A DNA stretch of 50,192 nucleotides, from positions 1 through 50,192 of the forward strand of contig JABDDT010000015.1 in NCBI GenBank assembly GCA_013287475.1, read 5' to 3'. The notes under the pieces are model-generated. The model searched no databases. It had not been told where the DNA came from and was given only the letters and a program-made list of their open reading frames with translations. Source of the DNA: Bacteroidota bacterium. GTDB lineage: Bacteria > Bacteroidota > Bacteroidia > Chitinophagales > Chitinophagaceae. The position numbers and the translations under genes were made by a program. Below are positions 1 through 50,192 of this stretch, one piece after another (position 1 is the first letter of the stretch; every line of letters begins with the position of its first letter).

Positions 1-1620
1 TGAAAACGAGGGCTGATCCGCTTTTGCAGGTGTCAACGCCGGCAGGAGGTCAGAATACAAACTTATTTGTGTATTATTATTCAGCTTGGCAACATGATTG
101 AATTTGTAAACAACCTGAACGGAGTCATAAAAAAACAAACCATTTTGTCCAAACTTTCCTTCTGAATTCACCGGTAATTTCAGTAAGCTTTTCTTCCGGT
201 CGCGAGAAACCAGCAGGAGCGCCATGGAATCCTGGTTATCCAGGTTCGTTCCATTTTTAATTTCACCTTTTATAGAAAGAAATTCTGCATCCCTTGGATA
301 TTTTAATTCTGGAAATTCTCCCGAAACAACCGTCTCCCAGTTAAATTTTCTCCATCCATGCGTAAGGAGTAAAAGATTGAGATGCTCATTGGCATTTGCA
401 GGATTCACAAGAAAGGATGCAGCATCCGTGATGACCCCTTTTAAATCTCCGGCTATCAAAAGGTCAGAATAAATATTATTGCTGCTATCGTAACCCAGCC
501 CGGCATCTGTAACTGAAACGGAAAGATTGGTTACCAAGCTGTCCGGTATTTCTAAGGAGATCTCATTGCGTGACCTTTTATTCAGGCTGACAGATTCTTT
601 TTTCATCTGAACTTTCACATAAGCTTTCTGGTTATTGATAAATGCTACTCTTTCAGCCAGTGGTAACATATCCGCATCAAATGCGGTAAGCTGCAGAACA
701 CCACAGGGAAAACCAGTTGCGTTCATATTTGCTTCTGCCGTATTGTTTACAAGGATGAGGCTATTGCGATAAACTACTTTCTGATCGATAGTTCCGATAA
801 CAATTATTTTAGTGAGTTTGCTTGCATCTGCAGATTTTTCCAGTCTGTAATGAAGCTGATCGTTATTAAATGGATCAACCTGAAGAACCAGTCCGTTTGC
901 TTTTGCATCCGGTAAAGGCGTAGTATGAAGCTCACCGCTCTCATCGTTCCAGTAAGCAATATAACGCTCACCTGCTACCGGCTTAAACCGTACGGTTCCC
1001 ATTCCATTATATATGGTATGAAAAGAATCAATAATATTATTTTTTGCAGATTTAATAACTCCACTTACAACGGATGGTTTATTATGCTGGTTCAATGCTT
1101 CAAAAGCAAGAAGAGAAGTAACTCCATCAACAAGATCACCTCCTTCCGGAAAGAAGCTGATGGTAGTTTGTAATTTCTCCGGCACCTGAATAGTGCCTTC
1201 TTCTGGCATTAAAACAGGGATATCTTTATTGAATAAGTATGCGTTGTCAAAATTCAGCATCCACTCGGTATAAACTTTTACATGCATAACGCCGTTTTTT
1301 ACCCAGGATGGCAACTTAAAAAAACTACTGGCTCCCCCCTCTGAGATGGGAGAAACGCTATGCAGAAATAGTCTGCCATCGGCATCTGTCCAGTCAAAAT
1401 AGAGATTTTTGCTTATGGCAGAAGGACGTCGATCACTCAGGAGATATGCTTTCATCCAAATTGTTTCACCAGGCAGGTAAGTGTCCTTATCAAAATGGAT
1501 ATGAATTTTTTCCTGAGGGTATTTGCTGTTATATATGCTGAGAGAGGAATCGATTGATTGGGCGGATAGGTTGCACATGAGCAAGCCTGTGGCACAAAGG
1601 AGTAGGATTAGTCGGTACAT
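1..1620 (-). CDS. MG2-domain (macroglobulin-like) envelope protein, 3' end outside window
   Basis: I translated this by hand from ATG at 1620 down to base 1: 540 codons without a stop, so the C-terminus lies left of the window. The protein opens with a signal peptide (MYRLILLLCATGLLMCNLSAQ). About residues 35-60 read KIHIHFDKDTYLPGETIWMK, the hallmark of the alpha-2-macroglobulin MG2 fold in a family of large Bacteroidota envelope proteins. Members often carry a carboxypeptidase-regulatory or TonB plug-like domain further on, which cannot be seen here. The rest looks like successive beta-sandwich segments. It is probably a periplasmic or outer-membrane protein of unknown substrate. The gene lies downstream of the L,D-transpeptidase gene on the same strand, but a terminator hairpin separates them, so it probably has its own promoter. 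Family call is fairly sure; function is not known. Confidence 0.75.
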   Translation of the reverse strand, partial: MYRLILLLCATGLLMCNLSAQSIDSSLSIYNSKYPQEKIHIHFDKDTYLPGETIWMKAYLLSDRRPSAISKNLYFDWTDADGRLFLHSVSPISEGGASSFFKLPSWVKNGVMHVKVYTEWMLNFDNAYLFNKDIPVLMPEEGTIQVPEKLQTTISFFPEGGDLVDGVTSLLAFEALNQHNKPSVVSGVIKSAKNNIIDSFHTIYNGMGTVRFKPVAGERYIAYWNDESGELHTTPLPDAKANGLVLQVDPFNNDQLHYRLEKSADASKLTKIIVIGTIDQKVVYRNSLILVNNTAEANMNATGFPCGVLQLTAFDADMLPLAERVAFINNQKAYVKVQMKKESVSLNKRSRNEISLEIPDSLVTNLSVSVTDAGLGYDSSNNIYSDLLIAGDLKGVITDAASFLVNPANANEHLNLLLLTHGWRKFNWETVVSGEFPELKYPRDAEFLSIKGEIKNGTNLDNQDSMALLLVSRDRKKSLLKLPVNSEGKFGQNGLFFYDSVQVVYKFNHVAKLNNNTQISLYSDLLPALTPAKADQPSFS

Positions 1621-1670
1621 ATTCGAAGGGTTTGGATTCTAACTACTTGACAAAAAACAGTATCTAACTA

Positions 1671-1697
1671 TAAAAGGGGGCAGTCTAACTGGCCCCC
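1671..1697 (-). terminator. Intrinsic terminator after the L,D-transpeptidase gene
   Basis: Read on the minus strand, a GC-rich stem (GGGGGC...GCCCCC, with further AGT/ACT pairing inside) is followed by TTTTAT. It lies 29 bases past the stop codon of the 1726-2613 gene and upstream of the next minus-strand start at 1620, where a rho-independent terminator is expected. Confidence 0.65.
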
Positions 1698-1725
1698 GTT
1701 TAATATTTAATTCAATTGATTTATA

Positions 1726-2613
1726 CTAACCATTGATGACATTACTATGCGTCAGATAATTAACAGTCGGATGATATATAAATAAACAGCTTCCGTTCTT
1801 AATCGTCTTGATAATCTTTGGGCTCATTACATTTGGCATTGCAGCACAACCAAGACTTCTTCCCATTTCTCCATTATCTTTTAAGTATTCCGGTGTGATA
1901 TAATCAGAACCGTGTAATACAATATGTCTTTTTGCAGCCAGGTCATTATAACCTTTTTCAAGACCCTTTACCTTTAAAGAGAGACCATTTCTTCCAAAAT
2001 AAGTTTTCGATGTAATAAAAAATCCAAGGCTGCTCTTAAATGAATTTGCTCTGTTTGAAAATGAAGTGGCATATTCAACACCTGAATTCATACCATGAGA
2101 TACATAGGTGTTGAACAATAATTTTTTATGGGCCACATCAATCACATATAACCTTTTGCTGCTGGAAGACTGTGTAAAATCGCAAACTGTCAGTACATAA
2201 GATTTTTTCAGTTTACCCTGTTTCAATAAATTATGATATCCTCTCCAGGCATATTCAAAAGCTTTTTGATTCAGACCCGACTGATCGAGTTTCATTGAAT
2301 CGTAGAGAGTAAGCGCCTGTTTAATTACCATTTTCACTTCAAAAGCTTTTTTAACAGCAGCGCTCGCATTAAAATCCGGGGCTTTATCTTCAGCAGTCAC
2401 CTTTTCAGTGACGGAAGCATTCAGCTCCGGGCTACTGTATTTAAAATTTTTAAAGTTATTATTGGTTAAGACAGGTATATGGTAGGTCGCTGCAATAACA
2501 GCCGTACTCGTAGAAACTTCAATCTTTTTGTGATTGTTTGAAATCAGTACTGGTGAAGTAATAACCAACAATGACACACTACTGGTTGATACAAGTTTAG
2601 ACAACGTTTTCAT
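1726..2613 (-). CDS. Murein L,D-transpeptidase catalytic-domain family protein (YkuD_2-like)
   Basis: A 295-residue secreted protein. It starts with a hydrophobic signal segment (about residues 8-25), then a low-complexity stretch, then a catalytic domain from about residue 135. Visible active-site elements are His234-Gly235 and a Ser-Leu-Gly-Cys-Ala-Ala-Met-Pro run at 253-260, which supplies the nucleophile Cys256. This S-x-G-C arrangement with an upstream HG is characteristic of the murein L,D-transpeptidase catalytic domain family (Pfam YkuD_2), common in Bacteroidota. These proteins are predicted to act on peptidoglycan stem peptides in the periplasm, but few have been tested. The gene stands alone, with 458 bases of apparently non-coding DNA upstream and a terminator downstream. 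Confidence 0.85.
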   Translation of the reverse strand: MKTLSKLVSTSSVSLLVITSPVLISNNHKKIEVSTSTAVIAATYHIPVLTNNNFKNFKYSSPELNASVTEKVTAEDKAPDFNASAAVKKAFEVKMVIKQALTLYDSMKLDQSGLNQKAFEYAWRGYHNLLKQGKLKKSYVLTVCDFTQSSSSKRLYVIDVAHKKLLFNTYVSHGMNSGVEYATSFSNRANSFKSSLGFFITSKTYFGRNGLSLKVKGLEKGYNDLAAKRHIVLHGSDYITPEYLKDNGEMGRSLGCAAMPNVMSPKIIKTIKNGSCLFIYHPTVNYLTHSNVING

Positions 2614-3071
2614 GACGCAGGATTTAGTTAATTTTCAAAAGGTTCGTGTTCGGATCATCTGGTTATTCACCAGCTAGTTTTCGTCATTACAGTACAAGTA
2701 GCGATTAATCAATCCTAGGGGTTAACTCTTAGCAGTATAAACGACAGCACTTGTTTGATATTGTATTTTTTCCGTTTGAAGAAACTATACGATATCGTAA
2801 CAAATATTGCAATTCCAATACGCTGATCATAACTTTTTCGACAAACGAAATACACTTAATTGCTTCTGTATGGTAAAGAACTGAATACATAAATACAAGG
2901 GTGGTACCAATAAATAAAATCAAGTGTTGAGTAATCAAAAGTAGGGATGCAGCTATCTGATAATGAATGATTTAGAAAGGAAATTATATTCCTGTTCAAG
3001 GGTTCTTTTTCTGGCATGGCAGGTCCGAATATTCCGTCGTTTGGAAAATTTTTCCAAGATTGAGAACTGGG
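2614..3071. other. Intergenic region without a supportable gene
   Basis: 458 bases between two minus-strand genes. It holds the presumed promoter of the L,D-transpeptidase gene near 2614-2700. A 69-codon frame on the minus strand (2729-2938) starts only at TTG, has no recognisable features and a poor composition, so I do not call it. I see no RNA gene, terminator or clear repeat. Confidence 0.5.
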
Positions 3072-3506
3072 TTAGTGGGAACTCTTATCAGAGTTCATTT
3101 TAAGGCTTGATAAATCCAACCTGGAAGCCAATAAATCCAGCTTTTCATTCATAGATCTTAATTCCTTTAAAATTACCCAGAACGCATCTTCGCTGCCTTC
3201 ACTTGCCATGCTATTGACTGGTTCCTGCAACGAATAGGATTTGGGAATTTGTACGAAACTGTCGGAAGTTTTGGCTTCAGTATTTTGCTGAAAGGATTGC
3301 GCCTCTAAATCAGAATAAAGTAGTTCCTGAACACTAACTTTAAAATAATCTCCCAGTTTCATAAGTTCTGCCAGGCTTGGTTCACTTTTCTGATTTTCCC
3401 AGTTTCCAATGGTATTTGCCTTTTTATTGAAAAGTATGGAAATTTCGTCCTGATTATAACTCCCCCTTCTTCGTAAAAAACGCAGATTTTTAGAAAATAA
3501 ACTCAT
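3072..3506 (-). CDS. XRE-family helix-turn-helix transcriptional regulator
   Basis: 144 residues. An N-terminal HTH_3 (lambda Cro/CI-type) domain spans about residues 4-62: FSKNLRFLRRR, then QDEISILFNKKANTIGNWEN (helices 2-3) and LMKLGDYFKVSVQELLY (helix 5). A polar linker follows. The C-terminal part (about 105-133, EDAFWVILKELRSMNEKLDLLASRLD) looks like an amphipathic or coiled-coil oligomerisation helix. The gene is transcribed divergently from the small unknown gene at 3666, and the shared 159-base spacer has three copies of ATCAATTTA in both orientations that could be its operators. It probably represses itself and its neighbour; that is inference from layout. Confidence 0.82.
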   Translation of the reverse strand: MSLFSKNLRFLRRRGSYNQDEISILFNKKANTIGNWENQKSEPSLAELMKLGDYFKVSVQELLYSDLEAQSFQQNTEAKTSDSFVQIPKSYSLQEPVNSMASEGSEDAFWVILKELRSMNEKLDLLASRLDLSSLKMNSDKSSH

Positions 3507-3526
3507 TGATAAGGGTGATTAAATTT

Positions 3527-3612
3527 ATCAATTTATTTGTTGTACATCAATTTAATTGCTAAATTTATTGATGAAATATCTTAAATGTAAGATTTTCTGC
3601 TAATAAATTGAT
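3527..3612. promoter_or_regulatory. Candidate operator cluster (ATCAATTTA repeats)
   Basis: The spacer between the divergent XRE gene and the 3666 gene has ATCAATTTA at 3527-3535 and 3546-3554, and its reverse complement TAAATTGAT at 3604-3612. A degenerate relative, TTTATTGATG, lies near 3564-3573. Repeated sites in both orientations beside a regulator gene suggest operators, but the DNA is very AT-rich, so some recurrence is expected by chance. Confidence 0.4.
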
Positions 3613-3665
3613 ATTTTATTATTTTTTTAGCAAGTCTGCTTTGGGCCTGTATTAATATAACTGCC

Positions 3666-4082
3666 ATGAAAACAAAATCATTTCAGCCTGGGTTTATACA
3701 AAGTGGGGAGCTTAGGTCAATAATCCGTGAAATTGTTCTTATTTCAGACCCGGAGAAAATCCTGTTATTATCTGCTACATATGATTACCTGATTACAGAA
3801 AATATTTACATGAAGAATTCGGTGCAGGAATTAAGGGGCAACCAATATAATCTGCTGATCCTTTCCAATGATAAAGAAAAAAAAATCCTGTCAAAACATA
3901 AGATTTTACTCAATTGTCTTTCGAAGGATCGAAGAAATTTGCAATTACAGGTTATGGACATCAAAGAATTCAATGATGACCTGATATCGGGTAAAGAATA
4001 TGCTAATCATATTTTATTAAACGCTATGATCTGGTATGATAAAGGAGACGTTCCGCTGGCCTTTCCAGAAGCTGGGGTATAA
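3666..4082 (+). CDS. Small hypothetical protein, XRE-associated
   Basis: 138 residues from ATG at 3666, with no signal peptide or membrane segment. It looks mostly alpha-helical and acidic/basic mixed, so cytoplasmic. I do not recognise a named family. Residues about 21-75 align without gaps to residues 18-71 of the 87-residue protein at 9879-10142, with roughly 15 identities in 54 positions, including E-K/R-I-x-L-L-S. That gene also sits next to an XRE regulator, so the two may belong to one XRE-linked family. Here the XRE gene (3072-3506) is divergent. The stop codon lies 14 bases from the convergent gene at 4097, with no terminator visible between them. Confidence 0.65.
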   Translation: MKTKSFQPGFIQSGELRSIIREIVLISDPEKILLLSATYDYLITENIYMKNSVQELRGNQYNLLILSNDKEKKILSKHKILLNCLSKDRRNLQLQVMDIKEFNDDLISGKEYANHILLNAMIWYDKGDVPLAFPEAGV

Positions 4083-4096
4083 TCTGCAAATCAATA

Positions 4097-5188
4097 TCAG
4101 AACCTGTAAGCAATCCCGATTGCAGGATTTTGAAATTCCATTTCATACTGACCATTGATATTACAAACTTCCTCCGCTCTGATATAAAAACGTGATCCGA
4201 TTTTCATTTGTATACCAAGTCCTGTAATCATCGCAACGACAAAAGGCTGAGGGGTGTAAGGTTTCCCAAAATCGCCATAACTGGAGGTCACATTGTAAAT
4301 GCTGGCTGAAAGACCTGCATAAAAATATGGCTGAAGTCTGGAGGTTGTAAAATTCCACTGAATAGCAAAAGGAATACTTACGATATTGTAATTGTTAGTG
4401 TAATTTATTGTTTCATTTGCTCCACCGAGGGCTGACGATTTTTTAGTAGTATAAGAATAACTAAGTCCTACATTAAAAAAAATATTCTTATATACCCTGG
4501 GTAATGAAAACTGAAGGGTAAAATTCGCCGAAAACTGAGTGAGGCTGGGAGGGAATCCTCCAACAAAACCAAAATACTGCATAACTGATTTTGGTTTCTG
4601 ATAATAACTGACTGCTTTTTCATCGGAAGAACAATTATCTGCTTTCAGAACAAAATCCGCAAGGTTTTTATCATTATAGCCCATCCCTGCATAATTTTTA
4701 TTAAGCTTTTCGCAGTTGATACTAATCAGGTTCAGATAATTCAAATAATTCCCTTCCTGCTTAATTTCACCTAAATTATCTGTAACTCTGTCAAAGAGGA
4801 AATAGACCGTTGTGTCTTTTTGCAGAAGATAATAAACCAGCTCGTCTTTCGAATAAGAATACAGACTATACTCCCCTTTTACCAGCTGTTTTACAAATGC
4901 GGTTTCCATTATGGAATCTTGAGCAGTATTCAAAAAATGCTTGCTCAGGTATAAATCATTCCCAATTGCGAATGCAAGGAGATCGGCAGGGTTGTATTCT
5001 TTTAATTCTGCAGATTCCTCTTTTTTAAATTTAACTGAATGGGTTAGATCCCTGTTTATTGCTACTTCTACAAAACCCCTTACAGTATCCTGATTTTGTT
5101 TTACAATATATCCGGGTTCAAAGCTCCGCTGGGCGATTAAAGTAAAATGGATTAAAATGAAAATAATGAAACATTGAATGAATTTCAT
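4097..5188 (-). CDS. Predicted outer-membrane beta-barrel protein (PorT-like C-terminus)
   Basis: 363 residues. The N-terminus is a clear signal peptide (MKFIQCFIIFILIHFTLIAQ). A region up to about residue 195 follows that is not a known domain to me; its segment EPGYIVKQNQDTVRGFVEV is of a type found in many Bacteroidota envelope proteins. From about residue 205 the pattern alternates hydrophobic and polar residues with many aromatic and glycine residues and ends in IAIGIAYRF-like sequence with a terminal Phe, typical of an 8-strand outer-membrane barrel (PorT / outer membrane beta-barrel family). The role is unknown; such proteins are often paralogous and structural. It converges with the gene at 3666. 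Confidence 0.75.
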   Translation of the reverse strand: MKFIQCFIIFILIHFTLIAQRSFEPGYIVKQNQDTVRGFVEVAINRDLTHSVKFKKEESAELKEYNPADLLAFAIGNDLYLSKHFLNTAQDSIMETAFVKQLVKGEYSLYSYSKDELVYYLLQKDTTVYFLFDRVTDNLGEIKQEGNYLNYLNLISINCEKLNKNYAGMGYNDKNLADFVLKADNCSSDEKAVSYYQKPKSVMQYFGFVGGFPPSLTQFSANFTLQFSLPRVYKNIFFNVGLSYSYTTKKSSALGGANETINYTNNYNIVSIPFAIQWNFTTSRLQPYFYAGLSASIYNVTSSYGDFGKPYTPQPFVVAMITGLGIQMKIGSRFYIRAEEVCNINGQYEMEFQNPAIGIAYRF

Positions 5189-5299
5189 GATGGCGCTGGG
5201 TTTGAGGTTGCTTAGGAAAAAACGGCAATTCGATAAGTATATTACAATTTTTTTTATTCAAACAAAGAATAAAATGCAACTTGGGGCCGGAATTTGATT

Positions 5300-6121
5300 A
5301 TGCTCAATTTACTCTTACTCATAATTATCGGATTTCTCATTGGAATGTTCGGAACGCTGATAGGCGCCGGAGGTGGTTTTATTCTTGTTCCTATCCTGAT
5401 CCTTTCCTATCCTGACCTTAGTCCCGAGACTATAACGGCAATCTCTATCGTAATCGTTGCAGCAAACGCAATATCCGGATCTATCGCATATGGACGATCG
5501 GGGCGTATCGATTATAAAGCCGGATTGTTATTCGCCATGTTCACTATTCCGGGTTCTATCCTCGGCGTTCTGACTACACAATTTATTCCACGGAATATTT
5601 TTAATATTCTCTTTGGAATATTATTAGTAGCTCTTTCAACCTATCTCTTATTAAGACATAATAAGATCAGTCCTCCTGTAATTGCTGATATAAATAAAAA
5701 ACGCTGGAAACAACATTCTCTCGTAGACAATTCTGGGAACACATTTAACTATACTTATAATCAGACCAGAGGTATTCTGATCAGCATCGTTGTTGGATAT
5801 TTATCCCCCCTGCTGGGAATCGGGGGTGGTATAATTCATGTACCAGCTCTGGTACAATGGCTTCAATTTCCTGTATTTGTAGCTACGGCAACCTCTCATT
5901 TTATCCTGGCAATAATGGCTACCGTTAGCGTAGCTGTTCATGCTATAAAAGGAAGTTATAATGATCCGAAAATCCTGCACATGGTAATCGGATTGATATT
6001 AGGCGTAGTCCCGGGTGCGCAGGTCGGTGCCTGGCTTTCTCATAAATTGCATAGTAATACGATTATCAAGGTATTGGCCGTATGTCTTGGCATGGTAGGC
6101 ATTCGTATTCTCTTTAGTTAA
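5300..6121 (+). CDS. Sulfite exporter TauE/SafE family membrane protein
   Basis: An integral membrane protein of about 273 residues with around eight hydrophobic segments. Two halves each begin with the glycine-rich family signature: IGMFGTLIGAGGGFILVPIL near the N-terminus and SPLLGIGGGIIHVPALV in the middle. This internal duplication is diagnostic of the TauE/SafE (DUF81) permeases, which export sulfite, sulfoacetate or related organosulfur anions; the substrate cannot be read from sequence. A longer frame starts at TTG 5294, but I prefer ATG 5300, two codons downstream, which gives a clean hydrophobic start. No sulfur-metabolism gene lies nearby. Confidence 0.88.
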   Translation: MLNLLLLIIIGFLIGMFGTLIGAGGGFILVPILILSYPDLSPETITAISIVIVAANAISGSIAYGRSGRIDYKAGLLFAMFTIPGSILGVLTTQFIPRNIFNILFGILLVALSTYLLLRHNKISPPVIADINKKRWKQHSLVDNSGNTFNYTYNQTRGILISIVVGYLSPLLGIGGGIIHVPALVQWLQFPVFVATATSHFILAIMATVSVAVHAIKGSYNDPKILHMVIGLILGVVPGAQVGAWLSHKLHSNTIIKVLAVCLGMVGIRILFS

Positions 6122-6133
6122 GATGATTGCAGG

Positions 6134-6457
6134 CTAATTATTTCTAAGTTCACACATAAAAAGATAAGGATCAATGGAAGCTTCTGTTTCTTTTGGACCA
6201 GGAAATTCATAAAAATCCAAAGCCAGAAAGGAACGGGTTTCATGTATTCGCCACAACCAGAGCTTCCTGCTTGAATCCAGCGCTATATTCAACTCCGGAA
6301 TCATTTCCTTAACCAATCCATCCCAGCAGGCTTTCTCCAGCTGTTCTTTTGCATTCAGATTAGATGCTCCTTCGTCATCACTATCGGACCATTGTCTGTG
6401 AGCGAATTGTGTATTTGTACTGAGCAATACTTCCTGTTGAGTAGAATTCGGTTCCAT
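6134..6457 (-). CDS. Hypothetical protein
   Basis: 107 residues, acidic, without signal peptide or membrane helix. The C-terminal half (LWLWRIHETRSFLALDFYEFPGP) is rich in aromatic residues and looks like a small globular domain. I do not recognise the family. The gene converges with the TauE/SafE gene 12 bases away and is preceded by a 159-base spacer shared with the divergent dehydrogenase gene at 6617. Composition is like its neighbours and the start ATG is unambiguous, so it is probably real. Confidence 0.6.
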   Translation of the reverse strand: MEPNSTQQEVLLSTNTQFAHRQWSDSDDEGASNLNAKEQLEKACWDGLVKEMIPELNIALDSSRKLWLWRIHETRSFLALDFYEFPGPKETEASIDPYLFMCELRNN

Positions 6458-6616
6458 ATAAGTGGGTTTAGGTTCTATATATGAGACGCTAAAAGATCCA
6501 AAATGTAAACGCTTAGGGTTGAAAATTTTGTTAATTGATATGGCGAATCAGGTCGGCTGACAGCTCAATTTAACTTAAGTTCTGTTTCAGTATCTTAGGC
6601 TGCCGATTAATGTAAG

Positions 6617-8329
6617 ATGAAAAAACTTATTTTTTCCTTAATCATTCCTGGAACGTTCGTTTTAATTACCTCTTCTTGTGGCGTGGGAAATACTACGAAA
6701 TTAGTCTCAACCGATTCACTGTCGATCGCGCAGGGGCAGATTCTGTTTAACCAAAACTGCAGCGGCTGCCATGGCTTTCATCAAAATGGAATTGGTCCCA
6801 ATTTATCTGGTATCACAGAAACAGACTCTGCAGAATGGCTCAGGCGTTTTATCCGTGAACCCAAAAAAATGATTGAATCGGGTGATGAACACGCAAAAAA
6901 AATATATGCCGATTATCATTCTATGATGCCTTCATTTACTGCTATCACAGATAATCAAATCGACCAGCTGATTTCATTTTTACAAACCAGAAGGGGAACC
7001 AAAAAAGAAAAGGATGATCCCTTCTCCATAAAAGACCCGATTCCTGAAAAAATTGAAGCCTCAAATATTCAGGTAGATCTGGAGCAATTCAATCAATTAC
7101 CTCCGAGCAGCGATAAACAACCCCTGACCCGTATTAGCAAAATGGATTGGGTTAGTTCGTTGAAAACATGGTTCATCCTGGACCAGCGGGGTAAGTTGTA
7201 TAAGCTGATAAATCAAAATCAGGTAACATGGCTTGATATTTCGAAATGGAAACCGGATTTTATCAATCAACCCGGATTAGCCACAGGTTTCGGATCATTT
7301 GCTTTTCATCCCGATTATATACATAATGGAATTTTTTATACAACTCACAGTGAAGCGGCTCATTCAAAAAAAGCAGACTTCGCAATAGATGATTCCATTA
7401 AACAAACACTTCAATGGGTGCTCTGTGAGTGGAAAATTTCAGATCCTATGGCTCCTCTTTTTAAAGGAACATGCAGGGAATTGATGCGGATCGATATGGT
7501 TTCCGGAATTCATGGTGTTCAGGAAATAATTTTTAATCCGATGGCAAAACCGGGACAGGAGGATTACGGAAATCTTTATATCGGAGTGGGTGATGGCGGA
7601 AGTGCAGAAAATGGGTTCTCATTTCTCACACATCATCCGGATAAAATATGGGGAAGCATTTTAAGAATCAATCCTATGGGAAGGAATAGTAACAATGGCC
7701 AATACGGTATTCCTAAACAAAATCCCTTCACAAAAAATTCCGATTCTAATACCGTCCGTGAAATCTATGCAGATGGATTCCGAAATCCCAATCGGATCAC
7801 ATGGACACACGATGGGTTGATGCTGGCTACCAATATCGGACAAGCCAATATCGAAGCCATAGATATCATATTAAAAGGCCATGATTATGGGTGGCCGCTA
7901 CGTGAAGGAAGATTTTCCATGCATGCTGACAGGGATATTAATAAAATATATCCTTTGCCAGCGAATGACAGTGTTTTTCATTACACTTATCCGGTTGCTG
8001 CTTTCGATCATGATGAAGGCAATGCCATTGAAGGAGGATTTGAATATACAGGCAATTCCATACCTGAACTCAGAGGCAAATATTTATTCGGTGATATTCC
8101 ATCAGGCAGATTGTTCTATATAAATTTATCCGAATTGAAATCAGGTAAACTTGCCAAAGTTAAAGAATGGTTCGTCTCATTGAATAGTAAACGTACAACA
8201 CTCCTGGAACTCTGCGGACAAAACCGTGTGGATCTGCGATTCGGTAAAGATGAAAAAGGTGAAATGTATATTTTCACGAAACCGGATGGCAAAATTTATC
8301 GTTTGAAAAATATTTCTAATCCAAAATAG
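6617..8329 (+). CDS. Cytochrome c / PQQ-type sugar dehydrogenase fusion, lipoprotein
   Basis: 570 residues. A lipoprotein-like signal ends at Cys21. A class I cytochrome c domain follows (about 33-128) with the heme-binding CSGCH at 48-52 and a likely axial Met in the SMMPSF segment. From about residue 165 to the end is a six-bladed propeller of the glucose/sorbosone dehydrogenase family: GFGSFAFHPDY, NLYIGVGDGGS, WGSILRINP, EIYADGFRNPNRI and HDYGWPLREG are typical blade motifs. The expected reaction is PQQ-dependent oxidation of an aldose or similar substrate in the periplasm, with electrons passed to the fused heme. No PQQ-synthesis gene is in the window, so the organism may rely on external PQQ or make it elsewhere. 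The gene stands alone. Confidence 0.88.
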   Translation: MKKLIFSLIIPGTFVLITSSCGVGNTTKLVSTDSLSIAQGQILFNQNCSGCHGFHQNGIGPNLSGITETDSAEWLRRFIREPKKMIESGDEHAKKIYADYHSMMPSFTAITDNQIDQLISFLQTRRGTKKEKDDPFSIKDPIPEKIEASNIQVDLEQFNQLPPSSDKQPLTRISKMDWVSSLKTWFILDQRGKLYKLINQNQVTWLDISKWKPDFINQPGLATGFGSFAFHPDYIHNGIFYTTHSEAAHSKKADFAIDDSIKQTLQWVLCEWKISDPMAPLFKGTCRELMRIDMVSGIHGVQEIIFNPMAKPGQEDYGNLYIGVGDGGSAENGFSFLTHHPDKIWGSILRINPMGRNSNNGQYGIPKQNPFTKNSDSNTVREIYADGFRNPNRITWTHDGLMLATNIGQANIEAIDIILKGHDYGWPLREGRFSMHADRDINKIYPLPANDSVFHYTYPVAAFDHDEGNAIEGGFEYTGNSIPELRGKYLFGDIPSGRLFYINLSELKSGKLAKVKEWFVSLNSKRTTLLELCGQNRVDLRFGKDEKGEMYIFTKPDGKIYRLKNISNPK

Positions 8330-8352
8330 GATTATTAGCCAAATGAATATGT

Positions 8353-8817
8353 CTATTCCACCCTCGCATACCTTTCAATATTTAATCTGTTCACACCTAT
8401 TTTATCTACTTTTTCAACACCTGTCTGAGTAAGCGTGTCGTTTTGAATCAAAATGGTAAAAGAAAAATCATTCCCTTCCCAGGCTCTGTCGCTGCAGAAC
8501 TGCAGGTGCTCAGTATAAAGACTATCCGTTAATGTATAGGTTCCCGCTCCTGATGAATAGAAAGCCAGGGAATCCTTCCCCTTTGTTAAGTCATGGCCTA
8601 CGAAGGAAAAATGGGAGCCATTAATAATCTTTAGAAATTTCTTATTCTTCGTGTAGTCCGTAATGGTCGTATCCTTACCCTGAATGGTTGTCCCCGAAAT
8701 CAATTGCCAGGTCCCAATCATTGGATTTACCGGTGCTGCCGGAGTTTGAGAATTTTTTCTTGTTTCACAAGAAATGAAGGCGATGAGTATTAAAACATAA
8801 ACCGTCGTAAGTTTCAT
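8353..8817 (-). CDS. Small lipoprotein, lipocalin-like
   Basis: 154 residues with a lipoprotein signal (MKLTTVYVLILIAFISC, lipid Cys17). The mature part begins with NPMIGTWQLISGTTIQGKD, the 'GTW-L-SG' start seen in many small Bacteroidota lipocalin-like lipoproteins. It continues as alternating beta-strands such as GAGTYTLTDS and DFSFTILIQNDTLTQTG, consistent with an eight-stranded calycin barrel. Function is unknown. It converges with the dehydrogenase gene (stop codons 23 bases apart) and starts about 110 bases from the divergent YciI gene. Confidence 0.7.
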   Translation of the reverse strand: MKLTTVYVLILIAFISCETRKNSQTPAAPVNPMIGTWQLISGTTIQGKDTTITDYTKNKKFLKIINGSHFSFVGHDLTKGKDSLAFYSSGAGTYTLTDSLYTEHLQFCSDRAWEGNDFSFTILIQNDTLTQTGVEKVDKIGVNRLNIERYARVE

Positions 8818-8925
8818 TAATTGCTTTTATTTAGAAGGAAAGTTATGAATTACTTGCAAATAGGCAGCCTGAAATAAAAATCCGCTATTTTTAATCAAAG
8901 ATTGTGTTATTGAAAAAATAATCTT

Positions 8926-9225
8926 ATGCCCGATATAAAACATTTCTTTCTCAAATTAGTGCCACCCCGGCTTTCATTCACTCTTGATATGACGGCAGAA
9001 GAGCGTCAGGTCATGCAACAACACGTTGTTTATTGGAAACCCTATGTTAATGATGGAACAGTCATTGTTTTGGGACCGGTTTTGGACCCTAAAGGCGGAT
9101 ATGGTATCGCAGTTGTCGGGGTAAATGAAAATTCAGTTCTGGAAAGGCTTGTAGCAAATGATCCGGCTAACGGACTTTGCAGTTATGAGATTCATCCGAT
9201 GTTGGCTGTAACGAAACAGAACTAA
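8926..9225 (+). CDS. YciI family protein
   Basis: 99 residues, cytoplasmic. The fold signature is visible: KHFFLKLVPPR as first strand, then MTAEERQVMQQHVVYWKPYVNDGTVIVLGP. His33 in the QQHVVYW segment corresponds to the conserved His of YCII-related proteins, and GGYGIAVVGV is a core strand. YciI proteins have a dimeric ferredoxin-like fold; a few are hydrolases or dehalogenase-like, but most have no known function. The stop codon overlaps by four bases with that of the convergent gene ending at 9222. Confidence 0.83.
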   Translation: MPDIKHFFLKLVPPRLSFTLDMTAEERQVMQQHVVYWKPYVNDGTVIVLGPVLDPKGGYGIAVVGVNENSVLERLVANDPANGLCSYEIHPMLAVTKQN

Positions 9226-9809
9226 ATTTTCTTAATTGATATATCAACAATCCGATAAGAAGCTTCCAGCAATTTTTCCATGCCATAAACGTATGGTAAG
9301 AGATCCTTTGTTTTAATATTTTCCAAAACACTGAAATTAGAAAGACCGGCTTCCATCCAGGAGTGTAGGCATTGCTTCCATTCCAATAAACTATAAGTTT
9401 CAAAAAAATCATTTATTACGATCCTTGGGTTCACAAATTCAGCCTGACTTAATGAAGCTGGCAATTCAGGATGATTCTTACCTTTTTCAAAATCCTTCTG
9501 CTTGGTTTTTTTTGTAAGCTTCTTTTTAAACCCCTTTTTTTTATGAATCAGATAGCAGGATTCTATTAATTTTTCCAATTGCTCATAGATGTAAAGCAGG
9601 TTGCCCGGAATTCCTTCATCCCATATATATTTTTCGGATAATGAAACCTGGCAACATTTCCGAAATAACTTTTTCATTTCCTGCAAATCTTCAAAATCAC
9701 AGATTTCCTTCAGGATAATATAAGGATCTAATTTATCCGGATCTTTCATTTCTGTCAATATCAGCCTGTTCAGACAGTGATTAATCTTGTTCGAATTATG
9801 CTCTGACAT
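9222..9809 (-). CDS. Hypothetical protein with two tandem copies of a ~60-residue helical module
   Basis: 195 residues, cytoplasmic and highly charged. Residues 29-88 and 128-187 are repeats of each other: both start with Pro and an I/V-rich helix, share L-x-E-x-K, then L-S, then L-L-x(1-2)-Y-x-Y and E-K-L-x-E-x-x-Y-x-I. I count about 17 identities in 60 positions, with only compensating one-residue gaps. A lysine-rich linker (about 90-112) joins them. I do not recognise the module from a named family. The gene lies third in a minus-strand set after the XRE gene (10184-10489) and the 87-residue gene (9879-10142), with 69 bases before it, so it is probably co-transcribed. Role unknown; a link to the XRE regulator is inferred from position. 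Confidence 0.68.
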   Translation of the reverse strand: MSEHNSNKINHCLNRLILTEMKDPDKLDPYIILKEICDFEDLQEMKKLFRKCCQVSLSEKYIWDEGIPGNLLYIYEQLEKLIESCYLIHKKKGFKKKLTKKTKQKDFEKGKNHPELPASLSQAEFVNPRIVINDFFETYSLLEWKQCLHSWMEAGLSNFSVLENIKTKDLLPYVYGMEKLLEASYRIVDISIKKI

Positions 9810-9878
9810 AAAATCAATAGTTTGTTAACCCTTTCAAATAATATCGATACCATTTCATATTTAATCGAAAAATCCGGA

Positions 9879-10142
9879 TTATATTATAATTTCCAACCGG
9901 TTCTCAATTATATCCTGTAATTCATCAATCGTCCTTTTTTCTAATTCAGTGGTAAGGACAAGTATATTTAACGCCTCGATAAGGCGCTCCTCCGGTATAT
10001 CCTCAACAAAAATGCTCTGTAATTCTTTTTTTTGATGAATGACAGACAATAAATAAATTCTTTCCGTCGAAATGATAGAAACGATTTTATTTATACCATG
10101 GGATAATACAGGATTACTATTTTCCGGGAATATTTTATTCAT
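9879..10142 (-). CDS. Small hypothetical protein, XRE-associated
   Basis: 87 residues, acidic, predicted almost wholly helical and cytoplasmic. No named family recognised. Residues 18-71 (KIVSIISTERIYLLSVIHQK and onward) align without gaps to the 138-residue protein at 3666-4082, with about 15 of 54 identical. The gene starts 41 bases after the XRE gene at 10184-10489 on the same strand and precedes the duplicated-module gene at 9222, so the three look like one transcription unit. An antitoxin-like or regulator-partner role is conceivable but nothing in the sequence shows it. Confidence 0.62.
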   Translation of the reverse strand: MNKIFPENSNPVLSHGINKIVSIISTERIYLLSVIHQKKELQSIFVEDIPEERLIEALNILVLTTELEKRTIDELQDIIENRLEIII

Positions 10143-10183
10143 AGTACAGGATTTAGGAGTTTGGACCTATTGAATGAATTATC

Positions 10184-10489
10184 TTATTTCTTTTTCTTTG
10201 CGTTGTATTTAACCTCTTCTTCGGCAACCAGTATCGCCTTTAATGCCAGATACTCACCCTCCACAACTTCAATGAGCTGGTCAGCTAACCATAGAGTAAG
10301 AAGTTCGTCTGCATTTACTTTCAAAACCTTTGCAAATTGAGTTATCTGATTCTTTTTTGCTTTCCTGTCTCCACTTTCTATTTTACTAAGCATGGAAGTA
10401 TCCATATCCAATTGACTGGCTACCTGACGTTGCAGCAATTGACTTTCTTCTCTCAGAAGTTTAATTCTATCCCCGAACTGGTTCGACAT
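10184..10489 (-). CDS. XRE-family helix-turn-helix transcriptional regulator
   Basis: 101 residues. The HTH_3 domain covers about residues 5-65: FGDRIKLLREES, QRQVASQLDMDTSMLSKIES (helix-turn-helix), KKNQITQFAKVLKVNADELL. The C-terminal 35 residues end in a lysine-rich tail. A 6-bp-arm inverted repeat, TTGACA-N5-TGTCAA, lies 16 bases before the start codon and is a probable autoregulatory operator. The protein heads a small minus-strand cassette with the 87- and 195-residue unknown proteins. Confidence 0.85.
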   Translation of the reverse strand: MSNQFGDRIKLLREESQLLQRQVASQLDMDTSMLSKIESGDRKAKKNQITQFAKVLKVNADELLTLWLADQLIEVVEGEYLALKAILVAEEEVKYNAKKKK

Positions 10490-10504
10490 TTTACATTTAT
10501 TGAC

Positions 10505-10521
10505 TTGACAGTTATTGTCAA
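10505..10521. promoter_or_regulatory. Inverted-repeat operator candidate upstream of the XRE gene
   Basis: TTGACA (10505-10510), spacer GTTAT, TGTCAA (10516-10521): perfect 6-bp arms centred 24 bases upstream of the ATG at 10489. Its size and place fit a Cro/CI-type dimer site. Confidence 0.5.
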
Positions 10522-10702
10522 ATGTATACTAAGTTTATTAGCAATCCAAATTATTTCACACAGTATTTTAACCCTTTAATTCCTATTTTTTTATTTATCC
10601 TCTAACGAAAGTTTTTTTTCAAAATTTACCCGTAAAGAGCAAAAAATGAAAAGGAAATTGTAACTTTTAAACAAAACAATCTTAAACCTTAAACCTAACA
10701 AA

Positions 10703-11326
10703 ATGAAAAAGCTACTACTCTTCTTGCTAATAGCAAGTCCATGCCTTGTCATTGCACAGATTGGACTTAAAGCAGGCTGGAATTATACAAACGTTACAAG
10801 TGTTTCTTCTATAAACAGTCAGGCCAGTTCGGGTTTTAACGTTGGTGCTTTTTTTACAACTCCATATAATAAGATTATTGGCAACAAAACAGAACTCGTT
10901 TATTCTAAACAGGGATATGATTATTCTACAGGCAGCGTAACAGGGAAAGTTAATCTCCAGTATATTATGTTACCCTCATTTTTTTGTATTAATATAACTA
11001 AGTTTTTTCAAATTTATGTTGGAGAAGAAATGGCATATCTTATCAATGCAACAGCCGACAGCAGCAATTCCTCGATGCCGGGAATGTCAGGACAATATAA
11101 TCAGATCCTGAATTATTATAACCGCTTTCAATTCGCGCTCGGTGGCGGGGTAGAAGTACACCCTATTATGGGATTACTCGTGGGTGCCAGAATCAATTTC
11201 AGTCTGACTAATCTATACAGTGTTCCCAGCTCGAATTCTCCTTCAGAGCCACCCAGCTTTGTCCCGACTGTAAATGTAAAATCCAATCTTTTTCAAATAT
11301 ATGCGGGATGGAAATTTGGGAAATAA
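10703..11326 (+). CDS. Outer-membrane beta-barrel protein, PorT family
   Basis: 207 residues. Signal peptide MKKLLLFLLIASPCLVIAQ is followed at once by IGLKAGWNYTNVT, the first strand typical of the outer membrane beta-barrel (PorT) family in Bacteroidota. Eight alternating amphipathic strands can be followed, with tight glycine turns (NVGAFF, FALGGGVEV, LLVGARINF, FQIYAGWKFGK), and the chain ends with a barrel-closing strand. It is presumably an outer-membrane protein of unknown role. It begins after a 213-base spacer shared with the divergent XRE gene and precedes a GNAT gene by 51 bases. Confidence 0.85.
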   Translation: MKKLLLFLLIASPCLVIAQIGLKAGWNYTNVTSVSSINSQASSGFNVGAFFTTPYNKIIGNKTELVYSKQGYDYSTGSVTGKVNLQYIMLPSFFCINITKFFQIYVGEEMAYLINATADSSNSSMPGMSGQYNQILNYYNRFQFALGGGVEVHPIMGLLVGARINFSLTNLYSVPSSNSPSEPPSFVPTVNVKSNLFQIYAGWKFGK

Positions 11327-11377
11327 TAAAATAGACCTGCACAAATTGACTGAATTGAGCCGAGTACTTTTTGTAAT

Positions 11378-11935
11378 ATGATAAGGATCAAATTGGTTTC
11401 TGAGCTTTCAGAACTGGAAGGAATAAAAAACCTGCAGGAGGAAAATTTGAAAAGGAACTTATCGGAGGAGGAAGCAGAAGTCCAGGGTTTTGTTACAGCT
11501 GAATACTCCCTCGGTTTTTTACAGACCCTTCATGAGCAAAGCCCGTCTGTCATCGCATTAGACGAGATCAAAGTTGTAGGGTATGCGTTGGTTGCTTTAA
11601 AATCAATCAGGGATCAGCATGATCTCTTATCAGATCTGTTCGACAGCATTGATAAAATTAAATACAAAGGGCAATTACTGAAAAATTCCAATTATGTTGT
11701 TGTCGGACAATTATGTGTTGCAAAAGATTACCGCGGCCGGGGCCTGGTTCAGCAAATGTATCAGCAATTCAAAACAAGTTTATCAGTGAAATTTGATTAT
11801 TGTTTAACCGATATTGCAGAAAATAATCCAAGATCATTAAAGTCACATCTCAAAACAGGATTCCGGATTGTGGATACCCTTCATTATGGAGGTATTGACT
11901 GGAACATCGTTCTGTGGGAATGGAACCCAAAGTAA
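11378..11935 (+). CDS. GNAT family N-acetyltransferase
   Basis: 185 residues, cytoplasmic. The acetyl-CoA binding motif A is visible as VVVGQLCVAKDYRGRGLVQQMY, where R-G-R-G-L is the pyrophosphate loop. IAENNPRSLKSHLKTGFRI is the following motif B, with the usual 'N-x-x-S-x-x-x-x-x-x-x-G-F' pattern. The N-terminal half is longer than in minimal GNATs and probably forms the substrate pocket. The acyl acceptor cannot be inferred. It may be co-transcribed with the beta-barrel gene 51 bases upstream, though no functional link is evident. Confidence 0.85.
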   Translation: MIRIKLVSELSELEGIKNLQEENLKRNLSEEEAEVQGFVTAEYSLGFLQTLHEQSPSVIALDEIKVVGYALVALKSIRDQHDLLSDLFDSIDKIKYKGQLLKNSNYVVVGQLCVAKDYRGRGLVQQMYQQFKTSLSVKFDYCLTDIAENNPRSLKSHLKTGFRIVDTLHYGGIDWNIVLWEWNPK

Positions 11936-12007
11936 AAATGCATAAATCAATACCTGGCATGTTACTGCATACGAGATATAAAATATTTATTAAGCCGGTC
12001 TCTTTTC

Positions 12008-13492
12008 TTAGAATTGAAAATAAATAAATGCGCTGCTGGCATTCTGGCTTAACATGATTAAAACGATCATCGCCGACCATACAATTCCCAAAAGCCACCA
12101 GGGCATTTTACCTGCAACGGTTAAAGCCTGGGTATTTCTCATCATCCAATGAGTGATCAGTAATATTGGTATGATGATGCCGACTTTATATATTTCCAAG
12201 GTCGACAATACAGCAGTGTTTTTAGGATTATTTATAAACATGGAATGAAGCATTCGCCATGCTGAAGTAAAATCAGTTGATCTGAAAAATACCCAGGTAA
12301 CGTTTACAAGGAAAAAAGTGCCAAGGGCAAGAATAAAATTTTTGAGATTTTTGGGATGATTTATTTCCGGAACAAAAGACGCCCTGACAACATTCGCTTC
12401 ATGAACAGCAATTGAAGTTTTCTGAGCAGAAGACTTTCGAACATCGCGGAAAAGTTTTTCAACACATAAATATATTCCGTGCAGTGCACCCCAGGCTACG
12501 AAAGTCCATTTTGCCCCATGCCAAAGTCCTCCGAGCAGCATGGTGATCATCAAATTAAAGTATGTCCTGTATTTCCCTGCCCTGTTACCTCCCAGTGGGA
12601 TATACAGATAATCCCTGAGCCAGGAAGAAAGTGTAATATGCCATCTCCGCCAAAAATCTGTAAATCCCACTGCCGCATAGGGATATAAAAAATTATTCGG
12701 CAATACAAAACCCAGACATAGCGCTGCCCCGATTGCACATAAAGAATAACCCGCAAAATCAAAAAAGATCTGTCCTGAAAAAGCAAGCACTCCCATCCAT
12801 GCATCTATCGATTGCAAAGCAGTCGTTGCACCAAAAGAATTGTTTGCAGGCCCTGAAAGCATCCCGTCGGCCAGAAATACTTTCATAAATAGTCCGAGTG
12901 TCAGCAAAAATAGACCCTGAAATAATTGCTGGGAATTTGCTTTCCGGGGTGATTGAAATTGAGGAACAAGCTGGGGTGGCCTTACGATCGGTCCTGCAAC
13001 AAGGTGTGGGAAGAAAGTAACGAATAATGAAAAATCCAGCATCGATTCTACAGGCTTGCTCTTCTTTTTATACATGTCAATTGTATAACACAATGTGGTG
13101 AACGTATAAAATGAAATTCCCGCCGGCAGTATAATATTCGGTTTTGCCGGATGAAAATTAAAGCCAATTGCATTGACAAGAAAAGTAAAATTCTCCAGGA
13201 GGAAACCACCATATTTAAAAAAACAAAGCATTCCAAGGTTCCCGATTAAACTGACCACCAGCAATAACTTTTTCTTATGTTTATTTTCCTGAGTATACAG
13301 GGCCCTCCCTACAAAAAAATCTACAACAGTGGAAAGCCACAAAAGAAGTATAAATGGCGGATTCCAGGCAGCATAAAAAACATAGCTGGCTAACAGGAGA
13401 TTGATCTTTTTTGTCTTCCACGAAAATGGAAGATTATGTAAGATCAGAACGATGATAAAAAATACAATAAATGTATATGAGTTGAAAAGCAT
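12008..13492 (-). CDS. MBOAT family O-acyltransferase (AlgI/DltB-like)
   Basis: 494 residues, polytopic inner-membrane protein. It carries the AlgI-type signature from about 279 (DFWRRWHITLSSWLRDYLYI) and the catalytic segment GGLWHGAKWTFVAWGALHG, which places the conserved MBOAT histidines at His325 and His339. HLVAGPIVRPPQLVPQF (about 163-180) is another family block. These enzymes move an acyl group, usually acetyl, across the membrane to a partner that acetylates an exported polysaccharide. It is the last gene of a minus-strand set, 28 bases after an SGNH-like gene and with a second SGNH-like gene before that. Those two are the likely partners, in the manner of AlgJ/AlgX or DltD. The acceptor polymer is unknown. 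Confidence 0.9.
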   Translation of the reverse strand: MLFNSYTFIVFFIIVLILHNLPFSWKTKKINLLLASYVFYAAWNPPFILLLWLSTVVDFFVGRALYTQENKHKKKLLLVVSLIGNLGMLCFFKYGGFLLENFTFLVNAIGFNFHPAKPNIILPAGISFYTFTTLCYTIDMYKKKSKPVESMLDFSLFVTFFPHLVAGPIVRPPQLVPQFQSPRKANSQQLFQGLFLLTLGLFMKVFLADGMLSGPANNSFGATTALQSIDAWMGVLAFSGQIFFDFAGYSLCAIGAALCLGFVLPNNFLYPYAAVGFTDFWRRWHITLSSWLRDYLYIPLGGNRAGKYRTYFNLMITMLLGGLWHGAKWTFVAWGALHGIYLCVEKLFRDVRKSSAQKTSIAVHEANVVRASFVPEINHPKNLKNFILALGTFFLVNVTWVFFRSTDFTSAWRMLHSMFINNPKNTAVLSTLEIYKVGIIIPILLITHWMMRNTQALTVAGKMPWWLLGIVWSAMIVLIMLSQNASSAFIYFQF

Positions 13493-13520
13493 TGTTAAGT
13501 TGTTAGGGGGTTATGAATAA

Positions 13521-14567
13521 TTATATAGAATTTGATTTTTTATTGAAAGTCCATCCTTTATCTTTTTGAAGAATCTTAATTAATTCTTTAGTATAAATTT
13601 TTGCGTCTTCCGGTTTAAGATGTGACCACTCAGGACAAACAAAATTTGAAAGGGAAGGATAATCAGAGTAAAAAATACCCGGACAACCGGTTACCGCTAA
13701 TAACTTGTCCCAGTATTGAGACTTCGCAAAACCTTTCTTCTCACCTTCCAACATGGGGCCACTGGAAGGAGTGCGGAGAAATAATACCTGACCGCCCCTG
13801 CTCTTAATTTTGTCAGTCGCCACTTTGATCACATGAAAAAAGGAATCCAGCTTACCGGTAGACGGTGGGGGTCCAGCCATCATTCTGCCCAAACAAACCC
13901 AGATTGCCTTCACCCTATTCTGCAGGCTGGTATCAGCAACAAACCTGGGTGTCATATAGGACTGCCGGTTAAAATCAACTACGCCAAAATCATCCGGAAA
14001 ATCAGGCTCAGGATAGATACCGGGCCGGTGAACTAAAGGCAATTTATCCAGCATTGAATTTATCGAATACCTTTCCTGATCCAGGAAAACGAATTGTGAT
14101 TCGAGAACATGATTCACCTGGAAACTAAACCGCTGAGTCGGAGTAATCTTTTTAAAATAATTTATTTTTTTATCTGTAGCAACATCTGCCGGCGAGAAAT
14201 CAGAAAAAAACAACTCTTCAGTAACGTCCACTACCAGGGTTCCTTTAAATTTTTTATCATCCGCGAGGTCTATCAGGTAAGGAACTGGGTCACTTCCCAC
14301 ATTTGCGAGTTGAATGACGTGATTCCCGGTAATGCTTTGCCAGGTAGGAATATCCAGATCAAATTTTATTCTGGATGAACCGAGAAATACCGTTGATTGG
14401 TCAGAAGGTTCATAAACCATTCCCCGGTAATGCGCCCACATGGCTTCATTGTCGTCATAATAGATTTTATTACCCTGATGGCGTAAATGAAATTCCCAGG
14501 ATGCCATAGCCACAAGTGATAAAATAATTGCCAGCAAGCCGGCCCGTATAATATTGCCTGTTTTCAT
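13521..14567 (-). CDS. SGNH/GDSL-like membrane-anchored protein, MBOAT partner (copy 2)
   Basis: 348 residues. One N-terminal membrane anchor (about 7-24) is followed by a periplasmic domain. Block I of the SGNH fold is seen as TVFLGSSRIKFD with G63-S64-S65-R66, so Ser64 or Ser65 is the likely nucleophile; the distal block is CPEWSHL with His316. Blocks QLANVGSDP and RTPSSGP are also shared with the upstream copy. About half of all residues match the protein at 14623-15645, and the key motifs fall at the same residue numbers, so they arose by tandem duplication. Placement directly before the MBOAT gene suggests a periplasmic acetyl-transfer step. The canonical Asp of the D-x-x-H triad appears as Glu (E-W-S-H). 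Confidence 0.78.
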   Translation of the reverse strand: MKTGNIIRAGLLAIILSLVAMASWEFHLRHQGNKIYYDDNEAMWAHYRGMVYEPSDQSTVFLGSSRIKFDLDIPTWQSITGNHVIQLANVGSDPVPYLIDLADDKKFKGTLVVDVTEELFFSDFSPADVATDKKINYFKKITPTQRFSFQVNHVLESQFVFLDQERYSINSMLDKLPLVHRPGIYPEPDFPDDFGVVDFNRQSYMTPRFVADTSLQNRVKAIWVCLGRMMAGPPPSTGKLDSFFHVIKVATDKIKSRGGQVLFLRTPSSGPMLEGEKKGFAKSQYWDKLLAVTGCPGIFYSDYPSLSNFVCPEWSHLKPEDAKIYTKELIKILQKDKGWTFNKKSNSI

Positions 14568-14622
14568 ATTTCAGGTTTTATATTATTCGTGATCTTGATG
14601 ATCAGGTTAAAAAAATTTAAAA

Positions 14623-15645
14623 TCAGAACCATCCTTTTTCTTCTTTAAGTGCTTTGACGACACTCTTTGTATATATCACCGCATCGGCGGGAGTCAAATG
14701 GGACCATTCAGGGCAGATCATATTCGCAGTTGCCGGATAATCTGCATAATGGACACCTTTACAACCTGTAAAAGTTAACAGTCGATCCCAATAAACTTCT
14801 CTTGGAAACCCTTTCAATTCAGCTTCCTTAAAGGGTCCACTGGAAGGTGGACGAACAAATAATACCTTGCCCCCCCTGGCCCTTATTTTATCAATATCAA
14901 CTTTTACAGAATAAAATATGCTATCCAATTTTCCGCGGGAAAGATGAGGTGCCAATCTTCGTTGCAGGCCATAGGACCATATCCCTTTCACCACGTTTTG
15001 CTGGCTTGTATCTGCAATGAAATCAGGTGTCATATATGATTGTCTTTCAAAATTTACAAGTGTAAACCCCATAGGGAAATAAAGACCTGGAAATATATCT
15101 GGCCTGGAAGGTATATGCAAATTATCCAGCATCGCATTTATTGAAAAGTTGTCCTGATCCAGAAAAACTAATTTTGATTCCAGGACATGGTCTACCTGAA
15201 AGCTGAAACGCTGGGTAGGCGTTCTGTCCTTAAAATAAGCGATCTTCTTTCTCGTTCTCCAGTCATAGAACGACTCTTCAGAAAAAAACACCCCTTCCGT
15301 AACATCCACAATAAGTTTGCCTTTGAAATTTTCATCATTGGCAAGATCTGTCAAAACTAGTCTGGGATTACTTCCCACATTGGCGAGTTGAATGGCATTT
15401 TCTCCGGTAAGGGCTTCCCAGGTTGAAATATCTACATCATATTTGATTCTGGAAGAACCCGCGAAAATGGTGGCTTTATCACTTGCCTGGTAAACCCTGG
15501 CTCTTTTATCGGCCCATAATGCCTCATTGTCGTCAAATGAAACTTTATTCCCCAGCTTTCTCAGATGAATCTCCCAGCAAAGAATTGTCAGGAATGAGAT
15601 GAATAAAGCAAATAAGCCTGCACGTTTTAAATTGTTAGGTTGCAT
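14623..15645 (-). CDS. SGNH/GDSL-like membrane-anchored protein, MBOAT partner (copy 1)
   Basis: 340 residues, first gene of the O-acylation set. It has a membrane anchor at about 9-25, then a periplasmic domain with GSSR at 63-66, QLANVGSNP near 87-95, RPPSSGP, and CPEWSHL with His316. It is the paralogue of the next gene downstream (55-base gap). Differences concentrate in the middle region (about residues 120-240), which may shape specificity. The role is inferred by analogy to the SGNH-fold partners of AlgI/DltB-type acyltransferases that pass acetyl groups to extracellular glycans. No glycan-synthesis genes lie in the window. Its promoter should lie in the 15646-15750 region. Confidence 0.78.
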   Translation of the reverse strand: MQPNNLKRAGLFALFISFLTILCWEIHLRKLGNKVSFDDNEALWADKRARVYQASDKATIFAGSSRIKYDVDISTWEALTGENAIQLANVGSNPRLVLTDLANDENFKGKLIVDVTEGVFFSEESFYDWRTRKKIAYFKDRTPTQRFSFQVDHVLESKLVFLDQDNFSINAMLDNLHIPSRPDIFPGLYFPMGFTLVNFERQSYMTPDFIADTSQQNVVKGIWSYGLQRRLAPHLSRGKLDSIFYSVKVDIDKIRARGGKVLFVRPPSSGPFKEAELKGFPREVYWDRLLTFTGCKGVHYADYPATANMICPEWSHLTPADAVIYTKSVVKALKEEKGWF

Positions 15646-16111
15646 ATATTAAGGGTTAAAAAAGTAGTACTTATTAATTCGGGGACGGGAATAAAGACCT
15701 GGTTTTTCTCTTGCATTTTCCACTGGCGGGCTCCAAGTCTTCTGAAAATATAGTCTAAATAAAAACCCTTACAAATAAAACTTTGTAACTGGCGGCTTTT
15801 TTCATTATTTGAACAAAAACTGAATATTCTAAATATGAGGTAAAAAATTGATAATCAATTGTTATTCGAAATAAAGCATCTGACCTACCCACCACTCCTG
15901 AATCTCTTGAAATATTCTTCTAATACGCTTAAAACAGGGAGATAAAGCGCAGTTCAATCAACTCCAATTAAACAGTAGTTAATGATCCTTCCTTGGAATT
16001 GGTTTACTCTCCGTATTCTTAGATAATATACTGAAGCGACCAAAACGTTCGATTTTGAACAAAATTCTCATTTAAAATCTCGCTAATCATTTGAACTGGT
16101 TCAGTTTACGT
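15646..16111. other. Divergent intergenic region
   Basis: About 465 bases between the O-acylation genes and the efflux operon, with no supportable gene. Two inverted repeats near the right end, GTTC-N6-GAAC (16047-16060) and TGAAC-TG-GTTCA (16092-16103), precede a sigma-54-type promoter and could be activator sites. Nothing else recognisable. Confidence 0.5.
16047..16103 (+). promoter_or_regulatory. Candidate binding sites for the operon's NtrC-type regulator
   Basis: GTTC-N6-GAAC at 16047-16060 and TGAAC-TG-GTTCA at 16092-16103 share GAAC/GTTC half-sites but with opposite arm order. They lie 10-65 bases before the -24 element at 16112, closer than classical sigma-54 upstream activator sites, so the assignment is tentative. 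Confidence 0.3.
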
Positions 16112-16127
16112 TTGGCACCCGGCTTGA
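16112..16127 (+). promoter_or_regulatory. Sigma-54 (-24/-12) promoter candidate
   Basis: TTGGCAC at 16112-16118, five bases, then TTGA at 16124-16127. The consensus is TTGGCAC-N5-TTGC, so the -24 element and spacing are perfect and one base of the -12 element differs. It lies 24 bases before the ATG at 16152, in front of an operon that encodes a sigma-54 activator. Confidence 0.6.
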
Positions 16128-16151
16128 AACCTATTGTGCAAACCGAGAAAT

Positions 16152-17399
16152 ATGGATACGGTTCTGTCAGAACATGTAATTGCAAGAAGGAAACGAAAAA
16201 TTTATATATCGATTCTTACAACGATACTTGTTTTATTAACAGCTATCTGGCTGGTACGTTTCTCTTTCAAATCCACAATAAATAAATCAGCTATCACGAC
16301 TGCAGTTGTGGAGAAGGGAAATATTGAAAATACCATCAATGCTTCCGGAGAGGTGTTGCCGGAATTTGAAGAAACAATTACCAGCCCAATTACCGCATCT
16401 ATTCAAAAAGTGATTAAAGATGCAGGCAGTAAAGTGGAAGCCGGCGAATCCATTCTTACCCTTGATAAAACATCTTCTCAAACAGAATATAAAAAATTGA
16501 ATTTTCAATTAGAATCAAAACGCAATGACATCAAAAAATTGAAACTGCAACTGGATAAAAGTTTTTATGATATCAAATCAAACGACGACATCAAGCAACT
16601 GAAAATAAACAGTCTCACCGCTGATGTTGAAAATGCAAAACGACTTTTAAATGCCGGAGGTGGAACGAGAGAAAGTGTTGATCAGGCAGAATTAAACTTA
16701 AAAGTCGCAAAATTAGAAAAGCAGCAATTAGAAAATGAAATAAAAAGTAAGCAGCAAACCATGGAAGTGGAAATGAAGGAAGCTGAAATTGCCGCAGACA
16801 TTCAGGAAAATGACCAGAGAGAGCTGGAACGTAAACTACAACTGGCAAATATTGTTGCCGGCCGTTCCGGAGTAGTAACCTGGGTTAATAAAAATATTGG
16901 CTCCACAATAAGGGAAGGTGAATCTCTTGTGCGCATTGCAGACTTAGGAAGTTTTAAAGTAAAAGGAAGTCTGTCCGACAATTATATTGACCAGCTGTAT
17001 AATGGAATGACGGCTATCATTCGAATTAATGAAACGAAAATGCGGGGGAAGGTCGCGAATATTTATCCTTCTGTGCAAAATGGGATTGTATCATTCGAAA
17101 TATCATTGGATGAACTGAATAACAAATTGTTTCGCCCGAATATGAAAGTGGATGTATTTCTTGTTACCTCAACACATAATAATGTATTGCGTGTTTCTAA
17201 CGGCGCCGCTTTCAAAGGTTCTTCCATGCAGGATATTTTTGTTCTTCATAGCGGAAAAGCAGAGCGAAGAACCGTTCACATCGGTATGTCCAATTTCGAT
17301 TTTGTGGAGATAAAAGACAATTTGAATCCGGGAGACGTGATTATTACATCAGACATGAGCGAATTTAAAAACGCAAAGGAAATTACTATAACGAATTAG
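16152..17399 (+). CDS. Efflux periplasmic adaptor subunit (HlyD/MacA-type membrane fusion protein)
   Basis: 415 residues from ATG 16152; an upstream in-frame TTG at 16134 is less likely because it would sit close to the predicted transcript start. One N-terminal membrane segment (about 21-38) is followed by VVEKGNIENTINASGEV, the barrel-lipoyl start of membrane fusion proteins. A long charged coiled-coil hairpin follows (about 110-240), then IVAGRSGVVTWVNKNIGSTI, the second lipoyl half. The beta-barrel and membrane-proximal domains end the chain (GDVIITSDMSEF). It bridges an inner-membrane transporter to a TolC channel. It is first in the operon with tolC-like, ABC ATPase and two permease genes, so it forms a MacAB-like tripartite system whose substrate is unknown. 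Confidence 0.9.
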   Translation: MDTVLSEHVIARRKRKIYISILTTILVLLTAIWLVRFSFKSTINKSAITTAVVEKGNIENTINASGEVLPEFEETITSPITASIQKVIKDAGSKVEAGESILTLDKTSSQTEYKKLNFQLESKRNDIKKLKLQLDKSFYDIKSNDDIKQLKINSLTADVENAKRLLNAGGGTRESVDQAELNLKVAKLEKQQLENEIKSKQQTMEVEMKEAEIAADIQENDQRELERKLQLANIVAGRSGVVTWVNKNIGSTIREGESLVRIADLGSFKVKGSLSDNYIDQLYNGMTAIIRINETKMRGKVANIYPSVQNGIVSFEISLDELNNKLFRPNMKVDVFLVTSTHNNVLRVSNGAAFKGSSMQDIFVLHSGKAERRTVHIGMSNFDFVEIKDNLNPGDVIITSDMSEFKNAKEITITN

Positions 17400-17420
17400 C
17401 ATTTTGAAATCAGCGTTGCA

Positions 17421-18875
17421 ATGAAACCATTATTCACTTTTATTATTCTTTTATTGAGCTGCAAAATATCAGCACAAAATAACGATACGATTTTGTTAAC
17501 CCTTCAGGAGGTTGTTCTGATGGCTAAAGAAAAATCAATAGCCTCAAAACAGGCCATCACAACCAAGGAAACAAAATACTGGCTATGGAGAACATATCGT
17601 TCCAACTATCAACCCCAGCTTTCCTTAAATGGTAATTTACCGGCTTATACAAAAACTTTTAACCAGGTGGTGCAACCCAATGGTACCATCCTTTTTCAAC
17701 CTGTCCATTTCGACAATTCAGCGCTTAACCTTTCTTTTAGTCAAAGCATTGCTGCAACAGGAGGAACTATTTACGGCACTACCCAGCTGCAACGCTATAC
17801 GGATTTTGACCAGAAAAATACATTGTATAATGCTTTACCCTATGGTATAGGATATACACAACCGCTGTGGCAATACAATTCTTTGAAATGGGATAATAAA
17901 ATTGAACCATTAAAATTCAATGAAAGCAAGCAGGCTTATATCGAATCTATGGAACAGGTTTCGATAAATGCTACGGGGTATTTCTTTGATTTATTGATCG
18001 CACAGGTCAATCTTCAGATAGCAGAGACCAACCTGACCAATACTTTAAATATTCAACGTATTGCGAATGAAAAATTAGAGCTCGGCAAAATATCGAAAAA
18101 CGAAATCCTGCAATTGCAACTTGAACAACTGAAGGCGAGAAAAGCGGCAGGTATGGCAAAACGTGATATGGAAATTGCAACATTGAACCTGCGCTCATAT
18201 ACCGGGTTGTCAAGTTTAGATAAAATTTCGCTCGAATTGCCTGCTGCCACGATCAACATGAATGTTGAAACAGATAAGGTATTATCTGAAGCTTATGCAA
18301 ACCGGTCTGATGCTATCGCCTTTGTTCGACTTGCCGCAGAAGCCAAAAGAGATGTGGCAAAAGCCAGGGGAGATAATGGACTGAACGCAACTTTAACTGC
18401 AAATCTCGGGTATTCCAAAAGCGCCCCTTCCATCGAATATGTTTATCAGAACCCCGAGAATCAGCAATTGCTGCAAATGAGTTTTAATATCCCAATACTT
18501 GACTGGGGCAGGGCAAAGGCAAGAATAAGAACAGCCCAGGCAAATCAGCAGCTTACTGAATATACTATTGAACAGAATAAGCAAATATTTGTCCAGCAAA
18601 TTGTAACCCAGGTTACTTTATTTGAAATGATGAAAAATCAGTTAGTGCTTACTGCGGAAGCCGACAGCATAGCCAGTGAGAAATACCAGATTGCAAGAGA
18701 CAGATATATTCTCGGCAACTTAAGCATTACAGATCTGAGTATTGCTTTCCAGGAGAAAGATCAGGGAAAAAGAGATTACATATCTGCGCTCCGCGATTTT
18801 TGGGGAGCTTATTATCAACTCCGTTATTTGTCATTATATGATTTTGAAAAAAATGAAAAAATTACATACAAGTAA
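17421..18875 (+). CDS. TolC family outer-membrane efflux protein
   Basis: 484 residues with signal peptide MKPLFTFIILLLSCKISAQ. The two-fold repeated coiled-coil architecture of outer membrane efflux proteins can be followed: LNLSFSQSIAATGGTIYGTT (beta-barrel strands), long helices such as NTLNIQRIANEKLELGKISK and QLQLEQLKARKAA, and the second-repeat counterpart EKYQIARDRYILGNLSITDL. It should form a trimeric exit duct across the outer membrane. The gene begins 21 bases after the adaptor gene and 33 bases before the ABC ATPase gene, in one operon. Confidence 0.9.
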   Translation: MKPLFTFIILLLSCKISAQNNDTILLTLQEVVLMAKEKSIASKQAITTKETKYWLWRTYRSNYQPQLSLNGNLPAYTKTFNQVVQPNGTILFQPVHFDNSALNLSFSQSIAATGGTIYGTTQLQRYTDFDQKNTLYNALPYGIGYTQPLWQYNSLKWDNKIEPLKFNESKQAYIESMEQVSINATGYFFDLLIAQVNLQIAETNLTNTLNIQRIANEKLELGKISKNEILQLQLEQLKARKAAGMAKRDMEIATLNLRSYTGLSSLDKISLELPAATINMNVETDKVLSEAYANRSDAIAFVRLAAEAKRDVAKARGDNGLNATLTANLGYSKSAPSIEYVYQNPENQQLLQMSFNIPILDWGRAKARIRTAQANQQLTEYTIEQNKQIFVQQIVTQVTLFEMMKNQLVLTAEADSIASEKYQIARDRYILGNLSITDLSIAFQEKDQGKRDYISALRDFWGAYYQLRYLSLYDFEKNEKITYK

Positions 18876-18908
18876 ATCGCCATTCTTTACACCTAAAAAA
18901 TTAAATCC

Positions 18909-19574
18909 ATGATAAGTTTACAAAACATTCAGAAAGTTTACCGGACAAGTACGATTGAAACACTTGCGCTCAACAGCATCAACCTGAACATTAAGAAAGG
19001 AGAATTTCTTTCTGTCATGGGCCCTTCGGGTTGTGGCAAAAGTACTTTGCTTAATATCATGGGATTGCTGGATGCACCTTCTAAAGGGGATATCAATATT
19101 GATGACCAGAAACTGAATAATCTTTCTGATAAACAACTGGCGCAATTCAGGAATAAAAAACTAGGCTTTATTTTCCAAAGTTATCATCTCATTAATGACC
19201 TGAAAGTCCTGGATAATGTGATGCTACCATTGCTTTACAGGAACAGTTCAGAAAAAGAAAGAAAACAATCTGCATCAGAGGCGTTGGGGAAGGTCGGATT
19301 AAGCAATCGCGTAAAACACTTCCCCACACAGCTTTCCGGCGGACAAAAACAACGTGTTGCCATAGCACGCGCTATCGTCGGCAAACCCGAAATAATCCTG
19401 GCAGATGAGCCAACGGGAAATCTGGATAGCGCCATGGGAAATGAGGTAATGGATATTTTATTACACCTGAATAAATCAGAAGGCACAACCATCGTGATGG
19501 TTACACACGATGAGCATATGGCGAAAAAGACACATCGTTTGATGAGATTGTTTGATGGATCGCAGGTTCAATAG
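18909..19574 (+). CDS. ABC transporter ATP-binding protein (MacB/LolD-type)
   Basis: 221 residues, a complete nucleotide-binding domain. Walker A is GPSGCGKST at 38-46, the signature is LSGGQKQR, Walker B is IILADEPTGNLDS, and the switch His follows in VMVTHDE. The insert around KLGFIFQSYHLINDLKVLDNV and the DEPTGNLD wording are typical of the LolD/MacB (3.A.1.122/125) group, which powers mechanotransmission permeases of the FtsX type. Two such permeases follow directly. It should energise the tripartite complex from the cytoplasm. Confidence 0.93.
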   Translation: MISLQNIQKVYRTSTIETLALNSINLNIKKGEFLSVMGPSGCGKSTLLNIMGLLDAPSKGDINIDDQKLNNLSDKQLAQFRNKKLGFIFQSYHLINDLKVLDNVMLPLLYRNSSEKERKQSASEALGKVGLSNRVKHFPTQLSGGQKQRVAIARAIVGKPEIILADEPTGNLDSAMGNEVMDILLHLNKSEGTTIVMVTHDEHMAKKTHRLMRLFDGSQVQ

Positions 19575-19618
19575 ACAGATATACTTTTTTATTTTATTGT
19601 CAGGAACAAATATAGTTT

Positions 19619-20857
19619 ATGCTTAAAAATTATCTCAAAATCGCTATAGTCGTTTTAAGACGCAGGAAATTTTTCACCTTTATCAGCTTGTTTGGCATCA
19701 GCTTCACTTTGACAATACTGATAGTGCTAACAGCATTTATTGATAAAGTCGTGGGCGATAATTATCCCGACAGGAAACGCGACAGGTCATTATATGTTAA
19801 CAGATTGCAGGAAATCGGAACAAGAAGCGGAGGCATAAATTCGAGTTCAGGAGGTATGTCATTTTATTTTCTAAACCACTATGCGGGTAGTTTAAAAACG
19901 CCTGCGAAATTGGCTATCTCTTCAAATTTTAACAGCACCAACACATATGTTAATAATAAAAAAATAGTAATCAATTATAAATATACCAATGCTGACTTTT
20001 GGGATGTGCTTGATTTTGATTTTTTGGAAGGTAAATCATTTACCAAACAACAAATAGATAACGGGGAACGCGTTGCCGTAATTTCCGCGGAAATCAAAAA
20101 AGAATATTTTGGAGACGAGGCATCAGTAGTTGGAAAATATATTGAAGCTGATAATGTGCAATATAGAGTGAGTGGAGTTGTAAAAAATGTTCCGATAACC
20201 TTGTATATGATTTACAGCGATATTTATTTGCCTTACACCGTTTCAAAAACAGATTATAACAACAGTGGATATCGCGGCAATTATACTGGTATACTGCTGG
20301 CTGGTTCAAAAGCAGACATTTCAAAAATCCATCAGGAATATGAACAGATGGTAAGCAGACTGCCAATGGAGAGTAAGGATTTTGATAAAATATTCAGCCA
20401 TGCAGAAACATTTATCAAAAATTATGTAAGTACAGGGGATGAAGAAAAGTCAGGTGTTGCATATGCGATTACGGCGATTGGCATCTTTGCTTTATTGGTG
20501 ATGTTGCTTCCCACTTTGAATCTCGTCAATATAAATGTTACGCGTATTATGGAACGCTCATCCGAAATCGGTGTGCGCAAGGCATTTGGGGCATCTTCCA
20601 AAACTCTGATTTACCAATTTATTGTCGAGAATCTCATCCTCACTTTTTTAGGAGGATTAATCGGGGTTGTATTATCAAGTGTCATACTTCAGATCATCAA
20701 TAGTGCAAATCTCATCGCCAATCTTGAATTGTCACTGAACTTTACAGTGTTATTTATTGGTTTATTAATCTGTCTGGTGTTTGGCCTGTTTTCGGGAGTT
20801 TATCCCGCATGGCGCATGTCAAAATTGAATGTGGTAAACGCCTTGAAAATGCAATAA
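19619..20857 (+). CDS. ABC transporter permease, FtsX/MacB-type (first)
   Basis: 412 residues. One membrane helix near the N-terminus (about 17-40) is followed by a large periplasmic MacB core domain (about 50-280), then three helices (about 285-310, 335-360, 380-400) of the FtsX fold. RIMERSSEIGVRKAFGASSKTLIYQFIVE is the conserved coupling region between helices 2 and 3 of this family. It pairs with the next permease (27-base gap) to form a heterodimer driven by the ATPase encoded upstream. The ending, YPAWRMSKLNVVNALKMQ, is the standard FtsX C-terminus. Confidence 0.9.
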   Translation: MLKNYLKIAIVVLRRRKFFTFISLFGISFTLTILIVLTAFIDKVVGDNYPDRKRDRSLYVNRLQEIGTRSGGINSSSGGMSFYFLNHYAGSLKTPAKLAISSNFNSTNTYVNNKKIVINYKYTNADFWDVLDFDFLEGKSFTKQQIDNGERVAVISAEIKKEYFGDEASVVGKYIEADNVQYRVSGVVKNVPITLYMIYSDIYLPYTVSKTDYNNSGYRGNYTGILLAGSKADISKIHQEYEQMVSRLPMESKDFDKIFSHAETFIKNYVSTGDEEKSGVAYAITAIGIFALLVMLLPTLNLVNINVTRIMERSSEIGVRKAFGASSKTLIYQFIVENLILTFLGGLIGVVLSSVILQIINSANLIANLELSLNFTVLFIGLLICLVFGLFSGVYPAWRMSKLNVVNALKMQ

Positions 20858-20884
20858 TATTCAATAACTTTTTAATCAAAAATT

Positions 20885-22069
20885 ATGTTCAGGCATTTAT
20901 TTAAGTTGATCTGGAATAAAAAGAAGCAGAACTTTTTATTGATATCAGAAATGTTCGTGTCATTTCTTGTCATTTTTGCCGTGTTTACATTACTCGTATA
21001 TTATTATCAGAATTATAGGACACCCATGGGAATTGATTATGAAAATGTATGGGTTGTTAACTACACTAATTCATATAAAACGGAAAATACTGATTCGCTT
21101 GCACAGTTTTACGAAACGCTTCGGCAAACCGTAAAATCCTTGCCGCAAGTAGAAGAAATAAGTTTTAGCAGTGAAAATTTTCCTTTTTCCATGTCAACTG
21201 ATGGTGATGGATTAGTTTACAATAAGTCACGTGAACAGGTTGACGTATTTAACGTCGAGGATAGTTATAAAGATGTTTTAAAGATTAAGGTCCTTGACGG
21301 TCGTTGGTTCGCTAGCCAGGATGCCGTTGCAAAAGAAAGACCTGTTATTATAAATGAAACGTTGAAGAAAAAATTATTTGGCAATGAGAATCCAGTTGGT
21401 AAATTGGTTAGGTTTGATTATGACGAAAAAACAAAAGTAAAAGTCATTGGTGTAGTAGAAGATGCTAAGGTAAAGGGGGATTATGTCAAAGTAGATCCGG
21501 GTTCTTTTGTGAGACTTGATACAGGTTCATTTCATCAGCTGGGTAATATTTTGATTAGAATTTCGCCAGATGCAGATGCATCCTTTGAAGGACACTTATA
21601 TAAAACCATATCTAATTATATGAAAAATTCAAATATTGAAATTGAGCATTTAGTAAATAAAAGAAAAGATATTAATTATTTCAGCCTCGTGCCGATGATA
21701 GTGCTTTCGATTGTAGCGGGATTTCTGGTTGTAAACGTTGCGTTTGGTTTATTTGGCGTGTTGTGGTACAACATTAACAAACGAAGAGGGGAGATCGGTT
21801 TGCGAAGGGCGATTGGTGCCTCAGGGAAATCCGTTTCAGTACAATTGGTCAGTGAATCGATGATACTTGCGACCTTGTCACTCATCATAGGATCGTTTTT
21901 CGCAGTGCAATTTCCGTTGCTCAATGTGTTTGATCTGCCCGCCGGAGTTTATATAACAGCCATCGTTTTATCTGTAATATTCATTTACTTATTAGTATTC
22001 ATCTGCTCGCTATATCCCGGTAAGCAGGCTGCCTCTATATACCCGGCGGTTGCCTTACACGAGGAATAG
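20885..22069 (+). CDS. ABC transporter permease, FtsX/MacB-type (second)
   Basis: 394 residues with the same topology as the preceding gene: helix at about 20-40, periplasmic domain with a MacB-like FGNENPVGKLVRFD element, and three C-terminal helices with the RRGEIGLRRAIGASGKSVSVQLVSES coupling helix. It is divergent enough from the first permease to indicate an obligate heterodimer rather than a recent duplication. Such two-permease FtsX sets are common in Bacteroidota. Its stop lies 38 bases before the response-regulator gene. Confidence 0.9.
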   Translation: MFRHLFKLIWNKKKQNFLLISEMFVSFLVIFAVFTLLVYYYQNYRTPMGIDYENVWVVNYTNSYKTENTDSLAQFYETLRQTVKSLPQVEEISFSSENFPFSMSTDGDGLVYNKSREQVDVFNVEDSYKDVLKIKVLDGRWFASQDAVAKERPVIINETLKKKLFGNENPVGKLVRFDYDEKTKVKVIGVVEDAKVKGDYVKVDPGSFVRLDTGSFHQLGNILIRISPDADASFEGHLYKTISNYMKNSNIEIEHLVNKRKDINYFSLVPMIVLSIVAGFLVVNVAFGLFGVLWYNINKRRGEIGLRRAIGASGKSVSVQLVSESMILATLSLIIGSFFAVQFPLLNVFDLPAGVYITAIVLSVIFIYLLVFICSLYPGKQAASIYPAVALHEE

Positions 22070-22107
22070 GGGGACTTCAAAATGCACTAAATTGCCTGCT
22101 GCAATAT

Positions 22108-23481
22108 ATGATACTGATTATTGATGACGACCATGCTGTAAGAACTTCGCTGCTTTTATTACTGCAGCAGGAGGGTTATGATACAAAAGATATTTCTTCA
22201 CCAAACGAAGCTATTGCATGGCTCAATCATAATACGCCTTCGCTTATTATTCTGGACCTGAATTTTTCTATTGAAACATCCGGCGACGAGGGTATTAAAT
22301 TATTGAAACAAATCCGGAAAATCCATCCCTTAGCACCTGTTATTCTCATTACTGGATGGGCAACTATTGAACTTGCCGTAAGAGGAATGAAAGCAGGCGC
22401 CAATGATTTCATTAATAAACCCTGGAACAATGACTATTTATTACAATCCATAAATACATTGTTGAATCTCCAGGAAAAAAAGACAGAAAAACTAAGCCGG
22501 AAAAAATTGGATGACCGGTATCAGCTGCAGCATATTATCGGTGAACATCCGGATATGCTTGAAATTTTAGAAACAATCGGCCGTATTGCATCAACAGATG
22601 CATCTGTACTTATCATGGGAGAAAGCGGCACTGGTAAAGAACTGGTTGCTGAGGCTATTCATCAAAATAGTTTGCGTAATAATAAGCCTTTTGTAAAAGT
22701 CAATCTGGGTGGCATTTCCACCTCTTTATTTGAAAGCGAAATGTTTGGACATGTACGGGGCGCATATACGGATGCAAAAACAGACCGCATCGGGCGTTTT
22801 GAAATGGCTAATAAGGGAAGTATTTTTTTGGATGAAATTGGCGACCTTGATCATAGCAATCAGGTAAAATTGTTACGGGTTCTGCAGGATAGAACTTACG
22901 AAGTGCTGGGGAGCAGCAGGGAAAAAACGGTGGATGTGAGAATAATATGCGCGACCAACAAAAATCTCACTGAAACAGTTGCTGAAGGCGCTTTTCGTGA
23001 AGATCTGCTATATAGGATTAACCTCATTACAATTAAGTTGCCCGCACTTAGGGAACGGTCGAGTGATATTCCCCTTCTTGTAAATTTCTTTGTTGACAAT
23101 CTCCGTGAAATATACAATCGCCCCAATTTATCCATTTCACAGAATGCTATGAAATGGTTGCAGCGATTGCCATTGCCTGGCAATATCCGTCAGTTAAAAA
23201 ACCTCGTTGAACGAACGATACTAATTACTAAGAAGGATTCTCTGGATGAAAATGATTTTCAATCTCAGTTAGAAACGACAGTTAAGAAGAAAGGGCATTT
23301 GCAATTGCCGGAAGTTGGTAACCTTACACTTGAAGAAATGGAAATCCAGATGATTCATAAGGCAATGGATTTCCATAAAAACCGGATCACCAAGGTGGCC
23401 AAATCCTTAGGTATTACACGTAGTGCATTATACCGGCGTTTGGAGAAATATAATATTCCCTATGATGAAGCTTCGGACTAA
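22108..23481 (+). CDS. Sigma-54-dependent NtrC-type response regulator
   Basis: 457 residues. The receiver domain spans 1-118, with acidic pocket residues near Asp6-Asp8 and phospho-acceptor Asp50. The AAA+ sigma-54 activation domain has Walker A GESGTGKE at 171-178, the sigma-54 contact loop as GAYTDA at 218-223 (consensus GAFTGA), and Walker B GSIFLDEIGDL at 237-247. A Fis-type HTH closes the chain (KVAKSLGITRSALYRRLEKY). It should open sigma-54 promoters after phosphorylation by the kinase encoded just downstream, whose start overlaps this gene's end by 20 bases. The sigma-54-like element before 16152 makes its own operon the likeliest target. Confidence 0.93.
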   Translation: MILIIDDDHAVRTSLLLLLQQEGYDTKDISSPNEAIAWLNHNTPSLIILDLNFSIETSGDEGIKLLKQIRKIHPLAPVILITGWATIELAVRGMKAGANDFINKPWNNDYLLQSINTLLNLQEKKTEKLSRKKLDDRYQLQHIIGEHPDMLEILETIGRIASTDASVLIMGESGTGKELVAEAIHQNSLRNNKPFVKVNLGGISTSLFESEMFGHVRGAYTDAKTDRIGRFEMANKGSIFLDEIGDLDHSNQVKLLRVLQDRTYEVLGSSREKTVDVRIICATNKNLTETVAEGAFREDLLYRINLITIKLPALRERSSDIPLLVNFFVDNLREIYNRPNLSISQNAMKWLQRLPLPGNIRQLKNLVERTILITKKDSLDENDFQSQLETTVKKKGHLQLPEVGNLTLEEMEIQMIHKAMDFHKNRITKVAKSLGITRSALYRRLEKYNIPYDEASD

Positions 23482-24751
23482 ATATATTTTGTTTGTTGCC
23501 ATTTTGCATATCGTTGCATTGTTATTATCCTATTTTATTTTCGATAAAAACAAGATCTTCTTCATTTTTTCTGAAGTATTCATCATTATATCATTAATCA
23601 TTTCGTGGCAACTATACAATGAACTGATTCATCCTATAGATTTATTAGTTCAGGGAGCTGATGCCATTAAGGACAGGGATTTCAATGTGAAATTCTTATC
23701 GACGGGGAAATATGAAATGGATGAATTGATTCAGGTATATAATCAAATGATGGACGAGTTAAGAAAGGAAAGGACAAAACAGGAGGAGCAGCATCTGTTT
23801 CTGGAAAAGCTGATTTATACATCGCCGACCGGTATTTTAATTTTGGACTTCAATGAAAATATTCATCAGGTTAATCCCAGGGCATTACAATTATTGGGTG
23901 TTGAAGAAAAAGATGTGCTTAAAAAGTCTGTGCACGAATTGTCTCATCCCATCATGCAACAGGTAAAACAATTGCAATCGGGCCATTCAAAAATGTTCAC
24001 GATGAATGGCGCTGTTTCGTATAAGTTACAGAAATCGCATTTTATTGACCGCGGTTTCCCGCGTCATTTTGTAATGATTGAAGAACTGACCGCAGAAATA
24101 CTTGAAGCAGAAAAAAAATCTTACGGGAAAGTGATCCGTATGATGGCACATGAAGTGAATAATACGATCGGCCCTGTTAATTCTATATTACAATTTACTT
24201 TACAGACGCGGCAACACAGTGATGAACTGAAGAATGCAATTCAAGTTGCCATAGAGCGCAACAACAACCTGAATTCTTTTATGCGAAATTTTGCTGACCT
24301 GGTGCGCATACCCATCCCTGTTAAAAGACCGGTTCATATCATCCCCTTATTGCAAAATGTGACCGACCTGATGCAATTGAAGGCCGGAGAAAAGGAAATA
24401 AATTTTCAATACGAAAATCAAAATGTAGCATTTGTTATCAATGCAGACATTCAGCAAATGGAGCAGGCATTAATTAATATTATCAAAAATGCTGTGGAAG
24501 CCATTGATGAGAAGGGAACGATCACTATCCTTACCCACGCTAATCCAAAACGTTTAATCATACGCGACAACGGCAAAGGGATTTCACCAGGGTTTGAAGA
24601 ACATCTGTTTTCTCCCTTCTATAGCACTAAAAAAGACGGACAGGGTGTAGGTTTAACCGTAATTAGAGAAATATTGTTCAACCATGGATTTGATTTTTCT
24701 CTTAAGACGATTGTTCCGGGTGTAACTGAATTCAGAATTAATTTTGAATAG
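23462..24751 (+). CDS. Sensor histidine kinase of the efflux operon
   Basis: 429 residues from ATG 23462, which lies inside the last codons of the response-regulator gene (translational coupling). A second ATG follows directly and a GTG frame start lies at 23423. Order: two membrane helices (about 7-26 and 32-50) with almost no periplasmic loop, HAMP-like linker (50-105), PAS-like domain (about 112-210), a HisKA-like helix with phospho-acceptor His230 in MMAHEVNNTIGPV, and HATPase_c with INIIKNAVEAID (N box), IRDNGKGI (G1) and GQGVGLTVI (G2). The short loop suggests sensing of a signal within the membrane or cytoplasm. Its 3' end overlaps the convergent GH3 gene by 14 bases. Confidence 0.92.
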   Translation: MMKLRTKYILFVAILHIVALLLSYFIFDKNKIFFIFSEVFIIISLIISWQLYNELIHPIDLLVQGADAIKDRDFNVKFLSTGKYEMDELIQVYNQMMDELRKERTKQEEQHLFLEKLIYTSPTGILILDFNENIHQVNPRALQLLGVEEKDVLKKSVHELSHPIMQQVKQLQSGHSKMFTMNGAVSYKLQKSHFIDRGFPRHFVMIEELTAEILEAEKKSYGKVIRMMAHEVNNTIGPVNSILQFTLQTRQHSDELKNAIQVAIERNNNLNSFMRNFADLVRIPIPVKRPVHIIPLLQNVTDLMQLKAGEKEINFQYENQNVAFVINADIQQMEQALINIIKNAVEAIDEKGTITILTHANPKRLIIRDNGKGISPGFEEHLFSPFYSTKKDGQGVGLTVIREILFNHGFDFSLKTIVPGVTEFRINFE

Positions 24752-27323
24752 CGACTGTCCGGCTTGTTGACATACTGCTATTATCAACATCGGATTTTTT
24801 AGCAATTGCTTTTACAACATCACCCTTTTTAATAGAAAAAGGTTTGGTGTACAACTGGTTTTCAACAAATGCAGGGGTGGAACCATCAACTGTATAATAA
24901 ATATTAACTCCCTGCAGAGGATTTGTCAAAGAAACAGTGTTGCCCTTGATGGTAATAACCGGCTTTGGAATCTTCATATACTTTTTAGTCCTGGCATCTT
25001 TGATTACACCTTTCCAATTCAAACCAAAACCAAAGTCATATACATTCCCGGCGACATCTGTATAACAAACCATATCGTGTGGTATATCTTCATTTTGCTC
25101 TTCCACTGTTTTCATATCTGCAGGCATTTGATAGGGCAGAAGACCTGAGGGTTCTGCCACACCGGTTAAAATATCAAGGATGGCCTGGTTCTGAACACCA
25201 AAATTTGCTACAATGGCATTAACTTCTTTTTCAAATTCAGAAAATACCATTGGATTTGACAAATTCACAACCACAATTACTGGTTTACCCTTCATCGCAG
25301 CTTTAGTGTCCTGGATCGTTTTCAGATCCTGAAGATTGCCAGCAGTATTGCTTTTCCCCTTATAAGTTCTGTCTTTTACATTTGGCTCTGACGGGTCGCC
25401 TGCCGCGATACTATGTTCCCTGGCGTCATCAGCCGTGTATGGCCCGTATTGCAACGAGATCGGAATATAACCGCTGCCACCTTTTTTAACATCGTCAGCA
25501 GAATAACCCGGACCACCGGATGGGCTGCTGATAAAAACAATGGCGTAGTCTGCATTGGAAGGATCATCCGTTACCTTAAAATACTTTTTAATTAAATCCT
25601 CCTTTACCGCATCTTCATATCTTTCTTTTGTAGGAGGCCCGAAGAAACCCTGAGTAGAAGGAAAATATTTCTTTGGCAGGTAAATGGTTTTACCTTTTTG
25701 CAGTGGCAAAACGTTATTTTGATTTTTGAGCATGATGATGGATTTCACTTGTGCCTCATAACCTGCCTTCATAAATTCAGCATTACCAACAATCTCCTTA
25801 GAGGTTTCCACATTCAAATAGGGATTTTCAAAAAGTCCGACTCTGAAAATATTTTTAAGCAGCCTTACTGCTGATTCTTCAAACCGCGCACGCATAAAAG
25901 CTTCGCCATGTTCAGCAACACCCATTTGATAGGCTTCAATCACCGGGCCAGCTGCGTTGTTACCACCAAACTGGTCAACGCCGGCCATCAGGATCTTATA
26001 ATGTCTCTCTGCAATGGTTTTTGTTTCCATGCCCCATGACTTACCCCCAAATATGTCGGGCGTTTTTCCTTCATTAGCCGTCACACCCCAGTCAGTACAA
26101 ATCACTCCGTCAAAACCATATTTTTTTCTTAAGAGATCAGTGATCAGGTATTTACTGTAACTGTTGCCTCCGTTCTCCCCATTTTTATCCCGGTTATAGG
26201 AAATTGTATAGTAAGGCATCACCGCGGAAGCCTGTTTTGTTTTGCCAGACAATTTGAGTCCACCATCAACAAAAGCAATCAGGTGTTCATCAAAGTTATT
26301 ACCCGGATACACGGCAAATTTCCCGTAAGCATAATGAGCATCGCGCCCTCCCTCTTCCGGGCCTCCACCTGGCCAATGTTTTATCATGGCGTTTACACTG
26401 TTATATCCCCAGCCTTCGGAAATTTCACTGGTTCCGGTTGAAGTTTGGAATCCGTCCACATAGGCTCTCGCCATATCGGCATCCAGTTGCGGATCTTCCC
26501 CGAAAGTTCCATTTATACGCACCCACCGGGGTTCTGATCCCAGGTCAATCTGTGGAGATAAACTGGTAGTAATACCCAGCGCGCGGTATTCTTTTGCGGC
26601 AATTGATCCAAATTGCTGCACCAAGGCGGGATCAAAAGTCGCGGCAAGGCCAATCTCTCCTGGCCATTGTGAAATTTTCCCTCCGGCACCCGCTGTATAT
26701 TCTACTCCTGAGTTTGTTCCATGCCGGGGATCCGAGCTGTTGTTTGCAGGTATGCCAAGTCCGCTACCTTCTACCAATGCCTGAACGTTATTATTCCATT
26801 GTACAGCGACTTCGGGCGATTGAACCGAGGTGATTAATATATGACGCAGATTGTCTTTTAATAAAAATGATTTTTGCTGGTCGGTGAGATCGGACGCTTT
26901 TGCACTGTCGGGATTAAATTTCTGCCCATTATATGTTGAAGCGCCTCCGGGTCCCATCGCCATTGCAGGTATTGCCTGGTGAGCACTATAGAGCATCAGA
27001 CCTGCTATCTGCTCAATAGACATTTTCGAAGCAAGGTCTTTTGCTCTTTCATCAACCGGCAAACGCCAGTCTTCGTATTTATCGAGTTTGCCGTTTTTAT
27101 TCAGGTCTTTAAAGGAGAGCCCATCTATGGTGAGTATTTTAACGCCTGACTGGCCGGAATATCCTAATGCAGGGCCATGTGGATTTTTCACAAGAATAAA
27201 TTCAGGATCTTGTTGTCCGGATAAGTAATTTAAATTGTCAGGCTTGCTGCTGGTCAGCATTATCCAGGTACTGCTCATTAAAACAATACTAACTAACCAT
27301 ATATTCTTTTTACTTTTTTTCAT
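24738..27323 (-). CDS. Glycoside hydrolase family 3 (beta-glucosidase-type) with C-terminal CHB_HEX_C-like domain
   Basis: 861 residues with a signal peptide (about 1-25). Residues 66-90 (DGLSFKDLNKNGKLDKYEDW) resemble an EF-hand calcium loop often found at the start of this GH3 subgroup. The (beta/alpha)8 domain has the KH motif at 315-316 (IKHWPGGGPEEGGRDAH) and the nucleophile Asp411 in GVICTDWG. The alpha/beta sandwich domain follows (about 530-770). The last 70 residues (IYYTVDGSTPAFVENQLYTK) form a chitobiase/beta-hexosaminidase C-terminal-like beta domain, not usual for GH3. It should release glucose or a similar sugar from non-reducing ends in the periplasm or outside. It stands 11 kb from the SusCD locus, so joint regulation is not shown. 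Confidence 0.9.
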   Translation of the reverse strand: MKKSKKNIWLVSIVLMSSTWIMLTSSKPDNLNYLSGQQDPEFILVKNPHGPALGYSGQSGVKILTIDGLSFKDLNKNGKLDKYEDWRLPVDERAKDLASKMSIEQIAGLMLYSAHQAIPAMAMGPGGASTYNGQKFNPDSAKASDLTDQQKSFLLKDNLRHILITSVQSPEVAVQWNNNVQALVEGSGLGIPANNSSDPRHGTNSGVEYTAGAGGKISQWPGEIGLAATFDPALVQQFGSIAAKEYRALGITTSLSPQIDLGSEPRWVRINGTFGEDPQLDADMARAYVDGFQTSTGTSEISEGWGYNSVNAMIKHWPGGGPEEGGRDAHYAYGKFAVYPGNNFDEHLIAFVDGGLKLSGKTKQASAVMPYYTISYNRDKNGENGGNSYSKYLITDLLRKKYGFDGVICTDWGVTANEGKTPDIFGGKSWGMETKTIAERHYKILMAGVDQFGGNNAAGPVIEAYQMGVAEHGEAFMRARFEESAVRLLKNIFRVGLFENPYLNVETSKEIVGNAEFMKAGYEAQVKSIIMLKNQNNVLPLQKGKTIYLPKKYFPSTQGFFGPPTKERYEDAVKEDLIKKYFKVTDDPSNADYAIVFISSPSGGPGYSADDVKKGGSGYIPISLQYGPYTADDAREHSIAAGDPSEPNVKDRTYKGKSNTAGNLQDLKTIQDTKAAMKGKPVIVVVNLSNPMVFSEFEKEVNAIVANFGVQNQAILDILTGVAEPSGLLPYQMPADMKTVEEQNEDIPHDMVCYTDVAGNVYDFGFGLNWKGVIKDARTKKYMKIPKPVITIKGNTVSLTNPLQGVNIYYTVDGSTPAFVENQLYTKPFSIKKGDVVKAIAKKSDVDNSSMSTSRTVAIQN

Positions 27324-27467
27324 ATTGCTGCCTTTACATGATTATTATATAATGCGTTTATTAAGGTAGGAAAAATAAAAAGCGAATGGATTGTGAAAAT
27401 AAATTGCCGTTGTTGTCTTTGACAAGAAATGCGACAAGAACTGAATACAACGCGACCAAACCGGAAT

Positions 27468-27505
27468 TAAAAAAACAAGGGTTTCGGCAATTTCGCTGAA
27501 ATCCT
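27468..27505 (-). terminator. Candidate intrinsic terminator after the Ycf48-like gene
   Basis: On the minus strand an 11-bp stem with two mismatches (arms 27495-27505 and 27478-27488, 6-nt loop) is followed closely by a run of seven T. It lies 61 bases past the stop of the gene at 27566 and before the GH3 gene. Confidence 0.5.
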
Positions 27506-27565
27506 GGTTTATTTGAGTTGTATAATTCAGGCGGCAATTACATTTCGGTTTGAATAAACGCTGGC

Positions 27566-28552
27566 CTACTGCTGTATTCTCAATATCCGACCCTTGCTCG
27601 TACAGGCCCAGCCGTTGTGGATATCGAAAAAATACATACCGATAAGGTCATCTGAACCTACTTTGCAATTTAAACTCCAGGTTTGCCCTCCGTCTGAAGT
27701 TTTATAAATGGCTGTCTCCCCTTTATAATATCCGGTATTGACATCTACAAACTTGACAACATTGATAACATTGCTATAGATCCCGTCCACTGAATCCATC
27801 AGTACATTTTGCCAGGATTGTCCTCCATCGATAGTTTTCATAATCCCCGACTGACAGGCATAAAATCCATGCTTCTCATCCTGAAAATACAACTGATTAT
27901 AGGATTGGTAATATTGACTTACAGGTAGAATTCCTGTCCTGCTTTGCCAGGTTTGACCACCATCTGATGTAGATGCAAAATTTCCCGAACCAGTGGCCAC
28001 AAAACCTGTGTCTGAAGTTAAAAAGAAGGGATAAAAACCAGTAGATGTGTCCGGATCACTGAAAGTCGTCGCCCAACTGTTGCCACCGTCCGTGGTTTTT
28101 CTTAATCCACCATTTCTTCCCTCATCACCATAAACCCCTTCCAACGGATTTATAAAAAAGATAGTGAACGCACTGTCGGTGGGAAGTGTTTTAACCGCCC
28201 ATGTATTCCCACCATCGACTGTAGCAGCCAGTTGAGAAAATCCTTGCGCAAATCCTGTTTGCGAATTCACAAAAAATAAATTTATAAAATTGCTCATCGT
28301 CGGAGTATTTGGAATTGCATTCCAGGTTAAACCACCATCCATTGTCTGATATATTTTGTCCCCCAAAGTAAATCCTCTGGAAGCAGAAGTGAACCAAATA
28401 TCTGACAGATCTTTACCGGACAAAGTACTTATAACATTCCAGCTCATTAATGAATCTGGTGGCAGGGGATAAACAGGAGGAATGTAATTCGATTTCCTGC
28501 AAGAGAAACCAGCAAGGATCAGCACATAAAAAATAAACATTTTTAGCCTCAT
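27566..28552 (-). CDS. Ycf48/BNR-type beta-propeller lipoprotein
   Basis: 328 residues with a lipoprotein signal (MRLKMFIFYVLILAGFSC, lipid Cys18). The mature chain repeats the propeller signature: T-x-D-G-G-x-T/S-W appears at least five times (TMDGGLTWNAI, TVDGGNTWAVK, TTDGGNSWATT, TSDGGQTWQSR, TIDGGQSWQNV, TSDGGQTWSLN), each preceded by a G-F/Y-x-x-G strand. These Asp-box-like repeats mark Ycf48/sialidase-type propellers. In this phylum most are surface or periplasmic lipoproteins of unknown ligand. The start overlaps the stop of the preceding gene by four bases (ATGA), so it is translationally coupled to the beta-barrel/anti-sigma-like gene and sits in a sigma-factor operon. Confidence 0.85.
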   Translation of the reverse strand: MRLKMFIFYVLILAGFSCRKSNYIPPVYPLPPDSLMSWNVISTLSGKDLSDIWFTSASRGFTLGDKIYQTMDGGLTWNAIPNTPTMSNFINLFFVNSQTGFAQGFSQLAATVDGGNTWAVKTLPTDSAFTIFFINPLEGVYGDEGRNGGLRKTTDGGNSWATTFSDPDTSTGFYPFFLTSDTGFVATGSGNFASTSDGGQTWQSRTGILPVSQYYQSYNQLYFQDEKHGFYACQSGIMKTIDGGQSWQNVLMDSVDGIYSNVINVVKFVDVNTGYYKGETAIYKTSDGGQTWSLNCKVGSDDLIGMYFFDIHNGWACTSKGRILRIQQ

Positions 28553-29742
28553 CGTCCTGAATGTTTATTCCCAAAATAATACCTGGCTCCTATATTGATT
28601 CCCACGATGTCGATGAATTTCATAATAGCGACCGAACTGACTGTCATAGATGTAATCTGGTACCGATAGTATGGTTCTCCAAATAATGAGAATTTTTCAT
28701 TGATTTTTGTTTCAAAATTTACACCCAGATATAAACTCAGCCCTGTATTGGTTTTAAAAAAGTCTGATGGGTTGTTTCCCGGAAGCCAGGAATATAGATT
28801 CAGAATCGCGCCTCCATTAAACGTGGTTTTTAGTTTTTCATTCCCCACCGAATAGCCGACTAAAATAGGGAGATCCAAACGCATCAGGTGCATTGTCGTT
28901 CCCCCGAACAGAGAATCGTTACCAACTACATTTACCTGAGAATATTGAATTCCAGTTTTGATAGAGAAACGCTCTCCTAATGACCGGTTCAGTTTTATTC
29001 CTATTGAGTAAGAAAGTTTTGATTGCTCCCTTTCATGTGGGGAAACAAATGGATAGTCAGGAGAAACAAATAGATCCAGAAACCATTTCCGATTGTTCGA
29101 ATTGTTTTTTATTTTTGATTTCTTTGAATCTTTATTTTGAATGGAGTTTGGGGAAGACGCCTTTATATCAGGAGCGACTGCTTTTACTAAAGGCCTTTTA
29201 CCTGCACTATCCTTTTTATCTTCTGTGTTATTTTCTTTTACACCATAGGAATCTGTTGGAGTAGCCAGGTCTGTTTGACCAGATTGGGCCTTCGATATAT
29301 TATTAAATTTGGACGAAGCCTCACCATTCTGAGTATTCCTTTTCGCATGGTCTAATTTGTTCAGATAATTGATTTGGGTTTTCTCCTTTTTATTCGTTTT
29401 TTTATTACTCTCTTTTATTTGTGGAAGCCGCATTTGATCTTGTCCAGCAGGCAAATTTGAAACAATAGCTTTACTGGTATCGGTAATAAATGGCGCATGA
29501 TTAATTTTCGTGCTGTCCATTCCGATGGCCGAAGATGATTTCTTTTGATTAAAAGTAAAGTATCCACCAGCCAGTGCTAAGGACAAAATAATAATCGCAA
29601 AGAGCCTGAGAAAAAACAACCATATCATCCTGTCTCTTTTCTTTTTTTCAACGATACGGTCCCACATGCCTTTAGGTACAGCTGAAGGATAGTCCCTGAA
29701 CCGGCCATTGAAGAATTCATCCATTTGATTATCTGAAATCAT
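28549..29742 (-). CDS. Anti-sigma-like inner-membrane protein fused to an outer-membrane beta-barrel
   Basis: 397 residues without a cleavable signal. Residues 1-38 are cytoplasmic (DEFFNGRFRDYPSAVPKGMW), a pattern common in proteins encoded beside ECF sigma factors. One membrane helix lies at about 39-62. A polar Lys/Asn/Ser-rich linker covers about 65-215. The last 180 residues are amphipathic strands ending in GINIGARYYFGNK, a PorT-type beta-barrel. The chain could therefore span from cytoplasm to outer membrane. Its start overlaps the sigma-factor stop by one base and its stop overlaps the Ycf48-like gene, so all three are coupled. A role as the sigma factor's inhibitor and signal receiver is inferred from this layout. 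Confidence 0.72.
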   Translation of the reverse strand: MISDNQMDEFFNGRFRDYPSAVPKGMWDRIVEKKKRDRMIWLFFLRLFAIIILSLALAGGYFTFNQKKSSSAIGMDSTKINHAPFITDTSKAIVSNLPAGQDQMRLPQIKESNKKTNKKEKTQINYLNKLDHAKRNTQNGEASSKFNNISKAQSGQTDLATPTDSYGVKENNTEDKKDSAGKRPLVKAVAPDIKASSPNSIQNKDSKKSKIKNNSNNRKWFLDLFVSPDYPFVSPHEREQSKLSYSIGIKLNRSLGERFSIKTGIQYSQVNVVGNDSLFGGTTMHLMRLDLPILVGYSVGNEKLKTTFNGGAILNLYSWLPGNNPSDFFKTNTGLSLYLGVNFETKINEKFSLFGEPYYRYQITSMTVSSVAIMKFIDIVGINIGARYYFGNKHSGR

Positions 29743-30278
29743 TAACCTGGGATTTTTTGTAATAAATTAATCTTGTCTTTAAGTATAGCCCTGGCTTTGG
29801 ACAACTGACTCCGGCTCGTAGCAGTTTTAATTTTCAACATGGAAGCTATTTCATCATGTGAATAGCCTTCAATAACATATAAGTTGAAAATCATCCGATA
29901 TCCATCAGGCAATTGGCTTATGAGTTTTAAGAGGTCCTCGGTATTTAAATCTGAAAGGATATTAAAATCCGGCGATATCATTTCAAATTCCACATTGGAA
30001 ATACTGATTACCCTGACTTTCCTTTTTTGTAGAATCTTAATGGCAGTATTTACAGTAATACGCTTCAGCCATCCTTCAAATGAACCGGCGTATTTGAATT
30101 GGTTTATATGACTGAAAATGCTGATAAATGCTTCCTGCAACATATCCTCCGCTTCATGCTGATCCCCCGCATACCGACGGCAAATAGTCATCAATATGCC
30201 TGCATACTTTTCGAATAGCGTATGGTGGGCATTTGTATCATTTCTTACGCAAGCCCGGATAAGTTCTGTTTCGTTCAA
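29742..30278 (-). CDS. RNA polymerase ECF-type sigma-70 factor
   Basis: 178 residues. Region 2 is seen at about 10-75 (AEDMLQEAFISIFSHINQFK, then FEGWLKRITVNTAIKILQKR) and region 4 at about 120-175 (LPDGYRMIFNLYVIEGYSHDEIASMLKIKTATSRSQLSKAR). Length and the absence of regions 1.1 and 3 are normal for ECF factors. It is the first gene of a coupled set with the inner-membrane/barrel fusion and the Ycf48-like lipoprotein. A spacer of 119 bases separates it from the upstream barrel gene. Its target promoters cannot be deduced here, but autoregulation is usual for this class. Confidence 0.92.
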   Translation of the reverse strand: MNETELIRACVRNDTNAHHTLFEKYAGILMTICRRYAGDQHEAEDMLQEAFISIFSHINQFKYAGSFEGWLKRITVNTAIKILQKRKVRVISISNVEFEMISPDFNILSDLNTEDLLKLISQLPDGYRMIFNLYVIEGYSHDEIASMLKIKTATSRSQLSKARAILKDKINLLQKIPG

Positions 30279-30397
30279 CCCCCTGATTTTAATGGAACCA
30301 ACAGACCTAAGATATGAAAGGCAGTTAAAACGTTGCCTGGATAGATATTTATTTACTTTCCCCGCAAGGCCGCCGAAAGAATCAGCCAGGGCCAGAG

Positions 30398-31117
30398 CTA
30401 TTTTTTACCCTTAGGAATTGAAGCAAATTTATAAGTAAGGTAGACAGAAAAAGTGCTGTTCCACAGTTTGTAATTGTATGCCGTATATGCTTTGATCAAT
30501 CCATTGCAAATGCTGGTTGTCAATTTGAATTGTTTCCATTCAATACCAGCAAGAATTGTATATCCCAGATCATATGGATTGAATGTTGGATATATCGAAG
30601 TGGAGGAAGTTCCTGTTCGAAATTTGATACTAGTGTCTACAGCCTGAATTAATATACCTCCACCCTCCGTAACAAATTGCCCTTTTTCTGTACCCCAGAG
30701 CCCTCTTGCAAAATACAATCCGACTCCGCCAAAAACTTTGACCGACTTTACAAGATCAGTCTTGTAGAGAATGCTCACGGGAATATGTAAATAATATAAG
30801 TGTATGTTCACCTCCATATTAAATTCTATACCTGGATTAGAGGCTTTCTCTGAAATATGGGTCCCGTTCCCGAAGTACAACAAAGCTGGTTCAAAGAACC
30901 ATTTTCTACCCAAAGGGATTTCTGCTCCTGCGCCAACCAGAAAAGAATTTATTGAAGAATAAATTGAAGAAGAATATTCGTAATCATAATTTTTGAAAGG
31001 CAGCATTCCTATATTCGACAGGTTTACATCGTTATAGCCCACTAACGCCTCCAGTTTGACTTGCCCGAAGCCGGTTGTGAAGGAAAACAAAAGCGCATAG
31101 AAAATTAGCTTTTTCAA
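30398..31117 (-). CDS. Outer-membrane beta-barrel protein, probable TTG start
   Basis: About 239 residues if translation starts at TTG 31117, giving MKKLIFYALLFSFTTGFGQV, a textbook signal peptide. In-frame ATGs exist upstream at 31153 and 31225, but they would put 12 or 36 polar residues before the signal. The mature part alternates short amphipathic strands (VKLEALVGYNDVN, WFFEPALLYFGNGTHI, HLYYLHIPVSILYKT, VKVFGGVGLYFARG, FSVYLTYKFA), consistent with an 8-strand barrel of the PorT type. Function unknown. It lies upstream of the sigma-factor operon on the same strand. Confidence 0.7.
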   Translation of the reverse strand: MKKLIFYALLFSFTTGFGQVKLEALVGYNDVNLSNIGMLPFKNYDYEYSSSIYSSINSFLVGAGAEIPLGRKWFFEPALLYFGNGTHISEKASNPGIEFNMEVNIHLYYLHIPVSILYKTDLVKSVKVFGGVGLYFARGLWGTEKGQFVTEGGGILIQAVDTSIKFRTGTSSTSIYPTFNPYDLGYTILAGIEWKQFKLTTSICNGLIKAYTAYNYKLWNSTFSVYLTYKFASIPKGKK

Positions 31118-31272
31118 ATCGCTGTTTGTCACATTGACAGGATGATGAAACATAAGGTTGCACAGTTGACCCTGGCAACCGGCAGTCGGCCAGGAAACCC
31201 AATCCCGATACATGGAGTATTGCACAAAATTTAGATCACCTTATTCTATTAAATAATTCTTACTTCAAGAAT

Positions 31273-31301
31273 TTTGACAAGCAATATTTTACTGATTTTT
31301 G
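31273..31301 (+). promoter_or_regulatory. Bacteroidota-type -33/-7 promoter candidate for the Crp/Fnr gene
   Basis: TTTG at 31273-31276, 17 bases, then GATTTTTG at 31294-31301. The phylum consensus is TTTG near -33 and TAnnTTTG near -7, so this is one mismatch in the -7 box with slightly short spacing. It would start transcription near 31308, 11 bases before the ATG. Confidence 0.35.
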
Positions 31302-31318
31302 CAGTCTGATTATTTAGA

Positions 31319-31939
31319 ATGAAACCCGACAAGGCAGACGCTTCAATCGAGCCATTAATTTCTTTTTTCGATCGCCTTATCCCTTTAAACAAAGAGGAAA
31401 AGGAACTGGTCAGTAAAATATTTCATCCCCGCCTTTTTCGAAAACGACAATATGTATTACAGGAAGGAGATGTAAGCACACAATTCTATTTTGTTGTTCG
31501 TGGATGTCTCCGTTTATATAAAATTGATGAGAAAGGTAATGCGCATATACTTCAATTTGCGTCAGAAAACTATTGGATCAATGACCTTGGAAGTTTCCAC
31601 GGAGTAAAACCAACTGCATTAAATATGGATGCTTTGGAAGATACAGTTGTGCTACAGATTAGCAGGGATGACCTGAAAACTCTTTATACTCGGGCGCCCA
31701 AGTTTGACCGCATCTTTCGTGTACTTTTAGAAAATAGTTTTATACGTTTGCAGGAGCGGCTTTTGCAAAACATTAGCTCCACTGCTGAGGACCGCTATCA
31801 ATCCTTTCTGGAAATCTACCCGCATCTGATTAATCGTCTTTCACAAGTACAGATAGCATCATATTTAGGTATTACACCGGAGTTTCTGAGCCGTTTGCGG
31901 AAACGGATTTCCAAATCTCCTAAGACAGCAAAATCTTAA
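31319..31939 (+). CDS. Crp/Fnr family transcriptional regulator
   Basis: 206 residues. An N-terminal cyclic-nucleotide-binding-type beta-barrel spans about 18-125 (RQYVLQEGDVSTQFYFVVRGCLRLY is the typical strand-turn pair). The dimerisation helix follows, then a short C-terminal winged HTH with QVQIASYLGITPEFLSRLRKRI as recognition part. The Arg-x-Ser cAMP phosphate-binding motif is absent, as in most Bacteroidota members, and there is no FNR-type cysteine cluster, so the effector is unknown. An oxidoreductase gene follows on the same strand after 89 bases and is the obvious candidate target. Confidence 0.9.
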   Translation: MKPDKADASIEPLISFFDRLIPLNKEEKELVSKIFHPRLFRKRQYVLQEGDVSTQFYFVVRGCLRLYKIDEKGNAHILQFASENYWINDLGSFHGVKPTALNMDALEDTVVLQISRDDLKTLYTRAPKFDRIFRVLLENSFIRLQERLLQNISSTAEDRYQSFLEIYPHLINRLSQVQIASYLGITPEFLSRLRKRISKSPKTAKS

Positions 31940-32028
31940 ACTGGATCAAGACTATTTCTTAAACAAGGTCATTGGAACAACCTTATTCCAGGTCAGAAAT
32001 TTGCATATACAACTCAAAAAAATAGTTT

Positions 32029-32700
32029 ATGAAACAGAAATCAAATGTAGCCGTTATCGGTCTCGGAACTCTCGGAACAATCGTAGCTTCTAACCTGGTA
32101 AAGGGTAATCGTTCTGTTATTATTGCAGACCGGAAATTGGAAAAGGCAAAAAAACTTGCCCAACAACTGGGAAACCTGGCCCAGCCAGCGGAAATACCTG
32201 AAGCTTTTAAACAGGCAGATATTCTTGTTCTTGCTGTATGGTTTAACGCGATTAAAGAATTGATTGATACATATGCAATAGAGCTGGAGGGGAAAATTAT
32301 TGTTGATCCCTCCAATCCGATTGCCCCGGACGAGAAAGGAGGTTTTAAAAAGATTATAGGAGAAAATCAATCTGCAGGAGAAATCCTTTCCTCACTTCTT
32401 CCCAAAAATGCCAAACTGGCAAAAGCATTAGGAACTCTTTCCGGAGGTTCACTTGCCAGTGCAGCATTCCTGGAACCTGCTAAAGTTTTATTCTATGCTA
32501 CAGATGACACAAGCATCGATGCTGATATCGAACAACTTATTCAAGAAAGTGGCTTCACACCTCTTCGTGTTGGCGGTATCGATCAATCTATCCGGCTTGA
32601 AGTATTTGGCGACCTGCATGAACTTGGTGCGCTCGGTAAACCAATTACTGTTTCTGAAGCAAAATCAAAAAACATAGTTTCTCTTTCAATGCAAAACTGA
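32029..32700 (+). CDS. NADPH-dependent F420 reductase-like protein (COG2085)
   Basis: 223 residues, cytoplasmic. An N-terminal Rossmann fold is clear: VAVIGLGTLGTIVASNL (G-x-G-x-x-G with one substitution), second strand SVIIADRK, fourth strand ADILVLAVW, and KIIVDPSNPI, the last being typical of the COG2085 'NADP oxidoreductase, F420-dependent' family. Bacteroidota lack F420 in general, so the partner or substrate is probably another small molecule. It follows the Crp/Fnr gene, suggesting regulated expression, perhaps in redox stress (inference). Confidence 0.83.
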   Translation: MKQKSNVAVIGLGTLGTIVASNLVKGNRSVIIADRKLEKAKKLAQQLGNLAQPAEIPEAFKQADILVLAVWFNAIKELIDTYAIELEGKIIVDPSNPIAPDEKGGFKKIIGENQSAGEILSSLLPKNAKLAKALGTLSGGSLASAAFLEPAKVLFYATDDTSIDADIEQLIQESGFTPLRVGGIDQSIRLEVFGDLHELGALGKPITVSEAKSKNIVSLSMQN

Positions 32701-32918
32701 CGGACAAATAAAACAGTCACGAAAGCTGAACAATGAATGAAAAAACTATTCATAGTCCCTGAACTTTAAGTTAACAGGAACTATAAGTTTCAAAATTGAT
32801 AAAAAAGGTCAATCTGAAATACGGATTTTTTAATTGTTCCGCTACTTAAGCTAAGTTCATTTTTTAACAGGTGCCGAAGGCCCACCAAACCTTATGTTAG
32901 GCGTTCGTTGTTTCTCTG

Positions 32919-33359
32919 TTACTTTTGACCGTTATTTTTTGCGTCAAAGTCCACAATCCATTCAATACCGTATTTGTCCCTGAAACAACCAAAATATGAA
33001 CCCCAGGGACTATCACCAATAGGCCCTTCTATTTGTCCTCCCACTGAAAGCCCATTAAATAATTTGTCTGCTTCTTCTTTACTTTCTGCACTTATTACAA
33101 TTTTACTTCTGTTCTCATTTTCGTTTGTTTTTCCCAGAATTTCCGGAACATCATTTGCCATCAACATATTACTTTTACCGATAGGTAAAGCAATATGCAT
33201 AATTTTATTTTCTTCTTTTTCTGCAACCCTGAATTCAGGACTTGCAAGGTCTTTGAAACGAATAATCTTTGCAAACTCTCCGCCAAATACTGATTTGTAA
33301 AAGGTAAATGCTTCTTCGGCATTTCCGTTGAAGTTAATGTGAGGATTGATAAGTGGCAT
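32919..33359 (-). CDS. VOC family protein, PhnB-like
   Basis: 146 residues. It starts INPHINFNGNAEEAFTFYKSVFGGEF, the standard opening of PhnB/3-demethylubiquinone-methyltransferase-like members of the vicinal oxygen chelate superfamily, and ends in SPWGSYFGCFRDKYGIEWIVDFD. His8 and Glu/Asp positions typical of metal ligands are visible, but in this subgroup metal binding is often lost. Biochemical role unknown; many occur beside ArsR-type regulators. It is the third gene of a minus-strand set after an ArsR regulator and an AHSA1 protein, 71 bases behind the latter. Confidence 0.88.
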   Translation of the reverse strand: MPLINPHINFNGNAEEAFTFYKSVFGGEFAKIIRFKDLASPEFRVAEKEENKIMHIALPIGKSNMLMANDVPEILGKTNENENRSKIVISAESKEEADKLFNGLSVGGQIEGPIGDSPWGSYFGCFRDKYGIEWIVDFDAKNNGQK

Positions 33360-33430
33360 AATTTTTATTTTTTAGGTTCTTAAATTCGTTACTTTATTAA
33401 TTGTTTTGACTGCCGTATTGAAAACGAAAA

Positions 33431-33931
33431 TCATTTTTTCGATAAAGTTGTCAATAATTCTTCCAAATTTTTCATTGACAAAGCATATCCTTCCCTGAAG
33501 CCCATTTCAATCATCTTCTCTAAACGGGCAAGGGATTCATTGTAAATAGTAATACGAACTGTTGTTGTTCCGTTTTGTTCACTGAAATTCAAATCCCAAT
33601 CAGAACCTGGCAATTCAGGGTTTTCATCTTTGTCTGCAAAGGCATTGAGATATTTGAAATTGGTTTTTGGACTAATGGAAGTATATTTCTGAATTGCCCA
33701 ACGCTCTTGTCCTTCAGGGCTTACCATAGCATAAAATCTTCGTCCGCCAACTTTAAAATCCATAAATTTTGTTTTTGATACCCAGGGTTTAGGTGCCACC
33801 CATTGGTCAAGAATTTCCGGTTTGGTAAAAGCATCCCATACAAGCGAAAGGCCGGCATCAAACTCCCTGGTTATGAATACCGTTTTTGTTGTTTTGTCAA
33901 CGGTAAAGTCAAATAGCAAAACATTTTTCAT
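33431..33931 (-). CDS. SRPBCC / AHSA1 domain protein
   Basis: 166 residues. [30 protein letters not shown] is the signature start of the AHSA1 (activator of Hsp90 ATPase homologue 1-like) branch of the SRPBCC fold. [38 protein letters not shown] is the C-terminal helix that lines the hydrophobic pocket. Full length for the family. These proteins bind hydrophobic ligands, mostly unidentified. Its start codon overlaps the stop of the ArsR gene by four bases, so the two are translationally coupled, a common pairing in Bacteroidota. Confidence 0.88.
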
Positions 33932-34248
33932 TTTTTCTGTTTTTTAATTGTTGATAATACTTTGTCCAATTGTTTGAATTGGGTCTCCCAGATTTTTCTG
34001 AATTGGGCTAACCAATTGTCTATTTCCTGCATTTTTTTTGGATTAAAGTGATAATAAATTTCTCTACCGGACGGCTCAGGTTTAATCAATTCGCATTCCT
34101 GTAATACTTTAATATGTTTTGATACTGCTTGTCGGCTCATATCAAATTTTTCCGCCATTGCATTTGGCGTTAACGCATGAACAGCAATTAAAGTTAAAAT
34201 AGCCCTGCGTGTGGGGTCCGCTATGGCATGGAATATGTCTTGTTTCAT
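33928..34248 (-). CDS. ArsR family winged-helix transcriptional regulator
   Basis: 106 residues. [18 protein letters not shown] is the canonical start of ArsR/SmtB regulators, and [25 protein letters not shown] is the recognition helix, followed by the wing [14 protein letters not shown]. The metal-binding ELCVCD box is missing, so it is probably not a metal sensor. It belongs to the group that controls AHSA1/VOC genes. Three inverted repeats with GCAA...TTGC arms lie just upstream (34267-34322) and are likely operators. It is first in a three-gene operon. Confidence 0.9.
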
Positions 34249-34266
34249 TTTTCAATATTTAATTAC

Positions 34267-34322
34267 GCAACCATCCGGTTGCAAATATATATGCAACTTT
34301 TGAGTTGCGCAAATTTATTTGC
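34267..34322. promoter_or_regulatory. Three adjacent inverted repeats, probable ArsR operators
   Basis: GCAACC-N4-GGTTGC (34267-34282), GCAACT-N4-AGTTGC (34293-34308) and GCAAAT-N2-ATTTGC (34309-34322). The first two have the same geometry and their centres are 26 bases apart. All lie within 75 bases upstream of the ArsR start at 34248. Confidence 0.55.
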
Positions 34323-34408
34323 AATTGTTTTAAATTTATACGCCTAATTTATCATGCAACTCCTACCGATAGTTAAAATATTCATTGATGTCATCAAATA
34401 TCAGGGCA

Positions 34409-35200
34409 ATGAAAAAATGGGTTGATTACAGTGATCTTCGAAAAACTTTAGCTCCGGTTTTCCTTTTGATGGTTGCTTCTTTGAGTTCCTGCTATAAAAA
34501 TACAATCCCCCCTCAGTATATTTTTCCTCAGACTCCAACCAGAGACACCACGCTCACTGATTCCAGCATTTATATTGACGTAACACTCAATGGAACCCGG
34601 GTATTTAAAATTGCGCGCGTGGACAGTTCCTGGGGCATGGCGTGGTTTTCAGGTGATTTCCCTCCCGATACGACAGTGGTTATCTATAGATTGAACAGGA
34701 TTGGAGGAGTATTCGATTCGACCGCAAACACCTATCCTGGTTTGGGATTCAGTAAGGGAAATATCAATTACCTCACCTACGGATATCCCCATACGTATTA
34801 CCTTATGAATACCAAGGCACTGGATTCTTTTTTTCAGGTGGAAAATTATCCCTTCTCTCAATTATCAAAAGATACCAGCTATACGGTCGTATATGACAGC
34901 AATGGCGATACGCTCACTGCATTTGTCAATCCTGTTTCAGGCAAGATCCTTACGCCAGGCATTCAGCTAACTTGGTATGACTCAACCGGCAAAGCCTGGA
35001 AAACTTATTTGGGATCAGGCGATCAAAGTAACAGTTACTTTAAGATTGTCAAGACTGACCCGGATTCAACATCCTATGCAGTTCAAGGATTTTCCAATTA
35101 TGCAATAATTACTGCTGAGTTTGGTTGTAATCTTTATGATGGTCTTGGAAATGTCATTCATCTTACTAATGGTAGATTCCGTTTGTTGGCGCTTGTTTAA
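34409..35200 (+). CDS. Hypothetical lipoprotein
   Basis: 263 residues from ATG 34409, giving a lipoprotein signal (LAPVFLLMVASLSSC). ATG 34388 and TTG 34385 are in-frame alternatives that only lengthen the N-region. The mature part begins with a short proline-rich tether (IPPQYIFPQTPTRD) and then beta-rich sequence with many Asp, Thr and Tyr residues, probably one or two immunoglobulin-like folds. I recognise no family or catalytic motif. It is isolated: an ArsR operon diverges on the left and a tRNA lies on the right. Probably an outer-membrane-associated surface or periplasmic protein. Confidence 0.6.
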   Translation: MKKWVDYSDLRKTLAPVFLLMVASLSSCYKNTIPPQYIFPQTPTRDTTLTDSSIYIDVTLNGTRVFKIARVDSSWGMAWFSGDFPPDTTVVIYRLNRIGGVFDSTANTYPGLGFSKGNINYLTYGYPHTYYLMNTKALDSFFQVENYPFSQLSKDTSYTVVYDSNGDTLTAFVNPVSGKILTPGIQLTWYDSTGKAWKTYLGSGDQSNSYFKIVKTDPDSTSYAVQGFSNYAIITAEFGCNLYDGLGNVIHLTNGRFRLLALV

Positions 35201-35476
35201 ACGAGTATATTTCTGAAGGAAAAATGTAATCGTGTTCGGGATGTTTGGCTGGAAAACGATTTGGGAGTGAATAGGCCAGTAGTGGAATGCACCCGTTTCA
35301 CGTTGTTAGAATCTTCATAGTGTTAATCCTTGCACTAACGCTAAAAAAAACCAAGCCACCATTAACGGATTTCTACATTAAGGCAAGCACTCTCATTCAT
35401 CAAAATTCGTTATCAAAATACGCTTGGAAATAAAAAAACACCTACGCAGTTTCCTTTGTAAGTGCTTGATTTTGTG

Positions 35477-35550
35477 CTCCCCCTGTTGGACTTGAACCAA
35501 CGACCCTCTGATTAACAGTCAGATGCTCTAACCAGCTGAGCTAAAGGGGA
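35477..35550 (-). tRNA. tRNA-Asn (anticodon GTT)
   Basis: 74 nt on the minus strand. The acceptor stem TCCCCTT pairs with AGGGGGA, the D arm is GCTCAGCTGGTTAGAGC, the anticodon loop CTGTTAA lies between TCTGA and TCAGA, and the T arm is GTTGG-TTCAAGT-CCAAC. Discriminator is G and CCA is not encoded. Confidence 0.95.
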
Positions 35551-35705
35551 ATCTCCTGACCAGTTTTTCTGGAAAGGGCTGCAAAAATACGCTTTTTTAG
35601 TGTCCGGCAAAATCAGAATTGAACTAAAAAAAGAACAGAATTTCAACTCTTCTTTTTGACTCTCCTGTCACATTCCTTCTACGTTACTACCCATATTACT
35701 CGCGT

Positions 35706-35800
35706 TTCTTCGTGCCTATAAGCCGTGCTTCATGGTTTCTTCGTGAATCTGCGAAGAAACCGCGAAGAACCACGAAGATTCTTCGCGTATTCACGAAGAA
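35706..35800. repeat. CGAAGAA / TTCTTCG repeat cluster forming two hairpins
   Basis: TTCTTCG occurs at 35706, 35737 and 35779; CGAAGAA at 35752, 35763 and 35794. These make two perfect 9-bp stems: GTTTCTTCG (35735-35743) with CGAAGAAAC (35752-35760), and CGCGAAGAA (35761-35769) with TTCTTCGCG (35779-35787). Confidence 0.75.
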
Positions 35801-35935
35801 TTGTCGAACGAATGTGATTGGAATGTGGAACAACTGTTGCCCTGAACTGACCAAAATGTAGTTTTTAATTGCCCTAGCGTTTTTGGAAGACAGTTAAAAG
35901 GCTTTCAGAATACTATCCGAACCCTACCTCCAGGC

Positions 35936-35987
35936 TACCATCTCCATACGAAGTCCATTAAATGATGGACTTCGTATGGAGATGGTA
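35936..35987. repeat. Perfect 23-bp inverted repeat with 6-base loop
   Basis: Arms 35936-35958 and 35965-35987 are exact reverse complements around TAAATG. The structure lies 39 bases past the hflX stop codon. Neither side has a T-run, so it is not a standard terminator. Confidence 0.8.
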
Positions 35988-36025
35988 AGAATCAATCAGC
36001 CTTTTGGTATTTCTCCAAAGTAGAT

Positions 36026-37216
36026 CTAATACTGGAATTCTGTTCTGTAGGGAAATCTCTCCTTATATAATTCTTTAACGCGACTGAGCAAAGCATTCCT
36101 TAACCCATCCACATTCGAACGCTCGGTGGCCGACATAAACACACAGACAGACTGGGTTTCACCCTCCCATCTTTCTTTGAGTTCCTTCAATAATTCTTCC
36201 TTCGTACTTTCTTCCAGCCAGGCATCAAAGTTTAATTCTTCATACCTGTCCATCTTATTGAAAACATAAATCACTGGTTTATCAAAGGCATTGATTTCCT
36301 GAAGTGTTTTGTTCACAACACCTAACTGTTCTTCATATCTTGGATGGGATATATCTACCACATGTAATAAAAGATCCGACTCCCTGACTTCGTCCAATTT
36401 GCTTTTGAAGCTCTCGACAAGGTGATGCGGCAGTTTTCTGATAAATCCTACCGTATCGCTCATCAGAAAAGGCATATTCTCATACACCAACTTTCTTGTT
36501 GTCGTATCGAGGGTTGCGAATAGTTTATTCTCTGCAAATACATCACTCTTGCTTAATAAATTCATCAGGGTCGATTTGCCCACATTAGTATATCCCACGA
36601 GGGCTACCCTTACAAGTTCACCCCTTTCCTTACGTTGGGTCTGAGCCTGTTTATCAATTTCCCTGAGTTTTTTTCTCAGGAGGGTAATTTTATCGCGAAC
36701 TATACGACGGTCAGTTTCAATTTCCGTTTCCCCGGGACCTCTTGTACCAATACCGCCTCCCAATCTTTCCAAATGCTTCCACATCCCTCTCAGCCTGGGC
36801 AGTAAATATTGGTATTGAGCCAGTTCAACCTGCAGCCTCGCCTGTGCTGTTTTGGCTCTTCTTGCAAAAATGTCCAGGATGAGATCCGACCTGTCGATGG
36901 TTTTCGTGTCGAGAATTTTTTCAATATTGGTGATCTGTGAACCGGATAGTTCATCATCAAAAATCACAACACGGATGTCTTTTCCCTGAACATAAGACTT
37001 GATCTCTTCCAGTTTACCCTTGCCGATAAAGGTTTTACTGTCGGGGTGCGCCAGTTTCTGAACGAATTTACGGACGGTTTTAGCCCCGGCGGTCTCAGCC
37101 AGAAAGGCAAGTTCATCCAGGTATTCATTTACCTGTTGCTCGGTCTGATCCTGTTGCATCACAGCCACTAAAACAGCCTTTTCCTCCGGCTGCATGATAT
37201 GTCGTTCTAAGGCCAA
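36026..37216 (-). CDS. hflX: Ribosome-associated GTPase HflX
   Basis: 396 residues. An N-terminal GTP-binding-like subdomain (about 12-105) contains SKTFIGKGKLEEIK. The long helical linker includes LPRLRGMWKHLERLGGGIGTRGPGETEIETDRR, the strongly conserved HflX block near 139-171. The G domain follows, with G1 GYTNVGKST at 208-216, G3 DTVG, G4 NKMD and G5 SATE. HflX splits or rescues stalled ribosomes, often in stress. Full length is normal. The gene stands alone, with 111 bases of repeat-containing DNA before it. Confidence 0.95.
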   Translation of the reverse strand: MALERHIMQPEEKAVLVAVMQQDQTEQQVNEYLDELAFLAETAGAKTVRKFVQKLAHPDSKTFIGKGKLEEIKSYVQGKDIRVVIFDDELSGSQITNIEKILDTKTIDRSDLILDIFARRAKTAQARLQVELAQYQYLLPRLRGMWKHLERLGGGIGTRGPGETEIETDRRIVRDKITLLRKKLREIDKQAQTQRKERGELVRVALVGYTNVGKSTLMNLLSKSDVFAENKLFATLDTTTRKLVYENMPFLMSDTVGFIRKLPHHLVESFKSKLDEVRESDLLLHVVDISHPRYEEQLGVVNKTLQEINAFDKPVIYVFNKMDRYEELNFDAWLEESTKEELLKELKERWEGETQSVCVFMSATERSNVDGLRNALLSRVKELYKERFPYRTEFQY

Positions 37217-37262
37217 TTCGGTGTAATTTGTTTAAAGATAAGAATGATATGATTGGGCCGTT

Positions 37263-37324
37263 AGCGGTTGGCGGTTGGCGGTCGATCAAATGGCTCGTTA
37301 CGCGTTAAGCGTTAAGCGTTGGGC
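37263..37324. repeat. Heptamer tandem arrays (GTTGGCG and GTTAAGC units)
   Basis: AGCGGTT-GGCGGTT-GGCGGTC at 37263-37283 (two exact GTTGGCG units at 37267-37280) and GTTACGC-GTTAAGC-GTTAAGC-GTTGGGC at 37297-37324, in the hflX upstream spacer. Confidence 0.7.
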
Positions 37325-37327
37325 CTC

Positions 37328-38071
37328 CTAAAGTCCGCTTAAAACAAGGCCGATGGAAAAAGGATTGACGGTTGGTCCGGCCCCATTGATGATCAAAGGA
37401 GTCAACTGCAATTGTGCAAAGACCCCGATCCAGCCATAATTAACACGGGCAGTGCCGACGATGCGGCCGCCGTTAAAGTATCTTTTGGAGCTTTGTTTTT
37501 CTATGAAAGAGTTTTGCAGCTGGCCTGCTGCGTTTAAAAGATCCTTCCCCTTGGTATATGCACTGAGCAGTACGCCCGCTTTAAATCCAAGGGCAACCTT
37601 CCAGCTTTTATTGGTATTCTCGGGATGAAATGCATACCGTAGTTCCAGGGGCAGTTCCAGGTTCGTGAGAACCAGTTTATACTTCTTGAAATGGTCTGTA
37701 GTTGAAGTATTTGGAAAAGCCAGTGTCTGATTTCCTTGTGCTGCTACCAGCACTTCGGTCTGAGCGAAGAAGATATTGCTGGCGTCAACTCCGATTCCAG
37801 CGCCTACGCTGAAATGCGGGTCGCCTTTAAATGGAAAGTCATACATGAAATAAAAGGCGAAACCCCGGGAAAAGCCGGAAGTATTCATCGTATCGGTTTT
37901 ACCTATCCAGTTGTCATAACTGAATTCAATCATAAAATGATCGTTTGCCCGGTTCGCAAGGTTAAGCGATGCATAAGTAACTTTTTTCTTCCCGTCTTTC
38001 GTAGTGTCGGCTTGTGCAAAAACAGCATGACACAAAAATATCAGCAATGCCATGCTAACGAACTTCTTCAT
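37328..38071 (-). CDS. Predicted outer-membrane beta-barrel protein
   Basis: 247 residues with signal peptide MKKFVSMALLIFLCHAVFAQ. The mature part has alternating strands rich in Phe, Tyr and Gly: HFMIEFSYDNWIG, GFAFYFMYDFPFKG, HFSVGAGIGVDASNIFF, LELPLELRYAF, WKVALGFKAGVLLSAY, IGVFAQLQLTPLI and a closing PFSIGLVLSGL. This fits a 10-12-strand outer-membrane barrel. No specific family recognised. It is solitary: a tRNA lies upstream and heptamer repeats and hflX lie downstream. Confidence 0.75.
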   Translation of the reverse strand: MKKFVSMALLIFLCHAVFAQADTTKDGKKKVTYASLNLANRANDHFMIEFSYDNWIGKTDTMNTSGFSRGFAFYFMYDFPFKGDPHFSVGAGIGVDASNIFFAQTEVLVAAQGNQTLAFPNTSTTDHFKKYKLVLTNLELPLELRYAFHPENTNKSWKVALGFKAGVLLSAYTKGKDLLNAAGQLQNSFIEKQSSKRYFNGGRIVGTARVNYGWIGVFAQLQLTPLIINGAGPTVNPFSIGLVLSGL

Positions 38072-38198
38072 AATTTCAATTGTGTGACAAATGTATTTGC
38101 CTTGAGGTTAATAAAAGGTTAAAGCAATCAATAAAAAAGGCTCCTAGCCATGGCCGTGAGCCTTTGAAATACAATGTGTTTTAAATAATGAACGTTTG

Positions 38199-38272
38199 TG
38201 GACCCTGCTGGGCTTGAACCAGCGACCCTCTGATTATGAGTCAGATGCTCTAACCAACTGAGCTAAGGGTCC
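38199..38272 (-). tRNA. tRNA with CAT anticodon, probably tRNA-Ile2 (lysidine type)
   Basis: 74 nt on the minus strand. Acceptor GGACCCT/AGGGTCC, D arm GCTCAGTTGGTTAGAGC, anticodon loop CTCATAA, T arm GCTGG-TTCAAGC-CCAGC, discriminator A, CCA not encoded. C4-G69, C5-G68 and A73 match the determinants known for the lysidine synthetase TilS in E. coli tRNA-Ile2, and the CTTAGCTCAGT start and GGTCGCTGG stretch resemble it more than elongator tRNA-Met. Isotype remains a prediction. Confidence 0.8.
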
Positions 38273-38430
38273 CGCCTTTTCAGGCAGCTGCAAAAATATA
38301 GCTTTCGGTGTCACGATTAAAATATTCTGTATCCTGATCATTTAAATGCAGCAAATAATTACATAACATGGTCAATCAATATATTCAGTTAATTCGGTAA
38401 CTTGTCTCCTCCCTGCCAAAACTGTTTTAA

Positions 38431-39024
38431 ATGCCATCGATTGCAGCCTCACGAATAAAATATCTGCAAACCAGGATCAGCCGGTTTAACGATCAACTTG
38501 CTTATAAGGAATTATTTACCGGTTTTTATTCTTCCCTGATCCAGTTTGTAACAGGAATTATTAAATCACGACAATCAGCCGAAGAAATCGTTTCCGATTT
38601 GTTTATGAAGATCTGGGAGAAAAGGGAAACGCTGGAAGAGATTCAAAATCTCCGCGTGTATTGCTTTGTATCTGCACGTCACCTGAGTATCAATCAGCTT
38701 GAAAAACAGAAAAGGCAGCATCATGCAGATATTGAAGATTATAAAACCAAACTCATTCATCCGGCTCCGGACCCTGAGGAATGTATGATCAGCGCTGAAA
38801 TGATGCGCCGCATTCATAATGTTGTAGAAGAATTACCCCCGCGCTGCAAACTTTCTTTCAAGCTTGTAAAGGAATATGGTTTCAAATACAGGGAAGCAGC
38901 AGAAATACTTCAGGTTTCTGAAAAAACCATCGAGAATCAACTGGCTATTGCGCTTAAAAAAATAAGTAACTCAATCCATTTCGATATCGGCCGCAGCATT
39001 CCGGTCATTGCGGGTTATCATTAA
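38431..39024 (+). CDS. ECF sigma-70 factor of the SusCD locus
   Basis: 197 residues, the size of the Bacteroidota 'RNA polymerase sigma-70 factor' (FecI-like) group. Region 2 is QSAEEIVSDLFMKIWEKRETL and region 4 is LPPRCKLSFKLVKEYGFKYREAAEILQVSEKTIENQLAIALKKI. It is followed by a FecR-type anti-sigma gene and then a SusC gene with an N-terminal STN domain, the standard trans-envelope signalling set. It presumably activates the susC operon when the transporter binds its glycan. The 176-base spacer before fecR contains octamer repeats. Confidence 0.93.
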   Translation: MPSIAASRIKYLQTRISRFNDQLAYKELFTGFYSSLIQFVTGIIKSRQSAEEIVSDLFMKIWEKRETLEEIQNLRVYCFVSARHLSINQLEKQKRQHHADIEDYKTKLIHPAPDPEECMISAEMMRRIHNVVEELPPRCKLSFKLVKEYGFKYREAAEILQVSEKTIENQLAIALKKISNSIHFDIGRSIPVIAGYH

Positions 39025-39072
39025 AGATTTATTTTCACGTGGTTCATTAAACGCAGTTTAGTGGGCATTCCC

Positions 39073-39134
39073 CCCGCCTTCGCTTGCTACGGCGGGCAAA
39101 GTACTCCCACACTCCCATACTCCCATACTCCCAT
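39073..39134. repeat. CCCGCC hairpin and ACTCCCAT octamer array
   Basis: CCCGCC (39073-39078) and GGCGGG (39091-39096) form an inverted repeat with a 12-base loop. Four tandem octamers follow: ACTCCCAC at 39103, then ACTCCCAT at 39111, 39119 and 39127. Confidence 0.75.
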
Positions 39135-39200
39135 ACTTTCTTCCCTTTGCTTTGGGGGTAAACGCGAATTTACCTGTCCTATCTCCATCTACCTTCCTGC

Positions 39201-40343
39201 ATGGATAACGATCACATATGGAATCTAATCGCTAAAAAGCTGGCTGGCGAAGCCTCTTCAGGTGAATTGAAGGAATTGGAAACAATCCTGCGCAGAGATC
39301 CCGACCTGCATTATTCCCTGGAAGCATTGCACGATATGTGGAAAAAGAAATCTGAACAAAAACCTGAACAGTCGGAAATAGCTTTTCAAAAGCATATGGA
39401 TCGAATGTATTCCAAAGGGATCGACATGGGTTCAATGGAAAATAGTTTATCCATCGATGAATTTCCTGAAACTCCACATCGTTTCATGAACTGGAAAACA
39501 CTTGCATTTACCATTGCAGGATTTTTCCTGATCACGCTTGGATATTATTTTTACAGTTACCATAATCCGTCTGTTGTTTTTCAAAAACCGGTCTGGGAAG
39601 TTGTAACACGTAACGGATCCAAAACAAATCTCCTGCTTCCGGATGGAACCACCGTCTGGCTAAATGCCGGCAGCAGTCTTACCTACGATTCATTATACGG
39701 AAACAAATTGAGAGAAGTAACGCTGAGCGGTGAAGCGTATTTTGATGTAGTGAAGAACCCGAACAAACCTTTCATTATTCATACTGGCAAAATAAATATC
39801 AAAGTACTGGGAACAGTTTTTAATATAAAATCGTATCCGGGAGAAAAAACGATTGAGGCCAGTCTCATCAGGGGAAGTATTGAAGTAACTTTCCCTTCAC
39901 TGTCTGCAAAAAAAATTATTCTCAAACCCAACCAGAAACTTATTATAGATAAAACAGAAACGATTTCAAACGTCAGTATCAATAAAGTCGCCACCGCACA
40001 AATACCATTCATCAGTATACAACATCTTATCAGATACGGATCCGACAGTGCCATTGAAGAAACTGGCTGGATGCAAAACAGATTATATTTTAATGATATG
40101 TCATTCGAGGAACTGCTGAAGAATATGGAAAGAAAGTACGGAGTTTCCTTTCATGTGGCAGACAGCTCCCTGGATACGATTCATTTTACCGGAAGTTTTA
40201 AGGATGAAACAGTAACGCAAGCCCTGGATGCACTGCGTTTAACAGCGGAAAAGTCGATCGCAGATTTTATTTATGAAATCAAAGGCAACCAGGTCTTTAT
40301 TTATAATAGTATTAAAGGTGTTCAATCAATTCAGCCAAAATGA
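39201..40343 (+). CDS. FecR family anti-sigma factor
   Basis: 380 residues. The N-terminal cytoplasmic part (about 1-95) would bind the sigma factor. One membrane helix lies at about 98-115 (LAFTIAGFFLITLGYYFY). The periplasmic FecR domain follows with WEVVTRNGSKTNLLLPDGTTVWLNAGSSLTYD, VTLSGEAYFDVVKNPNKPFIIHT and IKVLGTVFNIKSYPG, all classic blocks. A C-terminal STN-like domain (about 290-375, LYFNDMSFEELLKNMERKYG) probably contacts the transporter. The stop overlaps the SusC start by four bases, so the two are coupled. Confidence 0.95.
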   Translation: MDNDHIWNLIAKKLAGEASSGELKELETILRRDPDLHYSLEALHDMWKKKSEQKPEQSEIAFQKHMDRMYSKGIDMGSMENSLSIDEFPETPHRFMNWKTLAFTIAGFFLITLGYYFYSYHNPSVVFQKPVWEVVTRNGSKTNLLLPDGTTVWLNAGSSLTYDSLYGNKLREVTLSGEAYFDVVKNPNKPFIIHTGKINIKVLGTVFNIKSYPGEKTIEASLIRGSIEVTFPSLSAKKIILKPNQKLIIDKTETISNVSINKVATAQIPFISIQHLIRYGSDSAIEETGWMQNRLYFNDMSFEELLKNMERKYGVSFHVADSSLDTIHFTGSFKDETVTQALDALRLTAEKSIADFIYEIKGNQVFIYNSIKGVQSIQPK

Positions 40344-43300
40344 AAATCTCATCATTTATGAAATGTAGTTTCCTGCTGGTCTTTATTGCACTGCTTCGGT
40401 TTACTGCAAAGGCGTCCGGACAGCCTCTCGTTTCTATACACATGAAAAATGCAGAGATCAGCCAGGTTTTTTCTACACTTGAAAAAGAAAGCGGTTATCA
40501 TTTTTTATTCAACAGCCGCCTTGTAGGGATACATAAAATAGTTGATGTTGATGCAGACAACGCAGACATCAGTGAGGTGCTGAAAAGCATTTTCACCGGA
40601 ACCAATCTTCAGTACAAAATGCTGGACAATAAACTGATTGTAATAAGTTCGACCGAAGCGGATCAGGATAAAATCATTACCGGTAAAGTAACGAATGAAA
40701 ATAACGAACCTCTTTCCGGTGTCTCGATAATAATAAAAGGAAGAACGACAGGGACCACTACAGATGCCAATGGAAGTTTCACCCTTTCTGTACCTGATAA
40801 TGCATCTTTGATCATTTCATATGTAGGTTATACAACACAGGAATTTCCAGCAACAGGTGAAATGAACATTAAAATGGTACCATCCTCCAAAGTAATGGAT
40901 CAGGTTGTAGTTGTTGGTTATGGATCCCAACGTAAAAAAGATATAACAGGTTCAGTTGCAACAGTTGGTGGCCCTGAAATGGTTAAGCAGCCGGTTCTCA
41001 CAGCAACACAGGCAATTCAGGGAAAGGTTGCTGGTGTACAGATTATCAGTAGTGGTGCTCCAGGAAGTTCACCACAGGTTAGGATCAGAGGAACTAGTAC
41101 CGCTTTGGGAGGCACGGCTGTACTTTATGTAGTAGATGGTGTTCTCACAGATGATATAAGCAATATAAATACCGGCGACATCGTTGATATGAGTATACTA
41201 AAAGACGCTTCTGCCGCTGCAATTTATGGTTCAAGAGGAGCAAATGGAGTAATGATCATTACTACCAAGAAAGGTGTCGTTGGACAAATGAAAATAAATT
41301 ATAACGGGAATTTCGGTGTACGTACAGCTGCAAACCTGGTAAAAATGGCTAATGCAGCAGAATATGATAATTATTACCAGGCATCAACGGGACAGATCCC
41401 TCCCCCCTCTACATCATCAACTGATTGGTACAATACTATTTTAAGAAACGCATTCGAACAAAATCATAATATTTCCATATCAGGTGGAAGTGAAAAGGTC
41501 CTTTACTTTTTCAGCGCCAGTTATTATACGGATCAAGGAATAGTTGTAAATAATGATTATAAAAGATTTACAGTTCGATCAAATGATGAATTCAAAATCA
41601 GCAAAGAAGTACAATTTGGCGTTCAGGCTTCCTTTTCAACCAGCAACAATCAAAATGGATTTAATAATATTAATATAGATCCCAACGGAAATATAGGCTC
41701 CGCTTTTAATGATGCTTACCGCGCTGCACCAATTATTCCCAGCATTGTAAACGGGAAATATGGGAATACATCCACTTATCAGAATGTAGGCAATCCTCTG
41801 CTCGATTTAAGTGATAATAATGTACTAGTTACCGATAACCGTTTACAGGGTTCAGCTTATCTCAATGTCAGACCAGTAAGCTGGCTTACATTCAGATCAA
41901 GCATCGGGGGAGATTACGATAATTCACCAGCAAGAGCTTACAATTATCAATTTAATGCAGACAGTACAACTTTTCTGGTCGAAGGCGGAAATCAATACAA
42001 TACTCATAGCAGTTTGCAATCACAAAATTCTCAGAACTTCAAATGGGTCTGGGATAATATTTTAACGTTCTCTAAAACATATGGTGATCATTATGTCAGC
42101 CTGATGGTTGGTACGACGGCTGAAAAATTAAAATCAAGTTATTTATCGGCCTTTCGAAAAGATGTTCCTGCTGATCCAAACTTATGGTATATCGGTGTTG
42201 GAGATGCCAGTACTTCTCAAAACAACGGAGGCGGAGATGAGTGGGCAAGAAATTCCTACCTGGCCAGGCTGAACTACTCTTTTGAAGATAAATATTTATT
42301 AACCGGTACTATCCGTAGAGATGGCAGCTCCCGTTTCCCTGTACAAAACAGATGGGGAAATTTCCCTTCAGTTGGAGTAGGCTGGGTAATTAATAAGGAA
42401 AGTTTTATGGATAATCAGAAAATCTTCAATTATTTGAAATTACGAGGCAGCTGGGGAGAAGTGGGGAATGATCAGATTCCAACAGATGCTTTCACGACAA
42501 CCGTAGCCCTAAATTTACCGTATGCCTTTGGTGGAAGTAGTCAGGCGGCTACAAATGGAGCCCAGATTAATCAGATTAAAGACCCAAATATCACCTGGGA
42601 AGTTACACAGGAATATGACGGGGCAATCGAATTTGCCACATTAGATTCCCGTTTATCAGGTGAAGTGGATTATTATAATAAGAAAGTAAAAAATGCATTG
42701 ATCTTTGTAAATATTCCTTCTACAGTGGGAGATATAGATGCAAAGGTATTAACGAATGCCGCAACTATTCAAAATATGGGATGGGAAGTTCAATTGAATT
42801 GGAAGGATAAAATAAATAAAAATTTATCCTATCATATTGGAGCCAATGCAACTTTTAATACAAATACTGTATTGGGTCTGAATGGAGGTCAGCCTTTACT
42901 GGATGCTGGTATCGGGGCTCAGCAGGGATTTATTACACGTACGGATAACGGACATCCGGTTGGTAGTTTTTATGTACTCAAGATGATCGGTATATTTCAG
43001 TCTGACGCAGAAGTTGCGAATTATGTAAATAAAAGCGGCAAAGTGATTCAACCCAATGCCCATGCAGGTGATATTAAATATCAGGATACAAATGGAGATG
43101 GGCAAATAGATGATAATGACCGTGTTTTCGCAGGGGCTTATCAGCCAAAAGTATATTTCGGTTTAAATGCCGGATTGAATTATAAAAACTGGGATTTTAC
43201 TTTTGATATTTATGGAAACCTCGGTAACCAGGTGTATAACGGTAAAAGAGCCATCCGAGTAGCCGGAACTGATAATATTGAGTCTGCATTAGTTTACAAC

Positions 43301-43621
43301 CGATGGTCATCCATAAACCCTTCGCAAACCCAACCTTCAGCTAACAGTGGAAATCAGTTAGCATCTACTTATTTTGTTGAATCAGGCTCTTTTATAAGGA
43401 TAAATAATCTGACTATTGGATATACTTTTTCATCGCCTTCATTGGAAAAACTGAAAATTGTAAGCCTTCGCGTATTTGCAACGGGCCAGAATTTGTACAC
43501 CTGGAAAAAATATAGCGGTTTTACTTCAGAATTGCCGGGAACTCCAACTGATTCGGGCATTGAATTGAACGCTTATCCAACAACCAGAACCATTACCGGA
43601 GGAATTTATTTAGGTTTTTAA
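40340..43621 (+). CDS. SusC/RagA family TonB-linked outer-membrane transporter with STN domain
   Basis: 1093 residues. Signal peptide (about 1-28), then a secretin/TonB STN domain (about 32-110), which marks SusC proteins that signal to FecR. A carboxypeptidase-regulatory-like domain follows (about 113-178, ITGKVTNENNEPLSGVSIII). The plug begins VVVVGYGSQRKKDITGSVATV and contains the family box KDASAAAIYGSRGANGVMIITT. A 22-strand barrel makes up the rest and ends TRTITGGIYLGF. It should import an oligosaccharide together with the SusD lipoprotein encoded nine bases downstream. The three GH144 enzymes further on suggest beta-1,2-linked glucans as substrate (inference). Confidence 0.95.
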   Translation: MKISSFMKCSFLLVFIALLRFTAKASGQPLVSIHMKNAEISQVFSTLEKESGYHFLFNSRLVGIHKIVDVDADNADISEVLKSIFTGTNLQYKMLDNKLIVISSTEADQDKIITGKVTNENNEPLSGVSIIIKGRTTGTTTDANGSFTLSVPDNASLIISYVGYTTQEFPATGEMNIKMVPSSKVMDQVVVVGYGSQRKKDITGSVATVGGPEMVKQPVLTATQAIQGKVAGVQIISSGAPGSSPQVRIRGTSTALGGTAVLYVVDGVLTDDISNINTGDIVDMSILKDASAAAIYGSRGANGVMIITTKKGVVGQMKINYNGNFGVRTAANLVKMANAAEYDNYYQASTGQIPPPSTSSTDWYNTILRNAFEQNHNISISGGSEKVLYFFSASYYTDQGIVVNNDYKRFTVRSNDEFKISKEVQFGVQASFSTSNNQNGFNNINIDPNGNIGSAFNDAYRAAPIIPSIVNGKYGNTSTYQNVGNPLLDLSDNNVLVTDNRLQGSAYLNVRPVSWLTFRSSIGGDYDNSPARAYNYQFNADSTTFLVEGGNQYNTHSSLQSQNSQNFKWVWDNILTFSKTYGDHYVSLMVGTTAEKLKSSYLSAFRKDVPADPNLWYIGVGDASTSQNNGGGDEWARNSYLARLNYSFEDKYLLTGTIRRDGSSRFPVQNRWGNFPSVGVGWVINKESFMDNQKIFNYLKLRGSWGEVGNDQIPTDAFTTTVALNLPYAFGGSSQAATNGAQINQIKDPNITWEVTQEYDGAIEFATLDSRLSGEVDYYNKKVKNALIFVNIPSTVGDIDAKVLTNAATIQNMGWEVQLNWKDKINKNLSYHIGANATFNTNTVLGLNGGQPLLDAGIGAQQGFITRTDNGHPVGSFYVLKMIGIFQSDAEVANYVNKSGKVIQPNAHAGDIKYQDTNGDGQIDDNDRVFAGAYQPKVYFGLNAGLNYKNWDFTFDIYGNLGNQVYNGKRAIRVAGTDNIESALVYNRWSSINPSQTQPSANSGNQLASTYFVESGSFIRINNLTIGYTFSSPSLEKLKIVSLRVFATGQNLYTWKKYSGFTSELPGTPTDSGIELNAYPTTRTITGGIYLGF

Positions 43622-43630
43622 AATTAAAAT

Positions 43631-45151
43631 ATGAAAAAGCTAATCATATATATTAACCTTATTTTTTTTGGCGCCCCCTTTTTATCATGCAGCAAAAACT
43701 TTCTCAATGTCCCTGTACAGGGGGGCGAAACAACTTCAGCAGATCCTGCTCTTGCCCAAAAATTAGTAACAGGAGTTTATAACAGTCTGATGCAGGGAGA
43801 CTCATGGGGAAATGGCGACGTGCATGGATTTGCATTTCTTTCTGTCACTAATATCATGTCGGATGATGCAGATAAAGGAAGTTATGCCGGAGATCAGCAG
43901 TCAGTAGTGACGCCATTAGATGACTTCACACTTACGTCAACCAACGAATTTGCCCTAACGCTTTGGAGCGGTCATTATAATAGTATCGGTGCAGCTAACC
44001 AGGCATTGAAGGCATTGGCAACTGCGGCAATAGACAGTAATTCGAAAATTGAACTTACGGCAGAAGTGCGTTTTATCCGTGGTTATCTATATTTCAATCT
44101 CGTTAGAATGTTTGGAGGCGTTCCATTAATTCTACGTGTTCCCAAAGATGCCAATGATGCAAATACGGATCCTGTTTTTCAAACGCGTGCAACAGATACT
44201 GCTGTATACAATACCATAATTACTGATTTGCAATATGCGGTTGATCATTTACCATTAAGAGCTGCAGCTGGCGTTGGACATGCAACAAAAGGATCGGCTG
44301 AAGGCATTCTTGCTAAGGTATACATGTATCAAAAACAATGGCAGAAATGTTTTGCTCTTACAAATGACATCATTGCTTCCGGTCAATATCAGTTATTAAG
44401 CGATTATTCTCTTATATGGCGTCAGGCTTCAGAAAACAGTTCTGAATCTCTTTTTGAAATTGAAACAGGCGCTTTTAATAATGCTAATCTTCAAGTTGCT
44501 AATTATACCGTTTGTCAGGGTCCCCGTGTAGGAGGCGCAGGAGGGTGGAATGATCTTGGATGGGGGTTTGATGATCCCAGCTTATCATTAATCAATTCTT
44601 ATGAACCAGGGGATGTTAGAAAAAATGCAACAATAATATTTATCGATAATTCTGGTACACATACAGGGACGATTTTATGGGATGGTTTCCGTATTCCAAG
44701 TTCGGATTCCGTTCAGAATTTATATTATAATTATAAAGCATATACCAGTTCAACAAAAGAAACCTATGCAGATCCGATAGACAAAGACAAGCCAAAAAAT
44801 ATTAGAATTCTCCGCTATGCAGATGTTCTGTTAATGAATGCGGAAGCAGCTTTACAACCCGAAGTAAATCAACCTGGAGTAGCAGTGGCAGATATTGCAC
44901 CAATACGTCAGCGTGCACAACTCCCTCCAAAAGGAAGCGTAACTATAGCTGACGTATGGCAGGAGCGCCATGTTGAACTGGCTATGGAACACGACAGGTT
45001 TTGGGATATCGTCAGACAGGGAAGAGCGGCACAGATTATGCATGCAGTAGGTAAATCCAATTTTGTAGCTGGTAAAAATGAATTACTGCCCATTCCCAGC
45101 TCTCAAATTCAACTAAGTGGAAATAAACTTACCCAAAATAACGGTTATTAA
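43631..45151 (+). CDS. RagB/SusD family nutrient-uptake lipoprotein
   Basis: 506 residues with a lipoprotein signal and lipid Cys20 (FLSC). An early ETTSADPALAQKLVTGVYNSL helix, the TPR-like helices (AEVRFIRGYLYFNLVRMFGGVPLIL is the best-known SusD block) and the C-terminal WQERHVELAMEHDRFWDIVRQGRA plus LLPIPSSQIQLSGNKLTQNNGY are all present. This is the outer-membrane glycan-binding lid of the SusC transporter. Aromatic binding-site residues differ between SusDs, so the ligand cannot be read directly. It follows SusC closely, in one operon. Confidence 0.95.
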   Translation: MKKLIIYINLIFFGAPFLSCSKNFLNVPVQGGETTSADPALAQKLVTGVYNSLMQGDSWGNGDVHGFAFLSVTNIMSDDADKGSYAGDQQSVVTPLDDFTLTSTNEFALTLWSGHYNSIGAANQALKALATAAIDSNSKIELTAEVRFIRGYLYFNLVRMFGGVPLILRVPKDANDANTDPVFQTRATDTAVYNTIITDLQYAVDHLPLRAAAGVGHATKGSAEGILAKVYMYQKQWQKCFALTNDIIASGQYQLLSDYSLIWRQASENSSESLFEIETGAFNNANLQVANYTVCQGPRVGGAGGWNDLGWGFDDPSLSLINSYEPGDVRKNATIIFIDNSGTHTGTILWDGFRIPSSDSVQNLYYNYKAYTSSTKETYADPIDKDKPKNIRILRYADVLLMNAEAALQPEVNQPGVAVADIAPIRQRAQLPPKGSVTIADVWQERHVELAMEHDRFWDIVRQGRAAQIMHAVGKSNFVAGKNELLPIPSSQIQLSGNKLTQNNGY

Positions 45152-45237
45152 TTACCAGATATAAACTCTCATCTCAATTACACAATATGCACAAACAAGA
45201 ATCATTAAAATTTTCACAAAAATCAAATTCTAGAATT

Positions 45238-46161
45238 ATGAAACGTTCAAAAAGCAAGCTGGTAATTCTTACTGTTACCGCTCTAATCGGAATTATTATT
45301 TTTAATGCATGCTCAAAAAGCAGCACGCCTCCATTGCCTCCCATTAACGGATATAATACGTCGAACGATGTTGCCAAAACAAATCTGCTGGCGCACTGGA
45401 CTTTTGACGGTACCAATAATGAAACTATATCAAGTACCGCACCTACTGTGACTACCGGGGCATCGTTTACAGCAGGCGTAAAGGGACAGGCATTGTCTCT
45501 TAACAATGGTTACCTTGTATTTCCTACAATTGCTGCATTAAGCTCAGCTAATGCCATTGGGAGTGTCACTGTAAGCTGCTGGGTAAATACTGATAACCGC
45601 GACTCACTTGCCAGTAGTGTATTTTGTCTCACAAAAACCTTAACTGCACAAACAGACTGGAACGACGGCCCTTTAAACGTCTATCTGGAAACAGGTAAAA
45701 ATCATTTGACTTATGATGATACCCTTGTTTTGCATTCCGCTTTTGCAACTTATCCGGGAGGAGTACGCGAAGGTGGAGATAATATCAATGATTATGGAGT
45801 ACGTGGTACAGATTTCCAAACTGTTCACGGTACAAAAAAATGGGTTCATTATGTAATGAGATATGATGGAGTCGGTTCATTTATTGATATCTATGCAGAT
45901 GGTGTTCGTGTTTCAAATAACAATTTCCGTTTCAGATCAACTGGTACACCTGCGGTAGGCCTTGGTCTGATTATAAGCCCTGTTCCAACTCAGGTAGTAA
46001 TAGGTGGTTGGCCAAACGCTACAACAGGTTATACAAATTCAGCGGTTCAGTCCTGGCAGGGTTTGTATGTAGGATCTATTGATGAAATCCGTGTTTATAA
46101 TGCAGCATTAACCGATCTTGAAATCGGTTCTTTGTATCAACTTGAATTAGCAGGTAGATAA
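45238..46161 (+). CDS. LamG/concanavalin-like surface lipoprotein, candidate glycan-binding protein
   Basis: 307 residues from ATG 45238, which gives a compact lipoprotein signal (KLVILTVTALIGIIIFNAC). An upstream ATG at 45187 would add 17 polar residues and is less likely. After a Ser/Pro-rich tether, residues about 45-300 form a LamG/jelly-roll fold: LLAHWTFDGTNNETIS at the start and VGSIDEIRVYNAALTDLEIGSLYQ at the end are diagnostic. It lies third behind SusC and SusD, where loci usually encode a surface glycan-binding protein, so this is the likely role (inference). A strong terminator hairpin follows 10 bases after the stop. Confidence 0.82.
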   Translation: MKRSKSKLVILTVTALIGIIIFNACSKSSTPPLPPINGYNTSNDVAKTNLLAHWTFDGTNNETISSTAPTVTTGASFTAGVKGQALSLNNGYLVFPTIAALSSANAIGSVTVSCWVNTDNRDSLASSVFCLTKTLTAQTDWNDGPLNVYLETGKNHLTYDDTLVLHSAFATYPGGVREGGDNINDYGVRGTDFQTVHGTKKWVHYVMRYDGVGSFIDIYADGVRVSNNNFRFRSTGTPAVGLGLIISPVPTQVVIGGWPNATTGYTNSAVQSWQGLYVGSIDEIRVYNAALTDLEIGSLYQLELAGR

Positions 46162-46171
46162 GTATATATTG

Positions 46172-46215
46172 GGGAACAAACGTTATTATTAATAACGTTT
46201 GTTCCCTATTTTTTT
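46172..46215 (+). terminator. Strong intrinsic terminator inside the SusCD/GH144 locus
   Basis: Perfect 17-bp arms (46172-46188 and 46190-46206) begin GGGAAC and end GTTCCC, followed by TATTTTTTT at 46207-46215. It lies 10 bases past the LamG stop and 22 bases before the TTG start of the first GH144 gene, leaving little room for a promoter between. Confidence 0.85.
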
Positions 46216-46236
46216 GAAGTCGTTTAATGATTCCAT

Positions 46237-47892
46237 TTGAAAAAGATCTTTATTGCAGGAATTGCCTTTCTCTATTTATCCTGCACTAAATCGAGTGGCC
46301 CGCCTCTAAATACCACTCCGTTTAATGTCAAGTCTTTCATGGTTAATGGAGACTATCAAGGAAACATATATACTAACTTGAAAAATATCAATCTCAGATT
46401 TATATTTACAGGAGGTACTATTGATAAAAATTCGGTAAATGCAAGCGTTTCACTAAAAACGTTTGGTGGCCTGAGTGTTCCACTGAATTATTCATACGAT
46501 AATGACAGCACCCTGAATGTAGTTCCAAATGGAAACCTGACACCACTTACCGGCTATCGTTTTGAAATATCTACTGCATTTAAGTCACAACAAAATACTG
46601 CATTGCAGAATCCTGTAGCTATCAACCTTTATACTACCATCGATTCTACCGACAAGTTTCCTCAAATCACCGACAGTGCATTGCTGGACCTTGTTGAAAA
46701 GCAAACCTTTAAATATTTTTATGACTTTGGTCATCCGGTTTCCGGAATGGCCCGCGAACGTAATTCAGATGCTACAACCGTAACCACCGGTGGCAGCGGA
46801 TTTGGCGTAATGGCGCTCCTGGTTGGCATCCAAAGAAATTTTATTACGAGGGCACAAGGTCTTGCCAGAGTAGATACTATCGTCAATTTCTTAACCAATA
46901 AGGCACAAAGATATCACGGCGCATTTCCGCACTGGATGAATGGAACAACAGGTGCCACTATTCCCTTTAGTCAGCAGGATGATGGCGCCGACCTCGTGGA
47001 AACTTCTTATATGATGCAGGGCCTTCTTACTGCACGACAGTTTTTTAATACCAATGACCCCACCGAAGTAACACTTCGTAACAATATAAATAATTTATGG
47101 AACGCCGTTGAATGGAACTGGTTCCGTCAAAACGGACAAAATGTATTGTACTGGCACTGGAGTCCCAATTATAATTTCTCAACAAATCAACAGATCAGTG
47201 GTTGGGATGAAGCCATGATTGTTTATGCATTGGCTGCGTCATCTACTGTGGATTCCAACCGGATTCCTAAAATTGTATATGACAATGGCTGGGCATTGAA
47301 TGGTGCTATAAAAAATGGTAAATCGTATTACGGCCTTACACTTCCATTGGGACCTGATTTTGGAGGACCGCTGTTTTTTGCCCACTATTCTTTCCTTGGA
47401 ATCAATCCGAATAATCTGAGTGACGCTTATGCAGATTACTGGGAGCAGGATCAGAATCATTCACTCATTAACTACAATTTCTGTGTAGTAAATCCTCATA
47501 ACTATAACGGCTATAGCAGCAATTGCTGGGGACTCACCGCAAGCGATGAGCAGGGCGGATATTCGGCACACTCACCAACAAATGACGATGGAGTCATCTC
47601 TCCCACGGCAGCCATCTCTTCTCTTCCATATGCGCCAACACAATCACTCAATGCCCTTCACTTTTTTTACTACAAACTGGGAGACAAAATATGGGGGCAA
47701 TACGGATTTGTAGATGCATTCAATCTTACAAATGTATGGTTTGCAAATTCTTACCTTGCAATAGATCAGGGTCCTGAAATTATCATGATCGAAAATTATC
47801 GGTCGGGTCTTTTATGGAACCTCTTCATGAGTTGCCCTGAAGTAAAAACGGGGATGAAGTCGCTTGGATTTCAGAGCCCGAATCTGAATTAA
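46237..47892 (+). CDS. GH144 (glucoamylase-family, PF10091) lipoprotein with N-terminal Ig-like domain
   Basis: 551 residues from a TTG start (TTG AAA AAG), giving MKKIFIAGIAFLYLSC with lipid Cys16; no ATG is suitably placed. A Big_5-like Ig domain (about 27-128) precedes the (alpha/alpha)6 catalytic domain from about 145: DLVEKQTFKYFYDFGHPVSG, ARERNSD, TTGGSGFGVMALLVG, AFPHWMNGTTG, QQDDGADLVETSYMMQGLL, LYWHWSPN, SNCWGLTASD and IIMIENYRSGLLWNLFM. Such proteins are labelled glucoamylase family; CAZy GH144 members tested act on beta-1,2-glucan (endo-glucanase from Chitinophaga, sophorohydrolase from Parabacteroides). The lipid anchor suggests a surface or outer-membrane enzyme that makes first cuts. 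Confidence 0.88.
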   Translation: MKKIFIAGIAFLYLSCTKSSGPPLNTTPFNVKSFMVNGDYQGNIYTNLKNINLRFIFTGGTIDKNSVNASVSLKTFGGLSVPLNYSYDNDSTLNVVPNGNLTPLTGYRFEISTAFKSQQNTALQNPVAINLYTTIDSTDKFPQITDSALLDLVEKQTFKYFYDFGHPVSGMARERNSDATTVTTGGSGFGVMALLVGIQRNFITRAQGLARVDTIVNFLTNKAQRYHGAFPHWMNGTTGATIPFSQQDDGADLVETSYMMQGLLTARQFFNTNDPTEVTLRNNINNLWNAVEWNWFRQNGQNVLYWHWSPNYNFSTNQQISGWDEAMIVYALAASSTVDSNRIPKIVYDNGWALNGAIKNGKSYYGLTLPLGPDFGGPLFFAHYSFLGINPNNLSDAYADYWEQDQNHSLINYNFCVVNPHNYNGYSSNCWGLTASDEQGGYSAHSPTNDDGVISPTAAISSLPYAPTQSLNALHFFYYKLGDKIWGQYGFVDAFNLTNVWFANSYLAIDQGPEIIMIENYRSGLLWNLFMSCPEVKTGMKSLGFQSPNLN

Positions 47893-47898
47893 AAGGTT

Positions 47899-49287
47899 AT
47901 GTCTAATTCTTTGTTTAAAAAAGGAATTTTTAGCTGGCTTCTACTTTCGCTTTCTATATTTTCAATTGCGCAGGTTGCGACACCCGTTGAAAAAAACAAG
48001 TCTAACATTTCATCGGTACACAGTCAACTGTCAACCGCCAACCGTCAACCGATTTCCGACAGTGCACTCCTTGATCTCGTTCAAAAACAAACATTCAAAT
48101 ATTTCTGGGACTTCTCCCATCCTGTCAGCGGCCTTGCACGGGAACGATCCAATGACACACCGGCATATGGAAATGAAGTCGTCACTATCGGCGGCAGCGG
48201 ATTCGGAATCATGGCTATAATAGTAGCTACAGATCGTCACTGGATCACACGTGATACTGCCGTGAAGCATCTCCTGAAAGAAGTAAATTTTTTATTGAAG
48301 GCCAACAGCTATCACGGTATTTTCCCACACTGGCTCAACGGGGCGACAGGCATTACGATTCCTTTCTCAAGGAAGGATGATGGCGCTGACATCGTCGAGA
48401 CTTCCTATCTATTTGAAGGCCTTCTTTGTGCCCGGCAGTATTTCAATCAGCAGAACCCACTGGAAAATCAATTGAGGAATAAAATTAAATGGCTTTGGAC
48501 CGGAGCAGAATGGAACTGGCACCAGCGTGACCAGGGAAATTCCTTATACTGGCACTGGAGTCCCAATAATGGTTGGGCTATGAATTTCGAAATCCGTGGC
48601 TGGAATGAATGTCTTATTACATATGTACTTGGCGCTTCTTCCCCAACCTATCCGATTACAGAAAATGTATATCATAAATGCTGGGCCGTAAGTAATCATT
48701 TTATCAATGGAAGAACTTATTATGGAATTAAACTTCCCCTCGGATTTGATTATGGTGGTCCCCTTTTCTTTGCACATTATAGTTTCATGGGACTGGATCC
48801 GCACGGACTAAAAGATAGATATGCCGATTACTGGGAGCAGAATTATAATCATACCCTGATCAATTACAAACACTGCGTTATTAATCCCAATCATTTTAAG
48901 GGATATGGAGAAAACTGCTGGGGTCTCACGGCCAGCGATACCTACGACGGCTACAATGCACAGTCACCCACCAACGATTTCGGTACCATCACTCCGTCTG
49001 CTGCTCTTTCTTCCTTCCCCTATACTCCCGAATATTCTATGAAGGCGCTGAAACATTTTTATTACGACCTGGGAGATAAGATATGGGGAAACTATGGTTT
49101 CGTTGATGCCTTCAATGAAAGCAAAAACTGGTATGCAGAAAGTTACCTGGCCATTGACGAAGGTCCTATCGTTGTGATGATTGAAAACTACCGCTCGGGC
49201 CTGTTGTGGAAACTCTTCATGAGTTCACCAGAAATACAAAGTGGATTGGTTAAATTAGGGTATGAAAGTCAATGGCTGAAAAAATAG
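47899..49287 (+). CDS. GH144 (glucoamylase-family) enzyme, secreted form without extra domain
   Basis: 462 residues from ATG 47899, six bases after the preceding stop. The signal peptide (about 1-25, FSIAQ) has no lipid Cys, so the product is probably periplasmic. Residues about 42-52 (HSQLSTANRQP) are encoded by four heptamer microrepeats (48022-48049). The catalytic domain starts at SDSALLDLVQKQTFKYFWDFSHPVSG and matches the first paralogue block by block (KDDGADIVETSYLFEGLL, LYWHWSPNNGW, GPLFFAHYSFMGLDP, ENCWGLTASDTYDGY). Role by family: hydrolysis of beta-1,2-glucan or sophoro-oligosaccharides; endo or exo action cannot be decided from sequence. Confidence 0.88.
   Translation: MSNSLFKKGIFSWLLLSLSIFSIAQVATPVEKNKSNISSVHSQLSTANRQPISDSALLDLVQKQTFKYFWDFSHPVSGLARERSNDTPAYGNEVVTIGGSGFGIMAIIVATDRHWITRDTAVKHLLKEVNFLLKANSYHGIFPHWLNGATGITIPFSRKDDGADIVETSYLFEGLLCARQYFNQQNPLENQLRNKIKWLWTGAEWNWHQRDQGNSLYWHWSPNNGWAMNFEIRGWNECLITYVLGASSPTYPITENVYHKCWAVSNHFINGRTYYGIKLPLGFDYGGPLFFAHYSFMGLDPHGLKDRYADYWEQNYNHTLINYKHCVINPNHFKGYGENCWGLTASDTYDGYNAQSPTNDFGTITPSAALSSFPYTPEYSMKALKHFYYDLGDKIWGNYGFVDAFNESKNWYAESYLAIDEGPIVVMIENYRSGLLWKLFMSSPEIQSGLVKLGYESQWLKK
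48022..48049 (+). repeat. Four heptamer microrepeats inside a GH144 coding sequence
   Basis: AGTCAAC, TGTCAAC, CGCCAAC, CGTCAAC in tandem, 28 bases, encoding part of the linker between signal peptide and catalytic domain. CGCCAAC is the reverse complement of the GTTGGCG unit found upstream of hflX. Confidence 0.7.
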
Positions 49288-49292
49288 AGGAC

Positions 49293-50192
49293 GTGAAAAT
49301 AAAACTGCTACAAACTGCTTTATTTCTTTTCTCAATCATAACTGCGTTTCCTCAAAAAAAAAATCCGCAGGTTTCGCTACCAAATAAAGATTCTATTATC
49401 CCTGTCGGTATCATTAAAAATATTTCAGATTCAGTATTACTGGATATTGTACAGCGTCAGACATTCCGGTTTTTCTGGCAATTCGCACATCCGGTAAGCG
49501 GTATGGCAAGGGAAAGAGATAATACGGTTAAAGCAGAATACTATTGGGATTATATCAATGAAGCGGATGATGAACCCAACCTGAGTAAAGGAACATTCGG
49601 ACCTGAAGCATGTGCGATGGGAGGAACAGGCTTCGGAATCATGGCAACTATTGTAGCAGTAAACCGCGGATGGATTGGCAGGGATACTGCTTTGAACCGC
49701 CTTATCAAGATTGCAGATTTTTTAATTAAAGCAAATTGCTACCACGGTATCTATCCGCATTTTATAAATGGAACAACCGGTAAAGCAATTCCTTTCGACA
49801 GAACAGATGATGGAGCCGACATCGTTGAAACATCTTACCTGATGATGGGCATGCTCGTAGCGAAAGAATATTTCAATGGAAACTCATTGCCTGAAAAGTA
49901 TTTTCAAAAAAGGGTAAACCAAATGTGGCAGGCAGCCAACTGGAACGCGCATGTCAGAAGTGATAATAAATTATACTGGCATTGGAGCCCCAACAATGGC
50001 TTTGATATGAATTTCCCTGTTTTCGGTTATGACGAAGCATTGATTACTTATATCATTGCTGCTTCTTCCCACTCACATCCCATTTCAAAAGAAGTATATA
50101 CAAATACCTGGGTAAATAATGGAGGTTGGAAAAATGGTAAAGCCTATTACGGGAATGTGTTGCCATTGGGAAACTATGATAAAGGCGGCCCG
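49293..50192 (+). CDS. GH144 (glucoamylase-family) enzyme, third paralogue, 3' end outside window
   Basis: I translated 300 codons from GTG 49293 to the window edge without a stop. The start is MKIKLLQTALFLFSIITAFPQ, a signal peptide without lipid Cys; AGAGGA nine bases before the GTG is a fair ribosome-binding site, and the previous stop is five bases away. The catalytic domain begins SDSVLLDIVQRQTFRFFWQF and keeps HPVSGMARERDN, GGTGFGIMATIV, TDDGADIVETSYLMMGML and LYWHWSPNNGFDMNF. Compared with the other two paralogues there is an insertion of about 20 residues (EYYWDYINEADDEPNLSKGT) before the GGTGFG block. About 150 C-terminal residues should lie beyond the window. Confidence 0.85.
   Translation, partial: MKIKLLQTALFLFSIITAFPQKKNPQVSLPNKDSIIPVGIIKNISDSVLLDIVQRQTFRFFWQFAHPVSGMARERDNTVKAEYYWDYINEADDEPNLSKGTFGPEACAMGGTGFGIMATIVAVNRGWIGRDTALNRLIKIADFLIKANCYHGIYPHFINGTTGKAIPFDRTDDGADIVETSYLMMGMLVAKEYFNGNSLPEKYFQKRVNQMWQAANWNAHVRSDNKLYWHWSPNNGFDMNFPVFGYDEALITYIIAASSHSHPISKEVYTNTWVNNGGWKNGKAYYGNVLPLGNYDKGGP

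Follow-up and report, generated by a model that had tools for sequence, protein, structure and literature searches.

A probable beta-1,2-glucan utilization operon of Puia with three GH144 subfamilies behind a terminator-like hairpin

The window analysed here, 50192 bases long, is an entire contig (C15) of a soil Puia sp. (Chitinophagaceae). It ends in a run of genes, all on the + strand, that as judged from sequence is very probably an operon for the capture and digestion of beta-1,2-glucan. The run opens with an ECF sigma factor of the Bacteroidetes Sig70 subfamily (38431..39024; TIGR02985 128 bits over cut-off, PF08281, PF04542) and a FecR anti-sigma factor (39201..40343; PF04773, PF16344), which overlaps by 4 bases a SusC TonB-dependent transporter carrying an N-terminal STN signalling domain (40340..43621; TIGR04056 876 bits, PF07660, PF13715, PF07715). 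A predicted SusD-like glycan-binding lipoprotein (43631..45151; PF07980, PF14322) and a LamG/concanavalin-fold lipoprotein, presumed to bind glycan at the surface (45187..46161; PF13385 E 3e-8, lipobox-like N-terminus by eye), complete the uptake block. Three enzyme genes come next. GH144-1 (46237..47892, TTG start; PF10091 E 7e-70, weak PF13205) is a lipoprotein with an N-terminal Ig-like domain ahead of a GH144 (alpha/alpha)6 domain. GH144-2 (47899..49287; PF10091 E 6e-80) has by eye an ordinary signal peptide and is presumed periplasmic. It overlaps by 16 bases GH144-3 (49272..50192; PF10091 E 3e-7 for the part present), a member of an insert-bearing subfamily, with a possible alternative start at a GTG at 49293; this third gene runs off the contig after its first 307 residues. 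Its missing end was sought on other contigs and not found, with four PF10091 places listed. Profile searches thus recover every gene named in the preliminary description, from the sigma factor to the last GH144 enzyme. The marks of a polysaccharide utilization locus (PUL) all lie within the window: SusC and SusD homologues side by side, CAZyme genes and a regulator. The arrangement is not a chance one, because it recurs in related genomes.

Sequence, tree position and catalytic residues all place the three enzymes in GH144; the preliminary description had named their falling outside the family as grounds for giving up its reading, and this is not what we find. In the profile search that it had proposed, each protein exceeds the PF10091 cut-off, the GH144-3 fragment with 30.8 bits where 27 are required. 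A search of PDB sequences matches GH144-1, -2 and -3 to CpSGL, the endo-beta-1,2-glucanase of Chitinophaga pinensis, with E values of 8e-147, 2e-156 and 8e-62 (the last for part of the protein); the PDB matches of GH144-1 are 4gl3 and CpSGL 5gzh, and GH144-2 scores 620 bits with 4gl3 and 524 bits with CpSGL. Residues D135, D139, E142 and E211 of CpSGL, whose roles are given in the available part of PMC12102758, are present in all three window proteins. The clan-defining set E211, F268 and Y330 (CpSGL numbering) is complete in GH144-1 (551 residues) and GH144-2 (462 residues); GH144-3 keeps E211, and the positions of F268 and Y330 fall past the contig end, both residues being kept in all other rows of the alignment (185/186). 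Fold comparison recovers the (alpha/alpha)6 barrel of GH144, and the AlphaFold2 model of GH144-1 (pLDDT 86.7) has a beta-rich stretch at about 28-135, with Foldseek supporting the GH144 fold. The lipobox Cys16 of GH144-1 is invariant among 23 aligned proteins. Hydrolysis of beta-1,2-glucan is the predicted activity of the three enzymes.

Between the uptake and enzyme blocks lies a hairpin (46170..46208, + strand) of the sequence form of an intrinsic terminator, a G+C-containing stem-loop followed by a T run: its stem is an unbroken 18 pairs (G-T allowed), its loop has 3 bases and seven T follow. The preliminary description made no mention of it. Folding of 46158-46236 gives -27 kcal/mol (z -6.3), a value reached by 0/200 shuffles, and among the terminator-like sites over 37000-50192, 10 in number against 12.1 in shuffles, only this one stands out. 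Across GH144 loci a strict hairpin occupies the uptake/enzyme junction in 33 of 72 cases and is absent from 39, a count that includes related genomes and omits L062 as a copy of L039; inside the enzyme block a hairpin occurs at 1/214 junctions, fold z-scores having been computed on 75 of these 214. The 33 junction hairpins form 19 sequence clusters. Some SusCD operons not tied to this substrate also show hairpins at this boundary, in a wider SusD sample of 70 loci from 129 hits (own 10/10, B. fragilis 30/58, P. dinghuensis 30/61) that includes the window's own locus, one locus off contig and at least two near-copy pairs (L151/L152, L154/L155), and in which any gene ending just upstream counts as SusC. 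Fisher and overlap values from the analysis take no account of relatedness.

Termination at 46170-46208 is probably leaky, to judge by the form and position of the hairpin. The alternative is that it marks the full end of the uptake transcript, the enzymes having a promoter of their own, or that it stabilises the 3' end of the RNA or serves as a processing site, and to this we grant a tentative place, clearly short of an even chance. A stem of 18 unbroken pairs with seven T looks strong enough for a full terminator, and 3' hairpins can shield RNA from exonucleases. Against this, from the hairpin end to the first possible enzyme start, which may precede the true start, the median distance is 27 bases in the 32 of 33 junctions that could be measured, at most 80 bases in 30 of the 32, and TAnnTTTG, the Bacteroidetes -7 motif, is absent from that interval in 32/32, although such a promoter could sit within or upstream of the hairpin. 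In the whole window matches to Bacteroidetes-type promoters number 5 against 2.9 expected, every one on the - strand, and a scan for sigma-70-type promoters gives a count no higher than in shuffles. Returning to leaky termination, we regard it as evenly balanced whether a leaky intrinsic terminator is a frequent feature of SusCD operons exactly at the uptake/enzyme border, serving as a dial of the ratio between the two blocks, one that would have arisen repeatedly from unrelated sequences and here precedes a GH144 trio with a swappable second slot.

The preliminary description had suggested that a GH3 gene might follow beyond 50192. This holds for the relatives, where best BLAST hits name GH3 in 16, GH43 with an F5/8C domain in 15 and GDSL in 11 of 18 genus loci; in the Puia genome itself (a 74% complete MAG), whose contig breaks inside GH144-3, searches run without a positive control found no GH3 orthologue and no GH43. 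NusA, a locus neighbour in five genus loci, was likewise not found there in a search without a positive control, and since it too is missing, an assembly gap is suggested rather than true loss of GH3 and GH43. True absence of both genes from the species is rejected, not disproved, on this argument from a missing NusA in a 74% complete genome. Among the best 80 of 588 relatives, the source of the named loci, GH43 with an F5/8C domain occurs in 26/58 SusCD loci and GDSL in 7/58, genes being named by their best BLAST hits to a reference set and Pfam run on representatives. In L062 the locus of Puia dinghuensis, a cultured strain, can be followed from SusC to GH3.

Beta-1,2-glucan remains the best reading of the substrate, as first proposed, with the qualification that GH43 and GDSL genes in relatives may point to a decorated or related glycan. 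The target would then be a beta-1,2-linked polymer, such as a cyclic or osmoregulated glucan with substituents or a polymer containing beta-1,2-galactose, and GH43 and GDSL proteins would clear its side groups ahead of cutting by GH144. We consider this rather unlikely. Both families, frequent as they are in the genus loci, are needless for plain beta-1,2-glucan; a GH144-containing PUL elsewhere has a GH35 beta-1,2-galactosidase, which does not hydrolyse beta-1,2-glucooligosaccharides (PMC11739564, available text), and marine GH144 PULs carry an added sulfatase, according to the part of PMC6499787 at hand. Against it, L037, L050, L105, L110 and other loci combine GH144 with GH3 and have no GH43, and characterised GH144 enzymes, as far as the accessible literature describes them, have beta-1,2-glucan or oligosaccharides derived from it as substrates.

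In the family tree, where they lie among 82 rows that include CpSGL, BDI_3064 and 4GL3, the three window enzymes are three old, well-supported and distinct subfamilies, with catalytic residues intact where readable. GH144-1 falls in a clade of 25 rows (100/97), GH144-2 and GH144-3 in one of 39 rows (99/99) and GH144-3 within its own clade of 17 rows (100/100); the clade of CpSGL has 12 rows (100/98) and that of the exo-enzyme BDI_3064 4 rows (100/96). The XcSGL-type branch, two rows and also GH144, stands apart from those 82. On this tree we reject a recent tripling of one gene, and likewise a trio composed of endo-enzymes and a BDI_3064-type exo-enzyme, no window enzyme being in that clade. 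By the same analysis GH144-2 is close to PDB 4GL3, and GH144-3 belongs to a daughter subfamily marked by a conserved insert some 20 residues long. The insert-bearing segment measures exactly 48 residues in 25/25 GH144-3 sequences against 22-32 in the other 167 rows. The alignment rule used for subfamily-distinguishing residues returns four for GH144-3 and none for GH144-1 or GH144-2; the W120F change of GH144-3 is uninformative, because it also occurs in BDI_3064 and XcSGL. The three might instead duplicate one another and do no more than raise dosage, with no division of labour, as their identical catalytic residues might suggest, along with several genus genomes that show just two GH144 matches (e.g. 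G012, G021, G024, G028, G031). This is less likely still, given subfamilies that are old and separately conserved, the lipoprotein nature and N-terminal beta domain of GH144-1 and a GH144-3 segment of fixed length.

The second position of the trio is exchangeable. Typed by percent identity to four query proteins, with the tree covering only part of the genomes, 33 genus genomes divide into 18 with GH144-2, 11 with the CpSGL type, 0 with both and 4 with neither. When the second-slot type is mapped onto a GH144-1 tree built from 19 loci, 3 changes are required, of which well-supported branches force at least 2. A single clade is rejected (p-AU 5e-45; 6 CpSGL-type against 13 others) in a test that followed inspection of an earlier tree, omits L054, whose GH144-1 is truncated, and uses a different contig for the type of G003. 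The phylogeny indicates that the swap happened more than once.

GH144 PULs are described as abundant in Bacteroidetes in the available part of PMC6499787; the window system is therefore of a known kind. Those PULs and the fosmid PULs of PMC6550366 share SusC/SusD and GH144 with it, the fosmid PULs having GH3 too, and the accessible text of the two papers describes no three tandem subfamilies, second-slot swapping or hairpin junction. CpSGL (PDB 5GZH/5GZK) resembles the window enzymes in fold, in D135/D139/E142/E211 and in about half of its residues, but belongs to another GH144 clade, whose type replaces GH144-2 in 11 genus members. BDI_3064 of Parabacteroides distasonis (PDB 5Z06), an exo-acting GH144, shares the domain and catalytic residues, yet lies in a separate clade and has a much longer N-terminal region, the 5z06 chain being 712 residues; one genus locus, L054, adds a BDI_3064-type gene of 721 residues. 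The closest solved relative is Bacteroides uniformis BACUNI_03963 (PDB 4GL3), within the GH144-2 clade and titled merely a putative glucoamylase, from which the window GH144-3 differs by its extra insert. The SGL cluster of Ignavibacterium album, also a beta-1,2-glucan cluster with more than one GH144 gene (two), differs in being organised around an ABC transporter together with a GH94 protein; for a TonB-dependent transporter the text speaks of no more than a possibility (PMC8861115, in the sections available). Beyond the preliminary description, the comparison adds the subfamily trio, the second-slot swap, the GH43/GDSL/GH3 continuation in relatives and the boundary hairpin. No paper joining Puia with polysaccharide utilization was found in the literature searched.

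We propose the following working of the system. The domain set suggests that a relay of STN-SusC, FecR and the ECF sigma factor senses the glycan and turns the locus on. Outside the cell, SusD, the LamG lipoprotein and a surface-exposed GH144-1 would bind and cut the polymer, oligosaccharides would enter via SusC, and periplasmic GH144-2 and GH144-3 would shorten them. Because a CpSGL-clade enzyme can take the second position instead, GH144-2 most likely does the bulk of the endo-cutting; GH144-3, which bears the inserted loop, probably acts on another chain length or chain end. Many transcripts probably stop at the hairpin behind the LamG gene, the enzymes being made by read-through; the uptake proteins would therefore be in excess over the enzymes, and such a hairpin offers a simple possible reason why uptake proteins could outnumber the enzymes of the same operon. 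The reading as a whole, a beta-1,2-glucan PUL with these enzyme roles and hairpin-limited enzyme expression, we hold to be likely. Beta-1,2-glucans, which bacteria make, have roles in symbiosis, pathogenesis and osmoregulation (PMC12102758, available part), and soil Bacteroidota appear equipped to eat them. The literature searched yielded no assay of any enzyme encoded here or of any member of the GH144-1, -2 and -3 clades, and these subfamilies, above all the insert-bearing GH144-3, should express easily.

Past the contig end, GH43 and GDSL proteins like those of relatives may take off side groups, and a GH3 beta-glucosidase would be expected to finish digestion. In B. fragilis Q1F2, SusC, SusD, GH144 and GH3 stand together; its GH3 is matched about equally by 9urf, 5tf0 and 5xxl (1351-1356 bits), the last of which we take to be BT_3567, and shares 70% identity with the Puia-type GH3, whose own best PDB match is 3U48, not 5XXL.

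The locus at the end of the window is a system of an already known kind. Its gene content is as the preliminary description listed it: an ECF sigma factor, FecR, STN-SusC, SusD and a LamG lipoprotein (together 38431-46161) are followed, in that order, by three PF10091 proteins, the last of which is cut by the contig end. The assignment of these enzymes to GH144 holds as well, as all three match the founders of the family. In PDB sequence searches the closest solved structure to GH144-1 (46237-47892, +) and GH144-2 (47899-49287, +) is 4GL3 of Bacteroides uniformis, with CpSGL, the endo-beta-1,2-glucanase of Chitinophaga pinensis, in second place; both enzymes match 4gl3, 5gzh, 5gzk, 3eu8 and 4qt9 with E values from about 6e-132 to 3e-185, and the partial GH144-3 (49272 onward, +) gives 6e-68 and 8e-62. 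The catalytic acids of CpSGL, as named in the accessible part of PMC12102758, are conserved in the alignment of all three window enzymes, and F268 and Y330 (CpSGL numbering) are present in the two complete ones. The AlphaFold2 model of GH144-3 from Puia dinghuensis (pLDDT 88.6) matches first 4GL3, CpSGL, BDI_3064 (an exo-acting Parabacteroides distasonis enzyme) and XcSGL, and after these other clan GH-S structures. The model of the window's GH144-1 has a barrel with the same matches, preceded by a beta-rich stretch at residues ~28-135. The substrate of the locus is likely beta-1,2-glucan. In the portions available, PMC6499787 lists GH144 PULs among abundant PULs, PMC6550366 infers beta-1,2-glucan as the target of such PULs, and PMC8861115 reports a gene cluster with two GH144 genes.

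GH144-1, -2 and -3 represent what the tree indicates to be three old subfamilies. Among its 84 rows, with insert columns excluded, GH144-1 forms a clade of 25 (support 100/97), and GH144-2 and -3 together one of 39 (99/99), within which the 17 rows of GH144-3 are nested (100/100); the CpSGL and BDI_3064 clades hold 12 (100/98) and 4 rows (100/96). The insert of GH144-3 needs only one change on a wider quick tree (139 rows), and among 192 aligned sequences the segment that bears it is exactly 48 residues long in all 25 GH144-3 rows, as against 22-32 in the remaining 167. Each of 23 GH144-1 proteins keeps the cysteine of the lipobox; this enzyme is therefore taken to be membrane-anchored, presumably at the cell surface. 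GH144-2 and -3 have, by eye, ordinary signal peptides. The genome encodes a fourth, XcSGL-like GH144 (contig C4:18678-19961; L006:9661-10974), with no signal peptide by eye and no SusC- or SusD-sized neighbours recognised within the 19 kb fetched. An insert-bearing GH144-3 of a Melioribacteraceae MAG (L114:9956-11368) is the sole clade member labelled outside Bacteroidota in the trees. GH144-2-type genes occur in Proteobacteria records (L115, L120, L121, L125-L127), which looks like horizontal transfer; that of Methylocapsa aurea (L121) adjoins an SbmA/BacA-like ABC transporter, with a GH3 nearby.

The second enzyme slot has been refilled more than once. Assigning enzyme types by best identity, fragments counted, in 33 genus genomes, we find GH144-1 in 31, GH144-2 in 18, a CpSGL-type enzyme in 11 and GH144-3 in 18. 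GH144-2 and the CpSGL type occur together in none of the 33, an outcome with a chance near 1e-6 if the two were independent and the kinship of the genomes is ignored. GH144-1 stands alone in G005 and G016, and G006 and G030 gave no match to the query enzymes at the thresholds used. The CpSGL-clade gene lies directly behind GH144-1 in 5 of 7 such loci (L045-L049, L053, L054), with one unrelated gene between them in L046 and L053. Mapped on a GH144-1 tree of 19 loci, the second gene's type requires 3 changes, of which well-supported branches force at least 2, and a test made after an earlier tree had been seen rejects a single clade; hence the repeated refilling. Given that a proven endo-beta-1,2-glucanase shares its clade with one of the fillings, this swap would be the best indication here of the function of GH144-2. 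The near relative G003 (L052, L056), whose GH144-2 and HflX place it close to the window, has a split locus: the sigma gene is followed directly by GH144-2, GH43, GDSL and GH3, with SusD, LamG and GH144-1 on a different contig. GH144-3 was absent from the search result for G003.

Relatives indicate what may lie beyond the contig end. Genes in 18 genus loci from 17 genomes (L037-L049, L052-L056) were named by best BLAST hits, representatives being checked by Pfam; 16 have GH3, 15 GH43 and 11 a GDSL hydrolase. Of these loci, 9 encode a multihaem cytochrome-like protein and 12 a large FG-GAP/ASPIC-UnbV protein, both mostly between LamG and GH144-1, which is unusual company for a PUL; the window has neither at that position. 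The same NusA N-terminus follows the locus in L037, L038, L043, L052 and L054, and Pfam names rimP, nusA and infB in L052. No GH3 orthologue, GH43 or NusA was found in the window's own MAG (3.16 Mb, 137 contigs, 74% complete, the window being the entire 50192-base contig C15), in searches without a positive control in the same run. Since none of the three was found, the simplest explanation is a gap in the assembly. Among the best 80 of 588 relatives' loci, 58 have SusC and SusD, with GH3 in 31 and GH43 in 26 of these, and 1 of the 58 lacks a GH144 call of at least 180 residues. In B. fragilis Q1F2, GH3, SusC, SusD, GH144 and GH43 are consecutive; its GH3 matches 9urf, 5tf0 and 5xxl about equally in the PDB search, the last of which we take to be BT_3567. 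The accessible text of PMC12369401 describes BT_3567 as a beta-1,2-glucan-associated GH3. The best PDB match of the Puia GH3 is 3u48. A GH43 + F5/8C protein (L046:5166-6989, -), with weak PDB matches only, recurs alongside GH144 in hosts ranging from Puia to B. fragilis. One open reading frame (L041:13354-16302) joins a Gfo/Idh/MocA oxidoreductase, with a Tat-like N-terminus by eye, to GH43 and F5/8C, hinting that oxidoreductase and GH43 may share a target group.

A terminator-like hairpin (46170-46208) separates the LamG stop (46161) from the TTG start of GH144-1 (46237); it has an unbroken stem of 18 pairs (G-T allowed), a loop of 3 bases and a run of seven T. Its folding energy is -27 kcal/mol (z -6.3; 0/200 shuffles as good). 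Terminator-like sites over the whole region are in no excess (10 observed, 12.1 in shuffles), so what sets this one apart is its stem. Requiring at least 8 pairs, 4 of them G-C, and a tail of T, we find a hairpin after the last binding-protein gene at 33 of 72 junctions in the window and fetched GH144 loci, and elsewhere at 0/70 (SusC-SusD), 0/46 (SusD-LamG), 0/28 (sigma/FecR) and 1/214 (inside the enzyme block); shuffled versions of the 72 segments yield a mean of 0.4. Restricted to gaps of at least 40 bases, the counts are 30/57 at the boundary, 1/62 in the enzyme block, 0/25 at sigma/FecR and 0/8 and 0/2 in the remaining classes. Likewise, threshold-free folding gives z < -3 in 39/72 boundaries (median -3.2) and in 0/28, 1/70, 3/46 and 3/75 of other junctions. 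The boundary hairpins fall into 19 sequence clusters, which argues for a common position, not a single inherited sequence, and the gene behind is GH144, cytochrome or ASPIC protein, whichever is next. In 32 measurable cases the median distance to the first possible start is 27 bases, and TAnnTTTG, the Bacteroidetes -7 promoter motif, occurs in 0/32, leaving little room for a promoter. In three genomes, 69 SusD loci picked by SusD rank alone were scored: a hairpin follows SusD in 13/53 continuing operons versus 0/60 upstream junctions, and in 6/16 at operon ends; such a border hairpin appears to occur in SusCD operons beyond GH144 too. The signal falls short of that in GH144 loci, perhaps because SusD is often followed by another binding gene, as in the window. 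Neither subfamily structure nor slot swapping was found described in the literature searched, nor was the boundary hairpin, including in the accessible parts of PMC7366714, PMC11697453 and PMC10994844; most subscription journals lay outside the search, and stronger expression of susCD than of the genes behind it is a common observation, so that priority for the hairpin is uncertain.

The gene content, the subfamilies, the swap and the hairpin come from computation; family knowledge supplies every functional step of the following scheme. A signal would be relayed through STN-SusC, FecR and sigma, and glycan captured by SusD and the LamG lipoprotein. GH144-1 would cut at the surface, its products being imported for cleavage by GH144-2 and -3 in the periplasm and, by GH3, to glucose; the hairpin would end many transcripts behind the uptake genes. 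Elsewhere the window encodes a second GH3 protein (24738-27323, -) with a chitobiase/Fn3-associated C-terminus and only 29% identity to the PUL GH3 of G003, and a glucose/sorbosone dehydrogenase fused to cytochrome c (6617-8329, +).
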